From Thalassomonas actiniarum (GTDB lineage Bacteria > Pseudomonadota > Gammaproteobacteria > Enterobacterales > Alteromonadaceae), in NCBI RefSeq assembly GCF_000948975.2, contig NZ_CP059736.1, positions 372,001 through 436,000 on the forward strand: DNA of 64,000 nucleotides. The letters run 5' to 3'. The notes under the pieces were generated by a model that had not been told where the DNA came from, did not search any database, and saw only the letters and a list, made by a program, of their open reading frames with translations. The position numbers and the translations under genes were made by a program. Numbering within the stretch: position 1 is the first letter of the stretch; the number at the start of each line of letters is the position of its first letter. Below are positions 1 through 64,000 of the stretch, in pieces.

Positions 1-1575
1 TGAAGGGTTGGTGATGATCACACATTCGGTATTGCCGACATGTTTTGAGCGTACGCTATCGTCACCCGGCGAAGGCCAGCTCCCTGCCCTGCCTTCCAGG
101 GAAAGGTTCCCTAAGCCATGTTTAGTGGTAATGGCAATACTGGTGACCGCAGGCGTGACATTATAGGCAGAAATACTAAAGCCCTGTTTAGCACTGGATG
201 CCGGCACACACACAGGCACACCGTCAGTTAACGTACCTGAGGTATCCGGGTCTTGGCTGGCACAGACATCAGGCAAGCTGCCTGTCGGTGGATTGATAAT
301 GACACCGTCAAAGGAGACCGTGTAATCTTCAAACTCACCGGAGGCAACATTGCTACATGGCGCGCTAAGGGCCTGATTGTATTGCATGCCGATACGCATG
401 CGGGTTGAACCTGAAGCGGTTTCCGGTACGGTAATGGTGCCGTTGACCGCCCCGTTGCCGCTTAAGGCGGAGATCACTTGTTCCCCGGCATCCAGAAAAT
501 CGCCGTCTTTATTAAAGTCAATCCATACCGCCCAGTGCTCCGTGTAGGCGTTACCGCTAAAGCCCGGGGTTAAGGTAATGGTGTTGGCTCCTTTGGCCAG
601 TTTTGCCACCTGACTGGTGTAATCGGCATAGTCGGATTGCGCTGATGTATTGTTTAAATCGCCCACTCGCACACCGGCGATCCATTCATGGCTGCCGCCG
701 CCGCTGACCGCGCAATAATCTGTGGGATTGGTGCTGCCATCATTAATAGTGACTGAGGTGGTTGCTGAAGCTGAAGCGCCGTCATCGTCGGTCACGGTTA
801 AAGTAACCGTATAGCTGCCTGCACTATGGTAAACATGATTGGGGTTTGCCGAGGTGCTGCTATTGCCGTCACCAAAATCCCATAACCAGGAAACAATATT
901 GCCATCACTGTCTGACGAGCCGTTGCTGTTCATGGCAATACCGGCTCCGATATCGCCTGAATAGGGCCCGTCTGTTACTGCAGTCGGTGGCTGGTTGGAT
1001 GCAGAGCCGCCCAGGGAAACGCTATAATCTTCGACTTCTCCGGAGACTATATTTTCACAAGGGTTAAGCACTGCCTGGTTATATTTCATCAGGACCCGCA
1101 TACGGGTATTGCCCGATACATTTGCAGGCACTTCAATGGTACCGTTAACCGCGCTGTTACCGCTGCCGGTCATCACGTTTTCACCGCTGTCGGTAAAGTC
1201 ACCGTCCTGGTTGAAATCAATATAGACGGCAAAGTGCTCGGTATAGGCATTATTGACAAAACCCGGGGTTAAGGTAATGGCGTTGGCGCCGGGCACTAAG
1301 TTTGCGGTGAGTGCGGTAAAGTCGGTGTAAGGCGACACGCCGGTCGAAGTATTGTCGAGGTTCGCTACTTCTACCCTGGCGATATATTCGTAATCGCCGC
1401 CACCGGTACTGGTACAATAAGTGGCCGCGGCAGCTAAGTCAGCATTTACCGCCAGGCTTGTCTTTGCACTTTTGACGGGGGCCGGAAGCCCGCCTGTTAT
1501 CGTGGCGTGGGATGTGGCGCCTATCGAAGACAGCGCTGTCAGCAATAGCAAGCGCCTGGTATTGATATTTTTCAT
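1..1575 (-). CDS. Secreted GEVED/PKD-domain surface protein, 3' part outside the window
   Basis: The frame is open from an ATG at 1575 to the left edge (525 codons) with no stop, so the C-terminus is missing. The N-terminus is a signal peptide (basic start, hydrophobic core, SHA-like cleavage site near residue 25). I read a first GEVED domain at about residues 45-180 (ending GEVEDYSV), a PKD domain at about 205-283 (HVYHSAGSYTVTLTV), a second GEVED domain at about 285-418 (ending GEFEDYTV), and then the start of a domain like the bacterial pre-peptidase C-terminal or PPC type (GSWPSPGDDSVRS). These modules are common in secreted proteases and adhesins of marine bacteria; a catalytic domain, if any, must lie beyond the window. 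AAGGA lies 11 bases before the ATG. In-frame ATGs just upstream are alternatives. Confidence 0.85.
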   Translation of the reverse strand, partial: MKNINTRRLLLLTALSSIGATSHATITGGLPAPVKSAKTSLAVNADLAAAATYCTSTGGGDYEYIARVEVANLDNTSTGVSPYTDFTALTANLVPGANAITLTPGFVNNAYTEHFAVYIDFNQDGDFTDSGENVMTGSGNSAVNGTIEVPANVSGNTRMRVLMKYNQAVLNPCENIVSGEVEDYSVSLGGSASNQPPTAVTDGPYSGDIGAGIAMNSNGSSDSDGNIVSWLWDFGDGNSSTSANPNHVYHSAGSYTVTLTVTDDDGASASATTSVTINDGSTNPTDYCAVSGGGSHEWIAGVRVGDLNNTSAQSDYADYTSQVAKLAKGANTITLTPGFSGNAYTEHWAVWIDFNKDGDFLDAGEQVISALSGNGAVNGTITVPETASGSTRMRIGMQYNQALSAPCSNVASGEFEDYTVSFDGVIINPPTGSLPDVCASQDPDTSGTLTDGVPVCVPASSAKQGFSISAYNVTPAVTSIAITTKHGLGNLSLEGRAGSWPSPGDDSVRSKHVGNTECVIITNPS

Positions 1576-2052
1576 TTCTATCATCATCCTTATGTTTTAG
1601 TTTTTATTCATTATTTTTTTCAGTTATTCAGCTCACCTTAACGTTATTAAATTCACTAAGTGTCAACGGCTGGATTGCGTTGTAGCAAAAATAACTACTC
1701 ACAAGTTAGCAAATAATTCGGAATATTGTATATTTTATACTCAAAATAAAATTGAAAAATATACAGCAGGAAAGCTGGAAATTGATTAATTCTATGAATA
1801 TTAATGATTTTATAATAAAAAATTCACATATAATTAAATGCGTATTTATATGCGATATAGAGATAAAACATTTGTTCACCTGCTGGCTCAAAAGGCCCGA
1901 TGAACAAGGTGTCAGGTTTTGCCTTTAGTGATAACGGTTGGGAAAATGCCAAGGTGACAATATAAACGCAAGTGATGTTAATAAAGCATTTCGGTAAAGC
2001 TAAAACTGACTTTATAGCCTGCCCGCTAGCGCTTTATTTTTTCGGTAAAAAA
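1576..2052. other. AT-rich intergenic region, no supported gene
   Basis: This stretch of about 480 bases separates the start of the GEVED/PKD gene from the terminator of the next minus-strand gene. Positions 1700-1880 are strongly AT-rich. A 61-codon minus-strand frame there has low-complexity composition (Ile, Phe, Ser) and no convincing ribosome site, so I do not call it. The region probably holds the promoter of the gene that starts at 1575. Confidence 0.5.
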
Positions 2053-2079
2053 AAAGCTGCACTTGAGTTGTGCAGCTTT
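2053..2079 (-). terminator. Rho-independent terminator of the 2097-4262 gene
   Basis: A perfect 10-bp stem (AAAGCTGCAC with GTGCAGCTTT) has a 7-base loop. Read on the minus strand it is followed by a run of nine T, and it lies 18 bases beyond the stop codon of the gene at 2097-4262. Confidence 0.9.
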
Positions 2080-2096
2080 GTATTACACCTACCTGC

Positions 2097-4262
2097 CTAG
2101 AACATGCACAGTTTCTTTGATGGGATCGGGAACTTAACTTTAATCCCCAATATTTTGAAAGACTTATTCATGCTTGGCGTTGAGAAGCAGCCATTTAAGT
2201 CTAAGTTGCCGTTGATCGTGTCCAAACTGTCGGTTTTACAGGTTTGCTTGCTTTTACCGGCAAATTTAACTTTTGCGCAATACTTCACTTTTAGCTCGGT
2301 TTCGTGTCTGGCAGCGGCTTTGCTGCCGTTGACTTCGCCGCGGTATTGACCGTCACCGTAAATTTTAAAAGTCTGCCACTTGATAAAGTTACCGCCGCCA
2401 ATAGGCAAGTCACCGGTGCTTAAGCCATTTTTAGCTATATATGCACTGAATTTTTGTGAAAATTTGTTTGCTGATGAATAGCTTAAATCCCCCATGACGA
2501 ACCTTTTTGCCTTGTTGCCGTACTTCATCGCGGCATTTTTCACGCTGACACCGGCTTCGGTGAGTTCTACCCTGGCTTCTTCTACCGTACCGTCGGTTAA
2601 GTTGAGGGTTTGGTTTGTTGCCGAAGACAGGGTATCTACAGCCGTAGCGCTGGTATTGCCGAGCACTTCAATGGCGTCCTCACCGACATTGACGATACCG
2701 GAAATCGGGATCCATGAAGTATCAGTGGCTTGACACAAATCAAAAGAGACATTGCCCAGACTGTAACCGGCAACATTTACCGTACTGCCGGTGTCGATGG
2801 TGGTTTTACAAGTGCTGGCATTCGCTTCGAGCTTAAAGCCGATATCTGAGCCCTTGTAGCCAAAACGGCCATCCATGGTTAAACCGTCTTTAATGCCGGG
2901 GGTATTATAGTTGATGCTTTGCGAGCCCTTTAAAATATAATCGTTGTGAGAAAGATCTGCTTTAAAGAAGCTGTCGTAGCTGGCAAGGCCGCTATCGTTG
3001 CCGTCCATATGGCCATAAACCATCACTTGTGGGGTTTGCATGCCTGCCAGGAGTTTTTTAATCCAGTTGCCGGCGATGCCGCCTTCGAGTGAGTCTACGC
3101 TGCTTGCCCAAAAAGAAAACGATTTGCTGGCAGTATTAAAATTCATCGAACCTTTGCCCAGGTTCATGGAAAAACCAATGCCGGAGATACTGCCCAGATC
3201 TAATTTTAACGTGCCGTTGCCGGCCAGCTGGGTATCTGATGCCAGTTCGGTCAGTTTTTGGGAGACCTTATCGCTAAGGCCCTGTCCGCCCCCCAGACCA
3301 TCATCATTTTGGTCAAAATCAACGTTGAACATACCGTCGACCGAAATGGGGTACGGGGTAAACTTGATCTTGCCGCCAACCACTAAGTGGCCGTCCTGGT
3401 TGAATTTTTCGCTATCGAAACTGTCGCTGACCTGCCAGTTGTTACCGTTGAACTGGGCCCCTTGCCAGCTGGCGCCATCCCATAAGGGATAGTCGGCGGC
3501 AAAGCCCAAACGGCCGTGGTAGGAAAGCCCCTGTGAAGTTAATTGTACCGGACTGGACTTTAGTGCCCCTTTGGTAAACAAGTCCGTTTCAAAATAATAG
3601 AGGGGATCTTTCCAGTCCAATACAAACTTAAAGCTGGCTGAATTGCTGCCGGCAGAAGCCTCGATTGAATCGGTTAGCGCCATTTTGCCGCCGTCGGTAT
3701 AGGACAAGTCGAAAAAGACCATCAGGCGGTTATCGGCCAATCCCACTTTAATATTGGCGTAGTCGTTTAATATTGCCCCCTTGGCCACGGCAAAAGCAAA
3801 ACGGCTGCCGCTCATGTTGTCGGTGAGTAAGTTGCTGCCGCCAAAGCCCAGGTTGGGGATTTCTCGCAATTCACCGAAGAACTCGCCATTGTCGGAGATA
3901 ATCACCTGATAGCTGTCGACGGTAAAATCCAGGATCCCTTCAAGATCACCGGCGACCGGCGCAAACTGCACCGATCCCTCACACTGATAATAGGCATTAT
4001 TGGTGTTGTATTGATCTGAGATATCCAGCCAGCCATTGAAGCAGGTGACATCGGCCTGAAAACTGTCGAGCTGATAGCGGATTGTATCGCCACTTCGCGC
4101 TAACGAATGAGATGTTGCCGCCGCCAGGGTCTGTGACATGGCATTGTGTAAATCGCTTGAGCTTAGCTGATAGCCAGGCGCTGCAGCGGCGGAAAACGTG
4201 CCGGCTGTCAAAGACAGGGCGAGAGCAGATGTTAATGGATTTTTACGGGTAAAGTTAAACAT
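2097..4262 (-). CDS. Secreted protein of unknown function, 721 residues
   Basis: I do not recognise the family. The first 27 residues form a typical Sec signal peptide (basic MFNFTRK, Ala/Leu-rich core, cleavage after AAAA/AAP), so the mature protein should be periplasmic, surface-bound or secreted. The mature part is rich in Gly, Ser, Asn and Asp, looks largely beta-structured, has no transmembrane segment after the signal peptide, and carries a few Cys (in CKTT, DLCQ, YCAK, QTCK, NGCF and KLCMF) that could form disulfides. The ATG at 4262 has AAAGGAA 7 bases upstream. It appears to be a single-gene unit: its own terminator follows, and the next gene upstream ends with a separate hairpin. 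Confidence 0.8.
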   Translation of the reverse strand: MFNFTRKNPLTSALALSLTAGTFSAAAAPGYQLSSSDLHNAMSQTLAAATSHSLARSGDTIRYQLDSFQADVTCFNGWLDISDQYNTNNAYYQCEGSVQFAPVAGDLEGILDFTVDSYQVIISDNGEFFGELREIPNLGFGGSNLLTDNMSGSRFAFAVAKGAILNDYANIKVGLADNRLMVFFDLSYTDGGKMALTDSIEASAGSNSASFKFVLDWKDPLYYFETDLFTKGALKSSPVQLTSQGLSYHGRLGFAADYPLWDGASWQGAQFNGNNWQVSDSFDSEKFNQDGHLVVGGKIKFTPYPISVDGMFNVDFDQNDDGLGGGQGLSDKVSQKLTELASDTQLAGNGTLKLDLGSISGIGFSMNLGKGSMNFNTASKSFSFWASSVDSLEGGIAGNWIKKLLAGMQTPQVMVYGHMDGNDSGLASYDSFFKADLSHNDYILKGSQSINYNTPGIKDGLTMDGRFGYKGSDIGFKLEANASTCKTTIDTGSTVNVAGYSLGNVSFDLCQATDTSWIPISGIVNVGEDAIEVLGNTSATAVDTLSSATNQTLNLTDGTVEEARVELTEAGVSVKNAAMKYGNKAKRFVMGDLSYSSANKFSQKFSAYIAKNGLSTGDLPIGGGNFIKWQTFKIYGDGQYRGEVNGSKAAARHETELKVKYCAKVKFAGKSKQTCKTDSLDTINGNLDLNGCFSTPSMNKSFKILGIKVKFPIPSKKLCMF

Positions 4263-4399
4263 AAATATTTCCTTTATTGAATGTTTGCTAAATGTTTACC
4301 AGGTAAAACAAAGGAATGTTGCCCATTCCTTGACAATGAGTAACCAAAAATAAAAGAAAGTTGTTTTGTGGTGGAGATAATATGAGCGGGGGGAAGATA

Positions 4400-4427
4400 A
4401 AGTGCCGTAAACCGGGTTACGGCACTT
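4400..4427 (-). terminator. Terminator hairpin of the glutathione transferase gene
   Basis: A perfect 11-bp stem (AAGTGCCGTAA with TTACGGCACTT) and a 6-base loop lie 15 bases past the stop of the minus-strand gene at 4442. The T tail on the minus strand is short (CTTTATCTTCC), so termination may be moderate. Confidence 0.65.
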
Positions 4428-4441
4428 GTTGCTTGATATGA

Positions 4442-5149
4442 TCAGGCACAACAACTCGCTTTGCTGCGCTCGCATGATGCGCTGTTGTCAATGCCGCGCA
4501 TCTTTTTCCCCAGCTGGGTTTCTTCTGCCAGATAAAGGTCAGAAAAACGTTCAACAAAATCGGCGGGAACAGATTTTTCCGCCAAACCGGTTGCCAGTAC
4601 GGCTGCCTGCCATGCTTTTACTTTCGGGTAGCCTGCCAGGAAATCATAGCCCGACTTTTGCTCGATAATGGCGGCGCGGTGCAGTAAAGGTAACCAGGCA
4701 ATATCGACATTGCTTAGTTGTTCACCTTTAAAGTAAGGTCCCTTAGTCAATACCTTTTCCGCTTTTTCAAATGCCTTGCCCAGTTTGGCTGTGCGCTCAA
4801 GCAGGGTATCTTCATCGCCGCTGCGCATTGAAGTACATTGCACCAGATAATGTTTGGAGGCTTGATAGCTCCATGCCCTGTCTTTGGCGCGTTGTTCCGG
4901 GGTGATATCCTGCTCCAGTGGCGTTGTGATCTCTTCGATATATTCGACTATGGCATCGGATTCAAATAAGGCTTCCCCCGATTCGGTGACCAGCACAGGC
5001 ACCTGGCCGGTAGGCGAAAGATCCAGAAACCACCGGGGTTTGTCTTTCAGGCTGATAAAGTCAATTTCATAAGGGACTTTTTTGGCTGCCAATAACGCGG
5101 TTACCCGTTGAACAAACGGGCAGATGGTAAAGCTGATAATTTTGATCAT
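4442..5149 (-). CDS. Glutathione S-transferase family protein, omega-like
   Basis: A soluble 235-residue protein of usual GST length. The N-terminal thioredoxin-fold domain has CPFVQR at residues 10-15, the place of the omega-class catalytic cysteine, then the cis-Pro motif TGQVPVL and the glutathione-contacting ESDAIVEYI. The C-terminal half is helical. Cys in place of Ser or Tyr at the active site suggests thiol transfer, dehydroascorbate reduction or glutathionyl-substrate reduction rather than classical conjugation; the true substrate cannot be read from the sequence. The C-terminal tail is odd, with several Cys (SASCERSKASCCA). The gene stands alone on the minus strand with its own terminator. 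Confidence 0.85.
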   Translation of the reverse strand: MIKIISFTICPFVQRVTALLAAKKVPYEIDFISLKDKPRWFLDLSPTGQVPVLVTESGEALFESDAIVEYIEEITTPLEQDITPEQRAKDRAWSYQASKHYLVQCTSMRSGDEDTLLERTAKLGKAFEKAEKVLTKGPYFKGEQLSNVDIAWLPLLHRAAIIEQKSGYDFLAGYPKVKAWQAAVLATGLAEKSVPADFVERFSDLYLAEETQLGKKMRGIDNSASCERSKASCCA

Positions 5150-5439
5150 TTCAGAGACTCCTCAATTTTTAGGTTCCTAGCTAAGACGAGGCAGACTGCT
5201 AAAAGACGAAATTTTTTTTAATTTGTGTGTTTAGTGCCTGTTTTTCCACCGGAGAAAAATCGGTTTTTTGATAAGCATGTGATGCGTTTTTTATTTCCCT
5301 GACTTGCTGTATTTGCTTTAAAACCATGTCAGGCGAGAGATGACAGCCAGTAAAGAATAGTTAAAATTTTCTTTATTTACAGCAGCTTCTCTTATTTCAA
5401 CTAAGCTTGGTTTGTCAAACAATAAAAAAGGAGCTTTTG

Positions 5440-7095
5440 ATGAAAAAGAAGACAAGGATGGAAAAAAGATCGTCCCGCCAAATATTATCTGTACTCATTT
5501 GCCGAACACTTTCAGTAAGCAAGCGCTTATTTAGCCTCATACTTTCGGTGTGTTTTTTCTGTAGCGGCTTAGCTTATGCGCAAGCAAACATGATAAACAC
5601 GACCGCTGTCACAGGTTTTGCCGACCTGCATGTGCATCAAATGGCAGAGCTGGCTTATGCCGGTGCCTGGTTCCACGGCTCTCACCAGGGAGAAGAAGCC
5701 CATGCACTTGCTGCATGCAGCGGCGGCAATTTTTTTGGCGGTGACCATGCCAGAACGGTATTAACCGGCATAGTCAATGAAACCCTGGGCAGAGTACCGG
5801 GCACTGAGGGCGATACCGGTTTGCATAAATATAAAAAGCAGGGCTTTCCTGGGTATAGCGGCTGGCCGCGCTGGGACAGCATAGCCCACCAGCAGGTATG
5901 GGAGGGGCATTTAAAGCAGGCCCATGATGCCGGGTTAAGCCTGTATGTGATGTCGGCGGTAGACTATAAGCAGTTATGTGACATTATGCCCAATCGCAAT
6001 AAAAAAGCGGGCTTGTCCTGTGATGAAATGCTGAGTGTCGATAAGCAGCTTGATGCCTTAGTTAATTTTACCGCCACCCGGGATTGGGTTGAAATTGCCA
6101 CTACTCCTGAGCAGGCCCGTACTATCATTCACCAGGGCAAGCTGGCGGCGGTGATGGCGATAGAAGCTTCCCATCTGTTTGCGGATCAGGACTGGCAATC
6201 TAGCCTGGATCACTTCTATAACAAAGGCGTCAGGGTGCTCCAGCCGGTACATCAAAGCGATAACCGTTTCGGCGGCGCGGCTCCCCATCATTTTATTTTT
6301 AAACTGTTTCAATTTTTAGAAGATATAGGCAATACCCCTATCGGTGAATTGGGTTTTATCCTGGATGAACAGGGGAAAAATATCAAAGGCCTCACCGAGG
6401 AAGGTAAGGCAATGGTAGCGGCCATGATGGAGAAAAATATGCTCATCGACCTGGCCCATATGTCGGAGCGTTCGGTGGCCGACACTTATGTTATGGCCAG
6501 GGAAAACCAATATTACCCTTTGATGATTTCCCATGGCCACCTGCGCTCTATTATGCTCGATGAAAAACAAAAAGAAGAAAAAACCACCCCGGATAATATC
6601 GTTGCCATGATACGGGAAACCGGCGGTATTTTTGGCTTAAGAACCGGCGCCGAGCAAGTGAAAAGTTATGGCCCCTCGGTTGTTGCCAATGATTGCGACG
6701 GCTCGGTTAAATCGTTTGCCCAGGCCTATGAATACGCCAGCCGCGGCTTAAAGGTAGACCTGGCTTTTGCCAGTGATATGAATGGTTTTATCCAGCAGCT
6801 CAGGCCCAGGTTCGGCGATAACAAAGAGGCCTGCGGCGCGTCGGGGAAAAATGCCATTGTTAAGGAGCAAATTGCCAAACAGCAAAACCCTTCCGGTACT
6901 GCCCTGGACTATGACGGTTTTGCCCATATCGGTGCCGAGGGCGATATTATCAGCGAGTTAAAAAATTTAGGGGTCGATACCACAGCCATTGAAAATTCGA
7001 CGGAAAACTTCATCCGCATGTGGCAGCGTGGTTACGATAGCAACAGAGCCGGGCCTTTGGATATTTCCGATATGGACACCGGCGGCATAGAGTAA
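5440..7095 (+). CDS. Exported membrane dipeptidase-like metallohydrolase (peptidase M19)
   Basis: The motifs match the M19 (renal dipeptidase-like) TIM-barrel metallohydrolases: DLHVH near residues 62-66, the bridging Glu in AVMAIEASH, ISHGH, and the Asp in FASDMNG. The family hydrolyses dipeptides or similar small amides with two zinc ions. The start is set to the ATG at 5440 because AAAAAGGAG lies 6 bases upstream; a longer frame from 5407 lacks a ribosome site. The N-terminus is then a long signal peptide or anchor (basic MKKKTRMEKRSSR, hydrophobic stretch, AYA-QA cleavage site), placing the enzyme in the periplasm or outside. At about 551 residues it is longer than typical M19 enzymes (300-400), with extra insertions between motifs, so substrate preference may differ. 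Confidence 0.85.
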   Translation: MKKKTRMEKRSSRQILSVLICRTLSVSKRLFSLILSVCFFCSGLAYAQANMINTTAVTGFADLHVHQMAELAYAGAWFHGSHQGEEAHALAACSGGNFFGGDHARTVLTGIVNETLGRVPGTEGDTGLHKYKKQGFPGYSGWPRWDSIAHQQVWEGHLKQAHDAGLSLYVMSAVDYKQLCDIMPNRNKKAGLSCDEMLSVDKQLDALVNFTATRDWVEIATTPEQARTIIHQGKLAAVMAIEASHLFADQDWQSSLDHFYNKGVRVLQPVHQSDNRFGGAAPHHFIFKLFQFLEDIGNTPIGELGFILDEQGKNIKGLTEEGKAMVAAMMEKNMLIDLAHMSERSVADTYVMARENQYYPLMISHGHLRSIMLDEKQKEEKTTPDNIVAMIRETGGIFGLRTGAEQVKSYGPSVVANDCDGSVKSFAQAYEYASRGLKVDLAFASDMNGFIQQLRPRFGDNKEACGASGKNAIVKEQIAKQQNPSGTALDYDGFAHIGAEGDIISELKNLGVDTTAIENSTENFIRMWQRGYDSNRAGPLDISDMDTGGIE

Positions 7096-7118
7096 GCATC
7101 TTGGGCCAGCTTATGGTT

Positions 7119-7146
7119 GAAGCCTGAATAGATGTGTTCAGGCTTC
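7119..7146. terminator. Hairpin between convergent genes, possible bidirectional terminator
   Basis: A perfect 10-bp stem (GAAGCCTGAA with TTCAGGCTTC) with an 8-base loop sits between the stop at 7095 on the plus strand and the stop at 7182 on the minus strand. There is no good T run on either side, so terminator function is only inferred from position. Confidence 0.5.
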
Positions 7147-7181
7147 AGGCTAACTTTAGCGTAAAGAGGTTCAGCTTTGTA

Positions 7182-9989
7182 TTAGTAGGCGCTAATCCAC
7201 CGTTGATTATCTTCCCCCTGATAAGACCACAAGCCGACATTGCTGCTGTTGCCGCTGCCAAAAGCATGTACGGTAACATGATGGGCAGCACGGGGACGTA
7301 AACTATTATCGATAAGATCCCAGCGCATGTTATCAAGGTCCTGGCAATGCCAGAGCACCAGCTTACCGTTGTTGCGGAACTGGCCGCCGTTATCCAGGCA
7401 TTTATTCCAGTTCAGGCGGCTGCGCATAAAGCCGGTGGATGGCTGATAAAACCACTGTTGCGCCCGGGTATGGTTACACTGGTACAATTGCACATTAGTA
7501 CCGTTAAAAGTACGTCCTCCAGCGACATCCAGGCACTTGCCGCTGTTTTTATTGACCAGTGAAAAGTAGCCGTCTTTGCTGCCTTTATCGTCAGGATAAC
7601 CGCCATGGGTCATGTCTGTGGTCAGATATACCGGGCTTTTTCCCCGGGCCAGCATTTGATTAATGGCCGATTGCAGCTCAAGTAAATCTTTGTTGGCTAA
7701 GCCGGCATTGCCGTCGATGATCAGCGCAAAATGCATCGAGTCGGCATTTTCTCCGCTATCAATATCATCCCAGACGCGCAGCAGGTGGCCGGCACCTGTT
7801 TGCTTACGGGGATCCACACTGAGCATCACTTCATTGCTGCTATGGTTGGGGCTGGTGGAAAGCGGCAGGTTCTGATGTACCCCTTTGTCGGTAACGATCA
7901 CCAGGTCATCAGCCGGCATTAACCGCGGCAGATAAACCTCCGTGGGGGCGTCTGAGTTTCGCCCCCGCCAGGCGGCAAAGGCAAAGCGGGTATTGCGGAA
8001 AAATTCCTTGTTGATAAAGCTTTCCGTCAGCGAGGCCCGTATGCTGTGGTAATTCATGGTCTCTGAGCCTTCGTCCCTGACTTTGCCCTCATAGGCAAAG
8101 TGCATCAACTCTCCCTGTATCGCACGCGGGTAAGCACGCTCTACCAGCTCCCGGCGCACATTATAATCGGCGCCGTAATGGCCGATCACCGAGAAGTTTT
8201 CGTTGTTCCAGGCATCGTCCTGGGTTTTGATTTTATCGGGATTGCCGTTTTGTAACTCATAATGGTTGTCATAATAATAATCCCAGCCCCATTGGGTGCC
8301 GCTGACCAGCGGGGTATAAAAATCCACAAAACGGTCTTTACCATGAACTCTATCTGAAGATTCCATTGCCTGATAGGTGCCGTTAACCACACGCTCGGTA
8401 TCGGTGTGGCCATAACCTTCCAGCCACATGCCAAATTCGGATAAAAACGGCGCTAAATTTAAGTACCGGGCTTCATCCCGGATCTGATCTAAATTGGCAA
8501 AATAACTGCCGTTGCGGGCAATGGACAGATCTTCTACTCCCATACGCGCCTGATCATAAAAATGCGGGGTAAAAACAAAACCGTCACCGGGCTGATAATC
8601 AAGATAATGGCCGCCGGTTGCCGGGGCGGTAATGCCGGCGATGGAACTCCAGAACACCATAGGTTCGGCGAACACTTCCTTTTGCTGCCACCCCTGCTGA
8701 TTTAATTCTGCCCGGACCCGTTGATAAAAAGGCCATAGGATTTGATTATCAAAGTCTTTATAACTCATTTGCCCGATACCGCCGTCAAAAGGCTCATTAA
8801 GCGGCTCAATGCCTATGATTTTCGCAAATTCCTTTGGGGTTAGTTTAGATTTGATGTAACGGGCCACCTGCCCTATCTGCCAGATAAATGCCGTTTGTAC
8901 ATAGGTCAGACTTTCCCCGAGGTTAACGCCTGTAGTTGCCTCCCTTAAGACCAGGCGCTGGCCGGTGTTGTCGCTGCTGCACTCATGAAGTTTTAAATTG
9001 CCGTTTTGCTCCTGAACACATTTATTGAAATCCAGGGCACTGTGCAAGCGCCCGCGCTGATCGAGAATAAACTGTTGAGCCTTAGTGCCATTACAGCGGT
9101 AAATCTGAATATCGGTATTGTCGCTCGTTCTGGCGCCGGCAACATCCAGGCATTTGTCTTGATCTTGTGCCAAATGCAGGCTGCCGTCTTGCTGATAGTG
9201 CCATTGCTGGCGGGGCTGGCCACTGCAGCTTGCGGTTAATACCGTGGTGGAATTGGCTGTACTCCCGCCCTTGATATCGGCGCAGCTATTGTTTGCGGGC
9301 AGATATAATTCGGCGCTGGCCAGGTTTTGATCCATCACCCAATGATCATACCAAAAAGAACGCATGGCATTTCGTACCGCGCTGTCCGAGAGTTTATGCG
9401 CCGACCAGGTCACCTTGCAGGGCAAACCGCAATCGTCTTTGCCGTTAATATCCGATACCGCCCATTTAGGCGCGCCATTGCCGGTGTCATCGGAATCCGG
9501 GGTGAAGGTATGGCGGCTATACAGATCTGAGTGATAATCCACTAATACATACATATCATTGCGCATTGCCTCTTTCATATAGGCAATGGCCTTATCGAGA
9601 TACTGATAGTTTATGGTGCCGGCAGCTGTATGTATGCCTTCCCAGGCGACGGTGTAACGCACGATATTGCTGCCGGTTTGCTGTCCCAGCAGCGACAAAC
9701 TGGTGCGGGCGTCTTCGACATTTTTAAAAGGCTGAAAGCCAAATTGTGCCAGTTTCACTTGTCCGGAAACGTTAAAGCCGCGAAAGCTTCGTTCACGGCC
9801 CAAACCGTCTTTGAATACTTTGTCCTGCTGGCCGTTATAATGTTTGATGCCTATGCTGATTTCGTTGGCAGCGGCGCTGTCGGCATAATCAATACTGTGT
9901 TGGCCGGCAAAGGCCGGACAAAGCAGCATGATGCCGGCCAAGAATATGCCGCCGGGCACTCTTTGGTTTTTTTCACATTTTCTGTCCAT
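7182..9989 (-). CDS. Secreted GH5-type glycosidase with a ricin-B lectin inserted in the catalytic domain and a second one at the C-terminus
   Basis: After a signal peptide (cleavage near residue 28, AFA-GQ) comes a GH5-like TIM barrel: FRGFN near residue 70, the acid/base Glu399 in LNEP, His476 in TPHFYD and the nucleophile Glu518 in LSEFG. The wording of these motifs recalls endoglycosylceramidase-type GH5 enzymes, but the substrate is not certain. Between residues about 225 and 350 the barrel is interrupted by a ricin-type lectin (QQW, DKCLDVAGARTSDNT, NKCVQE, LHEC). The barrel then resumes at YVQTAFIWQIG. A second ricin lectin lies at about 805-935 (GKCLDVAGGRTFNGT, QQWFY). The ATG at 9989 has AAGGA 6 bases upstream. 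The length of 935 residues is far above a bare GH5 domain. Confidence 0.85.
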   Translation of the reverse strand: MDRKCEKNQRVPGGIFLAGIMLLCPAFAGQHSIDYADSAAANEISIGIKHYNGQQDKVFKDGLGRERSFRGFNVSGQVKLAQFGFQPFKNVEDARTSLSLLGQQTGSNIVRYTVAWEGIHTAAGTINYQYLDKAIAYMKEAMRNDMYVLVDYHSDLYSRHTFTPDSDDTGNGAPKWAVSDINGKDDCGLPCKVTWSAHKLSDSAVRNAMRSFWYDHWVMDQNLASAELYLPANNSCADIKGGSTANSTTVLTASCSGQPRQQWHYQQDGSLHLAQDQDKCLDVAGARTSDNTDIQIYRCNGTKAQQFILDQRGRLHSALDFNKCVQEQNGNLKLHECSSDNTGQRLVLREATTGVNLGESLTYVQTAFIWQIGQVARYIKSKLTPKEFAKIIGIEPLNEPFDGGIGQMSYKDFDNQILWPFYQRVRAELNQQGWQQKEVFAEPMVFWSSIAGITAPATGGHYLDYQPGDGFVFTPHFYDQARMGVEDLSIARNGSYFANLDQIRDEARYLNLAPFLSEFGMWLEGYGHTDTERVVNGTYQAMESSDRVHGKDRFVDFYTPLVSGTQWGWDYYYDNHYELQNGNPDKIKTQDDAWNNENFSVIGHYGADYNVRRELVERAYPRAIQGELMHFAYEGKVRDEGSETMNYHSIRASLTESFINKEFFRNTRFAFAAWRGRNSDAPTEVYLPRLMPADDLVIVTDKGVHQNLPLSTSPNHSSNEVMLSVDPRKQTGAGHLLRVWDDIDSGENADSMHFALIIDGNAGLANKDLLELQSAINQMLARGKSPVYLTTDMTHGGYPDDKGSKDGYFSLVNKNSGKCLDVAGGRTFNGTNVQLYQCNHTRAQQWFYQPSTGFMRSRLNWNKCLDNGGQFRNNGKLVLWHCQDLDNMRWDLIDNSLRPRAAHHVTVHAFGSGNSSNVGLWSYQGEDNQRWISAY

Positions 9990-10560
9990 GAATTGTCCTT
10001 ATTAAAATTTCCTTTTACTTGTCTGCTGAAACTTTTACGGTATATTCCTGCGCTTTTCTATTTATTTATGGTTTTTCAATGGTTAATGTCTTCAACAAGC
10101 ACTAAATTGGCTGCTTTTTTCCTGTATCTTCAGCGTCTTCTCTCGTTAGGGGGAGCGGCAAAATTGCCGGGTTAGACTTACGGCGTCCTGCTTGTCTGCT
10201 GTTAAGAAAGTAAATAACGGACAGGGAATGTGATTCGCTGTTGTTTTATTGGTCGCACTGCTCTGGCTCTTTTCGCCAATAATCAGAAAATAAACCCTGA
10301 ACAAGAAATGCTTTCATCATCAACAGCATCAATGTTTTCGGCAAAGCTTTTATGGAGATGACTGTTTAGATCCGCAGCAACATAGTGAAAATTAAAAAAT
10401 AATATAAACTGTCTGTAGAGAGCAGAGGCCCTGAGCAGCAACTGCTGCATGACTCGTTAAACCAGATATCATGAGCAGGCGTAAAATGCAGCTATGTAAT
10501 TTTATACTGACTTCAGGGGTCTGATGATTTTAATTAATATATTCACTGAAAAGGTCTGTG
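9990..10560. other. Divergent intergenic region between the GH5 gene and the chemoreceptor gene
   Basis: About 570 bases hold the promoters of both flanking genes. A plus-strand frame at 9630-10175 runs in from the antisense of the GH5 gene and has no ribosome site or protein-like composition. I see no repeat or RNA structure here that I can support. Confidence 0.5.
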
Positions 10561-12201
10561 ATGAATTTTTTGACCCGTCTTACCATCAAAAGTAGACTCT
10601 CCATAGGTTTTGGTATTATTCTGCTGTTGATGATTATCCTCACCGTTATGGGGATCCAGAAAGTTAACTTTATCGATCAAACCCTGTCTGAGATCACCGA
10701 TATCAACTCGGTTAAACAAAGGTATGCCATTAATTACCGCGGCAGCGTACATGATCGGGGGATCGCTATCAGGGATGTTGCTATTGCAGGAAGTGCTGGA
10801 GAAGTCGCTGCTTTTGAGCAAGAAATTAAAGAACTCGCCGCCTTTTATGCCGAATCGGAAGTTAAACTTGGGCAGATGTTATCTTCCGGTTATGACTTTA
10901 CCGCGCAGGAAAGACGGATATTGTCGGAAATAGATGATATTCAGGAGCGAACCCTGCCTATACTCGAGCGTATCATACAGGGCAAGAAACAAGATGAAAA
11001 CGTCAACCAGATGGTGTTAACCCAGGCCCGCCCGGCGATTATTGCCTGGTTAAATGCCATCAATGAGTTTATTGACTATCAGGAAAGTGCAAATCAAAAA
11101 GCCACCCCGGAAGCCCGGGACGTTGCCAGCAGTTTTGAGGGGCTGATGTTTACCCTCAGCGGTATTGCGATAGTGATCAGTATTTTTGTCGGTTTGTTGA
11201 TTGAACGTAGTTTGCGCCAGTCTTTGGGAGGTGAGCCCTTTGAAGCGGAAAATGCCCTGACCGCCATTGCCGGCGGCAACCTCAATGTCGAGATCCAAAC
11301 CCGCCATCCCGGCAGTATGCTCGGTTCCCTTGATACCATGAAAAGCCAGATCAGCTCAACGGTCTCGAATATCGTCGAGGCTTCAAAACAATTGTCCTTG
11401 CAGGTGGGGGAAGTCTCTAATGGCTCGGTAGGGGTACTCGATGCCGCCAGTCAGCAGGCAGCCCTGACTCAAGAAACTGCGAGCCAACTTGACTCCATGC
11501 GCACTAATATTGATGAAGTTTCCCAGATAGCCAGCCATACCGAGGAAAATTCCAGCATGACGGTAAGTTATGCCAAGCAGGGGCGGGATGCCATCAGTGA
11601 AAGTGCAGAGGAAATGGACCGGGTGTCACAAAGCGTCAGTGGCATGGTTGAGCAAATCCGAAGCCTGGCAGAAGATACCAAACAAATCGGCGGCATTGTC
11701 AGCGTCATCAGCGGCATTTCCGAACAAACCAATTTACTGGCACTGAACGCCGCCATAGAAGCTGCCCGGGCAGGAGAAAGCGGCCGGGGCTTTGCCGTAG
11801 TTGCAGACGAGGTTCGCCAGCTGGCACAGCGTACCGGTGAGGCCACCGCTGAAATTGAAGCCATGATAAAGCAGATACAGGGAGAAACGGCGGCATCGGT
11901 GGCAGCAATAGAGAAAACCCAGCCCCAGGTTGAAAATGGCCGGGCATTGACCTTAAAAGGCAGTGAATTTTTGGAAAACATCGAGCAGCAGGCCATGGAC
12001 TCCCTGTCCAGGGTTCAGGAAGTCGCCCGGGCTGCCAGTGAACAGGTTTCGGCTATCGGCGATATCAACAAGGCAATGGAAGATATCTCCCAGATGTCGA
12101 ACTCAACCATTACTTCTTTAGACCACAATAAGATAGCTATGGATGCATTAAATGCCCTTTCGGAAGAGCTTAAAGATAATGTCAGTTATTTTAAACTCTA
12201 A
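10561..12201 (+). CDS. Methyl-accepting chemotaxis protein
   Basis: An inner-membrane chemoreceptor with the classical plan: TM1 at about residues 12-32, a periplasmic four-helix-bundle ligand domain (contains [18 protein letters not shown]), TM2 at about 193-214, a HAMP segment, and a long cytoplasmic coiled-coil signalling domain. The CheA/CheW-binding hairpin tip is clear near the middle of the signalling domain ([20 protein letters not shown], then FAVVADEVR). It should sense a small ligand and control flagellar CheA. The start is the ATG at 10561, with AAGG 6 bases upstream; a GTG at 10558 is also in frame. No che genes are nearby, so it is an orphan receptor. There is no C-terminal CheR/CheB-binding pentapeptide. 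Confidence 0.93.
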
Positions 12202-12317
12202 ATGCAGTGGCCAAATATAGCGGGTTATTCTTCTCGTTACGGTTATATCAGGTCGGGAAACTTTCAGGCACATAGCTGGTAACAAGCGCAGAACACTAAG
12301 GACTATTTATTTTGTTC

Positions 12318-12355
12318 AAAAAGCTCAAGATAAACCACTTTATCTTGAGCTTTTT
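12318..12355 (+). terminator. Strong rho-independent terminator of the chemoreceptor gene
   Basis: A perfect 17-bp inverted repeat with the 4-base loop CCAC ends in TTTTT on the plus strand and begins with AAAAA, so it could work in both directions. It lies about 115 bases past the stop at 12201. Confidence 0.9.
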
Positions 12356-12617
12356 GGCGGATGGTGTGGTTCAAACCCGTTAAATATCAACTTATTATGT
12401 TGGTTTTTGGGGCGGTCTGTTCAAAATGTGTGTGTCCTTTATCTGGCAAGTAACCTGTATAAATATGCTCGTATATGCCGCTGCTTTTTCATGTTGGGCC
12501 GAGACAGGGCAAAAGCAGTTCTCCTTTATGAATCCGGAATGCTCTCGTATGCTATTCTTTCAGTAATTCATGTCGTCATAGTAGAGAAGTCTTTACATAA
12601 ACCATGGGGAAGTAGCC
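12356..12617. other. Leader region before the small gene at 12618
   Basis: Together with the terminator before it, this fills a gene-free stretch of 416 bases from 12202 to 12617. It must contain the promoter of the following gene; I see no clear operator or RNA structure. A frame at 12407-12661 overlaps the next gene and has unlikely composition. Confidence 0.4.
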
Positions 12618-12905
12618 ATGAGAGAGAAGCGACGCATCCTGGCGAATACCGATATCGCTGAAATAGTTCTGGGGGCCCCGCGAGGACATCAACACCTGCG
12701 TGCCACGATCAAACTCCATACGGGGGAAGAGCTTATTCTGCAAGAGGCTACTGTGGCAAATCTGGTTCGAGCCTACGTAGGGATTAAGACGCATCCTCAG
12801 AAGAAGGGCTGTCGCTTGGTTGGACGGGAATTGTCCGAGGGAGCAAAAAAGAAAGAATTTGCTGCTTGGCAGTTACTTGAGAAGGAAGATGGCACAGGGA
12901 ATTAA
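12618..12905 (+). CDS. Small basic protein of unknown function, 95 residues
   Basis: I do not recognise a family. The ATG is preceded by GGGGA 7 bases upstream. The product is soluble, basic (MREKRR start, many Lys/Arg) and has no signal peptide or membrane segment. The N-terminal half alternates in a way that suggests a small beta-sheet (IAEIVLG, LRATIKLHTGEELIL), the C-terminal half looks helical. There is no Cys pair for metal binding. It stands alone between the chemoreceptor and the gene at 13027. A role in nucleic acid binding would be a guess from charge only. Confidence 0.6.
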   Translation: MREKRRILANTDIAEIVLGAPRGHQHLRATIKLHTGEELILQEATVANLVRAYVGIKTHPQKKGCRLVGRELSEGAKKKEFAAWQLLEKEDGTGN

Positions 12906-13026
12906 GAGCATGTTATTATTCTAAACTTTGCGCGCCACCATAAATTCAATTCTCATCTCTCCTTTGACTAAACAAAGCTGCTTCTACTACTTTCTAATAT
13001 AGCTGGCATTTAAGGTGGAGTTTCTA

Positions 13027-13473
13027 ATGAATGAGCATGGTTATTTTAAGCTGGCGAGCTCGCAAAATGTCATCTTTTTATGGGTAAAAGGTCCGGGGAA
13101 TCAAGAAACATTTGATCGTTATAATGCTGAGTTTAATGCATTAATCGAGAAAGAAGGTTATAAAAATTATGCCGTTTTAGTGATGCTGGGGGGCGAAAAT
13201 ATTATGACACCAGAAGTATTTGCCAGTTTTCAAAATATTTTATCCGCCCGTATTGACAACGGTGTGAAGACGATAGCGCTTTTTATAACCGACTCGAATG
13301 GTACTTCAATTACCCAGCAGCAAGTAAGCAAATTATACCAAGCTACTCCGGACTTCAATGTTCAGTTTTTTTACTCATTCGATGAGGCTAAACAATGGCT
13401 TGAAAGCTTTGGTTTTGTTGTTGAACATCAGGCATGGCAAGCCTTTGTGAAAACTCTTCCGCTACATTTATAG
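13027..13473 (+). CDS. Cytosolic protein of unknown function, possibly STAS-like fold, 148 residues
   Basis: The ATG at 13027 has AAGGTGGAG 6 bases upstream, so I prefer it to the GTG at 13015. The product has no signal peptide or membrane segment. Its pattern of short strands and amphipathic helices (NVIFLWVKG, YAVLVMLGG, KTIALFITDSNG, VQFFYSFDEAKQWLESFG) recalls STAS/SpoIIAA-like single-domain proteins, but I see no conserved phospho-acceptor Ser that would prove it. The gene is alone; the next gene is on the other strand. Confidence 0.65.
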   Translation: MNEHGYFKLASSQNVIFLWVKGPGNQETFDRYNAEFNALIEKEGYKNYAVLVMLGGENIMTPEVFASFQNILSARIDNGVKTIALFITDSNGTSITQQQVSKLYQATPDFNVQFFYSFDEAKQWLESFGFVVEHQAWQAFVKTLPLHL

Positions 13474-13535
13474 GAAATAACCAGGCTCTTGAAAATGCCT
13501 GAGAAAATTTGAAAGTGAAGTTGTGGTACTATGAG

Positions 13536-13575
13536 AATTCATCAGCGACTGCCCTATTTCCGTGACTGATGAATT
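13536..13575. repeat. Inverted repeat downstream of the 13027-13473 gene
   Basis: AATTCATCAG at 13536-13545 pairs perfectly with CTGATGAATT at 13566-13575 across a 20-base loop. No T run follows, so terminator activity is uncertain. Confidence 0.5.
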
Positions 13576-13726
13576 AAGGGGTTGGTCACAATCGCATTAT
13601 TTAAAGCGACTGTTAAAAACATTTTAAGACTAAAGAAGCGGAATTTACAGGGGGGAAACTTCCAAGTCTAAGCGACGAGTGCTCTGTTAATTATCTTGAT
13701 CCATAACGCAAAAAAGCAGAATAAAG

Positions 13727-14002
13727 TTAGTCAGCCTTTAGTGCCGTCAGACGATCCAGCTGCTGGGTTTTACCGATATGATAAATATCTTGCCCGTATT
13801 CCCCTTTGTTATGCTCAATCGCGGTGACCTGATATTTTTTTTCTTTATCGGCGGTTATGGTGATCGGATTAAAGGTTAAACTTGCTTTATAGACATAATC
13901 GCCGACCTGAATTTCCTCAATAACATGTCCTTCTAGTTTGTTTTTACGCAAAAGTTCTGCCGCATATTTGTACATATTATCGGCTAAATTAATGGTTTTC
14001 AT
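13727..14002 (-). CDS. Small protein of unknown function, 91 residues
   Basis: The start is set at the ATG at 14002 because GGAGGGG lies 7 bases upstream; a longer frame to 14053 has no ribosome site. The product begins MKTINLADNMYKYAAELL, has no signal peptide or membrane segment, and looks like a helix followed by a small beta-sheet (VGDYVYKASLTFNPITITAD). I do not recognise it. It lies 82 bases downstream of lapD on the same strand and could be read through from the lap operon, but its strong own ribosome site and the lack of a known lap partner of this kind leave its role open. Confidence 0.65.
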   Translation of the reverse strand: MKTINLADNMYKYAAELLRKNKLEGHVIEEIQVGDYVYKASLTFNPITITADKEKKYQVTAIEHNKGEYGQDIYHIGKTQQLDRLTALKAD

Positions 14003-14083
14003 CTTGCGACCCCTCCATTTTATCAATTTCCCCTGGCTGTGAAAATTAAGCAAATGTATAGCCCAAAGAGAGCCAAAAGTACA

Positions 14084-16030
14084 CTAGAGCACCTTATCTT
14101 CCTCAGTCAGCGGTAAAACATCTTCCGGTGTTGAAATATATCCCTGATAACCGTCGGCTTTTAAACAGGCAAAGTGCTCCAGTTGCAGCTGATCTTCGAT
14201 GCCGGTGATGATCACTTTGATGTTTAAGCCCCGGGCAACATTGATTAAGGCACGGCACAACTCCAGGCTTTGGTTGGATTTTTCATAAAAGACAAAAGAC
14301 TGATCCAGTTTGATATAATCCGGTTGCAACTTCTGCAAATAGTCAAGGGAGCCGAGCTGGCGTCCGCACTGATCGATACCGACTTTTGCACCTACGCTTC
14401 TGACGGTTTCCGCCAGATAGCGGCAACGGCCGAATGCGGCCAGCACCGCTGATTCCGGTATTTCAAACAGCATTTGCCCGACATCCGGTGATTTTTTCAA
14501 AAACCGGCTCAGCCAGAGGACAAAATCGGCATCGAGCAGGCTGTCGTGGGTGAGGTTAATCGCCACAGGCTGATCTGTCGATTTTAACAGTTTTTGTTGT
14601 TCAATCGATTCCAATAAACAGCGATCGAGTTGGCTGCCTAATGCCAAAAGTTCAACAAAGGGCATAAACTCAAAGGCCCTGACCGCCTGGCCGTCTATGG
14701 TTAAGCGGCAGTATATTTCCCGCTGAATAATTTCTTGCCTGTTTACCCCGGATATTGCCTGCCATTGAAAACTAAATTGCCTGTTGTTGATTGCCTCGAG
14801 CAGTTTTGTGCGCCATTGCTCGCGGCTATATTTTTGCATCTGCCCGGTATCGAGCCATTGGCTGACTTTATTGTCTCTGCGGGCCTGTTGCAGGGCATTA
14901 TCCGATTGCGACATGAGATCGGCCACCGTCATATTGGCGACGCGCTGGCTGACGCCCAAGGCAAACTGGCTGTTGGGAGGGCAGCCGGCTTTGCTGATCT
15001 CCTGGTTGATCAGCCGGATCAGGGTTTGCAGATAGAGCTCCATTTGATGCCGCTCTGCCCGGGTCAGCAAAAAGGCGAACTCGGTATTGGCAATGCGGGC
15101 AATAATACTGTCGGTGATTTCCGGCAACTCAAGGCGCATGCGCCCGGCAAGGGCTTTGATAATTTCATCCCGCCCCTGGTAACCATATTTGGCATAGACC
15201 TCTTCCAGGCAGTCAAATTTGGCTAAAATCAGCCCGCCGTAACCGGGTTCGTTTAACCAGTTATGCATCTGCGCCGACAGGTACTGGCGGTTGGGTAAAC
15301 CCGCCACCCGGTCAAGCAACTTGTCTGCTTTGAGGGCATCAATTTCGCCGTCTAAGGTAGAAAATACGTGTTTGAGCTGGCCCGACATGGCGTTAATGGC
15401 GTTAACGACATCTTTTAATTCCCGGGTTTTCGGGACATCAATATCCTGGCCAAATTTGCATTGTGCGATGGTTTTTGCCTGGCGGGCGATTTGATGCAAA
15501 GGTTTAAGGATACGGTTCAGCCTTACTCTCACGATAAGGATACACAGGATAAACATCAGGGATAAAATCATCAGGGTATCGTTCATGACCTGCCACAACT
15601 CCCGGTAACCCAGTGCCGGATGTCCTTCTATTTCAAGGGTGGCCAGCTGCATCCAGCCGGAGGTGATTAAACGTTCCTTCTTTTGTACCTCAAACAACTC
15701 CAGGTCGATGAACCATTGCGGCACCCCCTTAATAACCACGGGATTGCTCCAGGTTTGCTCTTTGTTGTCTACCAGCCATTTTAGCGTCACCTTTTGATAA
15801 AAGCCGCCCTCGAAGATCACATTGACCAGGGTTTCGGCGCTGGCGATATCACCGGTTTCCAGGTGTGGCTTAAGCATAAGCCCCAATGAGGTCATGGTAT
15901 TATTGAGATCGGACTCCATTTGCTGGCTCATAAAGTCACGGGCCTGGGTAAACTGAAAATAAACTAAACTCGTCATTACCAGTAAAAACAGTCCAAACAG
16001 TAATGAGTTTATTTCTTTAAACAGGGTCAT
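14084..16030 (-). CDS. lapD: LapD/BpfD-type c-di-GMP receptor with degenerate GGDEF and EAL domains
   Basis: An inner-membrane signalling protein of the usual LapD length (648 residues). TM1 lies at about residues 7-27, a periplasmic LapD-type output domain up to about 150, TM2 at about 150-172, then HAMP, GGDEF and EAL. The GGDEF signature is lost (NTEFAFLL in its place) and the EAL motif reads REIYCRL, so neither synthesis nor hydrolysis is expected. In the family, c-di-GMP bound to the EAL domain makes the periplasmic domain hold LapG, which protects the surface adhesin. The gene is last in the operon, 4 bases after lapG, with GGAG 10 bases before the ATG. Confidence 0.93.
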   Translation of the reverse strand: MTLFKEINSLLFGLFLLVMTSLVYFQFTQARDFMSQQMESDLNNTMTSLGLMLKPHLETGDIASAETLVNVIFEGGFYQKVTLKWLVDNKEQTWSNPVVIKGVPQWFIDLELFEVQKKERLITSGWMQLATLEIEGHPALGYRELWQVMNDTLMILSLMFILCILIVRVRLNRILKPLHQIARQAKTIAQCKFGQDIDVPKTRELKDVVNAINAMSGQLKHVFSTLDGEIDALKADKLLDRVAGLPNRQYLSAQMHNWLNEPGYGGLILAKFDCLEEVYAKYGYQGRDEIIKALAGRMRLELPEITDSIIARIANTEFAFLLTRAERHQMELYLQTLIRLINQEISKAGCPPNSQFALGVSQRVANMTVADLMSQSDNALQQARRDNKVSQWLDTGQMQKYSREQWRTKLLEAINNRQFSFQWQAISGVNRQEIIQREIYCRLTIDGQAVRAFEFMPFVELLALGSQLDRCLLESIEQQKLLKSTDQPVAINLTHDSLLDADFVLWLSRFLKKSPDVGQMLFEIPESAVLAAFGRCRYLAETVRSVGAKVGIDQCGRQLGSLDYLQKLQPDYIKLDQSFVFYEKSNQSLELCRALINVARGLNIKVIITGIEDQLQLEHFACLKADGYQGYISTPEDVLPLTEEDKVL

Positions 16031-16034
16031 CGCG

Positions 16035-16742
16035 TTAAAACTCCAGTTTTAGCTTAGGTTGTTTTAGGGTGGCAGCGCTGATGCGCTGGCGCAGATCTCG
16101 CCATAGGGTTAACCGGGAAGCCTTGCCGGAAAGCAAACCTTTGCCCTTTTCTTTGTTTAGCCATAACTGACTGGCGTTAAAGCTGTAGACGGGAATAAGG
16201 TCTTTACGCTTATCTGCCGTTTTTACTGCACCGTCCAGGTTGTCTAAAATGAGCGGCACAGCCCCGGGAGTCTGGTAATAGGCAAGCACCATATGGTATT
16301 TTCGGATGTTGGCAGCCTTGACCATAGTGATGCGCATTTTTTCATCCGCTATGCCCAGCTCCCTGAGGGTAAAGTACTTGGCAATGGCAAAGTCTTCACA
16401 ATCGCCGCCATTTACCCCGATAAACTCCAGCGGGCTTGCCCAGTAATTCTCGCTTCCCCAGAGCTTGATATCATCAATAAAGTGAAACAGGTTAAAAAAG
16501 CGGTTCACTTTGTTCAGTTTCTCCAGCTCGGTGTTTTCTCCCTGGGTTTTCATCAGTTTCAGCCAGGCTTTACCGCGTTTTTGCGCCCTTTTACCGTAAC
16601 TTTTCTCCAGTGAAGCCAATATGCTTTGCCCGTCTAATTCAGGCTCGGATTTAGCGTAAAGCATGCCCCACAAGCCGATCGTCACTATCAAGACTTGCAC
16701 CGCCCTGGATAATCTCGCTGTTAAGATACAACTTAGCCTCAT
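16035..16742 (-). CDS. lapG: LapG/BpfG periplasmic cysteine protease (transglutaminase-like, BTLCP)
   Basis: The product has an N-terminal signal or anchor segment and a BTLCP domain. The catalytic triad is complete: Cys115 in NGGDCEDF, His150 in KYHMVLAYY and Asp167 in LILDNLDGA. The spacing of 35 and 17 residues agrees with that known for LapG. Asp114 and Glu116 match the calcium-binding residues next to the catalytic Cys. LapG cuts the N-terminal region of LapA-type adhesins at a di-alanine site when c-di-GMP is low; a TAAG site is present in the adhesin-like protein of this operon. The gene starts 15 bases after the OmpA-like gene and is followed by lapD. Confidence 0.95.
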   Translation of the reverse strand: MRLSCILTARLSRAVQVLIVTIGLWGMLYAKSEPELDGQSILASLEKSYGKRAQKRGKAWLKLMKTQGENTELEKLNKVNRFFNLFHFIDDIKLWGSENYWASPLEFIGVNGGDCEDFAIAKYFTLRELGIADEKMRITMVKAANIRKYHMVLAYYQTPGAVPLILDNLDGAVKTADKRKDLIPVYSFNASQLWLNKEKGKGLLSGKASRLTLWRDLRQRISAATLKQPKLKLEF

Positions 16743-16757
16743 CTTATACGCTAACCA

Positions 16758-17408
16758 CTACTCTGTTTGATCTACGGTATAAATGGTCCACATCATCTCA
16801 TCCTGATGATCGGTATAGGCCAGCTCTGCCATGATACGGCGGTTAACCGCATGAACCTGTTCACTGTCACCTGTTTGCTCGGGGCGCTTAAAACCAAAAC
16901 CAATCGAGGATACCCGGTACTTAGGAATATTAAAGCTATTGACCAGTACCCGGGCCACGGCTTTGGCACGATTATCCGACAAGGTTTGATTCAGCCCGGT
17001 GCTGCCGGTTTTACTGGTATGTCCTTCAATAACCACGTCTAATGTTTGATGTTTATTCAGAAAATCTGCAAGTTTTTCAATCTCAGCATAGCCGGTATCC
17101 GGGATCTCATAGGAATTATTGGCAAACTTGATATTAATATTAAGCGGTTGGATATTTGCGGTTTGTGTGCCGCAGCCATCATTGTCTATGTTGGCGCCTA
17201 ATACCGTGTCTTTACATTTATCACGTGCTTTGATCACGCCGTCACTATCAAAATCATGTAAATTGTTTACCTGGACAACGCTGGTTTCCATGACGATGAT
17301 CGGAGGCCGTGCGCAAGCACTTATTAGCAATGCCAGCAGGGCTAAGGGGAAAAAACGGATATTTGAACGTTTACTTGCGTGAAGGTTAACAACTTGCCGG
17401 TTATTCAT
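16758..17408 (-). CDS. OmpA-like peptidoglycan-associated lipoprotein of the lap operon
   Basis: The start is the ATG at 17408: AAGGAG lies 6 bases upstream and the ATG overlaps the end of the TolC gene by 8 bases, which suggests translational coupling. A lipobox (LLISACA) marks an outer-membrane lipoprotein. A calcium-binding TSP3-like motif (DFDSDGVIKARDKC) precedes a C-terminal OmpA domain that binds peptidoglycan (EGHTSKTGS, NQTLSDNRAKAV, GFGFKRP). The same gene sits between aggA and bpfG in the bpf operon of S. oneidensis (from memory). A structural role, fixing the secretion channel or adhesin to the cell wall, is inferred. Confidence 0.9.
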   Translation of the reverse strand: MNNRQVVNLHASKRSNIRFFPLALLALLISACARPPIIVMETSVVQVNNLHDFDSDGVIKARDKCKDTVLGANIDNDGCGTQTANIQPLNINIKFANNSYEIPDTGYAEIEKLADFLNKHQTLDVVIEGHTSKTGSTGLNQTLSDNRAKAVARVLVNSFNIPKYRVSSIGFGFKRPEQTGDSEQVHAVNRRIMAELAYTDHQDEMMWTIYTVDQTE

Positions 17409-18798
17409 TGTTAGCTCCTTGAGTGTAGTTATGCTCTCCCTGCCAGGTGACCGAGCGGGTAACCCGCAGGGAGTCGAGTAACTGGCCGGTGACATTTAAT
17501 AAACGATATCTCGCGCTCAGTTCGTCAAAGTCGGCTTCAAGATAATCCTGGCGCGCCTGAAACAGCTCGTTTTCGGTATCGAGTAAATCAAGCAGGCTTC
17601 GCTGCCCCAGGCTAAATTGCTCTTTATAGGTTAACTGGGTTTCTTTGGAAGCGATAATATGCTGCTTGATGTATTTTTTCTGCCGTGCCAGCATTTCAAA
17701 GGCATTCCAGGCCAGGCCAAAACTCTCGGTGACCTGGCGATGGGCGCTATAGTTGATTTCTTGTGCCTCTGAGACCTTATACGCGGCGCTGCGCTCCTGC
17801 GCGCTGTCTTTGCCGCCGGAAAACAGGTTATATCTCAGGCGCAGCATGGCGGTGACATCATTACGGTGTCCGCCGTCATCCGAGCTGAAGCCTTTTTCAC
17901 CGCCGATATCGTTATCGGCATTGGCACTGAGTTCAAAGCTAAGGGTCGGGTAGTAATTGGCTTTTACCGTCTGCTTAAATGAACGGGCGGCATTGATATC
18001 CTGTTGTGCCGACTTGATCACCGGATGGCGCGCAATGGCCAGGGTTAAACCGCTGTTGCTGTTTTTGGGCAGCATCTCGGCATCCGGCACCGGCCGTACC
18101 AAATCTTTTGGCGGGGTATTGGTTAAACGCAAATACTGTGTCTTGGCATCAAGGGCATTATTGCGGGCGGCGATCAAATTAGACTGGGCCCGGGCCAGTC
18201 GGCCGGATGCCTGGGACAAGTCGGCGATACTGCCCAACCCCGAGTCGGTACGCTCTTTTATTTGCCCATGAATTTCCTGGTGCGAGGCGATATTTTTTTC
18301 CGCCAGGGTGACCAGCTCCCGGGTTTTTAAATAATTCAAATAAACCTTGCTGACTTCAAGGGCGAGGTCTTCCGCCGTGCTCATCAGCGTCCATTGCTCG
18401 GCACTGGCTTCATACAGGGTGCGGTCAACTTCATTGGCGGAAAACAAACCGTCAAATATCATCTGCCGCAGACTGATACCAAACTCCCCCCGTTGCAGCT
18501 CGGTTTTACCGTCGTCATGGTTACCTGCGCTTCTGCGATTGCCCGGATAATCGGTATATTCATAACCATAACCCGCCGTTAAATCTATCGTCGGCAAATA
18601 GTTTGCCCTGGCGCGGTTGACATCTTCTTCTTTGGATTTAAAACGGGCAAAAGCCTGGCGTATCTGGGGATGGCTGTCCAGCGCCTGGGCAACCGCCTGC
18701 TCCAGGCTCTGTGCCTTGATATTTGTTGTGTACAAAGCAGATAAAGCCAAAAGACAAGTTACAGCGCTTTTGTTGAGTGTAAAAATAACCTTTTTCAT
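17401..18798 (-). CDS. lapE: TolC-family outer-membrane channel of the adhesin type I secretion system (LapE/AggA)
   Basis: The product has a signal peptide (cleavage after IKA), then the two repeated helical/beta units of TolC proteins: SLEQAVAQALDSHPQIRQA at the N-terminus, the strand regions with GYGYEYTDY and LRYNLFSGGK, and the conserved LGQRSLLDLLDTENELF near the C-terminus. It forms the trimeric outer-membrane duct. The ATG at 18798 is preferred to that at 18804 because a GGA lies 8 bases before it. The gene follows lapC by 58 bases and overlaps the OmpA-like gene. The length (465 residues) is normal. Confidence 0.92.
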   Translation of the reverse strand: MKKVIFTLNKSAVTCLLALSALYTTNIKAQSLEQAVAQALDSHPQIRQAFARFKSKEEDVNRARANYLPTIDLTAGYGYEYTDYPGNRRSAGNHDDGKTELQRGEFGISLRQMIFDGLFSANEVDRTLYEASAEQWTLMSTAEDLALEVSKVYLNYLKTRELVTLAEKNIASHQEIHGQIKERTDSGLGSIADLSQASGRLARAQSNLIAARNNALDAKTQYLRLTNTPPKDLVRPVPDAEMLPKNSNSGLTLAIARHPVIKSAQQDINAARSFKQTVKANYYPTLSFELSANADNDIGGEKGFSSDDGGHRNDVTAMLRLRYNLFSGGKDSAQERSAAYKVSEAQEINYSAHRQVTESFGLAWNAFEMLARQKKYIKQHIIASKETQLTYKEQFSLGQRSLLDLLDTENELFQARQDYLEADFDELSARYRLLNVTGQLLDSLRVTRSVTWQGEHNYTQGANNE

Positions 18799-18856
18799 AA
18801 CCATTCCATTTTTTAGTGTTATTGGTTGTCGTTAACTGTTTTACCAGCCCCGGATA

Positions 18857-20230
18857 TTAACCTTCCCTGAGCGCCGCTTTTTTGGCCCTTAAAATCGGGG
18901 TTAAAATATATTCTAAAATGGTGCGTTCTCCGGTGATCACGTCGACATCTGTGAGCATGCCCGGAATGATCGGCATTTCTTCGTTATCTTTATTTTTAAT
19001 GCTGGACGCGTCGGTGCGCACCCGGATCAGGTAAAAGCTGTTGCCTTCTTCATCCTGGGTGGTATCGGCACTGATATGTTCGACTTTGCCGGTTAAACCG
19101 CCATAGCGGGCAAAATCATAGGCGGTAATTTTTACTACCGCAGGCAGGCCGGGATAGATAAACCCTATATCCCTGGGCTTGATTTTCGCTTCCACCATTA
19201 ATTTGTCTTGTGTCGGCACGATTTCGGCTATGGTTTCCCCGGGTTTTACCACCCCGCCTAAGGTGTTTATATGTATGGTTTTTATGGTGCCAACCACAGG
19301 GGAGAGAATAAGTGCCTTGGTGACCTTGTCCTGGGTGCCGACCTGGGCTTCATTCATTTTTGACAGTTTATTTTGCAATTCATTAAGTTCGGCCCGCGCT
19401 TCCCTGCGGTAGGTTAAGGCGCTGTCGCGACGTATTAAGATTGCTTCTTTAAAGGCGGATTTCAGTTTCGGGGTCAATAACCGGATGGCGCTGAGCTCTC
19501 CTTGCAGTTCGTTGACGCTGCGCTCGAGCTTGTATAATTCAATTTTCGAGACGATATTTTTTTGTGCCAGCGGCCGGGTCAACTCAAGCTCTTTACTGGC
19601 CAGGCGGTAACTGATCTCCAGGGTTTTGATTTTTGAGCCTTGCTCGGCGATTTCCTGCTTTCTCTGTTGTATTTGCTGGTTCTGGATGGCGAGTTGATTG
19701 ATTAGATTATCCAGCCGCCCTGAGTATTCCTGTTGTTGCTGCTGCACCATTAACGGTGCCTGGGTATTGAGATCTTGCGGGTACTCGGGCACTTTTTTCG
19801 TGACCTTGATTTGCTGTTGCCAGCTGTCATCTACGCCGATAAAAATACTGGCAAGTTCGGCCCTTAAGCGGATGATATTGGCGCGTAGACTGTTCAGCTC
19901 CTGGTTCTGCTCGGCGACATCCGAGCGAAACCGGGTATCGTCTATGCTGGCAATGGCCTGGCCTTTGCTTACCTGCATGCCTTCCTGGACAAAGAGTTTT
20001 TGCAAGATGCCGCCGTCCAGGCTTTGGATAATCTGTACCTGGGAGGAAGGGATCACTTTGCCCGTGCCGGAGGTAAACTGCTCTAAGGCGGAGAAATGCG
20101 ACCAAAGAATAAAACTCAAGACTAAACCTGCCATGGCCCAAATGGTTAACCGGTGCAAACCCGGCGCCCGGATCAACATGGCGCCATAAACATCGTCCGC
20201 CATGGATAAATCTTGCTGGCTGAGCTTCAT
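18857..20230 (-). CDS. lapC: HlyD-family periplasmic adaptor of the type I secretion system (LapC)
   Basis: A membrane-fusion protein of the usual length (457 residues): a short cytoplasmic N-terminus, one TM at about residues 28-48, a biotinyl-lipoyl half-motif (SLDGGILQKLFVQEGMQV), long coiled coils (about 100-290, rich in Gln and Glu), the second lipoyl half (ILSPVVGTIKTIHINTLGGV) and the C-terminal HlyD beta-barrel domain. It links LapB in the inner membrane to the TolC channel. The ATG overlaps the end of lapB by 4 bases with AAGGTGAG upstream, so the two are translationally coupled. Confidence 0.93.
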   Translation of the reverse strand: MKLSQQDLSMADDVYGAMLIRAPGLHRLTIWAMAGLVLSFILWSHFSALEQFTSGTGKVIPSSQVQIIQSLDGGILQKLFVQEGMQVSKGQAIASIDDTRFRSDVAEQNQELNSLRANIIRLRAELASIFIGVDDSWQQQIKVTKKVPEYPQDLNTQAPLMVQQQQQEYSGRLDNLINQLAIQNQQIQQRKQEIAEQGSKIKTLEISYRLASKELELTRPLAQKNIVSKIELYKLERSVNELQGELSAIRLLTPKLKSAFKEAILIRRDSALTYRREARAELNELQNKLSKMNEAQVGTQDKVTKALILSPVVGTIKTIHINTLGGVVKPGETIAEIVPTQDKLMVEAKIKPRDIGFIYPGLPAVVKITAYDFARYGGLTGKVEHISADTTQDEEGNSFYLIRVRTDASSIKNKDNEEMPIIPGMLTDVDVITGERTILEYILTPILRAKKAALREG

Positions 20231-22386
20231 AGGCTCACCTTTTGTTTTGCCTGTTCGCCAAGCTTTTGTAAAACCAGGTCTTTGGGGCCGTCCATCACTA
20301 ACTTGCCTTTATCCAATACCAGGATGCGGTTTACCAGGTGTAATAACTCCATTTTATGGGTGATCAGCAATAAGGTGCGGTCTTTGGCGGTGGCGCTGAT
20401 AGATTGCATAAACTGTTTTTCCGCACGGGCATCTAAACTGGCGGTAGGCTCGTCCAGCAATAAAATCGGCGGACTGTTCAAAATGGCCCGGGCCAGGGCC
20501 ACTGACTGGCGCTGCCCCCGGGATAAGGCGCGGCCGTTTTCCCCTACCTGCCTGTCTAAGCCTGAGGTTTGCTGATCGGTAAAGGCATGTACGCCGGAAA
20601 GCTGCACCGCCCGGATCAGCTGATATTCGGTGATTTGCCGGGTGCCGAAGAGAATGTTATCGCGTATGGTGCCGTGAAATAAGGTGATGTCCTGGGGGAG
20701 ATAACCCAAATTGCGCCTTAGATCGCCGGGATGGATTTGCTGATGATTGATGCCGTCAAATTGCAGGCTGCCGCTGCTTGGTTGCAGCAGCGAGCACAGC
20801 AGTTTGGCTAAGGTGCTCTTTCCCGAACCATTGCTGCCGACTATGGCTATTTTTTCTCCCTGCCTAATGCTCAGGGAGACTTGTTGTAAACTGGCGCAAT
20901 CGGCATCGGGGTAGGTAAAGCAAAGATTATCCAGGGTGATATTGCCGTTTAACTTGCTGCGGCTGGGCAGATGGGCTTTATCTTCAAACTCCCCCTCCTG
21001 CGCCATGAGCGCATCGAGCTGTTTTAATGCGCTGACGGCCTGGTTGGAGCGGGTCATCAGCCCGGCAAGCTTGGCTATCGGCGCTATGGCCCGGGCGGTT
21101 AACATCACGGCGGCGATAATGCCTCCCATGGAGATCAGGTTATCCGACACCCGGTAAACCCCCAGCACAACAACGCCGACGATGGACACTTGTACGATAA
21201 AACCGGCAAAGTTGATCACCGAGTTAGTGAGCATTTTGGCTTTAAGCAGCCAGCTGGCACTGTGGCCGGTCATTTGCTGCCAGCTATTTTGCACCACCCC
21301 TTCTGCGCCGTTGGCTTTAATCGGTTCAAGCGCGCTTAAGCATTCGACCAAATGGCCGTGGCGCAAGCCGGAAAATTTATTGCTCTGTTCGACTGCCGCG
21401 CGCAGTTTCCCCTGGCAAAAGACGGTATAGCCGATAATCAGTACACAGGCGAGCAGGGGAAATAACACTAAATCGCCGGCAACCAGGTAGATACAGAGCA
21501 TAAACAACACGGCGAAGGGGAAATCTACCAAGGCGCTAACGGTTGCCGAGGACAGGAACTCCCTGATGCTGTCAAATTCGGTGAGCTGCTTTGCCATGCC
21601 GCCGACGCTGGCGGCGCGTTTTTCCAGCGGTATGCCGATGACCTTGGCAAATAATTTCGACGAGATATCGAGATCTATTTTTTTCCCGGCAACATCAATT
21701 AAATAACCGCGTAATTGCTTGAGCACAAAGTCAAAGGTAAAGGCGATGCCCGCCCCTATCGCCAGCACCCACAGGGATTCAAACGCCAGGTTGGGCACTA
21801 CCTTGTCATAAATGTTCATCACAAAAAGCGGCGACACCAGGGCAAAAATGTTCACCATGACCGAGGCAATAAGCACATCGCGGTAGATAGGGGTTGCGCC
21901 TTTTAGATGTTGCCACAGCCAGTGTTCGGCTGAGTTTTGGATATGGACATCAAAATGCCGGTCGCCCCGATAGATCTGCTTGATTAAAAAGAGGTAACCG
22001 ACGAAGCTTTCTTCAAGTTCGGCAACCGTGAGCCGCTGCTCTCCCCCGGTTTCCGGCAGGGAAATAACGGCGCTGTTTTCTGCCGGGCTCAGCTCTTGTA
22101 ATACGCAGGCATCCTTATCTTTGAGCAGCAAGATACAAGGCAGCAGCATGTCGGGTAGCTCATTTAAACCTTTGCGGACCAGTTTGGCGCTTAATCCCCC
22201 GCGGGCGGCGGCTTGCGGCAACAGCTCGGGAGCTAAATCACAGCCGGCTAACGGCAGGCCGGCGGATAAGGCTTCTGCCGAGCAGGGATTGCCAAAGTGC
22301 TGACACAGCAAGACTAAGCTATCGAGCAAGGGGGCTGCTGATAACGGCTGTGAAGCATGAATTGTCCATTGGCTGGTTGATTGCAT
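20227..22386 (-). CDS. lapB: Type I secretion ABC transporter (permease-ATPase) for the adhesin (LapB)
   Basis: An inner-membrane ABC exporter with three parts: an N-terminal C39-like domain (about 1-135) without the catalytic Cys of real C39 peptidases, a six-helix membrane domain (about 155-450), and an ATPase domain with Walker A GSNGSGKST near residue 520, Q-loop YLPQDITLF, signature ALSRGQRQ (R in place of the more usual G), Walker B ILLLDEPTASLD and the H-loop His in LLITHK. Such peptidase-dead exporters move giant adhesins with a C-terminal signal and no cleaved leader. The gene starts 46 bases after the adhesin-like gene and overlaps lapC. Confidence 0.93.
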   Translation of the reverse strand: MQSTSQWTIHASQPLSAAPLLDSLVLLCQHFGNPCSAEALSAGLPLAGCDLAPELLPQAAARGGLSAKLVRKGLNELPDMLLPCILLLKDKDACVLQELSPAENSAVISLPETGGEQRLTVAELEESFVGYLFLIKQIYRGDRHFDVHIQNSAEHWLWQHLKGATPIYRDVLIASVMVNIFALVSPLFVMNIYDKVVPNLAFESLWVLAIGAGIAFTFDFVLKQLRGYLIDVAGKKIDLDISSKLFAKVIGIPLEKRAASVGGMAKQLTEFDSIREFLSSATVSALVDFPFAVLFMLCIYLVAGDLVLFPLLACVLIIGYTVFCQGKLRAAVEQSNKFSGLRHGHLVECLSALEPIKANGAEGVVQNSWQQMTGHSASWLLKAKMLTNSVINFAGFIVQVSIVGVVVLGVYRVSDNLISMGGIIAAVMLTARAIAPIAKLAGLMTRSNQAVSALKQLDALMAQEGEFEDKAHLPSRSKLNGNITLDNLCFTYPDADCASLQQVSLSIRQGEKIAIVGSNGSGKSTLAKLLCSLLQPSSGSLQFDGINHQQIHPGDLRRNLGYLPQDITLFHGTIRDNILFGTRQITEYQLIRAVQLSGVHAFTDQQTSGLDRQVGENGRALSRGQRQSVALARAILNSPPILLLDEPTASLDARAEKQFMQSISATAKDRTLLLITHKMELLHLVNRILVLDKGKLVMDGPKDLVLQKLGEQAKQKVSL

Positions 22387-22432
22387 TAAATGTTCAGTCC
22401 CTGTATAAATCCGGCAAAATTCGTGTTGTTTA

Positions 22433-25400
22433 TTAAGATAAAACGTCCGGTGAGTTTAGTTCGTCTACTGACGGTGCTGTCGGTAAACTTTCACCGGTGA
22501 AGGCAGCGCTTTCGGTCGATAACCCCTGATGGCTATCGATTTGCTCAACATCTTCCTGCCTTGAGCTTTGTTCGCTGGGGACACTGTCTTCTTCACTTTC
22601 TGCCATCGCCGATAAATATTGCTCCAGCGTATTGTCCTGATCCTGCGTTAATATATCCGAGAGTGCTAATGTCTGATGGTGAGTTTCCCCCTCTGGCCCG
22701 TCAATGATTGTCCCGTTGGCGTCATTGACATATACGCCAATCAGGGTTGTATCCGTCAATGTTTGTTCAAGTAAGGGCTGGCTGTCGTGCCCCTGCGTTA
22801 ACGGTTCATGTAATTCCAGTGTTTCTATCGCCGTTTTGGCGAAAGTTAATGTTGCCGGGATCCTGATATCTATGGTCAGGGTGGCGGCATCTATTTCCGG
22901 GTAGACGTTATCCCCGTCTTCGATCTCATAGTCAAAAATAAGCAGCTGATTTTCGCTTGGCATATCCATGATCGCTATGGGCTCAAAGACATATTCTCCC
23001 GAGTTGTGAATCGTTAAGGCGCCATATTCGGTTGGAATTTCAAAACTGGTATTGTCGGCATCAAAGGCATACCAGGTGCCGTCAAAATGAATGCGGCTGA
23101 AGATCACTGTGCCGTCAGGCGAGCTATCGGCCCTGTCTCCCGAGCTCGCCTGGTTGCTGCCGATAATATTTCCCCGGACACTGTGCGCAATGGCTTTGCC
23201 TCCGCCTGCTGCCTGCAGCAAGAGATAGTTAATGTCATAATTGGCTACAGGCGCAGTATCATGTACGTTTATCGTGACCGTGGCTTCATCCTTCATGTCG
23301 CCGTCACTTAAGGTATAATCAAAGCTCGGCGGGTTTGTACCTAAGTGAAAACCGCTGTTTTCATATCTGAATTCGCCGTCGGCCTTAATGTATAACCAGC
23401 CCTCGTCGATAGAAACCCGGGCATAGCCATCGGCACCAAAGCTGAGATCCCTGCCGTTGACTTGGGTGATGCTCAGGAGATCGCCGTCGATATCCCTGTC
23501 GGTGATGCCGTCACCGTCATCATGGCTAATAACATTGCCTGTGACCGTTTCTCCCTGATGAATGCTGAAACTGTCATCGCTGGCCTCAGGGGCGTCATTT
23601 ACTTTCGACACGCTGATGGTTAAGGTGGAGGTATCGGTATTGGAACCGTCCGATACCGTGTAGGTCACGGCCGGAACATCACCGTAAAAGTTACTTGCCG
23701 GTACGAAGGTATAGTGACCGTTGCTGTAAACCGTCAAGGTTCCCTGTTCAAGCTCTGCCGCCTCTCCCGGCTCAAAATCTGTGATTCCGACAGTAAAAGT
23801 TGTCACTTGTGCCGTGCCGTTCGGACTAATGGCATTCGCCAGGAGGTTGCCACTTACCGGCGTATCTTCTTGGGTCGTTACCAACTCATTTGCGTCGGTT
23901 AAATCCGGTATGATCACCAGGGTGAGCGTTGCCGAGTCTGTTTCAGGATGATTGCTGTCGCCGTCTTTGATCTCGTAAGCAAAAACCAGCTCTTGCCGTC
24001 CGGTGGGCATATCCATGCCCTCTGTTGGCTCGAACAGGTATTCACCTGAAATGGCAATGGTCAGTTTGCCGTAGTCGGTTTCAATTAAGAGACTGGTGTT
24101 ACCGCCATCAAAGCTATACCAGCTGCCGTCAAAATGAATGCGGTTGAAGATCACTGTGCCGTCCGGCGAGCTGTCGGCCTGATCTCCCGAACTTGCCTGG
24201 TTATCACCTATGATATTGCCCCGAATGCTGCCGCCACTCGCTTTGCCGCCACTCGCTTTGCCGTCATCGGTGCCTTGCAATAAAAGATAATTTTGATCAT
24301 TATTGGCAACCGGCGCCGAATCAAGCACGTTAATCGTTACGGGAGCGGTATCTATGCTGTCGCCATCGCTTAAGGTGTATTCAAAACTTGGCGGAGTGTC
24401 GCCTAAGATAAAACCGTTATTGCTATAGGTGAAAGCGCCCTGGCGGTTAATGGACAATATACCGCCTTCGATATCAACCTCGGCATCGCCATTGCTGTCA
24501 AAAATCAGATTAGCACCGTTGATTTGAGTGATAGTCAAACTGTTGCCGTCACTGTCGCTGTCGGTGACGCCGTCACCGTCGTCATGGTGAATGATATTTC
24601 CCTCGACAAAACTGCCCTGGTTAACGCTAAAGGTGTCATCGGCTGCCACAGGGGGGGTATTAACTTCGAGCACGTTAATGGTCAGGCTAGAGGTATCGGT
24701 ATTGATACCGTCAGACACGGTATAGGTGACGGCAGGCACATTGCCGTGAAAGTTATTATGGGGAATAAAGGTGTAACTGCCGTTACTGTTGAGGGTTAAT
24801 AACCCCTGCTCAAGTGATGCGGTGGCGCCTATGGAATAACTGGTATTGGCGACGGTAAAGCCGGTGACCTGCGGCGTGCCGTCGCTGCTGGCGGCATTGG
24901 CCAGGACATTGCCGCTGACCGGGCTGTTTTCATTGGTTGTTACCGACTCATTGCCGTCGCTTAAATCTGAGACCGGGATCACGTTAATGGTTAAAGTGGA
25001 AGTATCGTTATTGATGCCGTCAGAGACGGCATAGCGGATAACCGGTACATTGCCGTTAAAATTATCACCGGGGATGAAGGCATAGCTGCCGTCACTGTTA
25101 AGGGTTAACACACCTTCTTCAAGTGTTGCCGAGGCTCCTGCAGCAAAGTTGGTGTTATTGACGATAAAACCGGTGACTTCGGGTATGCCGTCGGCACTGG
25201 CGGCATTATCCAGCACATTGCCGTTTATTGTCGTATCTTCATTGGTGCTGAGGGTTTCATCTTCGTCGCTTAAGTCAGAAACCGGGAGCACTTCAATGGC
25301 TAAGGTGGATGTTTCGGTATTTATGCCGTCAAACACGGTATAAGTGACGATAGGTACATCACCGTTATAATTTTCACCGGGAATAAAGGAGTAGCTGCCG

Positions 25401-27004
25401 TCACTGTTAAGGGTTAATACACCTTCTTCAAGTGTTGCCTGGGTCCCTGCTGCAAAGTTGGTGTTATTGACGATAAAACCTGTGACTTCGGGTATGCCGT
25501 CGGCACTGGCGGCATTGGCCAGCACATTGCCGTTTATGGGTGTATCTTCATTGGTGCTGACGGTTTCATCTTCATCGCTTAAGTCAGAAACCGGGAGCAC
25601 TTCAAGGGTTAAGGTGGATGTTTCGGTATTTATGCCGTCAAACACGGTATAGATGACAATTGGTACATCACCGTTAAAATTTTCACCGGGAACAAAGGAG
25701 TAGCTGCCGTCACTGGTAAGGGTTAACACACCTTCTTCAAGTGTTGCCGAGGCTCCTGCTGTAAAGTTGGTGTTATTGACGATAAAACCGGTGACTTCAG
25801 GTATGCCGTCTGTGCTGGAAGCATTGGCCAGCACATTACCGTTTATGGGCGTATCTTCATTGGTAGTGGCCGTTTCATCCGCATCGCTCAGATCTGAAAC
25901 CGGCAGTACTTCTATGGCCAGGGTGGAGGTATCGGTATTTGGTCCGTCAGAGACAGTATAAGCGACATCCGGCACATCGCCGTTGAAATTATCCGCGGGA
26001 ATAAAGGTATAGCTGCCGTCCCTGTTAAGGGTTAATGCCCCCTGTTCGATGATGGCTGTGGTGCCTGCTTCAAAGTCGGTGCCTGCCAGGGTAAAACTGA
26101 GCACTTCGGGAATACCGTCGCTACTGGCGGCATTGGCCAGGACATTGCCGCTTAGCGCTGTGTCTTCATTGGTGCTGGCCGATTCATCCTCATCGCTGAG
26201 ATCTGAAACCGGGGTCAGGGTGATGGTTAAGGTATCGCTTGCGTTGGTATTGGTGGTATAGCTGACAACCGGTAAAGTACCGTTCCAGTTTGCGGCAGGA
26301 ATAAAGCTATAACTGCCGTCGTTATTTATCGTTAAACTGCCTCCTTCGACAATTGCCGTTTGGCCGCCGGCATAAACAGTGGTATCACCGTCCACGGTAA
26401 AAAATTGCACGGTTAAGATATCATCGCCATCGCTGTCGTTATCAAGCACATTACCGGTGACGGTTTGATCTTCCCCGGCAATGTTTTCATCGCTTTGGGT
26501 AATAGTGGGCTGTGATGAACCGGACTGGGGGTTATCTCTGGGCAGCAGGCTGTTTTCTTGCTCTGTGGTGTCATAACCTGCCCGGGCAAGGGTTTCATTG
26601 CCGGTTCTGTCTAAGGTAACAAAATTGGTGCCTTCATTGCCGGTTAGCCCCCCGGCTGCGGTATCAGGCAATTCGATATCATCACCGGATTCAATAAGAT
26701 CTTGCAGCGCGGCAATGTCATCGATAGCGCTATCTGCTGTTTGATTAACCGGGAGCGTACCTGCAGCAAGGGCTGGTGCTGTTTTTGGGGCTGAATTATC
26801 CGCTTGCTCTGCAAGGCTGGTGTCTTGCTGGCTGCCGGCATCAGCAAATGCCAAAGTTGTTTCATTGTTTTTTACCGGGTCCGGTAAATGATCGGCTTTA
26901 ATATCACCACCGGTGTGCGGTGTTAGCTTTTCACCCGGCCCGGAACTGCTTTCACCACTATGAGCTATTTCCGGGGCATTTTTTGACGTGCCGTTCTCTT
27001 CCAT
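22433..27004 (-). CDS. LapA/BpfA-like repetitive adhesin, atypical ends
   Basis: An acidic 1523-residue protein at the head of the lap operon. Residues 1-95 are low-complexity (Ser, Glu, Gly) and do not look like the beta-rich plug of LapA retention modules. Residues about 95-150 do match the end of that module: a helix (IDDIAALQDLIESGDD), the LapG-type site TAAG at 115-118, then TNFVTLDRTGNETLARAGYD. Most of the rest is cadherin-like/tandem-95 repeats with a 103-residue period. RTX repeats are absent; near the C-terminus, LALSDILTQDQDNTLEQYL resembles the last part of type I secretion adhesin tails, but the final 60 residues diverge. There is no TM segment. The ATG at 27004 has only a weak AGGG 10 bases upstream. 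The protein may be a small LapG substrate or a worn adhesin. Confidence 0.8.
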   Translation of the reverse strand: MEENGTSKNAPEIAHSGESSSGPGEKLTPHTGGDIKADHLPDPVKNNETTLAFADAGSQQDTSLAEQADNSAPKTAPALAAGTLPVNQTADSAIDDIAALQDLIESGDDIELPDTAAGGLTGNEGTNFVTLDRTGNETLARAGYDTTEQENSLLPRDNPQSGSSQPTITQSDENIAGEDQTVTGNVLDNDSDGDDILTVQFFTVDGDTTVYAGGQTAIVEGGSLTINNDGSYSFIPAANWNGTLPVVSYTTNTNASDTLTITLTPVSDLSDEDESASTNEDTALSGNVLANAASSDGIPEVLSFTLAGTDFEAGTTAIIEQGALTLNRDGSYTFIPADNFNGDVPDVAYTVSDGPNTDTSTLAIEVLPVSDLSDADETATTNEDTPINGNVLANASSTDGIPEVTGFIVNNTNFTAGASATLEEGVLTLTSDGSYSFVPGENFNGDVPIVIYTVFDGINTETSTLTLEVLPVSDLSDEDETVSTNEDTPINGNVLANAASADGIPEVTGFIVNNTNFAAGTQATLEEGVLTLNSDGSYSFIPGENYNGDVPIVTYTVFDGINTETSTLAIEVLPVSDLSDEDETLSTNEDTTINGNVLDNAASADGIPEVTGFIVNNTNFAAGASATLEEGVLTLNSDGSYAFIPGDNFNGNVPVIRYAVSDGINNDTSTLTINVIPVSDLSDGNESVTTNENSPVSGNVLANAASSDGTPQVTGFTVANTSYSIGATASLEQGLLTLNSNGSYTFIPHNNFHGNVPAVTYTVSDGINTDTSSLTINVLEVNTPPVAADDTFSVNQGSFVEGNIIHHDDGDGVTDSDSDGNSLTITQINGANLIFDSNGDAEVDIEGGILSINRQGAFTYSNNGFILGDTPPSFEYTLSDGDSIDTAPVTINVLDSAPVANNDQNYLLLQGTDDGKASGGKASGGSIRGNIIGDNQASSGDQADSSPDGTVIFNRIHFDGSWYSFDGGNTSLLIETDYGKLTIAISGEYLFEPTEGMDMPTGRQELVFAYEIKDGDSNHPETDSATLTLVIIPDLTDANELVTTQEDTPVSGNLLANAISPNGTAQVTTFTVGITDFEPGEAAELEQGTLTVYSNGHYTFVPASNFYGDVPAVTYTVSDGSNTDTSTLTISVSKVNDAPEASDDSFSIHQGETVTGNVISHDDGDGITDRDIDGDLLSITQVNGRDLSFGADGYARVSIDEGWLYIKADGEFRYENSGFHLGTNPPSFDYTLSDGDMKDEATVTINVHDTAPVANYDINYLLLQAAGGGKAIAHSVRGNIIGSNQASSGDRADSSPDGTVIFSRIHFDGTWYAFDADNTSFEIPTEYGALTIHNSGEYVFEPIAIMDMPSENQLLIFDYEIEDGDNVYPEIDAATLTIDIRIPATLTFAKTAIETLELHEPLTQGHDSQPLLEQTLTDTTLIGVYVNDANGTIIDGPEGETHHQTLALSDILTQDQDNTLEQYLSAMAESEEDSVPSEQSSRQEDVEQIDSHQGLSTESAAFTGESLPTAPSVDELNSPDVLS
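22890..24640 (-). repeat. Large duplicated segment, two copies 1047 bp apart
   Basis: The stretches at about 22890-23590 and 23930-24640 carry the same order of motifs (DD.FS..QG, DDGDG.TD, YTLSDGD, NYLLLQ, GNIIG.NQASSGD.AD, SSPDGTVIF.RIHFDG). The same point of each copy lies at 23091 and 24138, which is 1047 bases apart. One 103-residue unit sits between them, so a block of about 1 kb was probably duplicated whole. Confidence 0.75.
24660..26203 (-). repeat. Five tandem 309-bp repeats encoding 103-residue cadherin-like units
   Basis: Five units each begin with a DLSD.(E/D)E..(S/T)TNE motif and end with an .I.V..VS strand. The spacing on DNA is 309 bases for most units and about 303 for one. 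The middle units are nearly identical at the DNA level, for example around 25149, 25458 and 25767, so they can exchange or change number by recombination. A sixth, more divergent unit lies at about 23590-23910. Confidence 0.85.
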
Positions 27005-27024
27005 GAAACAAGATCCCTAATCAT
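26965..27024 (-). CDS. Possible 19-residue leader peptide overlapping the adhesin start
   Basis: The ATG at 27024 has the best ribosome site in the area (GGGAGGAG, 3-5 bases from the ATG). It opens a 19-codon frame, in a different frame from the adhesin, that runs across the adhesin ATG at 27004 and stops at 26965. Translation of it could couple or regulate adhesin synthesis. Alternatively, it marks an old or sequencing frameshift at the adhesin start. The peptide itself (MIRDLVSWKRTARQKMPRK) has no recognisable function. Confidence 0.35.
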   Translation of the reverse strand: MIRDLVSWKRTARQKMPRK

Positions 27025-27229
27025 TTGCTCCTCCCTGTTAGCTGAGTTATTACAACCCGCTTGAACAGTTTGGCATGCGTTTCATTCCGATTGCTTTAAA
27101 GCCGTAATTACTCAGGCCTGCACGTTTTTCAGGTATCTACTCAGTATAGTAAATATTAAACCCGATACGCGGAGCCAGGAGTTTTCAGCTTTTCACATCT
27201 GAATAAGCAAAGCAGTAAACGTTATGTTT

Positions 27230-27790
27230 TTACCGGTATTTAAAGCGCCGAAATGCCAATCCCGTTAAAGTAAGAGTTAACAGCACCAGGGTTGCAGGCT
27301 CTGGAACGCTTGCTGTTTTAAAGACATGGTTGATATTCTCCCCGAGCACACCACGGTCTGAGATATAGGCAGAAAAGTCCCCTTCATTATAGTAACGACC
27401 GTCATTATATTTATCTGCCGCCAGGGATTCGCTCTTCTCGTGTATATAGGAAATTATGCCGTCGTACCAGGCCATATGGTTGACCTCATAGGTTTCGCCT
27501 GTCTGAAAGACATTGGAGCTCAGGGCGTATTCACCGCCCGGGGCCAATTCGCCGAAAAGCAGCTCGGCGGCCTCTATGCCGTTATAAGGTTTATGCTCAG
27601 TGCTCTGGTTGACTTCTCGCCAGTTGGGGCCCGCCGCCAAATCAAAAGAGCCGACGTACTCCCAGGCGCTGCCGGAGGCGTCGGTATAAAGCTCACCGAC
27701 AATTAACCCTGCATTGGCTTTACCCGCCAAACAGGTAACAGACAAAATAAATACCGCTAAAGCAGATTTTAAACATTTAGCATTCATCAT
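27230..27790 (-). CDS. PEP-CTERM sorting-domain protein, 186 residues
   Basis: A signal peptide (cleavage after ANA) leads a mature domain of about 125 residues that I do not recognise. The C-terminus is a PEP-CTERM tail: SVPEPATLVLL, a hydrophobic stretch, then RRFKYR. Such tails are cut by an exosortase and often accompany exopolysaccharide export, leaving the protein at the outer surface. The ATG at 27790 has GGAAGGAAAAGT upstream. It lies 225 bases from the adhesin start on the same strand, but a separate promoter is likely. Confidence 0.88.
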   Translation of the reverse strand: MMNAKCLKSALAVFILSVTCLAGKANAGLIVGELYTDASGSAWEYVGSFDLAAGPNWREVNQSTEHKPYNGIEAAELLFGELAPGGEYALSSNVFQTGETYEVNHMAWYDGIISYIHEKSESLAADKYNDGRYYNEGDFSAYISDRGVLGENINHVFKTASVPEPATLVLLTLTLTGLAFRRFKYR

Positions 27791-28224
27791 ACTTTTCCTT
27801 CCGTTGAAAGCATTGAATATTTATTAGATTTTATACGTGTAGTAACAGAGTTACGGCGATATCCATACAACAAGAGGCGGGCACTGAACGACGGTCCAAA
27901 TCCATGGAGAAGTAGCAACTCCTTCTAGACTACTGTAGCAGAATTATTATAAAAAAATATTACGCATTATTACTCGGCAGTTACGATAAAACTACGAGAC
28001 TGTTCTTATATAAGTCTTTGACACTGTTATATTTAGTGCTTTTTCCAGAAAGTTGCTGTCTTCTTGGACCTGGCTGAGTAAATGTTATTACAGGGGCTCT
28101 ATTAATGCTGAGGTTTGGTCGATAAAAGGCAAAGCAGCCTAAACATTCCTTTATTACAGTCTGGATTGATGTGATGGTTTTGAGGAGAGCTACCATAAAA
28201 AACATGCAATAGCGCCCACTTGCA
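27791..28224. other. Intergenic region without a supported gene
   Basis: These 434 bases hold the promoter of the PEP-CTERM gene and the end of the HD-domain gene. A 74-codon minus-strand frame at 27981-28205 has no ribosome site and an improbable composition; I do not call it. No clear hairpin is seen. Confidence 0.4.
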
Positions 28225-28779
28225 CTACTTGCAGCGTAAATGTTCTGCTATCTGAATAAGCCAGTAACTCAACGGCTTACAGGTCATTTGGGGGAGTTTA
28301 CCGCTGTCGTCGAGCGTGCGTAAGGTGAGGATATCTTTTAAGTGTGCAATTTTCTGATAGTTTTCCACCTCTTGTGCAGTCATGGCCCCTCCCTGCTGCG
28401 TCAGGGTTATTTTGCTGGCATGGGATAATTGCTCAAGATATCCCGGTTGGCTGGCGGCTAAATAGCGTTTCACCTTAACATGCTCTTTTACCAGCATGAC
28501 AATGCGCCTGGAAAAACCGTGTTTTGCCAAAAAGGCGGCGCCGATATTATCATGTGCCGGGTGGCCAAAGTCGGTGAAACCTTTAGTATTATTGCGCTGG
28601 GCAATGAAGTGCCCTATGTCATGTAAAAAAGCTGCCAATGCCAGCTCATCATCAAAACCCTGCTCAATCGCCAGGGTGCCGCATTGCTGCGCATGTTGCA
28701 GCTGGCTGCACTTTTCTTCATATGTCTGGCTGCCGTAGTCCAGATAAAGCGCTTCGATTTCTTTAATAATGTCACTCAT
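28225..28779 (-). CDS. HD-domain protein of the PhnZ-like phosphonate oxygenase type
   Basis: A soluble 184-residue protein. Metal ligands fit an HD-domain di-iron oxygenase: His29 in QLQHAQ, His53-Asp54 in FLHDIGH, His76 in PAHDN and His100 in KEHVKVKR, with nearly the same spacing as in PhnZ. The stretch LSHASKITLTQQGGAMTAQE matches the family hallmark around LS.AS...L..QGG. PhnZ cleaves the C-P bond of hydroxylated 2-aminoethylphosphonate. Tyr20 and Glu22 lie where PhnZ has its Tyr24/Glu27 pair, but the spacing differs by one, so the exact substrate is open. No PhnY-like hydroxylase is in the window. The neighbour, divergently transcribed, is a membrane transporter. Confidence 0.75.
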   Translation of the reverse strand: MSDIIKEIEALYLDYGSQTYEEKCSQLQHAQQCGTLAIEQGFDDELALAAFLHDIGHFIAQRNNTKGFTDFGHPAHDNIGAAFLAKHGFSRRIVMLVKEHVKVKRYLAASQPGYLEQLSHASKITLTQQGGAMTAQEVENYQKIAHLKDILTLRTLDDSGKLPQMTCKPLSYWLIQIAEHLRCK

Positions 28780-28824
28780 AACAACTTTAATACCCTGGCC
28801 AGGTTCAGATCACATCGACGGTTT

Positions 28825-28838
28825 TTGGTATATACCAA
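28825..28838. promoter_or_regulatory. GntR/HutC-type operator-like palindrome 1
   Basis: TTGGTATATACCAA is a perfect 14-base palindrome, 46 bases upstream of the start of the HD-domain gene. Its core TGGTATA.ACC resembles sites of HutC-subfamily GntR repressors such as PhnF (TGGTATAGACCA). Confidence 0.7.
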
Positions 28839-28917
28839 CTTGGGGTGTAGTCTATTGAACTTTATTTCCCTGTACAAGCCGTTAGCAGGCTTGGTCATAA
28901 AAACTTCATAATCAACC

Positions 28918-28929
28918 TGGTATATACCA
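28918..28929. promoter_or_regulatory. GntR/HutC-type operator-like palindrome 2
   Basis: TGGTATATACCA is a perfect 12-base palindrome with the same core as the site at 28825. It lies 62 bases upstream of the transporter start; the two centres are 92 bases apart. Each promoter of the divergent pair thus has one copy. Confidence 0.7.
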
Positions 28930-28991
28930 CAATATTTCTGTCATAAAGTTTCGCTAGGCTAGTGGCTTTTTAACAATGACATGAGCAGAAT

Positions 28992-30290
28992 ATGAAGCGA
29001 ATCTCCCTGTGGTTAAGCCAATGCAGCACGCTGTGGTTCACGGTTTATGCGACCATGGCCGCCTTTATGACCTACTTTTCCATGTATGCCTTTCGTAAAC
29101 CTTTTACTGCCAGCAATTATGATGGCATGGCGGATTTTTCTTACGGCATTGATTTCAAAACTGCCTTGATCTTATCGCAAGTACTCGGTTATGCCCTGTC
29201 GAAATTTATCGGCATTAAGGTGATCTCTGAAATGAATGCCGGTCGTCGGGCGCTGGCGATTTTAACCTTGGTGATGATCGCTGAACTTGCCCTGGTGCTG
29301 TTTGCTCTCGTGCCGTCGAACTGGAAATTATTGACCTTGTTTTTAAACGGTCTGCCTCTTGGCATGATCTGGGGTCTGGTGTTCAGCTTTTTGGAAGGGC
29401 GGCGGGTTTCAGAAATTTTAGGCGCCGGCTTAAGCGTCAGTTTTATTGTTTCCTCCGGGGTGGTTAAAAGCGTGGGTCAATGGTTGATGCTCAGCCACGG
29501 GATCAGCGAGTTTTGGATGCCGGCCATCACCGGAGCGGTATTCACCCTGCCCTTGTTTGTCTCGGTATTCTTTTTAATGCAAATTCCTAAACCTTCGCCG
29601 CAGGACATTGCTGCACGGCATGAACGAAAACCCATGGACGGTAAAGCCCGTAGGGCATTTTTTATTAAATATGCCCCGGGGTTAATCGCCTTGATCCTCA
29701 CCTATATGTTATTAACCGGCATCCGTGATTACACCGATAATTTTGCCGCCGAGCTATGGTCGAGTTTGGGCTTTGGCAATACACCGGCGATATTTTCCAG
29801 CGCGGCCCTTTATACCTCGCTTTTTATCTTGCTGACTTTAAGCCTGTTGATGTTTGTGAAAAACAATATGCGTGCCTTTATGGCCAACCATGTCTTTATC
29901 TTTATCGGCATTGCGGTCATAGGGTTAAGTACCCTGGCTTATCAGGGCGGTTATTTGTCCGGCCAGGCATGGATGATCGCCCATGCTACCGGAATTTATC
30001 TTGCCTATATCCCCTTTAATTGCCTGCTGTTTGATCGCATGCTGTCGGTGATCAACGATAAAGGCAATGCCGGTTTTTTGATTTATCTTGCCGATGCCAT
30101 GGGTTATGCCGGCAGTGTCGGTATTCTGCTTTATAAAAGCTTTTTTGATGTTGAGCTTAGCTGGCTGAATTTTATGATCAGCAGCTCATATTTGATCAGC
30201 ATAACCGGTTGCACTCTGGTATTAATTTCGGCCTGGTATTTTGATGTTAAAGTGATGAAACCTTTGAGCTTGCAGCCACAACTCGGCTAG
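28992..30290 (+). CDS. MFS-like membrane transporter, DUF5690 type
   Basis: A 432-residue polytopic protein with about 12 predicted membrane helices. The start resembles DUF5690 proteins (TVYATMAAFMTYFSMYAFRKPF, shortened here to its key parts YATMAAF and FRKPF) and the glycerol-3-phosphate/organophosphate branch of the MFS. Charged or polar spots in helices include LTGIRDYTDNFAAELW. The pairing with a PhnZ-like oxygenase and shared operator-like sites suggests uptake of a phosphonate or related organophosphorus compound; this is an inference. The ribosome site is weak (GAGCAG). No soluble binding protein or ATPase is adjacent, so it would be a secondary carrier. Confidence 0.8.
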   Translation: MKRISLWLSQCSTLWFTVYATMAAFMTYFSMYAFRKPFTASNYDGMADFSYGIDFKTALILSQVLGYALSKFIGIKVISEMNAGRRALAILTLVMIAELALVLFALVPSNWKLLTLFLNGLPLGMIWGLVFSFLEGRRVSEILGAGLSVSFIVSSGVVKSVGQWLMLSHGISEFWMPAITGAVFTLPLFVSVFFLMQIPKPSPQDIAARHERKPMDGKARRAFFIKYAPGLIALILTYMLLTGIRDYTDNFAAELWSSLGFGNTPAIFSSAALYTSLFILLTLSLLMFVKNNMRAFMANHVFIFIGIAVIGLSTLAYQGGYLSGQAWMIAHATGIYLAYIPFNCLLFDRMLSVINDKGNAGFLIYLADAMGYAGSVGILLYKSFFDVELSWLNFMISSSYLISITGCTLVLISAWYFDVKVMKPLSLQPQLG

Positions 30291-30486
30291 CGCGTTAAAT
30301 TAATTGATGTTGTGATCACAGGACAAGTAGCTGTAACTTGTTGGTCGGCAACAATAACTGCATCGTGAGATGAGCATTAACCTGTCAGGGTAGCAAGTTG
30401 TTACCCATGATGCATTTACAGGGGGATTTTTGGGTGGCTTATCAGCCTTTGATAAAATAGTGAAGATTTTTCAAAGGCCAGAAAGC

Positions 30487-30807
30487 AAAAATGCAACTCA
30501 AAAGAGTCGCATTTTCTTAACTAGCTTAGCGCATCCTGCACTTATTTAGTGTCCGCATTCTATCCTGAATTTCCTTGAACAACCTGTCCCTAGTTCATTT
30601 TCGTGACTCCTGTCACTTCCATATCCCTTCCCGGGTCATGCACCTTCCCGATGCATACCCATATTACTGCGGGTTCCAAGCTATCCTATGCTGTTCGGTC
30701 TCCCTGACCGGCATACTTCCGTGTATTACTTCCTTTGTGACTTCCTGCCACCTGACTTTATCCTAAAGTCTTCCTTGTAGAGCTTCCTGCCCTGTGTCGT
30801 CCTGACA
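30487..30807 (-). ncRNA. csrB: CsrB-like regulatory RNA that would sequester CsrA
   Basis: On the minus strand this 320-base stretch carries about 20 GGA motifs, many as AGGAAG, AGGA or GGGA in the loops of small hairpins, for example GTGACAGGAGTCAC. It ends in a strong rho-independent terminator. That density and layout is the hallmark of CsrB/RsmY-type RNAs, which bind many CsrA dimers and free their target mRNAs. A TAATAT box at 30814-30819 suits a start near 30807. A UvrY/GacA-like palindrome lies about 180 bases upstream, at the distance known for csrB of E. coli. No protein frame in the stretch is credible. In the cell it would promote biofilm and stationary-phase programmes under BarA/UvrY control. 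Confidence 0.87.
30488..30515 (-). terminator. Terminator of the CsrB-like RNA
   Basis: On the minus strand AAAATGCGACTC pairs with GAGTTGCATTTT (one G-U pair) around a TTTT loop, and the 3' side ends in TTTTT. Confidence 0.9.
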
Positions 30808-30813
30808 AAGGTA

Positions 30814-30819
30814 ATATTA
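30814..30819 (-). promoter_or_regulatory. -10 box of the CsrB-like RNA
   Basis: TAATAT on the minus strand lies about 7 bases before the proposed 5' end. There is no good -35 hexamer, as expected for a promoter that needs an activator. Confidence 0.5.
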
Positions 30820-30882
30820 CGCGAATGTAATTATATTATTAGGTTGGTGTTGTTAAATTTTTTTTGTATTCTGATTCGCCAT

Positions 30883-30900
30883 ACACTCTTATATGAGTGT
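30883..30900. promoter_or_regulatory. Dyad upstream of the CsrB-like RNA
   Basis: ACACTC-N6-GAGTGT is a perfect 6-bp dyad about 85 bases upstream of the proposed start. It may be a protein site; I cannot name the protein. Confidence 0.35.
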
Positions 30901-30977
30901 TTATTGTTTATTATCATGTCTTTAGGTTGGATTTATCAAAAGTCATTGACAAAAAATACCTTTATCTCGCACCTCTT

Positions 30978-30995
30978 TGTGAGACATCTCTTACA
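30978..30995. promoter_or_regulatory. UvrY/GacA response-regulator box
   Basis: TGTGAGACATCTCTTACA differs at one central base from the 18-base UvrY site published for E. coli csrB (TGTGAGAGATCTCTTACA, from memory). Its centre is about 180 bases upstream of the proposed RNA start, similar to the distance in E. coli. Confidence 0.8.
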
Positions 30996-31675
30996 TCATA
31001 GGGTAACATTCAGACATAGATGACAAATATCGTTTGTTATTCAGGAAGAGATTTTACGTTACTAAGAGAATTTCCTTTATCGACCACTGCTGGAGTGCGC
31101 TGATTAATTATTCTGTTTCAGGATGAGCAAGCAGTGCTGGGCAGTATTAACGCTCCTCCCATCCAAGCCTATGCATTATAAGGGCAGATAACGCATCATT
31201 TTAAGCACGGTATTCAACAATACCGCTCCCAGCCTTGATGGCTTTTTGAAAATCGGCAATGTCGAGATGCAAATAGATTGTTGATGCCCATAAGTATCTT
31301 CATCAGGTGATGTAATATCGGGTAATACAATTTATTAGCCCATAAGTTATATTCCTTCTCGCATAAACAAAGTTGACACTATTTTTTTATATATTTGTTA
31401 CATAATTCCTTGTCATGATGAATTTTTCGATTGAGGGGGTAATGCGTTAATAAATTTTTGTACAGATGAGCAGAATGTCAGCTTTATTTGCAATTTTAAA
31501 ATATGACAAACCAGAAAACATTAAAAGCATTTAAAATCAGTAGTTTAAATGCTTGGTGTATGTATTGCTAACCAAGTTGTTACAGCAAGGAAGCCCTTAA
31601 ATATCATCTGCTTACGTGGGGTTCTCTTGTTGTTTTAAAACCATATCTATGTTTTTAACATTTACAGGAAGAAGA
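30996..31675. other. Long intergenic region, no supported gene
   Basis: About 680 bases between the UvrY-like box and the next gene. Frames are short and interrupted. Some parts (31080-31320) have coding-like GC content and might be an old gene remnant, but I cannot assign them. The promoter of the PEP-CTERM gene at 31676 must be here; a TTGACA at 31373-31378 lacks a clear partner -10. Confidence 0.4.
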
Positions 31676-32392
31676 ATGAAAAAATTAAAAGTAAAAGGGA
31701 TGTCCATTAAAGGAATCATCACCGCGACCGCCTTGTGTCTGGCTAGCTCCAACGCGTTGGCAGCTATGATAACGGTTGAAGATAGTTTTGGGGTTATGGG
31801 CAGTAGCACGGCAATGGACGTTGGCCAAGAATCGGCAATATTATCAATTGCTGGTTTTAATTCCAGCTTAGGAACCTTAACAGGCGTTAGTCTTACTGCT
31901 TATGGTCAAATTAACGCTACCGGAACTTCACAAAATAATACTTCAGAGAATGGCAATACCGTTGCTACCTTAGGGACAATAGGAAGCTGGGGGGTCATTT
32001 CGGCAGTCACCCATGACTTTGTCTTTACTCGAGGCTCCAGCTTTCTTGACGCTGCTGAAAGTTCGGACTCGGGAGATTATGATATGGCTCCGGGAGAGAT
32101 TTTTAGCTTCGATATGGGGAGTGAGAGAAGTGGTGATATGTCGATCATTGACTATTCAGCCTTCACTACCGATGGGATGATTGATTTTAGATTTGATTTT
32201 AGAGCAGAGACGGTTATCCGTAACTTTATTGGCTCAGGTAGAGAAACTTTTACCAATACCTCCAATACCGGTGCCTGGGGGAAAATAGTGGCAACTTATA
32301 CCTATGATGCAGCACCAGTGCCAGAGCCGGGAGCTTTGATTCTTTTGACTGCTGGTTTATTAGGTTTGGGTTTACGTCGTAAGCAGGGGTAG
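31676..32392 (+). CDS. PEP-CTERM sorting-domain protein, 238 residues
   Basis: The ATG at 31676 is preferred to the frame's far start at 31616 because AGGAAGAAG precedes it and the protein then begins with a normal signal peptide (MKKLKVKG, hydrophobic core, cleavage near ALA-AM). The mature domain (about 180 residues, Ser/Gly/Thr-rich, beta-like) is of unknown function. The tail PVPEPGALILLTAGLLGLGL followed by RRKQG is a clear PEP-CTERM anchor. It has its own terminator about 100 bases downstream. Confidence 0.9.
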   Translation: MKKLKVKGMSIKGIITATALCLASSNALAAMITVEDSFGVMGSSTAMDVGQESAILSIAGFNSSLGTLTGVSLTAYGQINATGTSQNNTSENGNTVATLGTIGSWGVISAVTHDFVFTRGSSFLDAAESSDSGDYDMAPGEIFSFDMGSERSGDMSIIDYSAFTTDGMIDFRFDFRAETVIRNFIGSGRETFTNTSNTGAWGKIVATYTYDAAPVPEPGALILLTAGLLGLGLRRKQG

Positions 32393-32843
32393 TATTTTCC
32401 AGTTAGCTGGTATTTTTTAACAAGGTCAAACTGGATAAATCCTGTTATCGTTATCGGCCAATGTTACTGGCTGGTAAAATTGTTATCACAAAAGCACCCC
32501 AGGGTGCTTTTTTGTATGTGTCGAAAAAATTTAACTCAAGTCCGGTTGCATTTAAAACCTATCTTCTGAAAGTGCTCCCCTTCTTTAACGCCAATTTTCA
32601 TATACCTTGCCGGCCCCCTGTCCCGATAATCAAGACTGTTGTTGGAATATTTTACAATCAGGCGGCCAGAAAAGCCTGGTAAGGGCCTTAACATGTTGGA
32701 CTTGTTTGTTTTTATTAAGCAGGCATGAATTATGCCCTCCTTCTAAAGCCTGTCTTATCGTTCATACATACCAATTTATGCATTACCTGTTTGTTATGCG
32801 CAAACAAGACAGGGCATGTCACTTGATAATGAGGAATGCTATT
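32393..32843. other. Intergenic region with a terminator and the promoter of the next PEP-CTERM gene
   Basis: Apart from the hairpin at 32491-32513 I see no feature. The frame of the following gene stays open upstream to 32607, but that extension is Cys-rich, has no ribosome site and would destroy the signal peptide, so I treat it as non-coding. Confidence 0.5.
32491..32513 (+). terminator. Terminator of the PEP-CTERM gene at 31676
   Basis: AAAGCACCC and GGGTGCTTT form a perfect 9-bp stem with a very short CA loop, followed by TTTTTT on the plus strand. Confidence 0.85.
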
Positions 32844-33683
32844 ATGCCCAGGAAAAACAAGATGTTATCATTTCTATCAGTCAAATTTTCAACACAGTTA
32901 CTCAAGATCCCTACGTTAAAAGGAGCATTTGCGGCATGGTTGCTGATGTTTTGCTCACCGCTGTCCGCCACGATAATCATGGCCGGATCTGACTATCTTG
33001 AAACCACCGCCGGAACCTTTTTGGACTTTAGCTTTCCAGGCTCACCCATGCCTGAAATAGGTATTGTTGATTTTATCGGTGACCCGGCTGGCCCGGGTAA
33101 TACCGATACCCTGGTCAGGCGTCTGGATGATGCCGTGCTGCCGGGAGAAGGCTCTTCAGATACTATCGACGTAGAGCTGGTGGCGCTATCTTTAGCTAGC
33201 GCTGATCCCGTTGATATCGGCGGAACGGATTTTGATTTGTCTATTGCGCTTACGCCCACCATGCCTTCGCTGGGGCAATTAACCCTGACGTTGGATGATG
33301 AAGCCGCTGTATCCGGGAGCTTCGAGTCCTTTTTTGATGTCTTCGTTGATATCCGTTTTTTTGTCGCCGACACTGACATTCTGGTGGAAACTATTACAGC
33401 ACTTCCGCTGTTAGGTTTACATGGACTTGGCCAATGGCAGCAAACCCCAGCTCCCGATACCGTGATTGTCTCTGGCAGTTATGGTGATATTAATGCCAAT
33501 CAACATATACCGCCTTCAGATGAATATGCTGATTTTTTTATTACCGAAATTGTTGAAGTACAGCCCGGTTTGGGAGAGCACAGGTTGCAGCAGGCCACTG
33601 TGCCTGAACCTGCAAGCGTTATTTTGCTGTCTCTGGGGCTTTTAGCAATAACATTTACAGGAAAAAGAAAAGTTATGCACTGA
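32844..33683 (+). CDS. PEP-CTERM sorting-domain protein, 279 residues
   Basis: The ATG at 32844 is chosen because TGAGGA lies 8 bases before it. A rather late hydrophobic segment (FAAWLLMFCSPLSATIIMA) serves as signal peptide after a basic stretch. The mature part is acidic (many Asp, Glu), has no Cys and may bind calcium, but matches no family I know. The tail TVPEPASVILLSLGLLAITF plus GKRK is a PEP-CTERM anchor. It follows another PEP-CTERM gene on the same strand but is separated from it by a terminator. Confidence 0.85.
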   Translation: MPRKNKMLSFLSVKFSTQLLKIPTLKGAFAAWLLMFCSPLSATIIMAGSDYLETTAGTFLDFSFPGSPMPEIGIVDFIGDPAGPGNTDTLVRRLDDAVLPGEGSSDTIDVELVALSLASADPVDIGGTDFDLSIALTPTMPSLGQLTLTLDDEAAVSGSFESFFDVFVDIRFFVADTDILVETITALPLLGLHGLGQWQQTPAPDTVIVSGSYGDINANQHIPPSDEYADFFITEIVEVQPGLGEHRLQQATVPEPASVILLSLGLLAITFTGKRKVMH

Positions 33684-33734
33684 CACGGCAGATAAAATTT
33701 GTTCAGCGGTTAAGGCGCTGAATGTATGCTTCGG

Positions 33735-33782
33735 GTACACCAGAAATTCAACAACCCAATAATAAGACTTTCTCTGGTGTAC
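33735..33782. repeat. Inverted repeat after the PEP-CTERM gene
   Basis: GTACACCAGA at 33735-33744 pairs perfectly with TCTGGTGTAC at 33773-33782 across 28 bases. No T run follows; function unknown. Confidence 0.5.
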
Positions 33783-33903
33783 GCTAAGTAAATACCATAC
33801 CGGACGAGCGTTTATTGGCCTGCTATTGAAAAACTAATTGTCAGTAAAGTACTTAAATTTCAGCAAGCTCCCCTGGGGTATTGGCACTATCAAAGTTTCC
33901 CCT

Positions 33904-35124
33904 TTATTTATTCTCCACTTTAAAGACAAATAAAGCATCCTTCTCGGCTGCTGTCAGCAAAAGATGGCGACCGTCAGGGGTAAGGTTAACGGAGGAGATC
34001 CCGCTCAGGTTATCAATCGGTTTGTCTTTATTTGGCAGTCGGCTGATAAGCTTGAGTTGCCCGTCTGCCTGTTTTTGAAATAAAATTAAACCTGTATCGG
34101 CTTCACCTGCCGCATATATCAAAGTGCCGCCTGACGACACAGCCAGGCTGCCCGCCCCCTTTAAGCCGCCACCAATCTCTTTATTGCTGATAGCCTGTAA
34201 AAAGGCATAACGGCCATTTTCGGCTTTTTTAAAGACAACAAGAGAATGGCTGCTGGAGCAAGCTACATATAAAAAATTTCCGTCAGGCGACACAACTATT
34301 TTTTGTGGATTCAAAAACTGCTCTACACCGTTCCGTCCATTTTGCAAAAGCTGTTTCGCCGATAAATTGCCATTTTTATCCCGGTCAAAAATGGTCAGTT
34401 TGTGCTCTTCAAAACCAAGCACAAATAATTCTTTATTTGAGGGAGATAATGCCAGGCCTGTCGGGTTTCCTAAGCCACCGGCAGATGCCACGCCTGTGGT
34501 AATGAAGCGCCTAAAGACAACTTGTTTATCCGGAGTAATATCAAATACAGAAACAGCATTACTCTTATAGTCGGTAACAAACAGCTGCTTATTATCGCTT
34601 GTATTAATCAGCTCCCAGGCTCCCAATAATCCCAGGGTATCCAGATCGCCAACAGTTTTTTTGTTGCCAAAAACCCTTCGAATACTCAGGCCGTCAGAGA
34701 TTGTTTTATCTAAATGGTAGCGATCCTGCCCGCGCGAAAAGACGGATAGGGAGCCGTCATAAAAACTGCTAACAATGGCTTTATCACCCTTGTTTAATAA
34801 GGCCACTGCCGAGGCTCCCTCTAAACCACTAACGGCTGGATTGGCATTTTTAAATATCTGGCTAAAACTTAAATTGAAGTGCTGATCAAGGTTAAATACG
34901 GCAAAGGCATTATCATCACCGCTAACGACAAAAACCCGGGAGTTATCTGCCGTCACGGCTGTGGCCCTGGGATTATCCAGACCATCGACGCCGTTAACAT
35001 CATCTTTTAATACCTGGATCAGTCTAAGTTCAACCGCTTCGGATGCTGCGGCGACAGAATTGTTTGCATTTGCTGTCGAACATGTAATGAGGAACGGCAA
35101 AACCAGTATTTTTACTATGCCCAT
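33904..35124 (-). CDS. Exported beta-propeller protein (lactonase/YncE-like)
   Basis: A signal peptide (cleavage near residue 21, ANA-NN) precedes about seven repeats of the YncE/6-phosphogluconolactonase-like propeller, each with a pattern such as NPTGLALSPSNKELFVLGF, VVSPDGNFLYVACSSS or VNLTPDGRHLLLTAA. Such proteins are periplasmic or outer-surface; many are scaffolds without known enzyme activity. No catalytic set can be claimed here. The ATG at 35124 has AGGA 10 bases upstream. It stands alone on the minus strand; a hairpin lies between it and the next gene upstream. Confidence 0.82.
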   Translation of the reverse strand: MGIVKILVLPFLITCSTANANNSVAAASEAVELRLIQVLKDDVNGVDGLDNPRATAVTADNSRVFVVSGDDNAFAVFNLDQHFNLSFSQIFKNANPAVSGLEGASAVALLNKGDKAIVSSFYDGSLSVFSRGQDRYHLDKTISDGLSIRRVFGNKKTVGDLDTLGLLGAWELINTSDNKQLFVTDYKSNAVSVFDITPDKQVVFRRFITTGVASAGGLGNPTGLALSPSNKELFVLGFEEHKLTIFDRDKNGNLSAKQLLQNGRNGVEQFLNPQKIVVSPDGNFLYVACSSSHSLVVFKKAENGRYAFLQAISNKEIGGGLKGAGSLAVSSGGTLIYAAGEADTGLILFQKQADGQLKLISRLPNKDKPIDNLSGISSVNLTPDGRHLLLTAAEKDALFVFKVENK

Positions 35125-35249
35125 TATTCAATTTTCCTGTAGCAATAAAATGACTTCACGTGGAAATCAATAGTCAGTAAAAAGGCAGGCTTATCAAGTT
35201 ATGACTAAAACTCAACTTGAACCAGATTACATAGCAGTGCAGGTAGTGA

Positions 35250-35272
35250 GGCAGAATTGTTATCATTCTGCC
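35250..35272. terminator. Hairpin between two minus-strand genes
   Basis: GGCAGAAT and ATTCTGCC form an 8-bp stem with a 7-base loop. It lies 87 bases past the stop of the gene at 35359 on the minus strand. A T-rich side exists only on the plus strand, so it may be a weak terminator. Confidence 0.4.
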
Positions 35273-35358
35273 TTTGGTTTACCTGACGCCAAGTTTCCGG
35301 CAGGAAAATTACCTGCGGTGTCCTGGCATTAGCGTTAAGCTTAAAGGCCTATCTGAAA

Positions 35359-36645
35359 TCAGGCTAAGGCTTGGGCAAGGTCGGCAATGATATCTTGCGG
35401 CTCTTCAATGCCAACAGAGATCCGGATCAATCCTTCGGTAATACCTATCGATTCCCGGCGCTCTTTGGGTACGCCGGAATGTGTCATGGCGGCAGGATGC
35501 TGGGCCAGACTTTCGGTTCCCCCCAGGCTGACGGCAAGTTTCACCAGTTTAAGGCGGTTCAGCGCTTTAAATGCCGCTGGCTCACCTCCTTTTACTTCAA
35601 AGGAAAAAGTCGACCCCGCCCCTTTACATTGTTTTTGATAAACCTGGTATTGCGGTTCATCCGGGGTTAATAAACCCGGGTAGTCGATTCGGGTCACCTG
35701 CTCATGTGCCCGTAAAAACTCTACCACCTCTTTCGCACCGCTGGTTGCCGCCTGCATGCGGATTTTTAAGGTTTCCAACGAACGTAAAATCAGCCAGGCG
35801 GTATGGGAGTCCATGGTTGTGCCGATACTGTTCCTGACTTTTCTAATTTTTGAGATCAGGGCTTTATCGCCGGAGCAGCTGCCGCCAATAAGATCGGAAT
35901 GGCCGCCGACATATTTGGTCAGGGAATACAGACATAAATCGGCGCCGTGTTCCAGCGGCTGCTGCCAGAGCGGCCCTAACATGGTGTTGTCGACCGCCAG
36001 TACCGGCCGGGCAGTTTGTTTACCGGTACTTTGACCGGTAAAAGTATCAATAAGCTGCCGGCACTGGGCGATATCAATCAGGTTGTTGGTGGGGTTGTCG
36101 GGGGTTTCCACCATGACCACTGAGATATTGCCCAGCTGGCTTGCTTTGTTTAGCGCCTGCGCTAACCCTTCGGTGCCTTCGCTGGAGATAAAACCTACCG
36201 CCTGGATATTCATTTGCGCCAAAATGCCGTTGATCAGGCTATCTGTACCGCCGTAGATAGGCTCAGAATAAACAATGACATCCCCGGGTTGAGAAAGTGC
36301 CAGCAGCACGGTTGAAATTGCCGACATACCGCTGCCGGTTATCAGGCAGTCTTGTGCTCCGTCCCAGAGGGCGATGCGGTTTTCAGCAATTTCTATGGTC
36401 GGGTTATTAAAACGGGAATAAACCAGGCCGGCCTGTTGTCCTTCTTCCAGTTGAATGCGGCCGGAGGCAACATCAAAAAAATGCTTACCCTGCTCTGCAG
36501 ACTCAAAAACAAAGGTGGATGTTTGAAAATTTGGACATTTGATCGAACCTTCCGATAACCGGGGATCATAGCCATAACCCATCATCAGTGATTCCGGCTG
36601 TAATTGATGCTCGCCAATAGCACGTTTTTTGTAATTGTCTGTCAT
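35359..36645 (-). CDS. Cystathionine gamma-synthase/lyase family PLP enzyme
   Basis: A cytosolic fold-type I PLP enzyme of the Cys/Met metabolism family, 428 residues. Visible residues: YSRFNNPT near 76-83 (phosphate contact from the neighbouring subunit), GSGMSAIS at 104-111, Tyr131 in PIYGGT stacking on PLP, Asp219 in AVDNT and the Schiff-base Lys244 in SLTKYVGGHSD. The Cys typical of methionine gamma-lyases next to the active-site Tyr is replaced by Gly (YGGT), so a synthase or general gamma-replacing/eliminating enzyme is more likely. It acts in methionine or cysteine interconversion. AAGAGA precedes the ATG. No met repeat box (MetJ-like) was recognised upstream. Confidence 0.88.
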   Translation of the reverse strand: MTDNYKKRAIGEHQLQPESLMMGYGYDPRLSEGSIKCPNFQTSTFVFESAEQGKHFFDVASGRIQLEEGQQAGLVYSRFNNPTIEIAENRIALWDGAQDCLITGSGMSAISTVLLALSQPGDVIVYSEPIYGGTDSLINGILAQMNIQAVGFISSEGTEGLAQALNKASQLGNISVVMVETPDNPTNNLIDIAQCRQLIDTFTGQSTGKQTARPVLAVDNTMLGPLWQQPLEHGADLCLYSLTKYVGGHSDLIGGSCSGDKALISKIRKVRNSIGTTMDSHTAWLILRSLETLKIRMQAATSGAKEVVEFLRAHEQVTRIDYPGLLTPDEPQYQVYQKQCKGAGSTFSFEVKGGEPAAFKALNRLKLVKLAVSLGGTESLAQHPAAMTHSGVPKERRESIGITEGLIRISVGIEEPQDIIADLAQALA

Positions 36646-36956
36646 GTTAATCTCTTGATTTTAAATGTAATTTATTGCCGATAAGTCAGCTTTTGCACTC
36701 TGTGTCCAGCTTAATATTGTCTTTACGGTTTTATCGATAAAACCGGCACAGGTGCTTTATGGGGGTATTATGACAATAAAAACGGTTACTTACCTAGAAA
36801 ATAACGGTGCCCGGCGGTCACTATCAGAGAAACAGCCATGATCAGCCTGGTCATCAGCCGGCAGTTTTCCCCCTCGGGCGAACCCGTTTTTGCAAATAGA
36901 CTTTAATAACAAGTCGAACTATTCTTCGTTTATTGCCCCTATCGCTTAACTGTTTC
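36646..36956. other. Divergent promoter region
   Basis: About 310 bases between the PLP enzyme and the BMP-like gene. Short palindromic pieces such as GGTTTTATCGATAAAACC at 36728-36745 are seen, which could be an operator for either gene; no regulator can be named. Confidence 0.45.
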
Positions 36957-37976
36957 ATGAAGTTGCAAGCGCTGCTAGTGTTACTTTTCTGCTTATGTCC
37001 CGCTATGGCTTATGATTTCAAACCCGTTATGATCTATGATGGCGAAGAAATCATGGATAATGCCTGGAATGAAGCGGTTCATACCGGTATTGAAAAGTTT
37101 GAAAAAAAATTCGGCATTGAGGTCAAGGAAGCGAGGATCTTTGCCAATAATCTAACGCCAAATGCAAACTCCTTAATCGAAGCGGTATTCGCCCACGCCA
37201 AAGCTGGCTTTAACCCTATTATGATCAACGATTTTGACAACGAAACTATGCGTAAAATTGTCCGCCAGGAGCCCAAATTAAGGTTTATTGTTTTTAACGG
37301 TATTTATAATGTTCCCAATGCCCACTTTTTTATGTTTTCCTACCAGGAAGCCGCCTTTTTAGCCGGTTATCTGGCGGCTAAAAAAAGTAACAGTAAAAAG
37401 CTCGGCTTTATCGGCGGCAGAGATATCTCGGGGATCAGGAATACCCTCTGTGGTTATATTAAAGGGGCACGCCACGCCTTGGCCAAAGCCGAGGTTGAAG
37501 CGACTTTTATCAGTGATGCGCTTGATGGCTGGAACAGCCCGCAACGGGCTTATGAAATAGCAATGGAGCAGATAGCCGGGGGCGTTGATGTCTTATATGC
37601 CGCCGCCGGAGCAAGTAGCCGGGGAGTTTTAAGGGCAGCATATGAAAAAGGGGTATATAGTATAGGGGCGGACAGCAATCAAAATGACCTGTACCCGGGC
37701 AGCGTATTAACCTCTGTTTTGGTCAATGTCGGTGATGCCGCCTATCGCGCTTTAGTGGCCGCCTATCGCAATATCTGGCGGGAACAGCTGAAAATATTAG
37801 GCTTGCAGGAAAACGGGGTAGGCCTGGCATTTGACCGGCATAATGCCCCCTTAATTTCCGGGCAGTTAAAAGCTGAAATCGATCAATTACAGGCCGATAT
37901 TATTTTAAAAAAGATCGATTTGCCAAATTATGTGATCACTAAGCAATGTATCGATCAACATGGGACCATTTTTTAG
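36957..37976 (+). CDS. BMP-family periplasmic binding protein coupled to a diguanylate cyclase
   Basis: The product (339 residues) has a signal peptide (MKLQALLVLLF, cleavage AMA-YD) and the two-lobed fold of the BMP/PnrA family: MIYDGEEIMDNAWNEAV, the motif FIVFNGIYNVPNAHFF, SYQEAAFLAGYLAA, LGFIGGRDI and VLYAAAGASSRGVL. Family members bind purine nucleosides. There is no lipobox and no ABC transporter nearby. Instead the last 17 bases overlap the start of a membrane diguanylate cyclase. I infer that the protein, once loaded or unloaded, controls the cyclase. The ATG at 36957 is chosen because the frame upstream starts only with TTG; neither has a strong ribosome site. Confidence 0.85.
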   Translation: MKLQALLVLLFCLCPAMAYDFKPVMIYDGEEIMDNAWNEAVHTGIEKFEKKFGIEVKEARIFANNLTPNANSLIEAVFAHAKAGFNPIMINDFDNETMRKIVRQEPKLRFIVFNGIYNVPNAHFFMFSYQEAAFLAGYLAAKKSNSKKLGFIGGRDISGIRNTLCGYIKGARHALAKAEVEATFISDALDGWNSPQRAYEIAMEQIAGGVDVLYAAAGASSRGVLRAAYEKGVYSIGADSNQNDLYPGSVLTSVLVNVGDAAYRALVAAYRNIWREQLKILGLQENGVGLAFDRHNAPLISGQLKAEIDQLQADIILKKIDLPNYVITKQCIDQHGTIF

Positions 37977-39162
37977 ACTACAACATCACTCGATCAAAAT
38001 TACCATTATTTTAGGGATCTTATTGGCGCTCTTGTGCTCCTTTGGCGGCGCTGGCTGGTATGTGATTTCAACGATCGAGCATAAACTCTATCAGGAATTT
38101 GCCATTGAACGGGCTGAGCTCACCGAAAAGATTGCCACCGCCATGGCCGAGCCGATTTATTTTCTTTCCCCCAACAACGCCGGGTTGATCCTGACCCTGA
38201 TAAAACGGGATCCCAGCATCGTTTCCCTGGAAGTTTACGATAAATTAAATGAGATGCCCTTTATCAACATAGATATTCCGCAAAGAAAATCGGGCATGCT
38301 GTTTCGCAACCGGACCGATATTGTTTACGGCAAAATCAATATTGGCGAGCTCAATATTGTCTTTAATAATATTCGCCAGCAAAAGGAAATGAAAAATAAA
38401 CGGGAGCTGATGGTTAAGGTTTTTGGCTACACCTTTGTGGTAAATCTCATTATCATGTTTCCTTTAGTACATTTTATTATTTTCAGGCCCCTGAATCGTT
38501 TGGCGCAGCAGGCGAGAAACTTTCAAGGCAATGAGTTAGATCAAGCCTTTCACTGGCGAGAAAACAGTGAAATTGGCCTGGTCGGGCGCAGCTTTGAAAT
38601 GGCGAGAACAGCTATTTTAGGCTTAATTGCCAAACTCAGAAAAAGTAACGATAAATTGGCCAAGGCTGCCGTTACCGATAAACTGACCGGGCTGTTCAAC
38701 CGCCATAAAGCCGATGCCGTACTGGAAGCGGAAATAACCAGGGCCAGGCGCTATGGCAATCAATTTAGCGTGATCTTGATAGATATAGATTATTTTAAGC
38801 AGGTCAATGACAAGTTCGGTCATCAAACCGGTGATATGGTGTTGAGTCTTTTCGCCAAACTGCTGCTAAAGCATATCCGGAAAAATGACCTGGCTGCCCG
38901 TTGGGGCGGTGAGGAGTTTATAGTTGTTTGCCCGGAAACCGGCCTGGGGAAATGCAACCTGATCGCGCAAAAGTTGCGAAAAGCCGCTGAAGATGCTGAA
39001 TTTCCTATAGTAAAAAAGCAAACCGCCAGCTTTGGTGTGGCGGCTTTCACTGCCCCGGAAAGTTTAGCGCAATTAATTTCCCGGGTTGATGCCGCCCTTT
39101 ATCTCGCCAAAAAAAGCGGACGGAACCAGGTGGTGCAAAGCCCGTTTGTTAACGGCAAATAA
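37960..39162 (+). CDS. Membrane diguanylate cyclase with periplasmic sensor
   Basis: TM1 at about residues 13-35, a periplasmic domain of about 115 residues (36-150), TM2 at about 153-175, a HAMP-like linker and a GGDEF domain. The active site is complete: GGEEF at 316-320, the metal-binding DIDYFK at 275-280, and the product-inhibition I-site RKND at 307-310 with the standard 5-residue spacing. It should make c-di-GMP. The start lies inside the end of the BMP-like gene (17-base overlap), so both are made together. It may feed c-di-GMP to targets such as the LapD of this window, but that link is inference. Confidence 0.9.
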   Translation: MGPFFRLQHHSIKITIILGILLALLCSFGGAGWYVISTIEHKLYQEFAIERAELTEKIATAMAEPIYFLSPNNAGLILTLIKRDPSIVSLEVYDKLNEMPFINIDIPQRKSGMLFRNRTDIVYGKINIGELNIVFNNIRQQKEMKNKRELMVKVFGYTFVVNLIIMFPLVHFIIFRPLNRLAQQARNFQGNELDQAFHWRENSEIGLVGRSFEMARTAILGLIAKLRKSNDKLAKAAVTDKLTGLFNRHKADAVLEAEITRARRYGNQFSVILIDIDYFKQVNDKFGHQTGDMVLSLFAKLLLKHIRKNDLAARWGGEEFIVVCPETGLGKCNLIAQKLRKAAEDAEFPIVKKQTASFGVAAFTAPESLAQLISRVDAALYLAKKSGRNQVVQSPFVNGK

Positions 39163-39183
39163 TGCTTACCTGAGTTTTTAAAC

Positions 39184-39837
39184 TTACAAGCTTCGCCCGC
39201 ACCAGACAATTCGCCCTGCCACGGCATGCTGCTCGGCATTGTCATGGTTAATTTGCCAATTGGGGTATTCCTGGTTGTCGCTGATCACTTCCAGATGATC
39301 TGATTTTTGCTTCAAGCGTTTTGCCATCAAACCATCCTGGGTGTGCAATACGTAAATCCCTTCGCGGCCAGCTTGTTGCTGGCTTAAATCCACCAGTACC
39401 ATATCGCCGTGATGCAAGGTCGGCAACATACTGTCGCCCCGTACCGTCACAAACGCAAGGTGCTCGCCGTGCACTCCCAGTTGTGAACTTAACCAGCGTT
39501 TATTTAATGCAAATTGTTCGGTGACTTCTTCGGCGCCGTTGATGCTACCGAAACCGGCACTGGCTTCAACATCAAGCTTGGGCACTAGCAGCAGATCATC
39601 ACTGCTGTGCCGCACCGGATTATCATGGGCGCGCTCGCCGGTAAGTAACCAGTTTAAATCGACCGAGAACAGGCCATATAAATGTTCCAGGTATGCCATT
39701 GACGGGCGGCCTAATCCGCGGCAAATACGGTAAATATGCGAGGATGATTTACCGGTTAATTCGGCAAACTGGCGCTTATTGCCGCCGGCAAATTGCTCCA
39801 CTAACTCTAGAAAACGACGCGAAAAAGCACTACTCAT
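39184..39837 (-). CDS. XRE-type regulator with S24 (LexA/CI-like) peptidase domain
   Basis: An N-terminal helix-turn-helix (about residues 20-60, KRQFAELTGKSSSHIYRICRG region) is followed by a LexA/CI-type S24 domain with Ser136 in RGDSMLPT and Lys173 in MAKRLK as the catalytic pair, and an Ala-Gly bond at SAGFG (94-95) that could be the self-cleavage site. Such proteins repress genes until DNA damage triggers cleavage. There are no phage genes around it, so it is either a domesticated repressor or a chromosomal stress regulator. AAAGG lies 3 bases before the ATG. It converges with the diguanylate cyclase gene, with 21 bases between stops. Confidence 0.88.
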   Translation of the reverse strand: MSSAFSRRFLELVEQFAGGNKRQFAELTGKSSSHIYRICRGLGRPSMAYLEHLYGLFSVDLNWLLTGERAHDNPVRHSSDDLLLVPKLDVEASAGFGSINGAEEVTEQFALNKRWLSSQLGVHGEHLAFVTVRGDSMLPTLHHGDMVLVDLSQQQAGREGIYVLHTQDGLMAKRLKQKSDHLEVISDNQEYPNWQINHDNAEQHAVAGRIVWCGRSL

Positions 39838-40256
39838 AAACCTTTTACCCAGTATTGATTACAGCAAAAGGGCGCACGTTACACTGGAATGCCTCCGCTG
39901 TACAGGGGTGGTCAAGCGTTTGCGCAAAGCTTGGCCAATTAGCCCGTGTGAACCGGGTATAAGTGCCTGCTCTACCTCTGCTGCAGACATGAAAGCTGAT
40001 ATACAGCGGATATATCCTCATCAGGAGGATTTTAGCTCGTTAAAATACTGAAAATCTGTTATTTTTAGCAACTTAATTTTTGGGTTTTTTAGCTGTGTAA
40101 CCAGCAAGTTTTTATTGTCAGCAAAGGCTTTATTCGCATAACCTTCGAAGCATAGATAGTCTCAGAGAAGCACTTTACGGTAATAAAAAATTGATAACAC
40201 TTAATGCGTTAACACTCCCAAATTCAACTAATGAACGGTCAAATGGAAATTAAATC
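39838..40256. other. Divergent intergenic region
   Basis: About 420 bases between the S24 regulator and the nitrilase-like gene. It should hold both promoters and probably the regulator's own operator. No perfect palindrome long enough to call was found. Confidence 0.4.
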
Positions 40257-41990
40257 ATGCGTATTGCTGTCTGTCAGTTTGCCACAAGCTTAAATGTTCA
40301 AGAGAACCTGGAAACCTGTATTCGTGTGGTGGATGAGGCGGCCATGTGCAAGCCAGATCTCATTGTGCTTCCAGAGTTTTGTAATAGCCTTTCCTGGTAC
40401 GTCGATCATAACCAGGCATGGCATGCAGCCTTAACAACGGATGGTATATTTCTACAACGCATAGGTGAACAAGCTAAAAAACATGATTGTTATATAGTGC
40501 TCAATGTCACGTTAAGGCGCGACCCGTCACGTGAACACCAAGAGCCTTGGGTGAAATCTAATATCAGTGTGACCTCGTGTTTATTTTCGCCGCTGGGCAA
40601 GCTTATTTTCCAAGCCGACAAGCAAACTTTGTTCGGCCATGAACATGATTTTTTTATTCCCGGCAATAAAGTCTCTGAAGTTACCGCAACTCCGTTTGGA
40701 AACTTAGGCCTATTTAGCGGCTATGAAGGAATGACCTTTGAAGCAGCGCGTGAACTGGCCTTAGGAGGGGGGCAGTTGCTCTGTCATTCCCTGAGCACAT
40801 TTGCTCTTGACCAGGCCGGTTTGCATGGCCCTGCCCGGGCGTGTGAAAACAAGGTTTTTTTAGCGGCGGCAAATAAGGTCGGTCCGCTCATTCCCCCGGA
40901 ACATATGACCGCTTTTTCTGAGCAATATTTTATTCCCGAAAAATTTCTTTTTGGCGCCGGTGAAAGTCAAATCGTCTCTGCTGACGGTAAAATATTAGCA
41001 ACAATTGCGAACAATAAAGAAGGCTTTGTTTTTGCTGATATAGCTGTGACCCTGGCCGAAGACAAACGCCGCCCCGATGGCAGCGAACTTTTTCAGCAAC
41101 GGCGCCCAGAGCTTTATCAGGCGTTAAAACCGTCGTCTAAACCCCGGGTAAGTGATGACATTGACAAGAATGTCCCGGCAAGTGTCAATGCGGCAATATT
41201 TGCGACTTATAAAACTTACGAGCAAGCCATTGAAGATGTTTGTCATTATATCGAAAATAATCTCAGTGACATTATTCAACTACCGGAATTATTTTTCCTT
41301 GGCGATAAAGCCGTTACCCATGATGTCAAACAACGCACTCAGTTAGCATACCTGAGCCGGCAGTTGGTCGGGCAAATTAGCGCTAAGTTAAGGCCTTTTC
41401 AATACGTATGCACCAGTTTGGTCATTGATGATAGGCATCAGGCGGTATTAATCAGTGAATATGGCTTGTTGGCCGCCCAACAGCAATTGCATTTTTGCCA
41501 GCGATATCAATGGACGACTTTGGGTGATAAGTTAAATATTATCCAGCTGCCCTTAGAGCAAGGCAATGTTAATGTAGCTATGTTAACGGCAGATGATGCG
41601 AATATGCCTGAAATAGTCAAAGTGGCGGCATTAAATAACATTCACTTGTTATTAGTGCCTTTTGATATCCAGGAAGCAGGCGAGGTTGAGTATAGCCTGT
41701 TGGCTCGCGCTGCTGAAAACAGGATTTGTATCCTTGCTGCCAGTCGCGAGAAAAATTTTGTCCAAGACTCATCTGGCAAGCATAATGCCCGGATAACAGC
41801 TAAAAAATCTACCGGTTTTATTGCCAATCTGGCCACTGATTTTACCTTATTTACGCCGTGGAAATCCCGGAAATTTGATGGCTATATTAATCAACCTGTC
41901 GTTAGGCATCAGCATGGAAAGATCACCAAAGCTTTGCTTCATCCTCTTGCCGCCGGTAATAAAATAATGGCTGTAAAAACAGAGTTATAA
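40257..41990 (+). CDS. Tandem nitrilase-fold protein, both catalytic cysteines missing
   Basis: Two carbon-nitrogen hydrolase domains are fused (about 1-285 and 305-570). Domain 1 keeps the catalytic Glu40 (VLPEF), a Lys122 candidate (QADKQTLF) and the late motif ARACENKVFLAAANKVG, but where ICYD is expected it reads LFSGYE, with Gly155 at the Cys position. Domain 2 keeps Glu344 (QLPELF) and AARAAENRICILAAS-like features, but reads AMLTADD, with Thr444 at the Cys position. Without Cys no covalent amide chemistry is expected. It could be a binding, scaffold or regulatory protein, or use another reaction. There is no signal peptide; the ATG has GGAAATTAAATC upstream. It stands alone. Confidence 0.82.
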   Translation: MRIAVCQFATSLNVQENLETCIRVVDEAAMCKPDLIVLPEFCNSLSWYVDHNQAWHAALTTDGIFLQRIGEQAKKHDCYIVLNVTLRRDPSREHQEPWVKSNISVTSCLFSPLGKLIFQADKQTLFGHEHDFFIPGNKVSEVTATPFGNLGLFSGYEGMTFEAARELALGGGQLLCHSLSTFALDQAGLHGPARACENKVFLAAANKVGPLIPPEHMTAFSEQYFIPEKFLFGAGESQIVSADGKILATIANNKEGFVFADIAVTLAEDKRRPDGSELFQQRRPELYQALKPSSKPRVSDDIDKNVPASVNAAIFATYKTYEQAIEDVCHYIENNLSDIIQLPELFFLGDKAVTHDVKQRTQLAYLSRQLVGQISAKLRPFQYVCTSLVIDDRHQAVLISEYGLLAAQQQLHFCQRYQWTTLGDKLNIIQLPLEQGNVNVAMLTADDANMPEIVKVAALNNIHLLLVPFDIQEAGEVEYSLLARAAENRICILAASREKNFVQDSSGKHNARITAKKSTGFIANLATDFTLFTPWKSRKFDGYINQPVVRHQHGKITKALLHPLAAGNKIMAVKTEL

Positions 41991-43111
41991 CGAGAAGCCC
42001 ATGATTAATTGTTCCTGTGAGTAATACTGGGGGGAAAGTCTATATTGGCACGAGGTTGGTAATACTTACGGAAAACCTCCGGGCACAGGCATTACCAGTC
42101 GTGTCCTTTGTCTTTTGGAGTACCCCCTGCCTTATCACGGCTAAACCTGGAAAAATCAGGGCAGAGATTCACGCGTATTCCTTAAAAACTAAAAGCTAAT
42201 TTATGGTTGTTCCGTATCGTTTTTACAATTTGCGAATGTGAATACTCACCGCTTCCCGTATATTTCACCCACCGGTTAAGACGAGATGTCTTTGGCTACG
42301 GATTGGATGAGTGAGATGATCTCATCTGTCATCGCTTGAGGGTTGATAGTTGATAGATTCAGGAGTGAATGAAGATCTCAGCAGTGTAATTGCCGGCGTG
42401 AGTTCGCTAAGCAGGTCAAGGTGCGGGTGATCGGCGCCGGTGATACCGGCGATGGCATTTCGCATTCGCTTTTTTCCATCCGATGGTTAAACCGAGCAAA
42501 GTGCTGAAATTAAGCTTAAAGTGATATCTACTTGGCTAAGGAATAAAAGTGCCGCTATTAAAACCTGATGGCGGTATTGTAGTTTGATTGCTACAAAAAA
42601 GAGGAACTGGCAGCTCTGCTGGTGTCTGCCTGGTGCTCGAATTTCTGTTACCGGTACATTTTCTGTGCTGCAAATACTCAGAATTTGCGAAACCTCTTCT
42701 TGCCTTTTCAAGAGGTAATGTTGGCATGTTTCTTAGATAGGCTTCGAATGAAACTGACCTTCTCATAACCTGTGTTAAGTGATATTTGTTTAAAAGCTTC
42801 GCCTGTGTTAACCAGAGCGACTTTTGCGGTATTGGTCTTTGCCTTGCTGCTGAGTCAGGTAAGTAAGGAAACAAACATCATCGCGGGCAGGGGATTTTTT
42901 ATCCGCGCATTGGTAAAATTATTCTTTAAAGACAGGTGATTATCTGTTGATGGGGCTTGTTCGCCGAGTTCAAATGCCAATATTCTTCCCATATTCTATA
43001 CTCTATAGTTAATGATTTATTGGATCGGGCGTTTAATTAGCTTTTAGTTTATGTATCGACGGATTGAGTAACAAACTCAGAGTGAAGTCCCTTCATAACT
43101 GGAGTAAAGCC
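41991..43111. other. Long gene-free region, possible decayed coding sequence
   Basis: About 1.1 kb without a supported gene. Short plus-strand stretches look protein-like but have no starts and are cut by stops: around 42394-42505 (contains VRVIGAGDTGDGIS) and around 42768-42940 (contains FAVLVFALLLSQVSKETNII, membrane-like). They may be remnants of one lost gene. A 112-codon minus-strand frame at 42536-42874 has no ribosome site and unlikely composition. The promoter of the stress-protein/mrp unit must lie near the right end. Confidence 0.4.
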
Positions 43112-43972
43112 ATGGTGAAGAATGTTTTAGTGATTGCAGATATCGAAGATGATGAAACCTTCGCATTGGAAAAGGCATATGATCTCAGCCTGCCAATAGG
43201 TACCAGATTGGAAATCATTAAATTCATTCATTGTGGAGAAAACTCACAATTAACTGTTGCACAGCAAATGGAGCAAGCCAGAGAATTACTGGCGAAAAAT
43301 ATTCAAAAAATTTTTCGCGATACTAGCGAGATCACCAGTAAAGTTGTTAACAGCGATAATATTGCCGACTGGGTGCTTGAGCATTGCCGGCAAAAAAGCG
43401 TAGACCTTGTGGTTAAAACCCGTCACCGGACTGAATCCCTGTTTCATACCCCGACCGACTGGCAGTTGCTGCGCCAATTACCCTGTCCTATCTTGATCGC
43501 CTCGCATATCAAATGGAAACCAGAAGCCAATATTTTATTATCCCTGGATTTATCAACCGATGAAAGTCAGCACCAGCAATTGAATAAGTCGGTACTGGGG
43601 TGGGGAAATTTCTGGTCATTAGCTTATGATCACCAGTTACATGCGGCATACAGCATTCCCATTGCCAAGCCTCTGCTGGAATTAGAACTGGTGGACAGAC
43701 ACGAAATAGAGCAGAAAAAATCCCCAAAAGCAAAAGAGAAAATGGCCGCGTTATTGGCCGAGTTTGAGATGGATACAGTTCCCGGGCATATCGGCTCGGG
43801 GCCTCCGGAAAAAACCATTCCCCATCTTGCCGGAGAATTACACTGTGACCTGGTGATCATGGGTTGTATGGGCCACCATGGGATCAGTAGTTATTTTCAC
43901 GGTAATACCACAGAAAAAGTCCTGCATAATCTGCGCGCCGATTGCTTGGTGGTCAAGCTGGAACAAGATTAA
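43112..43972 (+). CDS. Tandem universal stress protein (UspE-like)
   Basis: Two UspA-type domains in one 286-residue cytosolic protein. Domain 1 begins KNVLVIADIEDDE and ends CPILIASH; domain 2 begins ANILLSLDLSTDES and ends with the nucleotide-binding pattern VIMGCMGHHG...GNTTEKVLHNLRADCLVVK. The start is the ATG at 43112 (TGGAG 7 bases upstream); an in-frame TTG at 43064 is less likely. The next gene, mrpE, begins 56 bases later on the same strand with no terminator between, so the stress protein may be part of the antiporter operon. Confidence 0.9.
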   Translation: MVKNVLVIADIEDDETFALEKAYDLSLPIGTRLEIIKFIHCGENSQLTVAQQMEQARELLAKNIQKIFRDTSEITSKVVNSDNIADWVLEHCRQKSVDLVVKTRHRTESLFHTPTDWQLLRQLPCPILIASHIKWKPEANILLSLDLSTDESQHQQLNKSVLGWGNFWSLAYDHQLHAAYSIPIAKPLLELELVDRHEIEQKKSPKAKEKMAALLAEFEMDTVPGHIGSGPPEKTIPHLAGELHCDLVIMGCMGHHGISSYFHGNTTEKVLHNLRADCLVVKLEQD

Positions 43973-44028
43973 AGCCGGTTGTTTTACAGCTCGGCTAACA
44001 GCCGACAGATCACATTGAGAATAACTTT

Positions 44029-44499
44029 ATGCGTTATACCTTTAGTTTATTTTTGCTATTGCTCGCCTTTTGGGCATCTAATTCTGAGATTCATACCGGA
44101 TTACTGTTTTTCCTGGGCTTTGTGTCGATTATGCTGGTGTTGCTCATTACCCGACGCATGCGCTTGCTTGACCGGGAGTCATTGCCCCTGCACCTGTTCA
44201 CCCGCATTGTCCCCTTCTATGCCTGGCTGCTCAAAGAAATTGTTTACAGCAGTTTTTATGTGCTGAAGTTAATCTTTCGGGGAGAAAAAGCCTTAAGCCC
44301 GATCATCATCACCATCCCTCTTGATTTTAAAGACGAGCTCAGCAAGGTCATTTTTGCCAATTCAATCACCTTAACCCCGGGCACTTTGAGTCTGCATCTT
44401 GATCGGGACGCGGTTCAGGTGCATGCCCTTACCCGGGAGTTGGCTGAGGCGTTATTAAGCGGTGAAATGGCCAGACGCATTAAGGCTCTGGAAAGCTAA
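44029..44499 (+). CDS. mrpE: Mrp Na+/H+ antiporter subunit E
   Basis: A 156-residue MrpE-type subunit: two to three N-terminal membrane helices (FSLFLLLLAFWAS, LLFFLGFVSIMLVLL), then the conserved ARIVPFYAWLLKEIVYSS-like helix and a cytosolic domain with NSITLTPGTLSLHLDRD. It belongs to the multi-subunit cation/proton antiporter of the inner membrane. Its stop overlaps the mrpF start by one base (TAATG). It heads the mrp genes; the ribosome site is weak (GAGA). Confidence 0.92.
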   Translation: MRYTFSLFLLLLAFWASNSEIHTGLLFFLGFVSIMLVLLITRRMRLLDRESLPLHLFTRIVPFYAWLLKEIVYSSFYVLKLIFRGEKALSPIIITIPLDFKDELSKVIFANSITLTPGTLSLHLDRDAVQVHALTRELAEALLSGEMARRIKALES

Positions 44500-44783
44500 T
44501 GTTGCTGGCATCTATCCTGGCCATTTTTATTATTATGTTTCTTGCCCTGTTGCGCGCTTATATCGGGCCGAGCCTTTATGACCGGATTTTGGCGGCTAAC
44601 CTGTTTGGTACTAAAACTGTGCTATTTATTGCTGTGCTGGGATTTTTATCCGGGCATTCCTATTTCCTCGATATTGCCATGCTTTACGCCTTGCTGAATT
44701 TTGTCAGCATTGTCGGCGTTTTGCGTTTTGTTGAATACCAGCAACCGGCACAGAAACAAGAAAAGGACAGGGAAAAGCAATGA
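44499..44783 (+). CDS. mrpF: Mrp Na+/H+ antiporter subunit F
   Basis: A 94-residue membrane protein with three helices and the MrpF signature GPSLYDRILAANLFGTK and DIAMLYALLNFVSIVGVLR. Length is normal for MrpF. It starts in a TAATG overlap with mrpE and ends in an ATGA overlap with mrpG, so the subunits are translationally coupled. Confidence 0.93.
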   Translation: MLLASILAIFIIMFLALLRAYIGPSLYDRILAANLFGTKTVLFIAVLGFLSGHSYFLDIAMLYALLNFVSIVGVLRFVEYQQPAQKQEKDREKQ

Positions 44784-45133
44784 CAGAGATCTTCAATACC
44801 CTGAGCTTTATTTGTTTATTGCTCGGCAGCCTTTGTAACCTTATTGTCGGCCTTGGCCTTTTTCGTTTTCCGGACTTTTATAGCCGCATGCATGCAACGG
44901 GCATTACCGACAGCCTGGGCACTGCCTTTATTTTAGTGGGCTTAATGCTGCAAAGCGGTTGGGATGTCAGCTTGACCAAATTAATCCTGATCCTGGTCTT
45001 TATCCTGCTCACCGGACCGACTATCACTTACAGCCTGGCGAATGCCGCCAAACAGGAAGGCCTGGCGGCCAAACTAACCAAAGCAGCAGAGACGGCAGAA
45101 AGCAATAACGGAGAAGCCTCATCGAATCATTAA
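44780..45133 (+). CDS. mrpG: Mrp Na+/H+ antiporter subunit G
   Basis: A 117-residue subunit with three helices and the MrpG motif GLFRFPDFYSRMHATGITDS followed by LGTAFILVGLMLQSG. The hydrophilic C-terminal tail (about residues 88-117) is longer than the minimum for the family. The start overlaps mrpF by 4 bases. Its 3' end carries the probable ribosome site (GGAG at 45109-45112) of the next gene. Confidence 0.93.
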   Translation: MTEIFNTLSFICLLLGSLCNLIVGLGLFRFPDFYSRMHATGITDSLGTAFILVGLMLQSGWDVSLTKLILILVFILLTGPTITYSLANAAKQEGLAAKLTKAAETAESNNGEASSNH

Positions 45134-45147
45134 TCCATATCGTCTTA

Positions 45148-46149
45148 TTGTGCTTTTTATTGCTTACTGTGTTTGCCATAGTACGCATGCACGACTTGTT
45201 CGCAATCGTGATGTTATTAAGCATTTATGGATTTTTATGTGCCAGTTTTTTTATGGTGATGGACGCGGTCGATGTTGCTTTCACCGAGGCGGCGGTGGGG
45301 ATCGGCATTTCGACCTTATTGTTACTTTCTGCTTTAACTTTAACGGGGCGGTTTGAAAAAAAACAGCGCCATAAGCCGCTATTGGCTGTTTTTTCTGTTG
45401 CTATAACGGCCAGCTTATTGATCTACGGCACCTTGCAAATGCCTCCTTTTGGTTCGGCTTATGCCCCGGCGCATCAGCACATAGCAACGCATTATATTAC
45501 CCAATCTTTCGGTGAAACCGGCATTATCAATATCGTGACCAGTGTATTAGCCAGCTACCGGGGCTATGATACCTTGGGAGAGTTGATCGTCATTTTTACC
45601 GCCGGTATGGGGGTGCTGGTGTTACTAAGGGGAACAACATCACCAGCTAAAGACAGTGCGATTAAAGACAGTGCGATTAAAGGCAAGCGGGTAACAAGCA
45701 AGCAACCGGCGCCGATGAAGCAACATGCTATCTTACGCATTGTCTCCAAGATGCTTATTCCCCTGATTTTATTATTCGCCTTATATGTACAGTTTCATGC
45801 AGATTTTGGCCCCGGCGGTGGCTTCCAGGCTGGGGTGATTTTTGCTTCGGTGATCATCCTTTATGTCATGATTTTCGGTCTTAGGGCAACCCAAAAAACC
45901 ATCAGTCTTGCCTGGCTGGAGTTTTTGGCGGCGCTGGGGGTGTTGATTTTCGGCAGTGTCGGCCTGCTTTCACTTTTGTTTGGAGAGAATTTTCTCGATT
46001 ACAATATGTTGTCGTCAGATCCCGTGCAGGCCCAGCACCTGGGGATTTTCGTGGTTGAGATCGGGGTGGGCATTACCGTTGCGGCGACCATTATCCTGAT
46101 TTTTATGACCTTTACCGGACGCATGGCGAACCGGGGGGAACAGCAATGA
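45148..46149 (+). CDS. mrpB: Mrp antiporter subunit B fused to the MrpA C-terminal part
   Basis: A polytopic 333-residue protein. The N-terminal part matches the MbhD/MrpA C-terminal domain (IVRMHDLFAIVMLLSIYGFL, DAVDVAFTEAAVGIGIST). A middle part corresponds to the MbhE-like segment. The C-terminal part is MnhB (LIPLILLFALYVQFHADFGP then GGGFQAGVIFAS). The start is uncertain: 45148 is the first TTG in frame, but homologous N-termini and a GGAG at 45109-45112 point to 45121, where the codon is ATC. Ends with a 4-base overlap to mrpC. Lys and charged helix residues needed for antiport are in the partner D-type subunits. Confidence 0.88.
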   Translation: MCFLLLTVFAIVRMHDLFAIVMLLSIYGFLCASFFMVMDAVDVAFTEAAVGIGISTLLLLSALTLTGRFEKKQRHKPLLAVFSVAITASLLIYGTLQMPPFGSAYAPAHQHIATHYITQSFGETGIINIVTSVLASYRGYDTLGELIVIFTAGMGVLVLLRGTTSPAKDSAIKDSAIKGKRVTSKQPAPMKQHAILRIVSKMLIPLILLFALYVQFHADFGPGGGFQAGVIFASVIILYVMIFGLRATQKTISLAWLEFLAALGVLIFGSVGLLSLLFGENFLDYNMLSSDPVQAQHLGIFVVEIGVGITVAATIILIFMTFTGRMANRGEQQ

Positions 46150-46499
46150 ATTTTTTTGAGCTCTTTAACTACTGGGTGGTGATGTTGCTGATGATGAGCG
46201 GCTTATATATTTTGATCGCCCACGGAAACTTCGTTAAAAAAATTATTGGCCTGAGTATCTTCCAGACCTCGCTCTATATCTTTTACATCAGCATGGCCAA
46301 AGTTACCGGGGCAATCGCACCTATTATCCAACAGGGAGTTGAACTTTATTCTAACCCCCTGCCACATGTATTGATCTTAACCGCCATAGTCGTCGGCATT
46401 TCCACAACAGCCCTTGCGCTTGCTTTAGTGATCCGCATTAAACAAGCCTACGGTACGATTGAAGAAGACGAAATACAGGCTATGGATGAAGAGTCGTGA
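46146..46499 (+). CDS. mrpC: Mrp Na+/H+ antiporter subunit C
   Basis: A 117-residue homologue of NuoK/MrpC with three membrane helices: LLMMSGLYILIAHGNFVKKI, GLSIFQTSLYIFYISM and PHVLILTAIVVGISTTALALAL. The last motif (LTAIVVG) is the family hallmark. Start in an ATGA overlap with mrpB, end in a GTGA overlap with mrpD. Confidence 0.94.
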   Translation: MNFFELFNYWVVMLLMMSGLYILIAHGNFVKKIIGLSIFQTSLYIFYISMAKVTGAIAPIIQQGVELYSNPLPHVLILTAIVVGISTTALALALVIRIKQAYGTIEEDEIQAMDEES

Positions 46500-47974
46500 T
46501 TGCACAATTGCCTATTTTGCAGGTAATTGTGCCGCTGCTGGCGGCTCCTTGTTGCCTGCTGGTTGGCCGCAGCAAATTGGTGTGGTTTTTTGCCTTGGTG
46601 GCAAGCGCAATTACCTTTGTCATCAGCTTGGTTTTATTGCAGCAAGTGCAGGAAAGCGGCACTATCCACTACAGCCTTGGCGGCTGGAGTGCTCCCTTTG
46701 GTATTGAGTATCGGATAGATCTGCTCAATGCCTACCTGCTGTTGATCGTATCAAGTATAACCAGCATCATTTTGCTGACCGCCCATGCCAGTATTACTGC
46801 TGAATTAAATGAAAGTAAGCATAAGTTATTTTACGTAGTTTTTTTATTATGCCTGGCGGGTATGTTGGGCATAATTGCCACCGGCGATGTTTTTAACTTA
46901 TTTGTTTTTTTAGAGATTTCTGCCCTCTCCTCCTACACTTTGATCGCTCTGGGGCAAAAACGCCAGGCATTAACCGCGGCGTTTCGTTATTTGCTGGTGG
47001 GTACCCTGGGGGCCAGCTTTATTTTGATCGGCATTGGCCTGATGTATATGGTTACCGGTACCCTGAACATGTTTGATCTGTCCGAGCGTTTGCCCGAAGT
47101 AGCCCAGTCCCGAACTGTGGTGACCGCCTTTTCCTTCCTTATCCTTGGGGTTTGCCTGAAACTGGCGTTGTTTCCCCTGCACTGGTGGCTGCCCAATGCC
47201 TATGCCTACGCGCCTTCTGTGGTCAGTGCGCTGCTTGCGGCAACGGCCACTAAGGTGGCGATTTATATTTTGCTGCGTTTTATCTTTACTGTTTTTGGCG
47301 GGGAGTTTTCTTTTACCACCCTGCCCCTTCAGGAAATTTTATCTGTGCTCGGTATTGCCGGTGTCTTGACTGCTTCGGTGATGGCCATCTACCAGCAAAA
47401 TGTCAAACAACTCTTTGCTTATTCCAGCGTCGCGCAAATTGCCTACATGATGTTGGCACTGGCCATGAACAGTACCAATGGCTTGATTGCGACTTTACTG
47501 CATCTTTTCAATCATGCCTTGATGAAAGGGGCGCTTTTTTTAGCTTTGGCCGGAGTCATGTACCGGCTGGGTAGTGTCGAGTTAACACAATTTTCCGGTC
47601 TTGGTAAACGTATGCCCTGGACCATGGCAGCGATAGTGATCGGCGGTTTAAGTTTAATTGGTCTTCCGCTGACGGTTGGCTTTATCAGCAAATGGTATCT
47701 TTTACGTGCCGCCCTGGAGAACGGCTGGTGGCCGCTGGCCATCTTTATTTTACTTGGCTCGTTATTGGCCGTGGTTTATGTCTGGCGCATCGTAGAAACG
47801 GCGTACTTTTCCCCACCTAAAGCCGGGCATAACCAGGTTAAAGAGGCGCCGTTAAGCTTATTGCTGCCCACCTGGATTTTGGTATTGGCTAATCTTTATT
47901 TTGGCTGTGATGCCAGCTTCACCATAGCGGTGACAGAATTAACGGCGCAATCTCTACTTGGAGGTGCGCCATGA
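46496..47974 (+). CDS. mrpD: Mrp antiporter subunit D (NuoN/M-like)
   Basis: A 492-residue proton-translocating antiporter-like subunit with about 14 helices. The functional Glu in helix 5 (FLEISALSSYTLIALG) and Lys in helix 7 (LGVCLKLALFPLHWWLP) are present, as is the second Lys in AATATKVAIY. It starts with GTG in a 4-base overlap with mrpC and ends in an ATGA overlap with the next gene. It is the most typical MrpD of the three D-like subunits in this operon. Confidence 0.94.
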   Translation: MIAQLPILQVIVPLLAAPCCLLVGRSKLVWFFALVASAITFVISLVLLQQVQESGTIHYSLGGWSAPFGIEYRIDLLNAYLLLIVSSITSIILLTAHASITAELNESKHKLFYVVFLLCLAGMLGIIATGDVFNLFVFLEISALSSYTLIALGQKRQALTAAFRYLLVGTLGASFILIGIGLMYMVTGTLNMFDLSERLPEVAQSRTVVTAFSFLILGVCLKLALFPLHWWLPNAYAYAPSVVSALLAATATKVAIYILLRFIFTVFGGEFSFTTLPLQEILSVLGIAGVLTASVMAIYQQNVKQLFAYSSVAQIAYMMLALAMNSTNGLIATLLHLFNHALMKGALFLALAGVMYRLGSVELTQFSGLGKRMPWTMAAIVIGGLSLIGLPLTVGFISKWYLLRAALENGWWPLAIFILLGSLLAVVYVWRIVETAYFSPPKAGHNQVKEAPLSLLLPTWILVLANLYFGCDASFTIAVTELTAQSLLGGAP

Positions 47975-49482
47975 TGACAGGCAATGTATTATCGCCCTTT
48001 ATCAGTGATGAATGGCAGCTACAACTTACTATTTTATTGCCCTTAGCCGCGGCTTTGGCCATACGCCTGGCGCAGAAGCGTCCCAATATCCGCGAAGCTG
48101 TTTCCCTGGTCACCAGCGCTATGCTGGTACTGCTTAGCTATAGCCTGTACCGCAATCTTAGCCAGGGATTTGAGCTTAAGCTTGTCTGGTTTGAAGTCAT
48201 TCCCGGGCTGGAGCTGAGTTTTACTACCGAGCCCTTGGCTTTGTTATTTGCACTCATGGCGAGTTTTTTATGGCTGGTTACCAGTATTTATTCGATAGGG
48301 TATATGAGAGGGCTGCGAGAGCCCGGGCAAACCCGGTTTTATCAATTTTTTTCCATTGCCATTACCACTGTTATGGGCATAGCCTTTGCCGCCAACCTCT
48401 TTACCTTGTTTGTCTTTTATGAATTATTAACCTTGTCTACCTACCCCCTGGTCACTCATAAAGGTGACAACAAGGCTAAAAGCGGCGGCCGCACATATCT
48501 GGCTGTGTTGCTTTTTACCTCATTTGTTTTTTTTATGATCGCTATTATGGGCACCTGGTTAGTGGCAGGAACCCTGGACTTTACCCCGGGGGGGATCTTC
48601 GATCACCAGGTTGCTCCGGGCATCTGCGCTGTGCTACTGGTGCTATTTATTTTTGGCATAGGTAAGGCGGCAATTGTGCCCTTTCACCGTTGGTTACCTG
48701 CGGCTATGGTTGCCCCTACCCCGGTCAGTGCGCTGTTACATGCGGTGGCGGTGGTTAAAGGCGGTGTCTTTACCATATTAAAAGTGTGCACTTATATTTT
48801 TGGACTGGAGTTAATGCCAGAGTTGGCCAGTAGTCAGGCGTTGCTTTATCTGGCCGGCGCCTCTGTTTTTCTGGCCTCCCTGGTGGCAATGCGCCAGGAT
48901 AACCTTAAGAAGCGCCTGGCCTATTCAACCATCAGCCAGCTGGGTTATGTCACCATAGCAGCACTGCTGGCCAATAATGCCGGTGTTATTGCCGGGGGTA
49001 TGCATATGGTGATTCATGCCTTTGGTAAAATTACCTTGTTTTTTTGCGCCGGGGCTATCCTGATAAGAACCGGGAAAAAAGAAATCAGCCAGATGGCGGG
49101 ACTTGGCCGGCAGATGCCTTTTACCATGGTTGCCTTTTTTATTGCCAGCTTGGCCATTATCGGTTTGCCGCCGACAGCGGGTGTATGGAGTAAATGGTTT
49201 TTATTACAAGGGGCATTAGATGCTCAGCAATGGTTGCTGCTGCTGGTATTATGTTTGAGCTCTTTGATGAGTATCTTTTATTTATTGGCGATCCCTGTAC
49301 GTGCTTTTTTCCCGGGCAGTGACCCCGGGCCTAGAAGCTCTGTGCGCCAGGAAGCGCCATTACCGGTTTTAATCGCTATCGGAATTTCAACCCTGGCGTG
49401 TTTGCTGCTGTTTTTATTTCCACAACCGCTGTTTGACTTGGCTGCTGCTGTCATTACCACGCAAGGAGGGGAGGCAAGATGA
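47971..49482 (+). CDS. Second antiporter-like subunit (MrpA-N/NuoL-like)
   Basis: A 503-residue polytopic subunit similar to the N-terminal antiporter part of MrpA and to NuoL. The key Glu (FVFYELLTLSTYPLVTHKGD) and Lys (FGIGKAAIVPFHRWLPAAMV, then AVVKGGVF) are kept. Since no full-length MrpA exists here, this gene plus the MrpA-C part fused in mrpB probably replace it. Coupled by 4-base overlaps on both sides. Confidence 0.9.
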   Translation: MMTGNVLSPFISDEWQLQLTILLPLAAALAIRLAQKRPNIREAVSLVTSAMLVLLSYSLYRNLSQGFELKLVWFEVIPGLELSFTTEPLALLFALMASFLWLVTSIYSIGYMRGLREPGQTRFYQFFSIAITTVMGIAFAANLFTLFVFYELLTLSTYPLVTHKGDNKAKSGGRTYLAVLLFTSFVFFMIAIMGTWLVAGTLDFTPGGIFDHQVAPGICAVLLVLFIFGIGKAAIVPFHRWLPAAMVAPTPVSALLHAVAVVKGGVFTILKVCTYIFGLELMPELASSQALLYLAGASVFLASLVAMRQDNLKKRLAYSTISQLGYVTIAALLANNAGVIAGGMHMVIHAFGKITLFFCAGAILIRTGKKEISQMAGLGRQMPFTMVAFFIASLAIIGLPPTAGVWSKWFLLQGALDAQQWLLLLVLCLSSLMSIFYLLAIPVRAFFPGSDPGPRSSVRQEAPLPVLIAIGISTLACLLLFLFPQPLFDLAAAVITTQGGEAR

Positions 49483-49823
49483 CGAAGGAAAAAGCTATGC
49501 CGCAAAAAGGCAGGCAGGAGGAAAAGTACTTTTTTGATAAGCCGGAAAATGTCAGGCGGGTGATTCATTCGTTAGTTGTTATTTGTGTGCTTCTATTTGC
49601 CCTGGACTTTGTTTTGCATCGGCATAGTAGCCACCCCTGGGAGCATATGCCGGGTTTTTATGCGTTTTACGGTTTTATCGGTTGTGTGTTATTGGTGATC
49701 ATTGCCAAGTGGATGCGAATGTTTTTGAAACGTCCGCCGGATTATTATCTCAAGGAAAAGCAAGGTGACAAGATAAACACAGAGCAAACTGGTAAGGCAG
49801 GAGGAAAAGATGTGGCTCCCTGA
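49479..49823 (+). CDS. Small membrane protein in the mrp operon, unknown
   Basis: A 114-residue protein with two membrane helices (about residues 30-50, SLVVICVLLFALDFVL, and about 62-84, YAFYGFIGCVLLVIIAKWM) between charged, mostly basic ends. I do not recognise it from the classical MrpA-G set. Overlaps on both sides (4 and 14 bases) tie its synthesis to the antiporter subunits, so it is likely an accessory subunit. The helix 1 end carries a His-rich spot (LHRHSSHPWEH) that could matter for proton or metal handling. Confidence 0.8.
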   Translation: MTKEKAMPQKGRQEEKYFFDKPENVRRVIHSLVVICVLLFALDFVLHRHSSHPWEHMPGFYAFYGFIGCVLLVIIAKWMRMFLKRPPDYYLKEKQGDKINTEQTGKAGGKDVAP

Positions 49824-51510
49824 ACTTCCTCCGTTTATGCCTTTTATGATCATAGCCTTGTTTGTTTTTTTTAGCAGGGGGCCCTTGGTCACTGTGTTGA
49901 TGTTAGCGGCTCCGCTGTGGGGGGCGCTAAATTTATGGCAACTCGAGCAAGGCTTACTCTGGCAAGTTACTTTAGTTGAGCTGCAGCTGATGCCGCTAAG
50001 GGTTGATAAACTCAGTACCTTTTTTGGTTATCTTTTTCATCTTGCCTCCTTTTTCTGCATTGTTTATGCGTTGCATGTGCGCGATAAGGTGCAGCAGCTT
50101 GCCTGTTTGCTTTATACCGCAGCGGCCCTGGGGGCGGTCTTTTCCGGTGACTTACTGTCCTTGTTTATTTTTTGGGAAATGATGGCGCTATCTTCTGTTT
50201 TTCTGATCTGGGCGCGGCGCAGTGCCGATTCATACGCCAGCGGATTACGCTACCTGGCTTATCAGGTCATCTCAGGTTTATTGCTTTTGATCGGTACCAT
50301 CTTTTACTGGCAAGAGCACGGCAGCTTAGTTTTTACTTATATGTCATTACAGGGCACAGGGGCCTGGTTGATATTTTTCGCCTTCGGCATTAAATGCGCT
50401 TTTCCCATGTTGCATACCTGGCTTACCGACGGCTACCCGAATGCAACCGTCAGCGGCACCGTTTTTTTAAGTGCCTTTACCACTAAAGTGGCGGTTTATG
50501 GCCTGGCAAGAGCTTTCCCCGGCAGCGAGATCCTGATCTATATCGGTGCGGTTATGACCTGTTTTCCTATCTTTTATGCGGTGATTGAAAATGACCTGCG
50601 CCGGGTGTTGGCCTACAGCCTGATCAACCAACTCGGTTTTATGGTGGTAGGCATCGGCATAGGTACAGAGCTTGCGCTTAATGGCGCCGTTGCCCATGCC
50701 TTTAATGATGTGTTGTTTAAAGGGCTGTTGTTTATGTCTATGGGCGCTGTATTGCAGATGACAGGACGTATCAACGGCTCTGAGTTGGGGGGCTTGTATA
50801 AAACCATGCCGAAAACCACCTTGCTTTGTCTGGTTGGTGCGGCATCAATTTCCGCTTTTCCTTTGTTTAATGGTTTTGTCAGCAAGTCTATGGTGATGAC
50901 TGCCGCGCTCAATCAAGGTTACGATTGGATCTGGTTGGCGCTGTTATTTGCATCGGCGGGGGTTTTCCACCATGCCGGGATTAAGATCCCCTATTTTGCT
51001 TTTTTCGCTCATGACAGCGGCATCCGCAGCCAGGACCCGCCAAACAATATGTTGCTGGCCATGGTTATTGCCGCCGCCTTATGCCTGGCTATCGGCATTT
51101 ATCCGAATTTGTTGTATCAGCTACTGCCTTTTGAGAGCGCTTACCAGCCTTATGATGTCTCCCATGTGCTGGCGCAAACGCAACTGTTATGTTTTGCTGC
51201 CCTGGCTTTTCTCTGGCTCAATGTCAAGGGCCTTTATCCGCCAGAATTACCTTCGGTAAACCTGGATGCAGATTGGCTCTATCGGCGTCTGCTGGCAAAC
51301 GTTTGGTTAACGTTAAGCAATAAAGTTTGGCAAACTGATCAGCATATCCGGAAAATCTTTCTCGATAAACTCAAACAGCTGTTAGCCCTGGTGGCTAAAT
51401 ATCACAGGCCCGGCGGTATTTTGGCGCGTGCGCAAACAGTAGGCAATATGGCGTTATGGATTGCTATTTTACTGGCGTGCTCTTTAGGATTAAGTTTTAT
51501 AGGCCTTTAA
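49810..51510 (+). CDS. Third antiporter-like subunit (MrpD/NuoL family)
   Basis: A 566-residue polytopic protein of the NuoL/MrpD family. Glu in FIFWEMMALSSVFLIWARR and Lys in FGIKCAFPMLHTWLTDGYP and SAFTTKVAVYGL are present. The C-terminus is extended by a long segment (about 455-566) with an amphipathic stretch and a final helix, recalling the lateral helix of NuoL. It begins inside the previous gene (14-base overlap). It is the last gene of the operon. A weak dyad (TGAAAT/ATTTCA at 51517-51534) follows. Confidence 0.9.
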   Translation: MWLPELPPFMPFMIIALFVFFSRGPLVTVLMLAAPLWGALNLWQLEQGLLWQVTLVELQLMPLRVDKLSTFFGYLFHLASFFCIVYALHVRDKVQQLACLLYTAAALGAVFSGDLLSLFIFWEMMALSSVFLIWARRSADSYASGLRYLAYQVISGLLLLIGTIFYWQEHGSLVFTYMSLQGTGAWLIFFAFGIKCAFPMLHTWLTDGYPNATVSGTVFLSAFTTKVAVYGLARAFPGSEILIYIGAVMTCFPIFYAVIENDLRRVLAYSLINQLGFMVVGIGIGTELALNGAVAHAFNDVLFKGLLFMSMGAVLQMTGRINGSELGGLYKTMPKTTLLCLVGAASISAFPLFNGFVSKSMVMTAALNQGYDWIWLALLFASAGVFHHAGIKIPYFAFFAHDSGIRSQDPPNNMLLAMVIAAALCLAIGIYPNLLYQLLPFESAYQPYDVSHVLAQTQLLCFAALAFLWLNVKGLYPPELPSVNLDADWLYRRLLANVWLTLSNKVWQTDQHIRKIFLDKLKQLLALVAKYHRPGGILARAQTVGNMALWIAILLACSLGLSFIGL

Positions 51511-51561
51511 GACTGTGAAATGGTTAAATTTCAGATTAAGCGGTTTTTTATATCAAAGGTT

Positions 51562-52101
51562 TCAGTCATTCACGTTGATAAACAACAGCGGGAACCCCTG
51601 ATGGTGTGCCAGATAGGGGAAGCAAATACAATGACTCTTCCGGCATTTTACCCCGGTATTTAGTTCGGCTTCACATTTGCTACCGGTGCAAACATCTTTC
51701 CTGGCAAGGTAATTCATTTCATCGCAAAAAATCACATTGATAGCCGCTGCCAATTGCTGTTCTTCCCGGCGCCATTGATTTAACAGCTGTTCCTTGTCGG
51801 TTAATGACTCCGGCAGGGTTTGCCTGGTAACAATAAAAAAGTCTGGCTTCGATGGTGCTAAGCTGTCGGTAATAAGATATATACCGGTTAGTTCATATTG
51901 CTGCAAATCTCTGAGACTGCGCTTTATGATGTAGCTGATCAAATTGGGAGGCACGCTTTCAGGCAGGTCGGCGATGATATTGCCATAGATATGGGGGATA
52001 TGGAGGGCATCTAGCGCAAGCACGAAATTTTTATCTATGCATTTATAAGCATCGCTGTATAAGGTTTTTATTTTCTTTTCATATTGCGATTTCTTGCTCA
52101 T
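51562..52101 (-). CDS. Cysteine-rich cytosolic protein of unknown function
   Basis: 179 residues without a signal peptide or membrane segment. The N-terminal 120 residues are mixed alpha/beta with a conserved-looking core (LISYIIKRSLRDLQQYELTG). The C-terminus holds a tight cluster of five Cys (138, 143, 153, 158, 160; CTGSKC...CRKSHCIC) plus His residues, which could bind zinc or an iron-sulfur centre. I do not recognise a family. It converges with the end of the mrp operon and diverges from the gene at 52309. The ribosome site is weak. Confidence 0.7.
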   Translation of the reverse strand: MSKKSQYEKKIKTLYSDAYKCIDKNFVLALDALHIPHIYGNIIADLPESVPPNLISYIIKRSLRDLQQYELTGIYLITDSLAPSKPDFFIVTRQTLPESLTDKEQLLNQWRREEQQLAAAINVIFCDEMNYLARKDVCTGSKCEAELNTGVKCRKSHCICFPYLAHHQGFPLLFINVND

Positions 52102-52308
52102 CTCTAACGGTTTTCCTGTTATCTAAAGCACATTGTCACTTTCGGTCATTTGAATATTAGCAGATAACGCCCTGGTGCCTTGAAAAACAGGAAAAGAGAG
52201 GCCAGCAGGTGAATGTTTTGTATTTATTTTACATGATGTTAACATGAAACTTGGTCTTGCCTGATTATTTTTCGGGTAGTGGATATTAAAAACTATATAA
52301 GGAACATT

Positions 52309-54516
52309 ATGTTGAAAGCACTATTTTCACCCCGCCTGCTCTCGCTGCTGTTGGCCTTGCCACTTGTTAGCCAGGCTGCCGTTTCCCGTTTAGATCAGGT
52401 TATAGCAGCTGATTTTAGCGAGGGGTTTACCGGTCATGCGATGGCGATGGGAGATTTTGATGGCGACGGTATCGATGAGTACGCCTTTTACGATAAACAA
52501 TCCCAGACATTAAAAATCAACAGCTCTGCTCACACCGTTTTAAGTGACGATAAAGAAGGTCAATTAAGTAAAAATACCAGCTTCTCCTTAGCGAATCTGC
52601 CGGAGCGAGATTTTATCGCAATCACATCGGGTAACCTGGCAACCGAAGGCAGTTCATGCGGTTTTTCCAAGGGGGATAGCGCCTTATGTAAAGACGAGAT
52701 CGCCATCTTGCGAAACTCTACCGACGGCAGCTCTCCCAACATTATTGTTTATCAATATCAGGATAATCAGCTGATTGAAGTCAGCACTTTAAAAATTGGC
52801 GCTGGCGATTATCCCTGGGTTGATATTACCGCAGGAGATTTTAACGGCGATGGTATGGACGAACTGGTGGTGGCGAAAAAGTCCTGGTCGCAATTTATTT
52901 TGCTGGCCATGGATACCGCCACCAATAGCCTGAAAATAAAGTCGTCTAAAAATATCAGTACAGTTGCCAGCGAAAATGACTGGCGCAGCATGTCTACCGG
53001 TGATTATAACAATGACGGCAGGGATGAAGTACTGGCGGTAAGGCAAGCTGTCGGCGAGATGAAAGATGTGCTGATCTGGGATATTTACAGCGATAATAAC
53101 TGGGATTTTGATGAAATTGCCGCCTATAACCATGCTTATGGCAACAGCCATTATAACTGGCTGGATGTGGCATCCGGGGAATTTGACGGCAACCCGGATA
53201 ACGGTGAAGAATTCGTGCTGTTTAAAAACAGTCATAGTTATCTTATTTATTATGGCTTTGATAACGGTTTAGTTTCCGTGCTCTATGGCGCCAATTACAC
53301 CAGTGACAGCCTTTATCCCTGGAACGGCATTGAGGCGGGGAATGCCATTTTAAATAATGAGCGCGATGAACTTGTCTCCTTTAGAAGCGCCAGCCCAGGA
53401 AGCGACGGAGATATTGCGGTTTATGCCAATAAGGACTTTTTTAGCCAAAAGATAAACCGGGTGCAAAAAAATGGTTATATCTGGGGAAGCTATGCCCAGG
53501 GAAAAAGCTTTTTACGCACGGCAACAACAAATGGCACACAATTAGACCCAGGTTTATTGCAAACCTATATGGAAGATACATCCCACAGGATTTATAACTT
53601 TTTACTCTCCGACGCTTATATCAATGGCAGCAATCCCTGGCAAAGTAACATCCGCGGCCGGGAATATTTGAGTTTGGTGGAGTATCTGGAACAGACTAAA
53701 AACTCCGATCTTAAGGTGATGGTGACCCTGATCAACCCTAACCAGGCATATCAATATGAATATGTGGAGCAAGACGGACAAACCGTTAAAAGAAAAATGC
53801 TTGAACTAGGTCCACATAAAGGTTCGATTCCGGCGGACTCAAGCAGAACCGACTGGGATGAAACTGCTTTGTTCGGCCGCTTCAGTGATTATGGTTTTAA
53901 CGAAATAAATACTTTGGACTATACCGCCTGGTTTACCTTGCTCGGGAAACTGGCTAAGCAGTATCCTAATCTCATCGCCATTAATGTCGATGACTTTTCC
54001 CATAACCCCAACGTGTTTACTGAACAATACTTAGGACAAATGGTCTCGGCTTTACGCCATGAAAATCCGGACATTTTATTCACGCCAACCGCTTATTACG
54101 ATATCCTGCAAAACAATGTCGCGCAGGAGCAAAAGACCAAGGCCTACACCCGAAATTATGTCGATGGCTTTATTTTTTATTACCGCAATGAAAAGAGCAA
54201 AGATGAATGCTCAGGCTCATCCGGCAGCTGGAACATGCATGGTATCGGCACTGAGGATAACTATGCAGGTGAGCTTAATGACTTTAAAAACTGGTTATGG
54301 CCTCAGGCAAATAAAGCGACGGATAAATTGCTGATGACAGGGATTTATGCATCGTCGCACTCTGCCAGCTGTGAGGCGCCTAATGCCGCCACGACCGGTG
54401 ATGTGATGGACCAAGCTAAAGCCAGCAGTGACGGAGTGATGATATATACCTCTCAGGCCATAGGTACAGATATCGGCAATACGGTACATCAACGTTTTCA
54501 AAACTGGAATTATTGA
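52309..54516 (+). CDS. Secreted FG-GAP propeller protein with a C-terminal TIM-barrel-like domain
   Basis: The ATG at 52309 has AAGGA 5 bases upstream and opens a signal peptide (MLKALFSPRLLSLLLAL, cleavage after SQA). Residues about 30-400 contain FG-GAP/VCBS-type propeller repeats with calcium loops (GDFDGDGIDEYAF, GDFNGDGMDELVV, GDYNNDGRDEVLA). Residues about 400-735 look like a TIM barrel: LKVMVTLINPN, LIAINVDDFSHNP, ENPDILFTPTAYY, VDGFIFYYRN, KLLMTGIYAS, SSDGVMIYTSQ. The DD pair and the strand-end acidic residues suggest a hydrolase, perhaps on polysaccharide, but I cannot assign a family. Cys pairs in the C-terminal part may form disulfides. Confidence 0.8.
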   Translation: MLKALFSPRLLSLLLALPLVSQAAVSRLDQVIAADFSEGFTGHAMAMGDFDGDGIDEYAFYDKQSQTLKINSSAHTVLSDDKEGQLSKNTSFSLANLPERDFIAITSGNLATEGSSCGFSKGDSALCKDEIAILRNSTDGSSPNIIVYQYQDNQLIEVSTLKIGAGDYPWVDITAGDFNGDGMDELVVAKKSWSQFILLAMDTATNSLKIKSSKNISTVASENDWRSMSTGDYNNDGRDEVLAVRQAVGEMKDVLIWDIYSDNNWDFDEIAAYNHAYGNSHYNWLDVASGEFDGNPDNGEEFVLFKNSHSYLIYYGFDNGLVSVLYGANYTSDSLYPWNGIEAGNAILNNERDELVSFRSASPGSDGDIAVYANKDFFSQKINRVQKNGYIWGSYAQGKSFLRTATTNGTQLDPGLLQTYMEDTSHRIYNFLLSDAYINGSNPWQSNIRGREYLSLVEYLEQTKNSDLKVMVTLINPNQAYQYEYVEQDGQTVKRKMLELGPHKGSIPADSSRTDWDETALFGRFSDYGFNEINTLDYTAWFTLLGKLAKQYPNLIAINVDDFSHNPNVFTEQYLGQMVSALRHENPDILFTPTAYYDILQNNVAQEQKTKAYTRNYVDGFIFYYRNEKSKDECSGSSGSWNMHGIGTEDNYAGELNDFKNWLWPQANKATDKLLMTGIYASSHSASCEAPNAATTGDVMDQAKASSDGVMIYTSQAIGTDIGNTVHQRFQNWNY

Positions 54517-54611
54517 TTGCTATCAGGCTGATGCTTAGATCCGGATGTTATTGGCCCTTTGTTATTATTCTCTATGATCATTTTGAATAACAGCGGGAAG
54601 CTTGGCGGTTC

Positions 54612-54641
54612 TCCCGGGCAACTCAGCGGCTTTGCCCGGGA
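54612..54641. repeat. Perfect GC-rich inverted repeat
   Basis: TCCCGGGCAA and TTGCCCGGGA form a 10-bp stem with a 10-base loop, 95 bases past the stop at 54516. It has no T tail. It might act as a terminator or mRNA end stabiliser. Confidence 0.5.
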
Positions 54642-54653
54642 TTAATGCTCTGA

Positions 54654-54956
54654 TTACTCGGTTGCCGCCGGTAATACCATTGCAAAAATAATCCCATTCC
54701 AGTTTGGCACATAAAGCAGGCTGACAGGAATCGGTAAGGCAACTATCCACCCCAATATCAGTATTTTCTTGCGGCCATCGCTTTCGCTGAGCTTTCCGGC
54801 AAATAAATTCATTACTGCCTTGATTATGTAAAACACTACCACAAAAGCAGCCAGTAAAAAGAAAGTCTGATCAGCCAAAGCAAATGCAGACTCGGCCAAT
54901 CCGGGAACAACAACCTCAAACTTAACGGCGATATCGGCAACTGCTTGCCCAATACC
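54654..54956 (-). pseudogene. Remnant of an MFS transporter gene
   Basis: A 100-codon open stretch on the minus strand begins directly after a TAG (54957-54959), has no ATG, and ends at a TAA at 54654. It reads as one or two membrane helices and the MFS loop between helices 2 and 3: FFLLAAFVVVFYIIKAVMNL, FAGKLSESDGRKKILILGW, then PNWNGIIFAMVLPAATE. A full MFS protein has about 400 residues, so both ends are missing. No transposon edge is seen; simple decay by deletion is likely. Confidence 0.65.
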
Positions 54957-55284
54957 CTAAATATCAGCTTTTTAGCTTACAGCTCAGTTCAAATTATGGA
55001 GAAGTTGGCAGATGTGGCAGTCTCGGCCGGCTCGCCTGTCATGCCTGTTCAACAGCAATATCGCCGCTATTAAAAGCTATGGGGGTCAACCTAGGCTGGT
55101 GTGGGGCTATCCTTTCAGTCTGGGCAAAGATACCAGCCGGGAGGCAATAGACAGGTGCTGTAAAAACTGAAAATGTTATAAAGGTTAATATCACCAGGGT
55201 CGTCTATAGTACCGGGTGACAAAGGTTTCATTTGTCCCGTTTGCTAGTTAAAAGCCGTAAGCCTGAAGATTAATCTGCTGGGGA
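54957..55284. other. Intergenic region, possible further gene remnant
   Basis: About 330 bases. A plus-strand open stretch around 55012-55170 without a start (contains SNIAAIKSYGG and WGYPFSLGKDTSREAID) has protein-like composition but is not identified. With the MFS remnant next to it, this area may be a graveyard of deleted genes. Confidence 0.35.
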
Positions 55285-55950
55285 TTATTCCAGTTCACTT
55301 TGTGCCAGCCCCAGCATCAGCCCTTTCTCTAACCATAATTCCACTTTAACTCCGGCATCATAGCCATAGTGGTTGGCCGGAATAACCGGTGAGTGCTGTG
55401 GCAGTTTAGTCTGATAAAGGGTCATTATTTTACCCGTTTGATTATTTTTGATACGCAACTGAGCTGCCAGATTGCCTTGAATCGAGCAGTAGCGCCCCCC
55501 CTGCAATTGCCATTCAGGCGAAGAAAAACGTTCGGAATTAATCAGGCTAAAGTCCAGTTTACTCAGGTAATTACCGACATCAGCTAAAGTGGCCGATTTT
55601 ACTTCCAGTGCCGCCTGTTTATTATGGTTATAGGCAATTTCACTGACGATTTTCTCATCTGCAGAAGGCTGCAAACCGGCTCTAATGCCAAGAACCAGCA
55701 CAAATGCCACGGCCAAGGCACTGATTGACCAGGAAAGCTTTAATGAACTTGCTTTGTCGCCTTCGTAGAAGTAGTTAAGCATTTTCGACGGCAGTTGCAG
55801 TAAGGTTTTAAACCAGGCAGCTTTGCCCTGCCCTGCTAGTTGATTATTACCGGCTTTCGTTTGTATTTGCTGCAATTTTTCCAGCTGCTGTGGAGAAAGT
55901 TTCTTATCCCGGTAAAAACTTGCTATATCTTGTTTAAGTGTTTTTTTCAT
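55285..55950 (-). CDS. Probable anti-sigma factor with one membrane helix
   Basis: A 221-residue protein: basic, helical cytosolic N-terminus (about 1-85), one membrane helix at about 86-108 (SWSISALAVAFVLVLGIRAG) and an exported C-terminal domain. Family is not certain, but the gene follows an ECF sigma gene in a TGATG overlap, the usual layout for its membrane anti-sigma factor. The ATG at 55950 is used because GGAG lies 8 bases upstream; an in-frame TTG at 55956 is also possible. The outer domain has one Cys (GGRYCSIQG). It would hold the sigma factor until a periplasmic signal, perhaps redox or metal, is sensed. Confidence 0.75.
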   Translation of the reverse strand: MKKTLKQDIASFYRDKKLSPQQLEKLQQIQTKAGNNQLAGQGKAAWFKTLLQLPSKMLNYFYEGDKASSLKLSWSISALAVAFVLVLGIRAGLQPSADEKIVSEIAYNHNKQAALEVKSATLADVGNYLSKLDFSLINSERFSSPEWQLQGGRYCSIQGNLAAQLRIKNNQTGKIMTLYQTKLPQHSPVIPANHYGYDAGVKVELWLEKGLMLGLAQSELE

Positions 55951-56429
55951 CACCAAGTCTCCGATTTTGTTTCAAGAAAACTTGCAAACTTTGTTGTTAA
56001 TCTTTGCTTAAGGCGGTGAATCTTAGACAGTAATGTACCTTTAGGTTTACCCTGCATATTGGCAACCTCCTGAACTGAATATTCTTCTACCGCCCATAAA
56101 AACATGAGCTCCCTTTCTTCATCATTTAATTCATCTAGCAGGTGCTGGATTTGATCCTGTTCGATATAAATATCTTCCAGCGATTTAAAAGCATCCTGGT
56201 TTTCTTTGAGATCATTCTGTTTTACCAGATGCAATTTCTGGTGACGCTGCTCGTCAAAATATTGATTACGCATCATAGTACGTAAGTAGGCCACCGGATG
56301 CTCAATTGAGATATCTTTACTCAAGTACTTTTCCAGTGATGATTGCAGTAAATCATATGCCCGATCTTCATTCTGACACAGCGAGAGTCCGTACCGGTAT
56401 AGTTTGTTAAATTGCTTGTTATTCAGCAT
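55950..56429 (-). CDS. ECF-type sigma-70 family RNA polymerase sigma factor
   Basis: A 159-residue protein with sigma region 2 (YRYGLSLCQNEDRAYDLLQ, HPVAYLRTMMRNQYFDEQRH) and region 4 (LNDEERELMFLWAVEEYSVQ, VANMQGKPKGTLLSKIHRLK). Regions 1 and 3 are absent, as in ECF factors. It overlaps the thioredoxin-like gene upstream by 11 bases and the anti-sigma gene downstream by 1 base. It probably controls its own operon; I could not fix a promoter motif. Confidence 0.9.
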   Translation of the reverse strand: MLNNKQFNKLYRYGLSLCQNEDRAYDLLQSSLEKYLSKDISIEHPVAYLRTMMRNQYFDEQRHQKLHLVKQNDLKENQDAFKSLEDIYIEQDQIQHLLDELNDEERELMFLWAVEEYSVQEVANMQGKPKGTLLSKIHRLKQRLTTKFASFLETKSETW

Positions 56430-56925
56430 GTGCAGTATCGCTTTTTACGGTTAATAACCGCTCCAGGTGCTCGGCCAGATCATCCGGCACTTCGGCGGAG
56501 CGGTATTGGATCACGCCATTGATATCAATAACCAACTGGGTCGGCGTTCCCATGACTCCATAAAGTTTAGTTACTTTACGCTCAGTATCGTAGGCCACAG
56601 GATAGGTTAATGCGTGTTTATTTATATAGCGTTTTACTTTTTTGAGTGAGTCGTTGATGCTGGTATTGATGGCCAGCATTTTGATATCGCCGCTATAGTT
56701 AGCATGGATCTCTTTTAGTTTAGGGATCTCCCGCTTGCAGTTAGGACACCAGGTTGCCCAAAAAATGAGATACACCGCCTGCTTACCTTTAAAGTCCGAC
56801 AGCTGAAATTCACTGCCGCCAATTTCACTGATGGTAAAATCGGCCGCGCTATCACCTCTATAGGCCGTTGCTGCCGCCGGCAGGTTAGCCAAGAGACAAA
56901 AGCAAAAAGTTATTAAAATCTTCAT
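56419..56925 (-). CDS. TlpA-like periplasmic thiol-disulfide protein
   Basis: The ATG at 56925 has AAGGAG 7 bases upstream; a longer frame to 57018 would overlap the CcdA-like gene. The product has a signal peptide (MKILITFCFCLLANL, cleavage ATA-YR) and a TlpA/ResA-type thioredoxin fold: active site WCPNC at Cys60 and Cys63 and the cis-Pro in GVMGTPTQLV. It would reduce disulfides in the periplasm, taking electrons from the CcdA-like membrane protein encoded just upstream. Confidence 0.92.
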   Translation of the reverse strand: MKILITFCFCLLANLPAAATAYRGDSAADFTISEIGGSEFQLSDFKGKQAVYLIFWATWCPNCKREIPKLKEIHANYSGDIKMLAINTSINDSLKKVKRYINKHALTYPVAYDTERKVTKLYGVMGTPTQLVIDINGVIQYRSAEVPDDLAEHLERLLTVKSDTAHAE

Positions 56926-56936
56926 CACAATACTCC

Positions 56937-57641
56937 TTAAAACAGTAATATGCCCATTTGTATGAAAAAGTACTCCGCTGCTCCCAGCATCAGCAGTGCC
57001 AGTAAGCGTTTGGTCCATAACATCCAGGCGCCTGATTTAGGTATTCTGGTGGCGAGGGAAGAAAAGGTGCCGATAAGGATCAAAAGCGCCCCTAAACCAA
57101 AGGCAAAGGCAAATAACAACAGGCCGCCGTAGAACAATTCACCGCTGGTGGCAACAAAGGTTAATAAAGTTGCCAGAACAGGCGCGGTACAGGGGCCGGC
57201 AACCAAACCGGATGCCATGCCGGCCAGTAATATTTTTCCTTTGCCCAGCGAAACGCTATTGCCGGCACTGGTCATAAATCCCAGTTGCGGCAAATTCACC
57301 CAGCCCATCATCCAGACGGCAAAAAACAGGCATAAGTTGGCGACCAGGAAATAACCCCAGGGATGAGTGGATATTTCGCCAAAAAAACTACCGGTTGCCG
57401 CAGCAGCTACCCCCAGGCCGCCATATACCAGGGCTAATCCCGACACATAAATGACGGAATTAATAAAGCCGGTAAAGCGCCTGCCCCCGCTGTTACCGCC
57501 GACCACGCTGATGGTGATCGGGATCATCGGATAAACGCAGGGAGTTGCACTGGTGAGCAAGCCGCCGAGAAAGGCCAAGGCAATGGCGGTAAAAACACCG
57601 CCTTGCAAGCTGACAGTTAACAGTTCATTGATATTGTCCAT
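56937..57641 (-). CDS. CcdA/DsbD-type membrane electron carrier
   Basis: A 234-residue protein with six to seven membrane helices. It matches the CcdA/DsbD transmembrane domain: FLGGLLTSATPCVYPMIPIT with the first conserved Cys, and MASGLVAGPCTAPVLATLL with the second, both in the family context (P-C-V-Y-P and G-P-C-T-A-P). It moves reducing power from cytosolic thioredoxin to the periplasm. Unlike DsbD it lacks the two periplasmic domains; the separate TlpA-like protein 11 bases downstream probably takes that part. GGGGG lies 4 bases before the ATG. Confidence 0.93.
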   Translation of the reverse strand: MDNINELLTVSLQGGVFTAIALAFLGGLLTSATPCVYPMIPITISVVGGNSGGRRFTGFINSVIYVSGLALVYGGLGVAAAATGSFFGEISTHPWGYFLVANLCLFFAVWMMGWVNLPQLGFMTSAGNSVSLGKGKILLAGMASGLVAGPCTAPVLATLLTFVATSGELFYGGLLLFAFAFGLGALLILIGTFSSLATRIPKSGAWMLWTKRLLALLMLGAAEYFFIQMGILLF

Positions 57642-57679
57642 TTAACCCCCGAAAAGCTTGATAAGCCATGGACATGAAA

Positions 57680-58156
57680 TTAATGATGGTCTTTATCATG
57701 GCTATGCTCAGGCGCCTGACCTACCTTGCGGCTGGCAAGTGCCTTGGCAATTTTTTGATCTTCTTGCCATGCCGCCCTGGCTATCTCATCTGCACTGACT
57801 CCTTCAACCTTGATATCAGCTATTTCAATTTGATGGGCATTGGGATATAACCAGCCGCTGATGTGGGCTTTTTTATGCAATACCGTGTGATGCGCCCGGA
57901 TAATGTCATGGCCTTTTTCGTTATTAACAAAGGTCCACAAGGTGCCGTCCGCCAGTTTTAAGCCGACATCATGCAGGCTGTATAACGAACACTGGGCATT
58001 TGCCCCCGACAGTTTCTTTAAGCTACACCCGGTACAGACCAGTTCACCTTCAATGTTCATTCGGTCCATGCCTTTATTACTGTCAAAACTGCCGGCATTA
58101 GCCGTGGCAGCCAGTAATAAGCCGCAGGTGAGTAACAGAGCTTTTATAGATTTCAT
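57680..58156 (-). CDS. Periplasmic Cys/His-rich protein, unknown family
   Basis: A signal peptide (cleavage ANA-GS) leads a mature protein of about 137 residues. It has a CTGC pair (Cys41, Cys44), a third Cys56 and many His, including the C-terminal PEHSHDKDHH. This is the look of a metal-binding (copper, zinc or nickel) or thiol-redox protein. I do not recognise the family. It is the first gene of the operon with CcdA-like, TlpA-like, sigma and anti-sigma genes, 38 bases before the next start, so it is a likely client of the reducing pathway. GAGAAG precedes the ATG. Confidence 0.82.
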   Translation of the reverse strand: MKSIKALLLTCGLLLAATANAGSFDSNKGMDRMNIEGELVCTGCSLKKLSGANAQCSLYSLHDVGLKLADGTLWTFVNNEKGHDIIRAHHTVLHKKAHISGWLYPNAHQIEIADIKVEGVSADEIARAAWQEDQKIAKALASRKVGQAPEHSHDKDHH

Positions 58157-58378
58157 CGCAACTTCTCTTTTTGATTAATGACAAACTAATAACGTATGAG
58201 GCGGGCAATTGATTGCAGAAACATATAAATAACGGTGAAGGGCATCAGGCAAGCCCGTTTCCCGGGGAAAACTGGAAAAATACCGGGTGTGCCGCAGAGC
58301 AAGGGGCAATAAAGAAAGAAGAGGAACTCAGGGCCAGTGCGGCCCTGTGTTAAGCCAGCGTGATATTAATCAGCTGTT

Positions 58379-58972
58379 TTATCGCGTCGTTAATGTTTCT
58401 TCGATAAAATCTAACCTGTCCTGGCCAAAATACATGTCGTTGCCAATAAACATGGTCGGGACACCGAACAGGCCCCGTGCGACGGCCTCGTCGGTAAAAC
58501 GGATAAGTGCTTGCTTAATTTCATTTCCCTGGCTCAAGGCCATTAAGGTGTTAACATCGATATCACCGGCCGCCAACTCCCGGGCAAGAATATCCATATC
58601 CCCCAGGTTTAAGCCCTTTTGCCAGATGGCGGTAAAAACCACTTGGCAATAACGGTCAAAACATCCTGATTTCTCTGCCGCCAGTGCGCCGCGCATCAAA
58701 GGTAAGGTATTGATGGGAAAATATGGATTGAGTTTAAAGTCGACATCATAGCGCTTGGCAAACCTGGGCAGATCATGCTGCATCATATAACGGGCTTTGG
58801 CGGGGATCATCGCCGGGGAGGCATTGTCTGTTTGCTTAAAAATTCCCCCCAGTAATACAGGTTTATAGTGTATGTGTAGGGCATGTTGTCGGCTGAGTTG
58901 TTGCAGGCGGTAATAGGCTAAATAAGAGGTGGGACTGCCGAAGTCGAAATAAAAATCAATTTCTGTATTCAT
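58379..58972 (-). CDS. DsbA-fold isomerase of the 2-hydroxychromene-2-carboxylate (HCCA) isomerase type
   Basis: A cytosolic 197-residue protein of the kappa-GST/HCCA isomerase family. The N-terminus FYFDFGSPTSYLAYYRLQQL has Ser where oxidoreductases have the CxxC motif, and the C-terminal half has GLFGVPTMFIGNDMYFGQDR with the family cis-Pro and the FGQDR motif. Such enzymes use glutathione as cofactor in aromatic degradation or conjugate it. AAGGA lies 6 bases before the ATG. It is 222 bases from the redox operon on the same strand. No aromatic pathway genes are near. Confidence 0.88.
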   Translation of the reverse strand: MNTEIDFYFDFGSPTSYLAYYRLQQLSRQHALHIHYKPVLLGGIFKQTDNASPAMIPAKARYMMQHDLPRFAKRYDVDFKLNPYFPINTLPLMRGALAAEKSGCFDRYCQVVFTAIWQKGLNLGDMDILARELAAGDIDVNTLMALSQGNEIKQALIRFTDEAVARGLFGVPTMFIGNDMYFGQDRLDFIEETLTTR

Positions 58973-59154
58973 GGTTTTTCCTTTTTGTGCTGGTCATGGT
59001 ATCCATATGTTTCTTCCGCTAGCGCTTGCAGCTTGTTGTCGCTGCTTATACAAGCCAATTTGCCTGCAATTATGCTTTCGACGCAACTGATATTTTCGCA
59101 AGTATGGCGAGCATACTGTGCACAACTTAGCGATGTCAAGATGAGGCCGGTCAT
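58969..59154 (-). CDS. Possible 61-residue cysteine-containing exported peptide
   Basis: The frame ends in an ATGA overlap with the start of the HCCA isomerase gene, a mark of translational coupling. It begins with a hydrophobic stretch (TGLILTSLSCAQ) that could be a short signal peptide or poor lipobox, followed by four Cys in 40 residues. No ribosome site precedes the ATG, so the gene is doubtful. Confidence 0.35.
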   Translation of the reverse strand: MTGLILTSLSCAQYARHTCENISCVESIIAGKLACISSDNKLQALAEETYGYHDQHKKEKP

Positions 59155-59327
59155 TAGCAGGTGAAAAATAGCATCCTGTTACCCGATCGCATGAAAGTGA
59201 ACTAGGCTTCAAGCATGATTTACCCGTAAGAAATTCCCCTTTCTTTTTCTCAAGCGCTTTAATTTTATTAGCAATGACCTAAGGTAATTATTGATAATAT
59301 TATCCTTAGCCAATAAAGGGGGTTGTG

Positions 59328-60320
59328 ATGAAGCACTTGCTCTTGTTTTTAGCTCTGCTGTTCATGTTTGCCGCACAAAACAGTGGTGCGGCTCAAGCTT
59401 TACCCTCGCTGGCCAAGGTTAATGAATGGCAAGTAAAATGGGGAGGCCGGCCCAGGGATCCTTTTGTTGCCCCGGACGGTAAAGTGTGGTTTTGCGGCCA
59501 GGCCGGCAATTATATTGGCCGACTTGATCCTAAAAGTGGTGAATTAACCCGTTTTGAAGTACCTGATAATAGCCATCCACATAACTTAATAATCGATGGC
59601 CGCGGCCTGGTTTGGTATGCCGGGAACCGTAACGGGCATATAGGAAAAATCACCCCGGGCAGCGGCGAGGTTGAAAAGTTCCTGATGCCACAGGAAATAT
59701 CAGATCCCCATACCCTGGTATTTGATCAGCAAAACAATATCTGGTTTAGCGCGCAAAACAGCAATGCCATCGGCAAGCTTGATACTGCAACCGGCAAGGT
59801 TAACTATGTCGTTGCAACACAAAAGCGCTCGCGCCCTTACGGCATAGCCGTCGACAGTAAAAATCAGCCCTGGTCGGTATTGCTTGGCACCAATAAAATA
59901 GCCCGGGTGAATCCGTTAACCTTTGCGCTGAAGGAAATCAATTTGCCGCGTGAAGATGCCCGCCCCAGGCGTTTGGTTATTACCCGGGATAATAATATCT
60001 GGTATGCCGATTATGCCGGTAGTTATTTAGGGCGTTATAACCCGAAAACACAGGCTTTTCATGAATGGAAAATGCCCTCATTTCCGGCCAGCAACCCTTA
60101 TGGTATGGCAGTTGATAATGATGGACGGATATGGATTGCCGAAACCGGGCAATACCCCAATAAAATGGTGGTATTTGACAGTCAAAAGCAAGCCTTTATT
60201 TCTTCAACCCCTATACCGTCCGGCGGGGCAATCCGGCATATGTCTTACGATCATAAACAAGACCAAATATGGTTTGGTGTTGATACCGGTTTTATCAGTA
60301 ACATTCATTTTAAGCGTTAA
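59328..60320 (+). CDS. Exported Vgb-like (streptogramin lyase-type) beta-propeller
   Basis: The ATG at 59328 has GGGGG 5 bases upstream; a GTG at 59325 is also in frame. After a signal peptide (cleavage near SGA-AQ) the 330-residue protein has the repeated propeller blades of the virginiamycin B lyase family, such as DGKVWFCGQAGNYIGRLDP, RGLVWYAGNRNGHIGKITP, QNNIWFSAQNSNAIGKLD and DGRIWIAETGQYPNKM. Real Vgb enzymes open streptogramin B rings in the cytosol. An exported homologue in a marine bacterium more likely has another role; resistance should not be inferred. The gene stands alone. Confidence 0.85.
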   Translation: MKHLLLFLALLFMFAAQNSGAAQALPSLAKVNEWQVKWGGRPRDPFVAPDGKVWFCGQAGNYIGRLDPKSGELTRFEVPDNSHPHNLIIDGRGLVWYAGNRNGHIGKITPGSGEVEKFLMPQEISDPHTLVFDQQNNIWFSAQNSNAIGKLDTATGKVNYVVATQKRSRPYGIAVDSKNQPWSVLLGTNKIARVNPLTFALKEINLPREDARPRRLVITRDNNIWYADYAGSYLGRYNPKTQAFHEWKMPSFPASNPYGMAVDNDGRIWIAETGQYPNKMVVFDSQKQAFISSTPIPSGGAIRHMSYDHKQDQIWFGVDTGFISNIHFKR

Positions 60321-60589
60321 TGGCCGGGGCGATATTCCTGATTTTTTGTGCAGGAAAAGCTGTAAACCCCTGGTGCTCTTAAAGCAAAATTTTTGCTTGC
60401 TTATTCCCGAAGCGCACGCCAACAGCTTTGGCGCGAAACATTTTATATCAGCGATAACAATCTCCTGTTGACAAGGAATGAAATGAAACTGGAGTTCTTA
60501 TTTTCATCGACTACATTTACTTCACTGTTTTACGGTTTCTGCAGTAAATCACGACAATCGGAATGTCAAATATCCGGAGAAGTTTAGTG

Positions 60590-63553
60590 ATGAAAAAGTT
60601 CGTTCAAATCACCGCAGCATTAGTTGTGCTGTTATTTGGCATAACGCAAACCCTTTATGCCGAAAACTATCAAGGCGTTAAAAAATCAAAACACGGCTCC
60701 TATATCGTCATGATGGAGCTTGATCCCGTAGTAAAGTATGATGGCAGCATTCAGGGCTATCCGGCGACAAAACTGGAGACGGGGAAAAAATTTAACGCCA
60801 ACAGTGCCCATGTCAAAAAATATAGCCAATACCTCAAGCAGACACATGTCAACACCATGAAAAATGCCGGGATTAATAGCAGGAAAAAAGTGCACAGTTA
60901 CTATCATGCCCTTAATGGTTTTTCCGCCCTGCTCAGCTATAAGCAAGCGATAAAGGTATCGAAGCAAAAAGGTGTTGTACGGGTCATACCCGATGAAATG
61001 CGCTATAAAACCACCGATAGTTCGCCCGATTTTTTGGGAATAACCGCTGCCGGTGGCGCCTGGTTAAAAGGTTATAACGGTGAAGGGGTTGTTGTCGGTG
61101 TTATCGATAGCGGCATATGGCCTGAGCACCCTTCTTTTGCCGATGACGGCAGTTATAGTGCTCCCCCGGTGACCTTAACCGGCAACAGCTGCGATTTTGG
61201 CAACAGCGCGCATAACCCGTTAGATCTCGCCTTTGAATGTAACAATAAACTTATCGGCGCCCGGCAGATGCTGGAGACCTATCGGGCATTGCTAGGTGCC
61301 GCGCCGGATGAATATGACTCGGCGCGTGATGATGACGGCCATGGTACCCATACCGCGTCAACCGCTGCCGGCAATGCCGGGGTTGAAGCCAACATGTTTG
61401 GCATTCCCCGCGGCAGTATTTCCGGTATTGCCCACAGAGCGCATATTGTTGCCTATAAAGGTTTGGGTAATCTTGGCGGTTTCAGCTCAGATCTGGCCGC
61501 CGCCATAGATCAGGCGGTAGCCGATGGTGTGGATGTGATCAATTATTCCGTTGGCGGCGGGGCCAGTTTAACCGGCGCCGATGATATCGCCTATTTATTC
61601 GCTGCCGATGCCGGGGTTTTTGTCGCCACCTCGGCAGGTAATTCCGGCCCGGGCGCAGGAACGATAGGCGGCCCGGCTTCAGTACCCTGGTTAACAACCG
61701 TGGGGGCAAGTACCCAGAGCAGGATGTTCCAGGGGACGATTGTTTTAGGTGATGGCAGTACCTATACCGGTGCGTCAATTACTTCTGGTGTAGGTATTTC
61801 TTCTTTGGTTGATGCCGAGTTTGCCGGTGGCGATTTATGTATTCCCGGCACACTGGATGCTTCCGTCGCCGGTAAAATTGTGTTGTGCCGCCGCGGGGTT
61901 ATTGCCCGGGTGGCAAAAAGTGAAGCGGTCAGCCTGGCCGGCGGCGTCGGCATGATATTGTACAATAATAATGACGTTGATAACCTGAACAGCGACAATC
62001 ATGCCGTGCCTTCGGTGCATATCGACCAAACCCCGGGATTGGCCATTAAAGCTTATATTGCCGATGTTGCCGGTTCGGCTACGGCGCGCATTGGCTGTTG
62101 CGAAAACGGTGAATGGGAATCTGCGCCCTCTATGGCCATATTTTCATCACGGGGACCGGACTTAGTTGCACAGGATATTATCAAGCCGGATATTACTGCC
62201 CCGGGGCACATGATTTTAGCCGGCAACAGCCCGACCCCTGATCCGGGCTCTGTGCCGGGTGAATTGTTTCAGGCAATTTCCGGGACGTCCATGTCCAGCC
62301 CCCACATTGCCGGTATTTTTGCGCTGATTAAACAGGCGCACCCTAGCTGGAGCCCGGCAATGGCAAAATCTGCCCTGATGACAACCGCCCATCAGGATGT
62401 CCGTGACAATGATCGCATCTCCCGGGCCGATCCCTTTGACATGGGGGCCGGGCATGTTAACGCCGGCGGCAAAGTTAATAAAGGTTCTATTTTGCAGCCG
62501 GGCCTGGCTTATGATGCCGGTTTATTGGAATACCTGGGATTTTTATGCGGCGCTGAGCCCACGGCTTTAAGCAGCCTGACTTGTCTGATCATTGATCTTA
62601 TCGGCATTCCCACAGATGCCAGCGATTTAAACCTGCCCTCTATGGGCATTGCTGAATTAGCCGGTAGCCAAACCATTACCCGTACCGTGACCAGCGTGGC
62701 CAAAGAAAACGGCTGGCGTAAGTATAGCGTTGAGGTCGATGCTCCGGAAGGTTATAAAGTAAAAGTCACCCCCAATAAAATTCGCCTGAAAAAAGGCCAA
62801 AGTGCCACTTACCAGGTAAAGATCACCAATGTCAATGCCCCTGTCGGTGAATGGCGATTTGGTTCGTTGAATTGGCGGGAGAAAAAAAATCGCTACAATG
62901 TCTACAGCCCCATTGCGGTAAAAGGCACTCTCTTTAGTGCGCCGGATCGTATCAGCGGCAACGGTGAAAGCGGCAACAGCAACTTTGAGATCAAGTTTGG
63001 TTACAGCGGCGCGTATGCGGCAAATCCTCATGGCCTGGTGCCGGCAACGATCACTGATGATAACGTCGGCCAAGACCCGGATCAGAGTTTTGATCCCGGC
63101 GACGGTTACTCCAATGCGCATGTTATTCCCGCCCTGGGGGCGGCGATGCTGCGGGTTGCCATACCGCCGGAGGCAACAGAAGCCGATGCCGACCTGGATG
63201 TCTTTGTTTACGATCCCACCAATACCTTAGTTGCCAGCAGTACTTTGGGCGGCACCGACGAAGTGATCGAAATTCCCCTGCCGATGGATGGTAACTGGAC
63301 CGTCTATGTGCATGGTTGGTCAACGCCCGGCGGCGACTCTGACTACAGCATGTATAGCTGGCTGATATCCGCGACTCCGGGAGGCAATCTGGTACTCGAT
63401 AATGCCCCGACATCCGCTACCTTAGGGGCAATAGAAACTGTTGATGTCAGCTGGAGCGGTGCCAGTGCAGGACAGTGGCATTACGGCGCCGTATCCCATG
63501 CAGGCGGCGGCGGTTTGATTGGCTTGACCCTGGTTGAGGTTGATAACCGCTAA
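60590..63553 (+). CDS. Secreted S8 subtilisin-like serine protease with PA domain
   Basis: The ATG at 60590 has GGAGAAG 7 bases upstream. Signal peptide (cleavage LYA-EN), inhibitor I9-like propeptide (about 35-145, GSYIVMMEL...VVRVIPDE), then the S8 domain with catalytic Asp173 (VIDSGIWPEHP), His251 (DGHGTHTA), oxyanion Asn351 (SAGNSG) and Ser567 (GTSMSSPH). A PA domain (about 400-500, GKIVLCRRG, VGMILYNN) is inserted between His and Ser regions. After it come a fibronectin III-like domain (about 650-770) and a C-terminal PPC-like/jelly-roll part (about 860-970, DADLDVFVYDPTNT, WTVYVHGW). This layout is typical of secreted alkaline proteases of Alteromonadales. A terminator follows. Confidence 0.93.
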   Translation: MKKFVQITAALVVLLFGITQTLYAENYQGVKKSKHGSYIVMMELDPVVKYDGSIQGYPATKLETGKKFNANSAHVKKYSQYLKQTHVNTMKNAGINSRKKVHSYYHALNGFSALLSYKQAIKVSKQKGVVRVIPDEMRYKTTDSSPDFLGITAAGGAWLKGYNGEGVVVGVIDSGIWPEHPSFADDGSYSAPPVTLTGNSCDFGNSAHNPLDLAFECNNKLIGARQMLETYRALLGAAPDEYDSARDDDGHGTHTASTAAGNAGVEANMFGIPRGSISGIAHRAHIVAYKGLGNLGGFSSDLAAAIDQAVADGVDVINYSVGGGASLTGADDIAYLFAADAGVFVATSAGNSGPGAGTIGGPASVPWLTTVGASTQSRMFQGTIVLGDGSTYTGASITSGVGISSLVDAEFAGGDLCIPGTLDASVAGKIVLCRRGVIARVAKSEAVSLAGGVGMILYNNNDVDNLNSDNHAVPSVHIDQTPGLAIKAYIADVAGSATARIGCCENGEWESAPSMAIFSSRGPDLVAQDIIKPDITAPGHMILAGNSPTPDPGSVPGELFQAISGTSMSSPHIAGIFALIKQAHPSWSPAMAKSALMTTAHQDVRDNDRISRADPFDMGAGHVNAGGKVNKGSILQPGLAYDAGLLEYLGFLCGAEPTALSSLTCLIIDLIGIPTDASDLNLPSMGIAELAGSQTITRTVTSVAKENGWRKYSVEVDAPEGYKVKVTPNKIRLKKGQSATYQVKITNVNAPVGEWRFGSLNWREKKNRYNVYSPIAVKGTLFSAPDRISGNGESGNSNFEIKFGYSGAYAANPHGLVPATITDDNVGQDPDQSFDPGDGYSNAHVIPALGAAMLRVAIPPEATEADADLDVFVYDPTNTLVASSTLGGTDEVIEIPLPMDGNWTVYVHGWSTPGGDSDYSMYSWLISATPGGNLVLDNAPTSATLGAIETVDVSWSGASAGQWHYGAVSHAGGGGLIGLTLVEVDNR

Positions 63554-63573
63554 ACTCTGGTATAGGTTTTTTA

Positions 63574-63602
63574 GCCGGTATCGGTTGATACCGGCTTTTT
63601 TA
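63574..63602 (+). terminator. Terminator of the S8 protease gene
   Basis: GCCGGTATC and GATACCGGC form a perfect 9-bp stem with the loop GGTT, followed by TTTTTT, 20 bases past the stop at 63553. Confidence 0.93.
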
Positions 63603-63915
63603 TAGGGCGGGCTGGTGGCCTCCATTTCTGGCCGGGGCCGTTATGGGAACAGCACCTCAATTTTCTCCCGGCTGCCCAGGTTTGCCCGGTCGCTGTCCAA
63701 GTCATCGTTGGACTGCGCACTCGGTAGTAACCCTTGCCGGTCCAGTTACTGTTGAAATTGTCCATGGTATCGGCACTTGCGGCGTTGGACAGGCAGGCAC
63801 CAACAGGGAGGGCAATAATTTTGTGACGGTTTTTATTTTGTTGCTCTTAATAATTCTTGTGATTGGGTACGGACAAAGACCTGCCCGTACCTTTTCAGAG
63901 TAAATTTAATCGGTT
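63603..63915. other. Intergenic region without a supported gene
   Basis: About 310 bases. Frames in both directions exist, for example 63571-63765 on the minus strand (MDNFNSNWTGKGYYRV start) and 63643-63903 on the plus strand, but neither has a ribosome site. The minus-strand one has secreted-protein-like composition and might be a remnant of a gene tail. Confidence 0.35.
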
Positions 63916-64000
63916 TTACCTTTGGCTCGGCGTGGTGAATACCCCTTCCTGAGCGCTGTCGGTATAGTTGAGCCAAACCTTTGTTTCGCCCGCCTCGTCG
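63916..64000 (-). CDS. C-terminal end of a gene that enters from the right edge
   Basis: On the minus strand an open frame comes in from the right edge and ends at a TAA at 63916. The 27 readable residues (GETKVWLNYTDSAQEGVFTT within) have a normal composition. The product cannot be named from so little. Confidence 0.45.
   Translation of the reverse strand, partial: DEAGETKVWLNYTDSAQEGVFTTPSQR

Follow-up and report, generated by a model that had tools for sequence, protein, structure and literature searches.

In Thalassomonas actiniarum, a bacterium living in symbiosis with marine invertebrates, the minus strand of the replicon pTact, between about positions 30807 and 30487 of the window (the whole 64-kb stretch of DNA that was analysed, positions 372001–436000 of contig C2), very probably encodes a CsrB-type small RNA, referred to here as copy d, which would act in the BarA-UvrY-Csr circuit. 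An earlier note had proposed a CsrB-like RNA with a UvrY/GacA box at this place, and the proposal is upheld by the density of GGA motifs, the alignment to the Rfam CsrB model (RF00018), the box itself and the circuit proteins found in the genome. In the gammaproteobacteria, RNAs of the CsrB type determine how active one of the most far-reaching post-transcriptional regulators is, and copy d was confirmed to be ordinary in kind, a further member of this well-known class of CsrA-titrating RNAs. Its noteworthy feature may be its home on a replicon that can possibly be lost.

The locus contains the following features, given in window coordinates.

28992–30290, plus strand: gene for a DUF5690 membrane protein (Pfam PF18943, 525 bits), downstream of copy d and converging with it
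30487–30807, minus strand: probable CsrB-type sRNA gene, copy d, of approximately 321 nt, its 5′ end placed from the −10 box and its 3′ end from the terminator
30487–30516, minus strand: rho-independent terminator, a hairpin in which a U tract is paired with an A tract (13 pairs in the stem of the minimum free energy fold)
30814–30819, minus strand: probable −10 box, TAATAT
30962–30971, minus strand: second element, a half-site (TGCGAGATAA) at a distance of 24 bp from the box's first base, matching TGTRAGATAT at 8 of 10 positions
30978–30995, minus strand: UvrY/GacA box of 18 bp, TGTAAGAGATGTCTCACA (plus-strand letters TGTGAGACATCTCTTACA), with 7 of 9 mirrored positions pairing by eye
31616–32392, plus strand: gene for a PEP-CTERM protein (Pfam PF07589, 26 bits), upstream of copy d and divergent from it

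Copy d stands alone in a 1.3-kb intergenic gap, between one gene that ends at 30290 and another that starts at 31616. On the minus strand from 30490 to 30810, 20 GGA and no TCC triplets were counted in 321 nt, in agreement with the approximately 20 in 320 bases noticed before, against a mean of 3.5 GGA per 320 nt on the same strand, where the next best 320-nt stretch holds 11. The maximum on the plus strand of the window was likewise 11 per 320 nt, and 50 random 64-kb sequences generated by a first-order Markov model reached 15 at most. The region folds at −95.4 kcal/mol (z −5.26), with none of 100 shuffled sequences equally stable. The strong terminator and the TAATAT box of the earlier note were both found, at 30516–30487 and 30819–30814, and the span it had singled out (30487–30995) begins precisely where the terminator ends and stops at the outer edge of the UvrY/GacA box. 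By eye, the sequence GTA[AT]TATT is shared at the −10 position by all four copy groups, a to d, and no −35 element was seen before copy d. A simple scanner, which needs a −35 element for a promoter, lists neither TAATAT nor the copy d hairpin, its lone minus-strand promoter-like site (30939–30910) being one found against 2.0 expected by chance and its lone terminator-like site lying on the plus strand at 30883–30900. Four marks of the Csr/Rsm class are present: a stand-alone intergenic gene with a Rho-independent terminator, many GGA motifs in loops predicted to be single-stranded, a UvrY/GacA box about 180 bp upstream with the spacing seen in Escherichia coli, and CsrA, UvrY/GacA and BarA/GacS in the same genome.

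No Rfam family matched within the 64-kb window at gathering thresholds. In a permissive search, RF00018 aligned end to end (model positions 1–356) with 30827–30479 on the minus strand, at 57.0 bits (E 1.1e-14) against a curated gathering score of 71 bits, for which reason copy d is assigned to the Csr/Rsm class instead of being counted among curated RF00018 matches. The check with Rfam covariance models proposed in the earlier note gave a whole-length match to the CsrB model, the match itself being weak and under the threshold. Across the whole genome the model returned copy a (66.2 bits), copy d and copy b (31.7 bits), and no match attained the gathering score; copy c was absent from the match list and was recovered by DNA similarity. 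Annotation by the Rfam cut-off alone would therefore miss all four of the CsrB-type genes with a box that T. actiniarum contains, three of which are chromosomal, leaving copy d as the only one found on the secondary replicon. The chromosomal copies, in coordinates of contig C1, are as follows.

C1:4532392, chromosome: copy a
C1:4757325, chromosome: copy b
near C1:4755700, chromosome, 1.6 kb from copy b: copy c

The proteins of the circuit are likewise encoded on the chromosome, all of them scoring over curated cut-offs. A single csrA match was obtained (C1:5285734, 91.4 bits), with a frame of 65 amino acids. The uvrY gene (C1:2967794, 406 bits) was the sole one of 104 matches above the cut-off of 280, its frame having a TTG start and running open to a TAG stop, and barA (C1:1150802, 1194 bits) was the sole one of 81 matches above the cut-off of 890.

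The 18-base palindrome pointed out previously about 180 bases upstream was located at 30978–30995. The centre of this box lies approximately 180 bp before the start of copy d as placed from the −10 box, and 191 bp separate its first base from the first CAGGA; for E. coli csrB the box centre has been placed at −183/−182 (PMC4682653). In all 14 copies found in the four Thalassomonas genomes, 187–191 bp separate the start of the box from the first CAGGA. A variant box, TGTGCG, is present in three of the four b copies. When the pattern TGTAAGANATNTCNNACA was searched in the whole genome, the three places found with no mismatch all preceded CsrB-like genes, as did four of the six found with up to one mismatch, while GGA density was low around the two other one-mismatch sites (at most 9 per 300 nt). 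Up to two mismatches gave 40 matches against 25 for a backward control, which indicates that looser matches are largely due to chance. A UvrY-box-like site with one mismatch (AGTAAGAGATTTCGCACA) is seen at C1:4907972–4907989 (L041 1501–1518), with no GGA-rich RNA nearby and with what by eye seems to be a GGDEF-type gene downstream on the reverse strand.

Alignment of the T. actiniarum locus with that of T. viridans pTvir recovered two blocks, 30952–30995 (44 bp, with the box) and 30468–30864 (promoter and RNA), and no alignment was found for the DNA between the box block and the promoter. Within the conserved 44-bp block, after the box, lies the half-site. It was dropped as a candidate for a new element, as an element TGTAGGAGA has already been described 5 bp downstream of the box in csrB of E. 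coli and Salmonella (PMC4682653). A species-wide scan with one genome per species (84,980 genomes) for a box, spacer and CAGGANG returned at least 127 places; among the matches listed, 59 of 127 had at least 14 GGAs in the next 300 nt, a limit set after inspection of the match list, and 49 had at most 8. The half-site comparison did not include the other 19, in which the count was 9–13 GGAs or the stretch was truncated by the locus end. A half-site score of 9 or 10 out of 10 was reached at 40 of the 59 CsrB-like places among the matches listed, while a shifted offset gave 0 of 59 and the listed places with few GGAs gave 1 of 49; this score is partly circular since the consensus TGTRAGATAT was picked by eye from the within-family box-pattern matches. 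The control region of E. coli csrB contains an IHF site, and an IHF-like site between box and promoter was absent in 14 of 16 copies, including copy d, and found in 2. It should also be noted that csrB1 of Vibrio tasmaniensis has the box yet is independent of VarS/VarA (PMC6262261), so the box alone does not prove control.

The RNA body was compared among copies. The copy d orthologue in T. viridans is 84% identical and retains 18 of the 19 GGAs of the body, compared with 121 of 239 other triplets. This preference was also observed in further comparisons, with 14 of 19 GGAs against 69–84 of 242 other triplets kept relative to the four a copies, 12 of 19 against 57–63 of 242 relative to the four b copies, and 11 of 19 against 50 of 242 relative to the sequence from G032. 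The earlier description of the GGAs as lying in many cases inside small hairpins agrees with the predicted fold, in which the mean unpaired probability is 0.84 for GGA against 0.44 for all bases and 17 of 20 GGAs have all three bases mostly unpaired; among the 26 triplets occurring at least 5 times GGA ranks highest in this mean, the overlapping GAA being next at 0.83. For the other 11 sequences of the set, GGA is unpaired at 0.71–0.85, with 10–17 GGAs exposed likewise. Covariation was assessed in 12 sequences (three d, four a, four b and G032, the c copies being left out), and 56 pairs in 11 helices were obtained with 98.2% of cells paired and changes on both sides in 15 of the 56, counts that are favoured by the structure having been derived from the same alignment. 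None of 500 shuffles matched this covariation on four of five measures, while the fifth, further pair types, was not unusual (97 of 500 shuffles), and structures that were slid along the alignment fell to a paired fraction of 30–47%. The terminator corresponds to helix 11, which is paired in 12 of 12 sequences and shows an A-U to G-C change in five.

By analogy with the known family, copy d would be transcribed and activated by UvrY, and its RNA would bind and titrate CsrA. In such a scheme UvrY phosphorylated through the kinase BarA would bind the box approximately 180 bp upstream and switch on copy d, the resulting RNA of about 320 nt would present approximately 20 GGA sites, mostly in loops, and the binding of many CsrA dimers to these would free the mRNAs targeted by CsrA. 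The alternative that copy d is a silent or decaying duplicate, carried on the secondary replicon with no function of its own, draws on the existence of three chromosomal siblings, on the fact that T. haliotis manages without copy d and on the report that sibling CsrBs are mostly redundant in V. tasmaniensis (PMC6262261). It is nevertheless considered improbable in view of the retention of GGAs over other triplets as far as T. viridans, the conservation of the box block and promoter but not of the intervening DNA, and the covariation of the helices across copies a, b, d and G032. A protein-coding reading, with a small gene on one strand or the other, is more improbable still. Two plus-strand ORFs, both with a TTG start, could be put forward for it, of 63 amino acids (30575–30766) and 59 amino acids (30844–31023), but d orthologues differ by single-base insertions and deletions both inside and outside the span of the first ORF, which speaks against the conserved protein frame that would have contradicted the RNA, most of that part of the second which lies between the promoter and the box block is unaligned in T. 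viridans, and the changes that have occurred track RNA pairs and spare GGAs. The idea of a GGA-rich minisatellite, prompted by tandem arrays elsewhere in the genome which match RF00018 weakly (13–24 bits), can be set aside as the least likely of all, given that Tandem Repeats Finder reports nothing at 30487–30807, that 57 bits are spread across the whole CsrB model and that the box, the promoter and the terminator are all in place and have been conserved.

These arrays account for the RF00018 matches at C1:4558421, 5694081, 5694289, 1025578 and 1385183, which were rejected as csrB genes; another match at C1:5020426 (9.5 bits, E 7.6) had at most 11 GGA per 300 nt around it and was judged by GGA density alone. 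One array lies at C1:5694080–5694640 on the minus strand (L009 1500–2060) with 7.4 copies of a 59-bp unit, and further ones were seen at L008 1530–1740, L010 1500–1700 and L011 1530–1680, all of them intergenic, rich in CAGGA/ACGGA resembling CsrA sites and scoring 13–24 bits against the CsrB model. Array copy number varies between species, and for the array at C1:5694080 partial matches alone were found in the three other Thalassomonas genomes, which fits minisatellites; such CAGGA/ACGGA arrays could be decoys or plain minisatellites. A genome-wide second class of CsrA decoys made of GGA-loop hairpins was also considered and rejected, no enrichment being present in a sample of 20 stretches of 19,900 bases (398,000 of 7,494,638), where GGA ranked 55th, 63rd and 61st by rate among the 64 triplet loops with stems of 4, 5 and 6 and where only two clusters of at least three GGA hairpins were found. 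Within the 64-kb window 14 hairpins with a GGA loop and a 5-bp stem were counted, the median for all 64 triplets being 22.

The earlier note had suggested looking for the same RNA in related genomes, and d orthologues were recovered in T. viridans and in Thalassomonas sp. RHCl1 (G002). The latter contains copies a, b, c and d, T. haliotis a, b and c, and T. viridans a, b and d. Neither the 8 kb surrounding copy b of T. viridans nor a strict-pattern search yielded a copy c there, and copy d is missing from T. haliotis, a genome without a chromid. As one of four, copy d may be regarded as one of several CsrA antagonists, as had been supposed, whereas its being the main one is unsupported. A strict box-spacer-CAGGA pattern, run on 147 genomes of the family, matched 33, the four Thalassomonas genomes having two or three boxes each and the other 29 at most two, counts that are lower bounds because the pattern misses variant boxes such as the TGTGCG of three b copies. 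Two box and CAGGA places less than 1 kb apart were observed in each of two contigs of Colwellia metagenome-assembled genomes (L068 and L101), probably tandem csrB genes, the second of L068 being cut by the end of the locus.

A maximum-likelihood tree was constructed from 56 RNAs, of which two rows repeat sequences already in the set, with places below the GGA and spacing limits left out. Copies a and d were separated from b and all others with an ultrafast bootstrap of 100, and a, b and d from all others with 99, while many deeper nodes were weak (down to 27), the alignment of distant RNAs being uncertain. From these sequences we infer that copy d and the chromosomal copy a arose by duplication. 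Either the a/d split would predate the species of the genus or d would come from an unsampled near relative, and T. haliotis would have lost copy d or never had it. Copy d is syntenic on T. viridans pTvir, where the surroundings align over 28243–30290 on the side of the DUF5690 gene and over 32639–35032 on the far side. Thalassomonas sp. RHCl1 aligns over nearly the whole of the surroundings, with its copy d on a contig of 622,620 bases in a 40-contig draft.

As to the neighbouring genes, the DUF5690 gene is syntenic in T. viridans and Thalassomonas sp. RHCl1, its protein having no match in T. haliotis, and for the PEP-CTERM gene (31616–32392) no aligned block was found in T. viridans. An HD-domain protein adjoins the DUF5690 protein (28225–30290), and this stretch aligns with pTvir together with copy d. 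The LapD, LapG and diguanylate cyclase genes listed earlier as neighbours proved real by Pfam matches to LapD (PF16448, 141.9 bits), a LapG-type protease (PF06035, 55.6 bits) and a GGDEF protein (148 bits). A Lap-type adhesin locus, comprising LapD, the LapG-type protease, an OmpA-like protein by eye and type I secretion parts, is located on this secondary replicon at 14084–27004 of the window and includes an adhesin of 1523 amino acids with Big/cadherin repeats, in which a 309-bp repeat is present in 5.0 copies. CsrB-type RNAs act in trans, so closeness to the Lap and GGDEF genes says nothing, and a regulatory link between copy d and the Lap genes on grounds of proximity was rejected.

The contig carrying copy d, C2, has 937,696 bases and C1 has 6,556,942, the sizes given for the T. 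actiniarum chromid pTact and chromosome (PMC9860883, Table 2); the same source gives 6,726,747 and 1,218,661 for T. viridans and pTvir and, for the chromid-free T. haliotis, 6,450,155. The Thalassomonas chromids are reported to carry the bulk of the secondary-metabolism genes, to be possibly megaplasmids and to be largely unrelated at the nucleotide level, yet with some regions in common (PMC9860883). Spontaneous loss of pTvir during routine culture has been reported (PMC9860883), and copy d may on this account be a megaplasmid-borne lever on the CsrA of the host. It is tentatively suggested, as a possibility rated below an even chance, that copy d acts as a megaplasmid RNA sponge which, only in the presence of pTact or pTvir, increases the amount of CsrA antagonist, loosens repression by CsrA and couples the replicon, with its reported secondary-metabolite genes, to the BarA-UvrY-Csr switch. 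The location of copy d provides a natural experiment on the question whether a global regulator of the host is tuned by extra replicons through RNA dosage.

A CsrB gene on a secondary replicon was also considered as a feature without precedent, a claim weakened by csrB-like DNA on large plasmid records of the Vibrionaceae, in view of which the secondary location of copy d is not unique. A Vibrio csrB query against the plasmid collection matched eight records of Vibrio and Photobacterium (H8–H15; csrB-like by sequence) of 0.6–2.1 Mb, with 14–80% query coverage; of the two inspected, one had no annotated feature at the match, and the tables of the collection carry no RNA genes. An Enterobacter csrB query matched seven records, four of 4.8–5.4 Mb (chromosome size) and three enterobacterial ones of 0.57–0.73 Mb. 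In the one of these three that was inspected, csrB is flanked by syd and yqcC, with queF and truC close by, and the record looks like a chromosomal stretch misfiled as a plasmid. Queries with Pseudoalteromonas, Colwellia and Shewanella sequences and with copy d gave no match in the plasmid collection, and copy d gave none in the phage collection, both of which may omit records of this genome and of its near kin. Among the papers searched none names both Thalassomonas and csrB, and a weak literature search that paired csrB or CsrA antagonists with plasmids or secondary replicons, judged mostly from titles and the openings of abstracts, returned no plasmid- or chromid-borne CsrB.

Csr sRNAs from marine relatives have already been published, as have sibling CsrBs, the box and the half-site (PMC6262261, PMC4682653, PMC3171408, PMC11882849), and copy d can be compared with these systems. 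It is like CsrB of E. coli and Salmonella (RF00018) in the number of GGAs, the hairpins, the terminator and the end-to-end fit to the model, E. coli CsrB having 22 GGAs (as quoted in PMC11882849), and their csrB genes have the 18-bp box and the second element likewise (PMC4682653). It is unlike E. coli CsrB in its score below the gathering score, in that no IHF-like site was found and in its position on a secondary replicon. V. tasmaniensis also has four siblings, CsrB1–4, which were duplicated and moved and each of which has a VarA/UvrY box (PMC6262261), but they belong to another sequence clade; the words chromosome and replicon are absent from the main text of that paper. In Pseudoalteromonas fuliginea, a marine relative, the Csr sRNAs Pf1, Pf2 and Pf3 contain 25, 21 and 9 GGAs, and active promoters, a CsrA gel shift and a glycogen assay have been reported for Pf2 and Pf3, although all three differ from copy d in lying on the first chromosome (PMC11882849). 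CsrB1 and CsrB2 of Shewanella oneidensis, whose transcripts were measured in uvrY and barA mutants, share the upstream box (TGTAAGN6CTTACA) and differ in being two adjacent copies with a transposase gene between them (PMC3171408). The closest parallel for the suggested role of the replicon is RsmQ, a plasmid-borne homologue of CsrA/RsmA by which a plasmid acts on the Csr/Rsm network of its host (PMC9928087). RsmQ is a protein, whereas pTact carries an antagonist RNA, and if the megaplasmid sponge were real, copy d would be the RNA mirror image of such plasmid-borne CsrA homologues.
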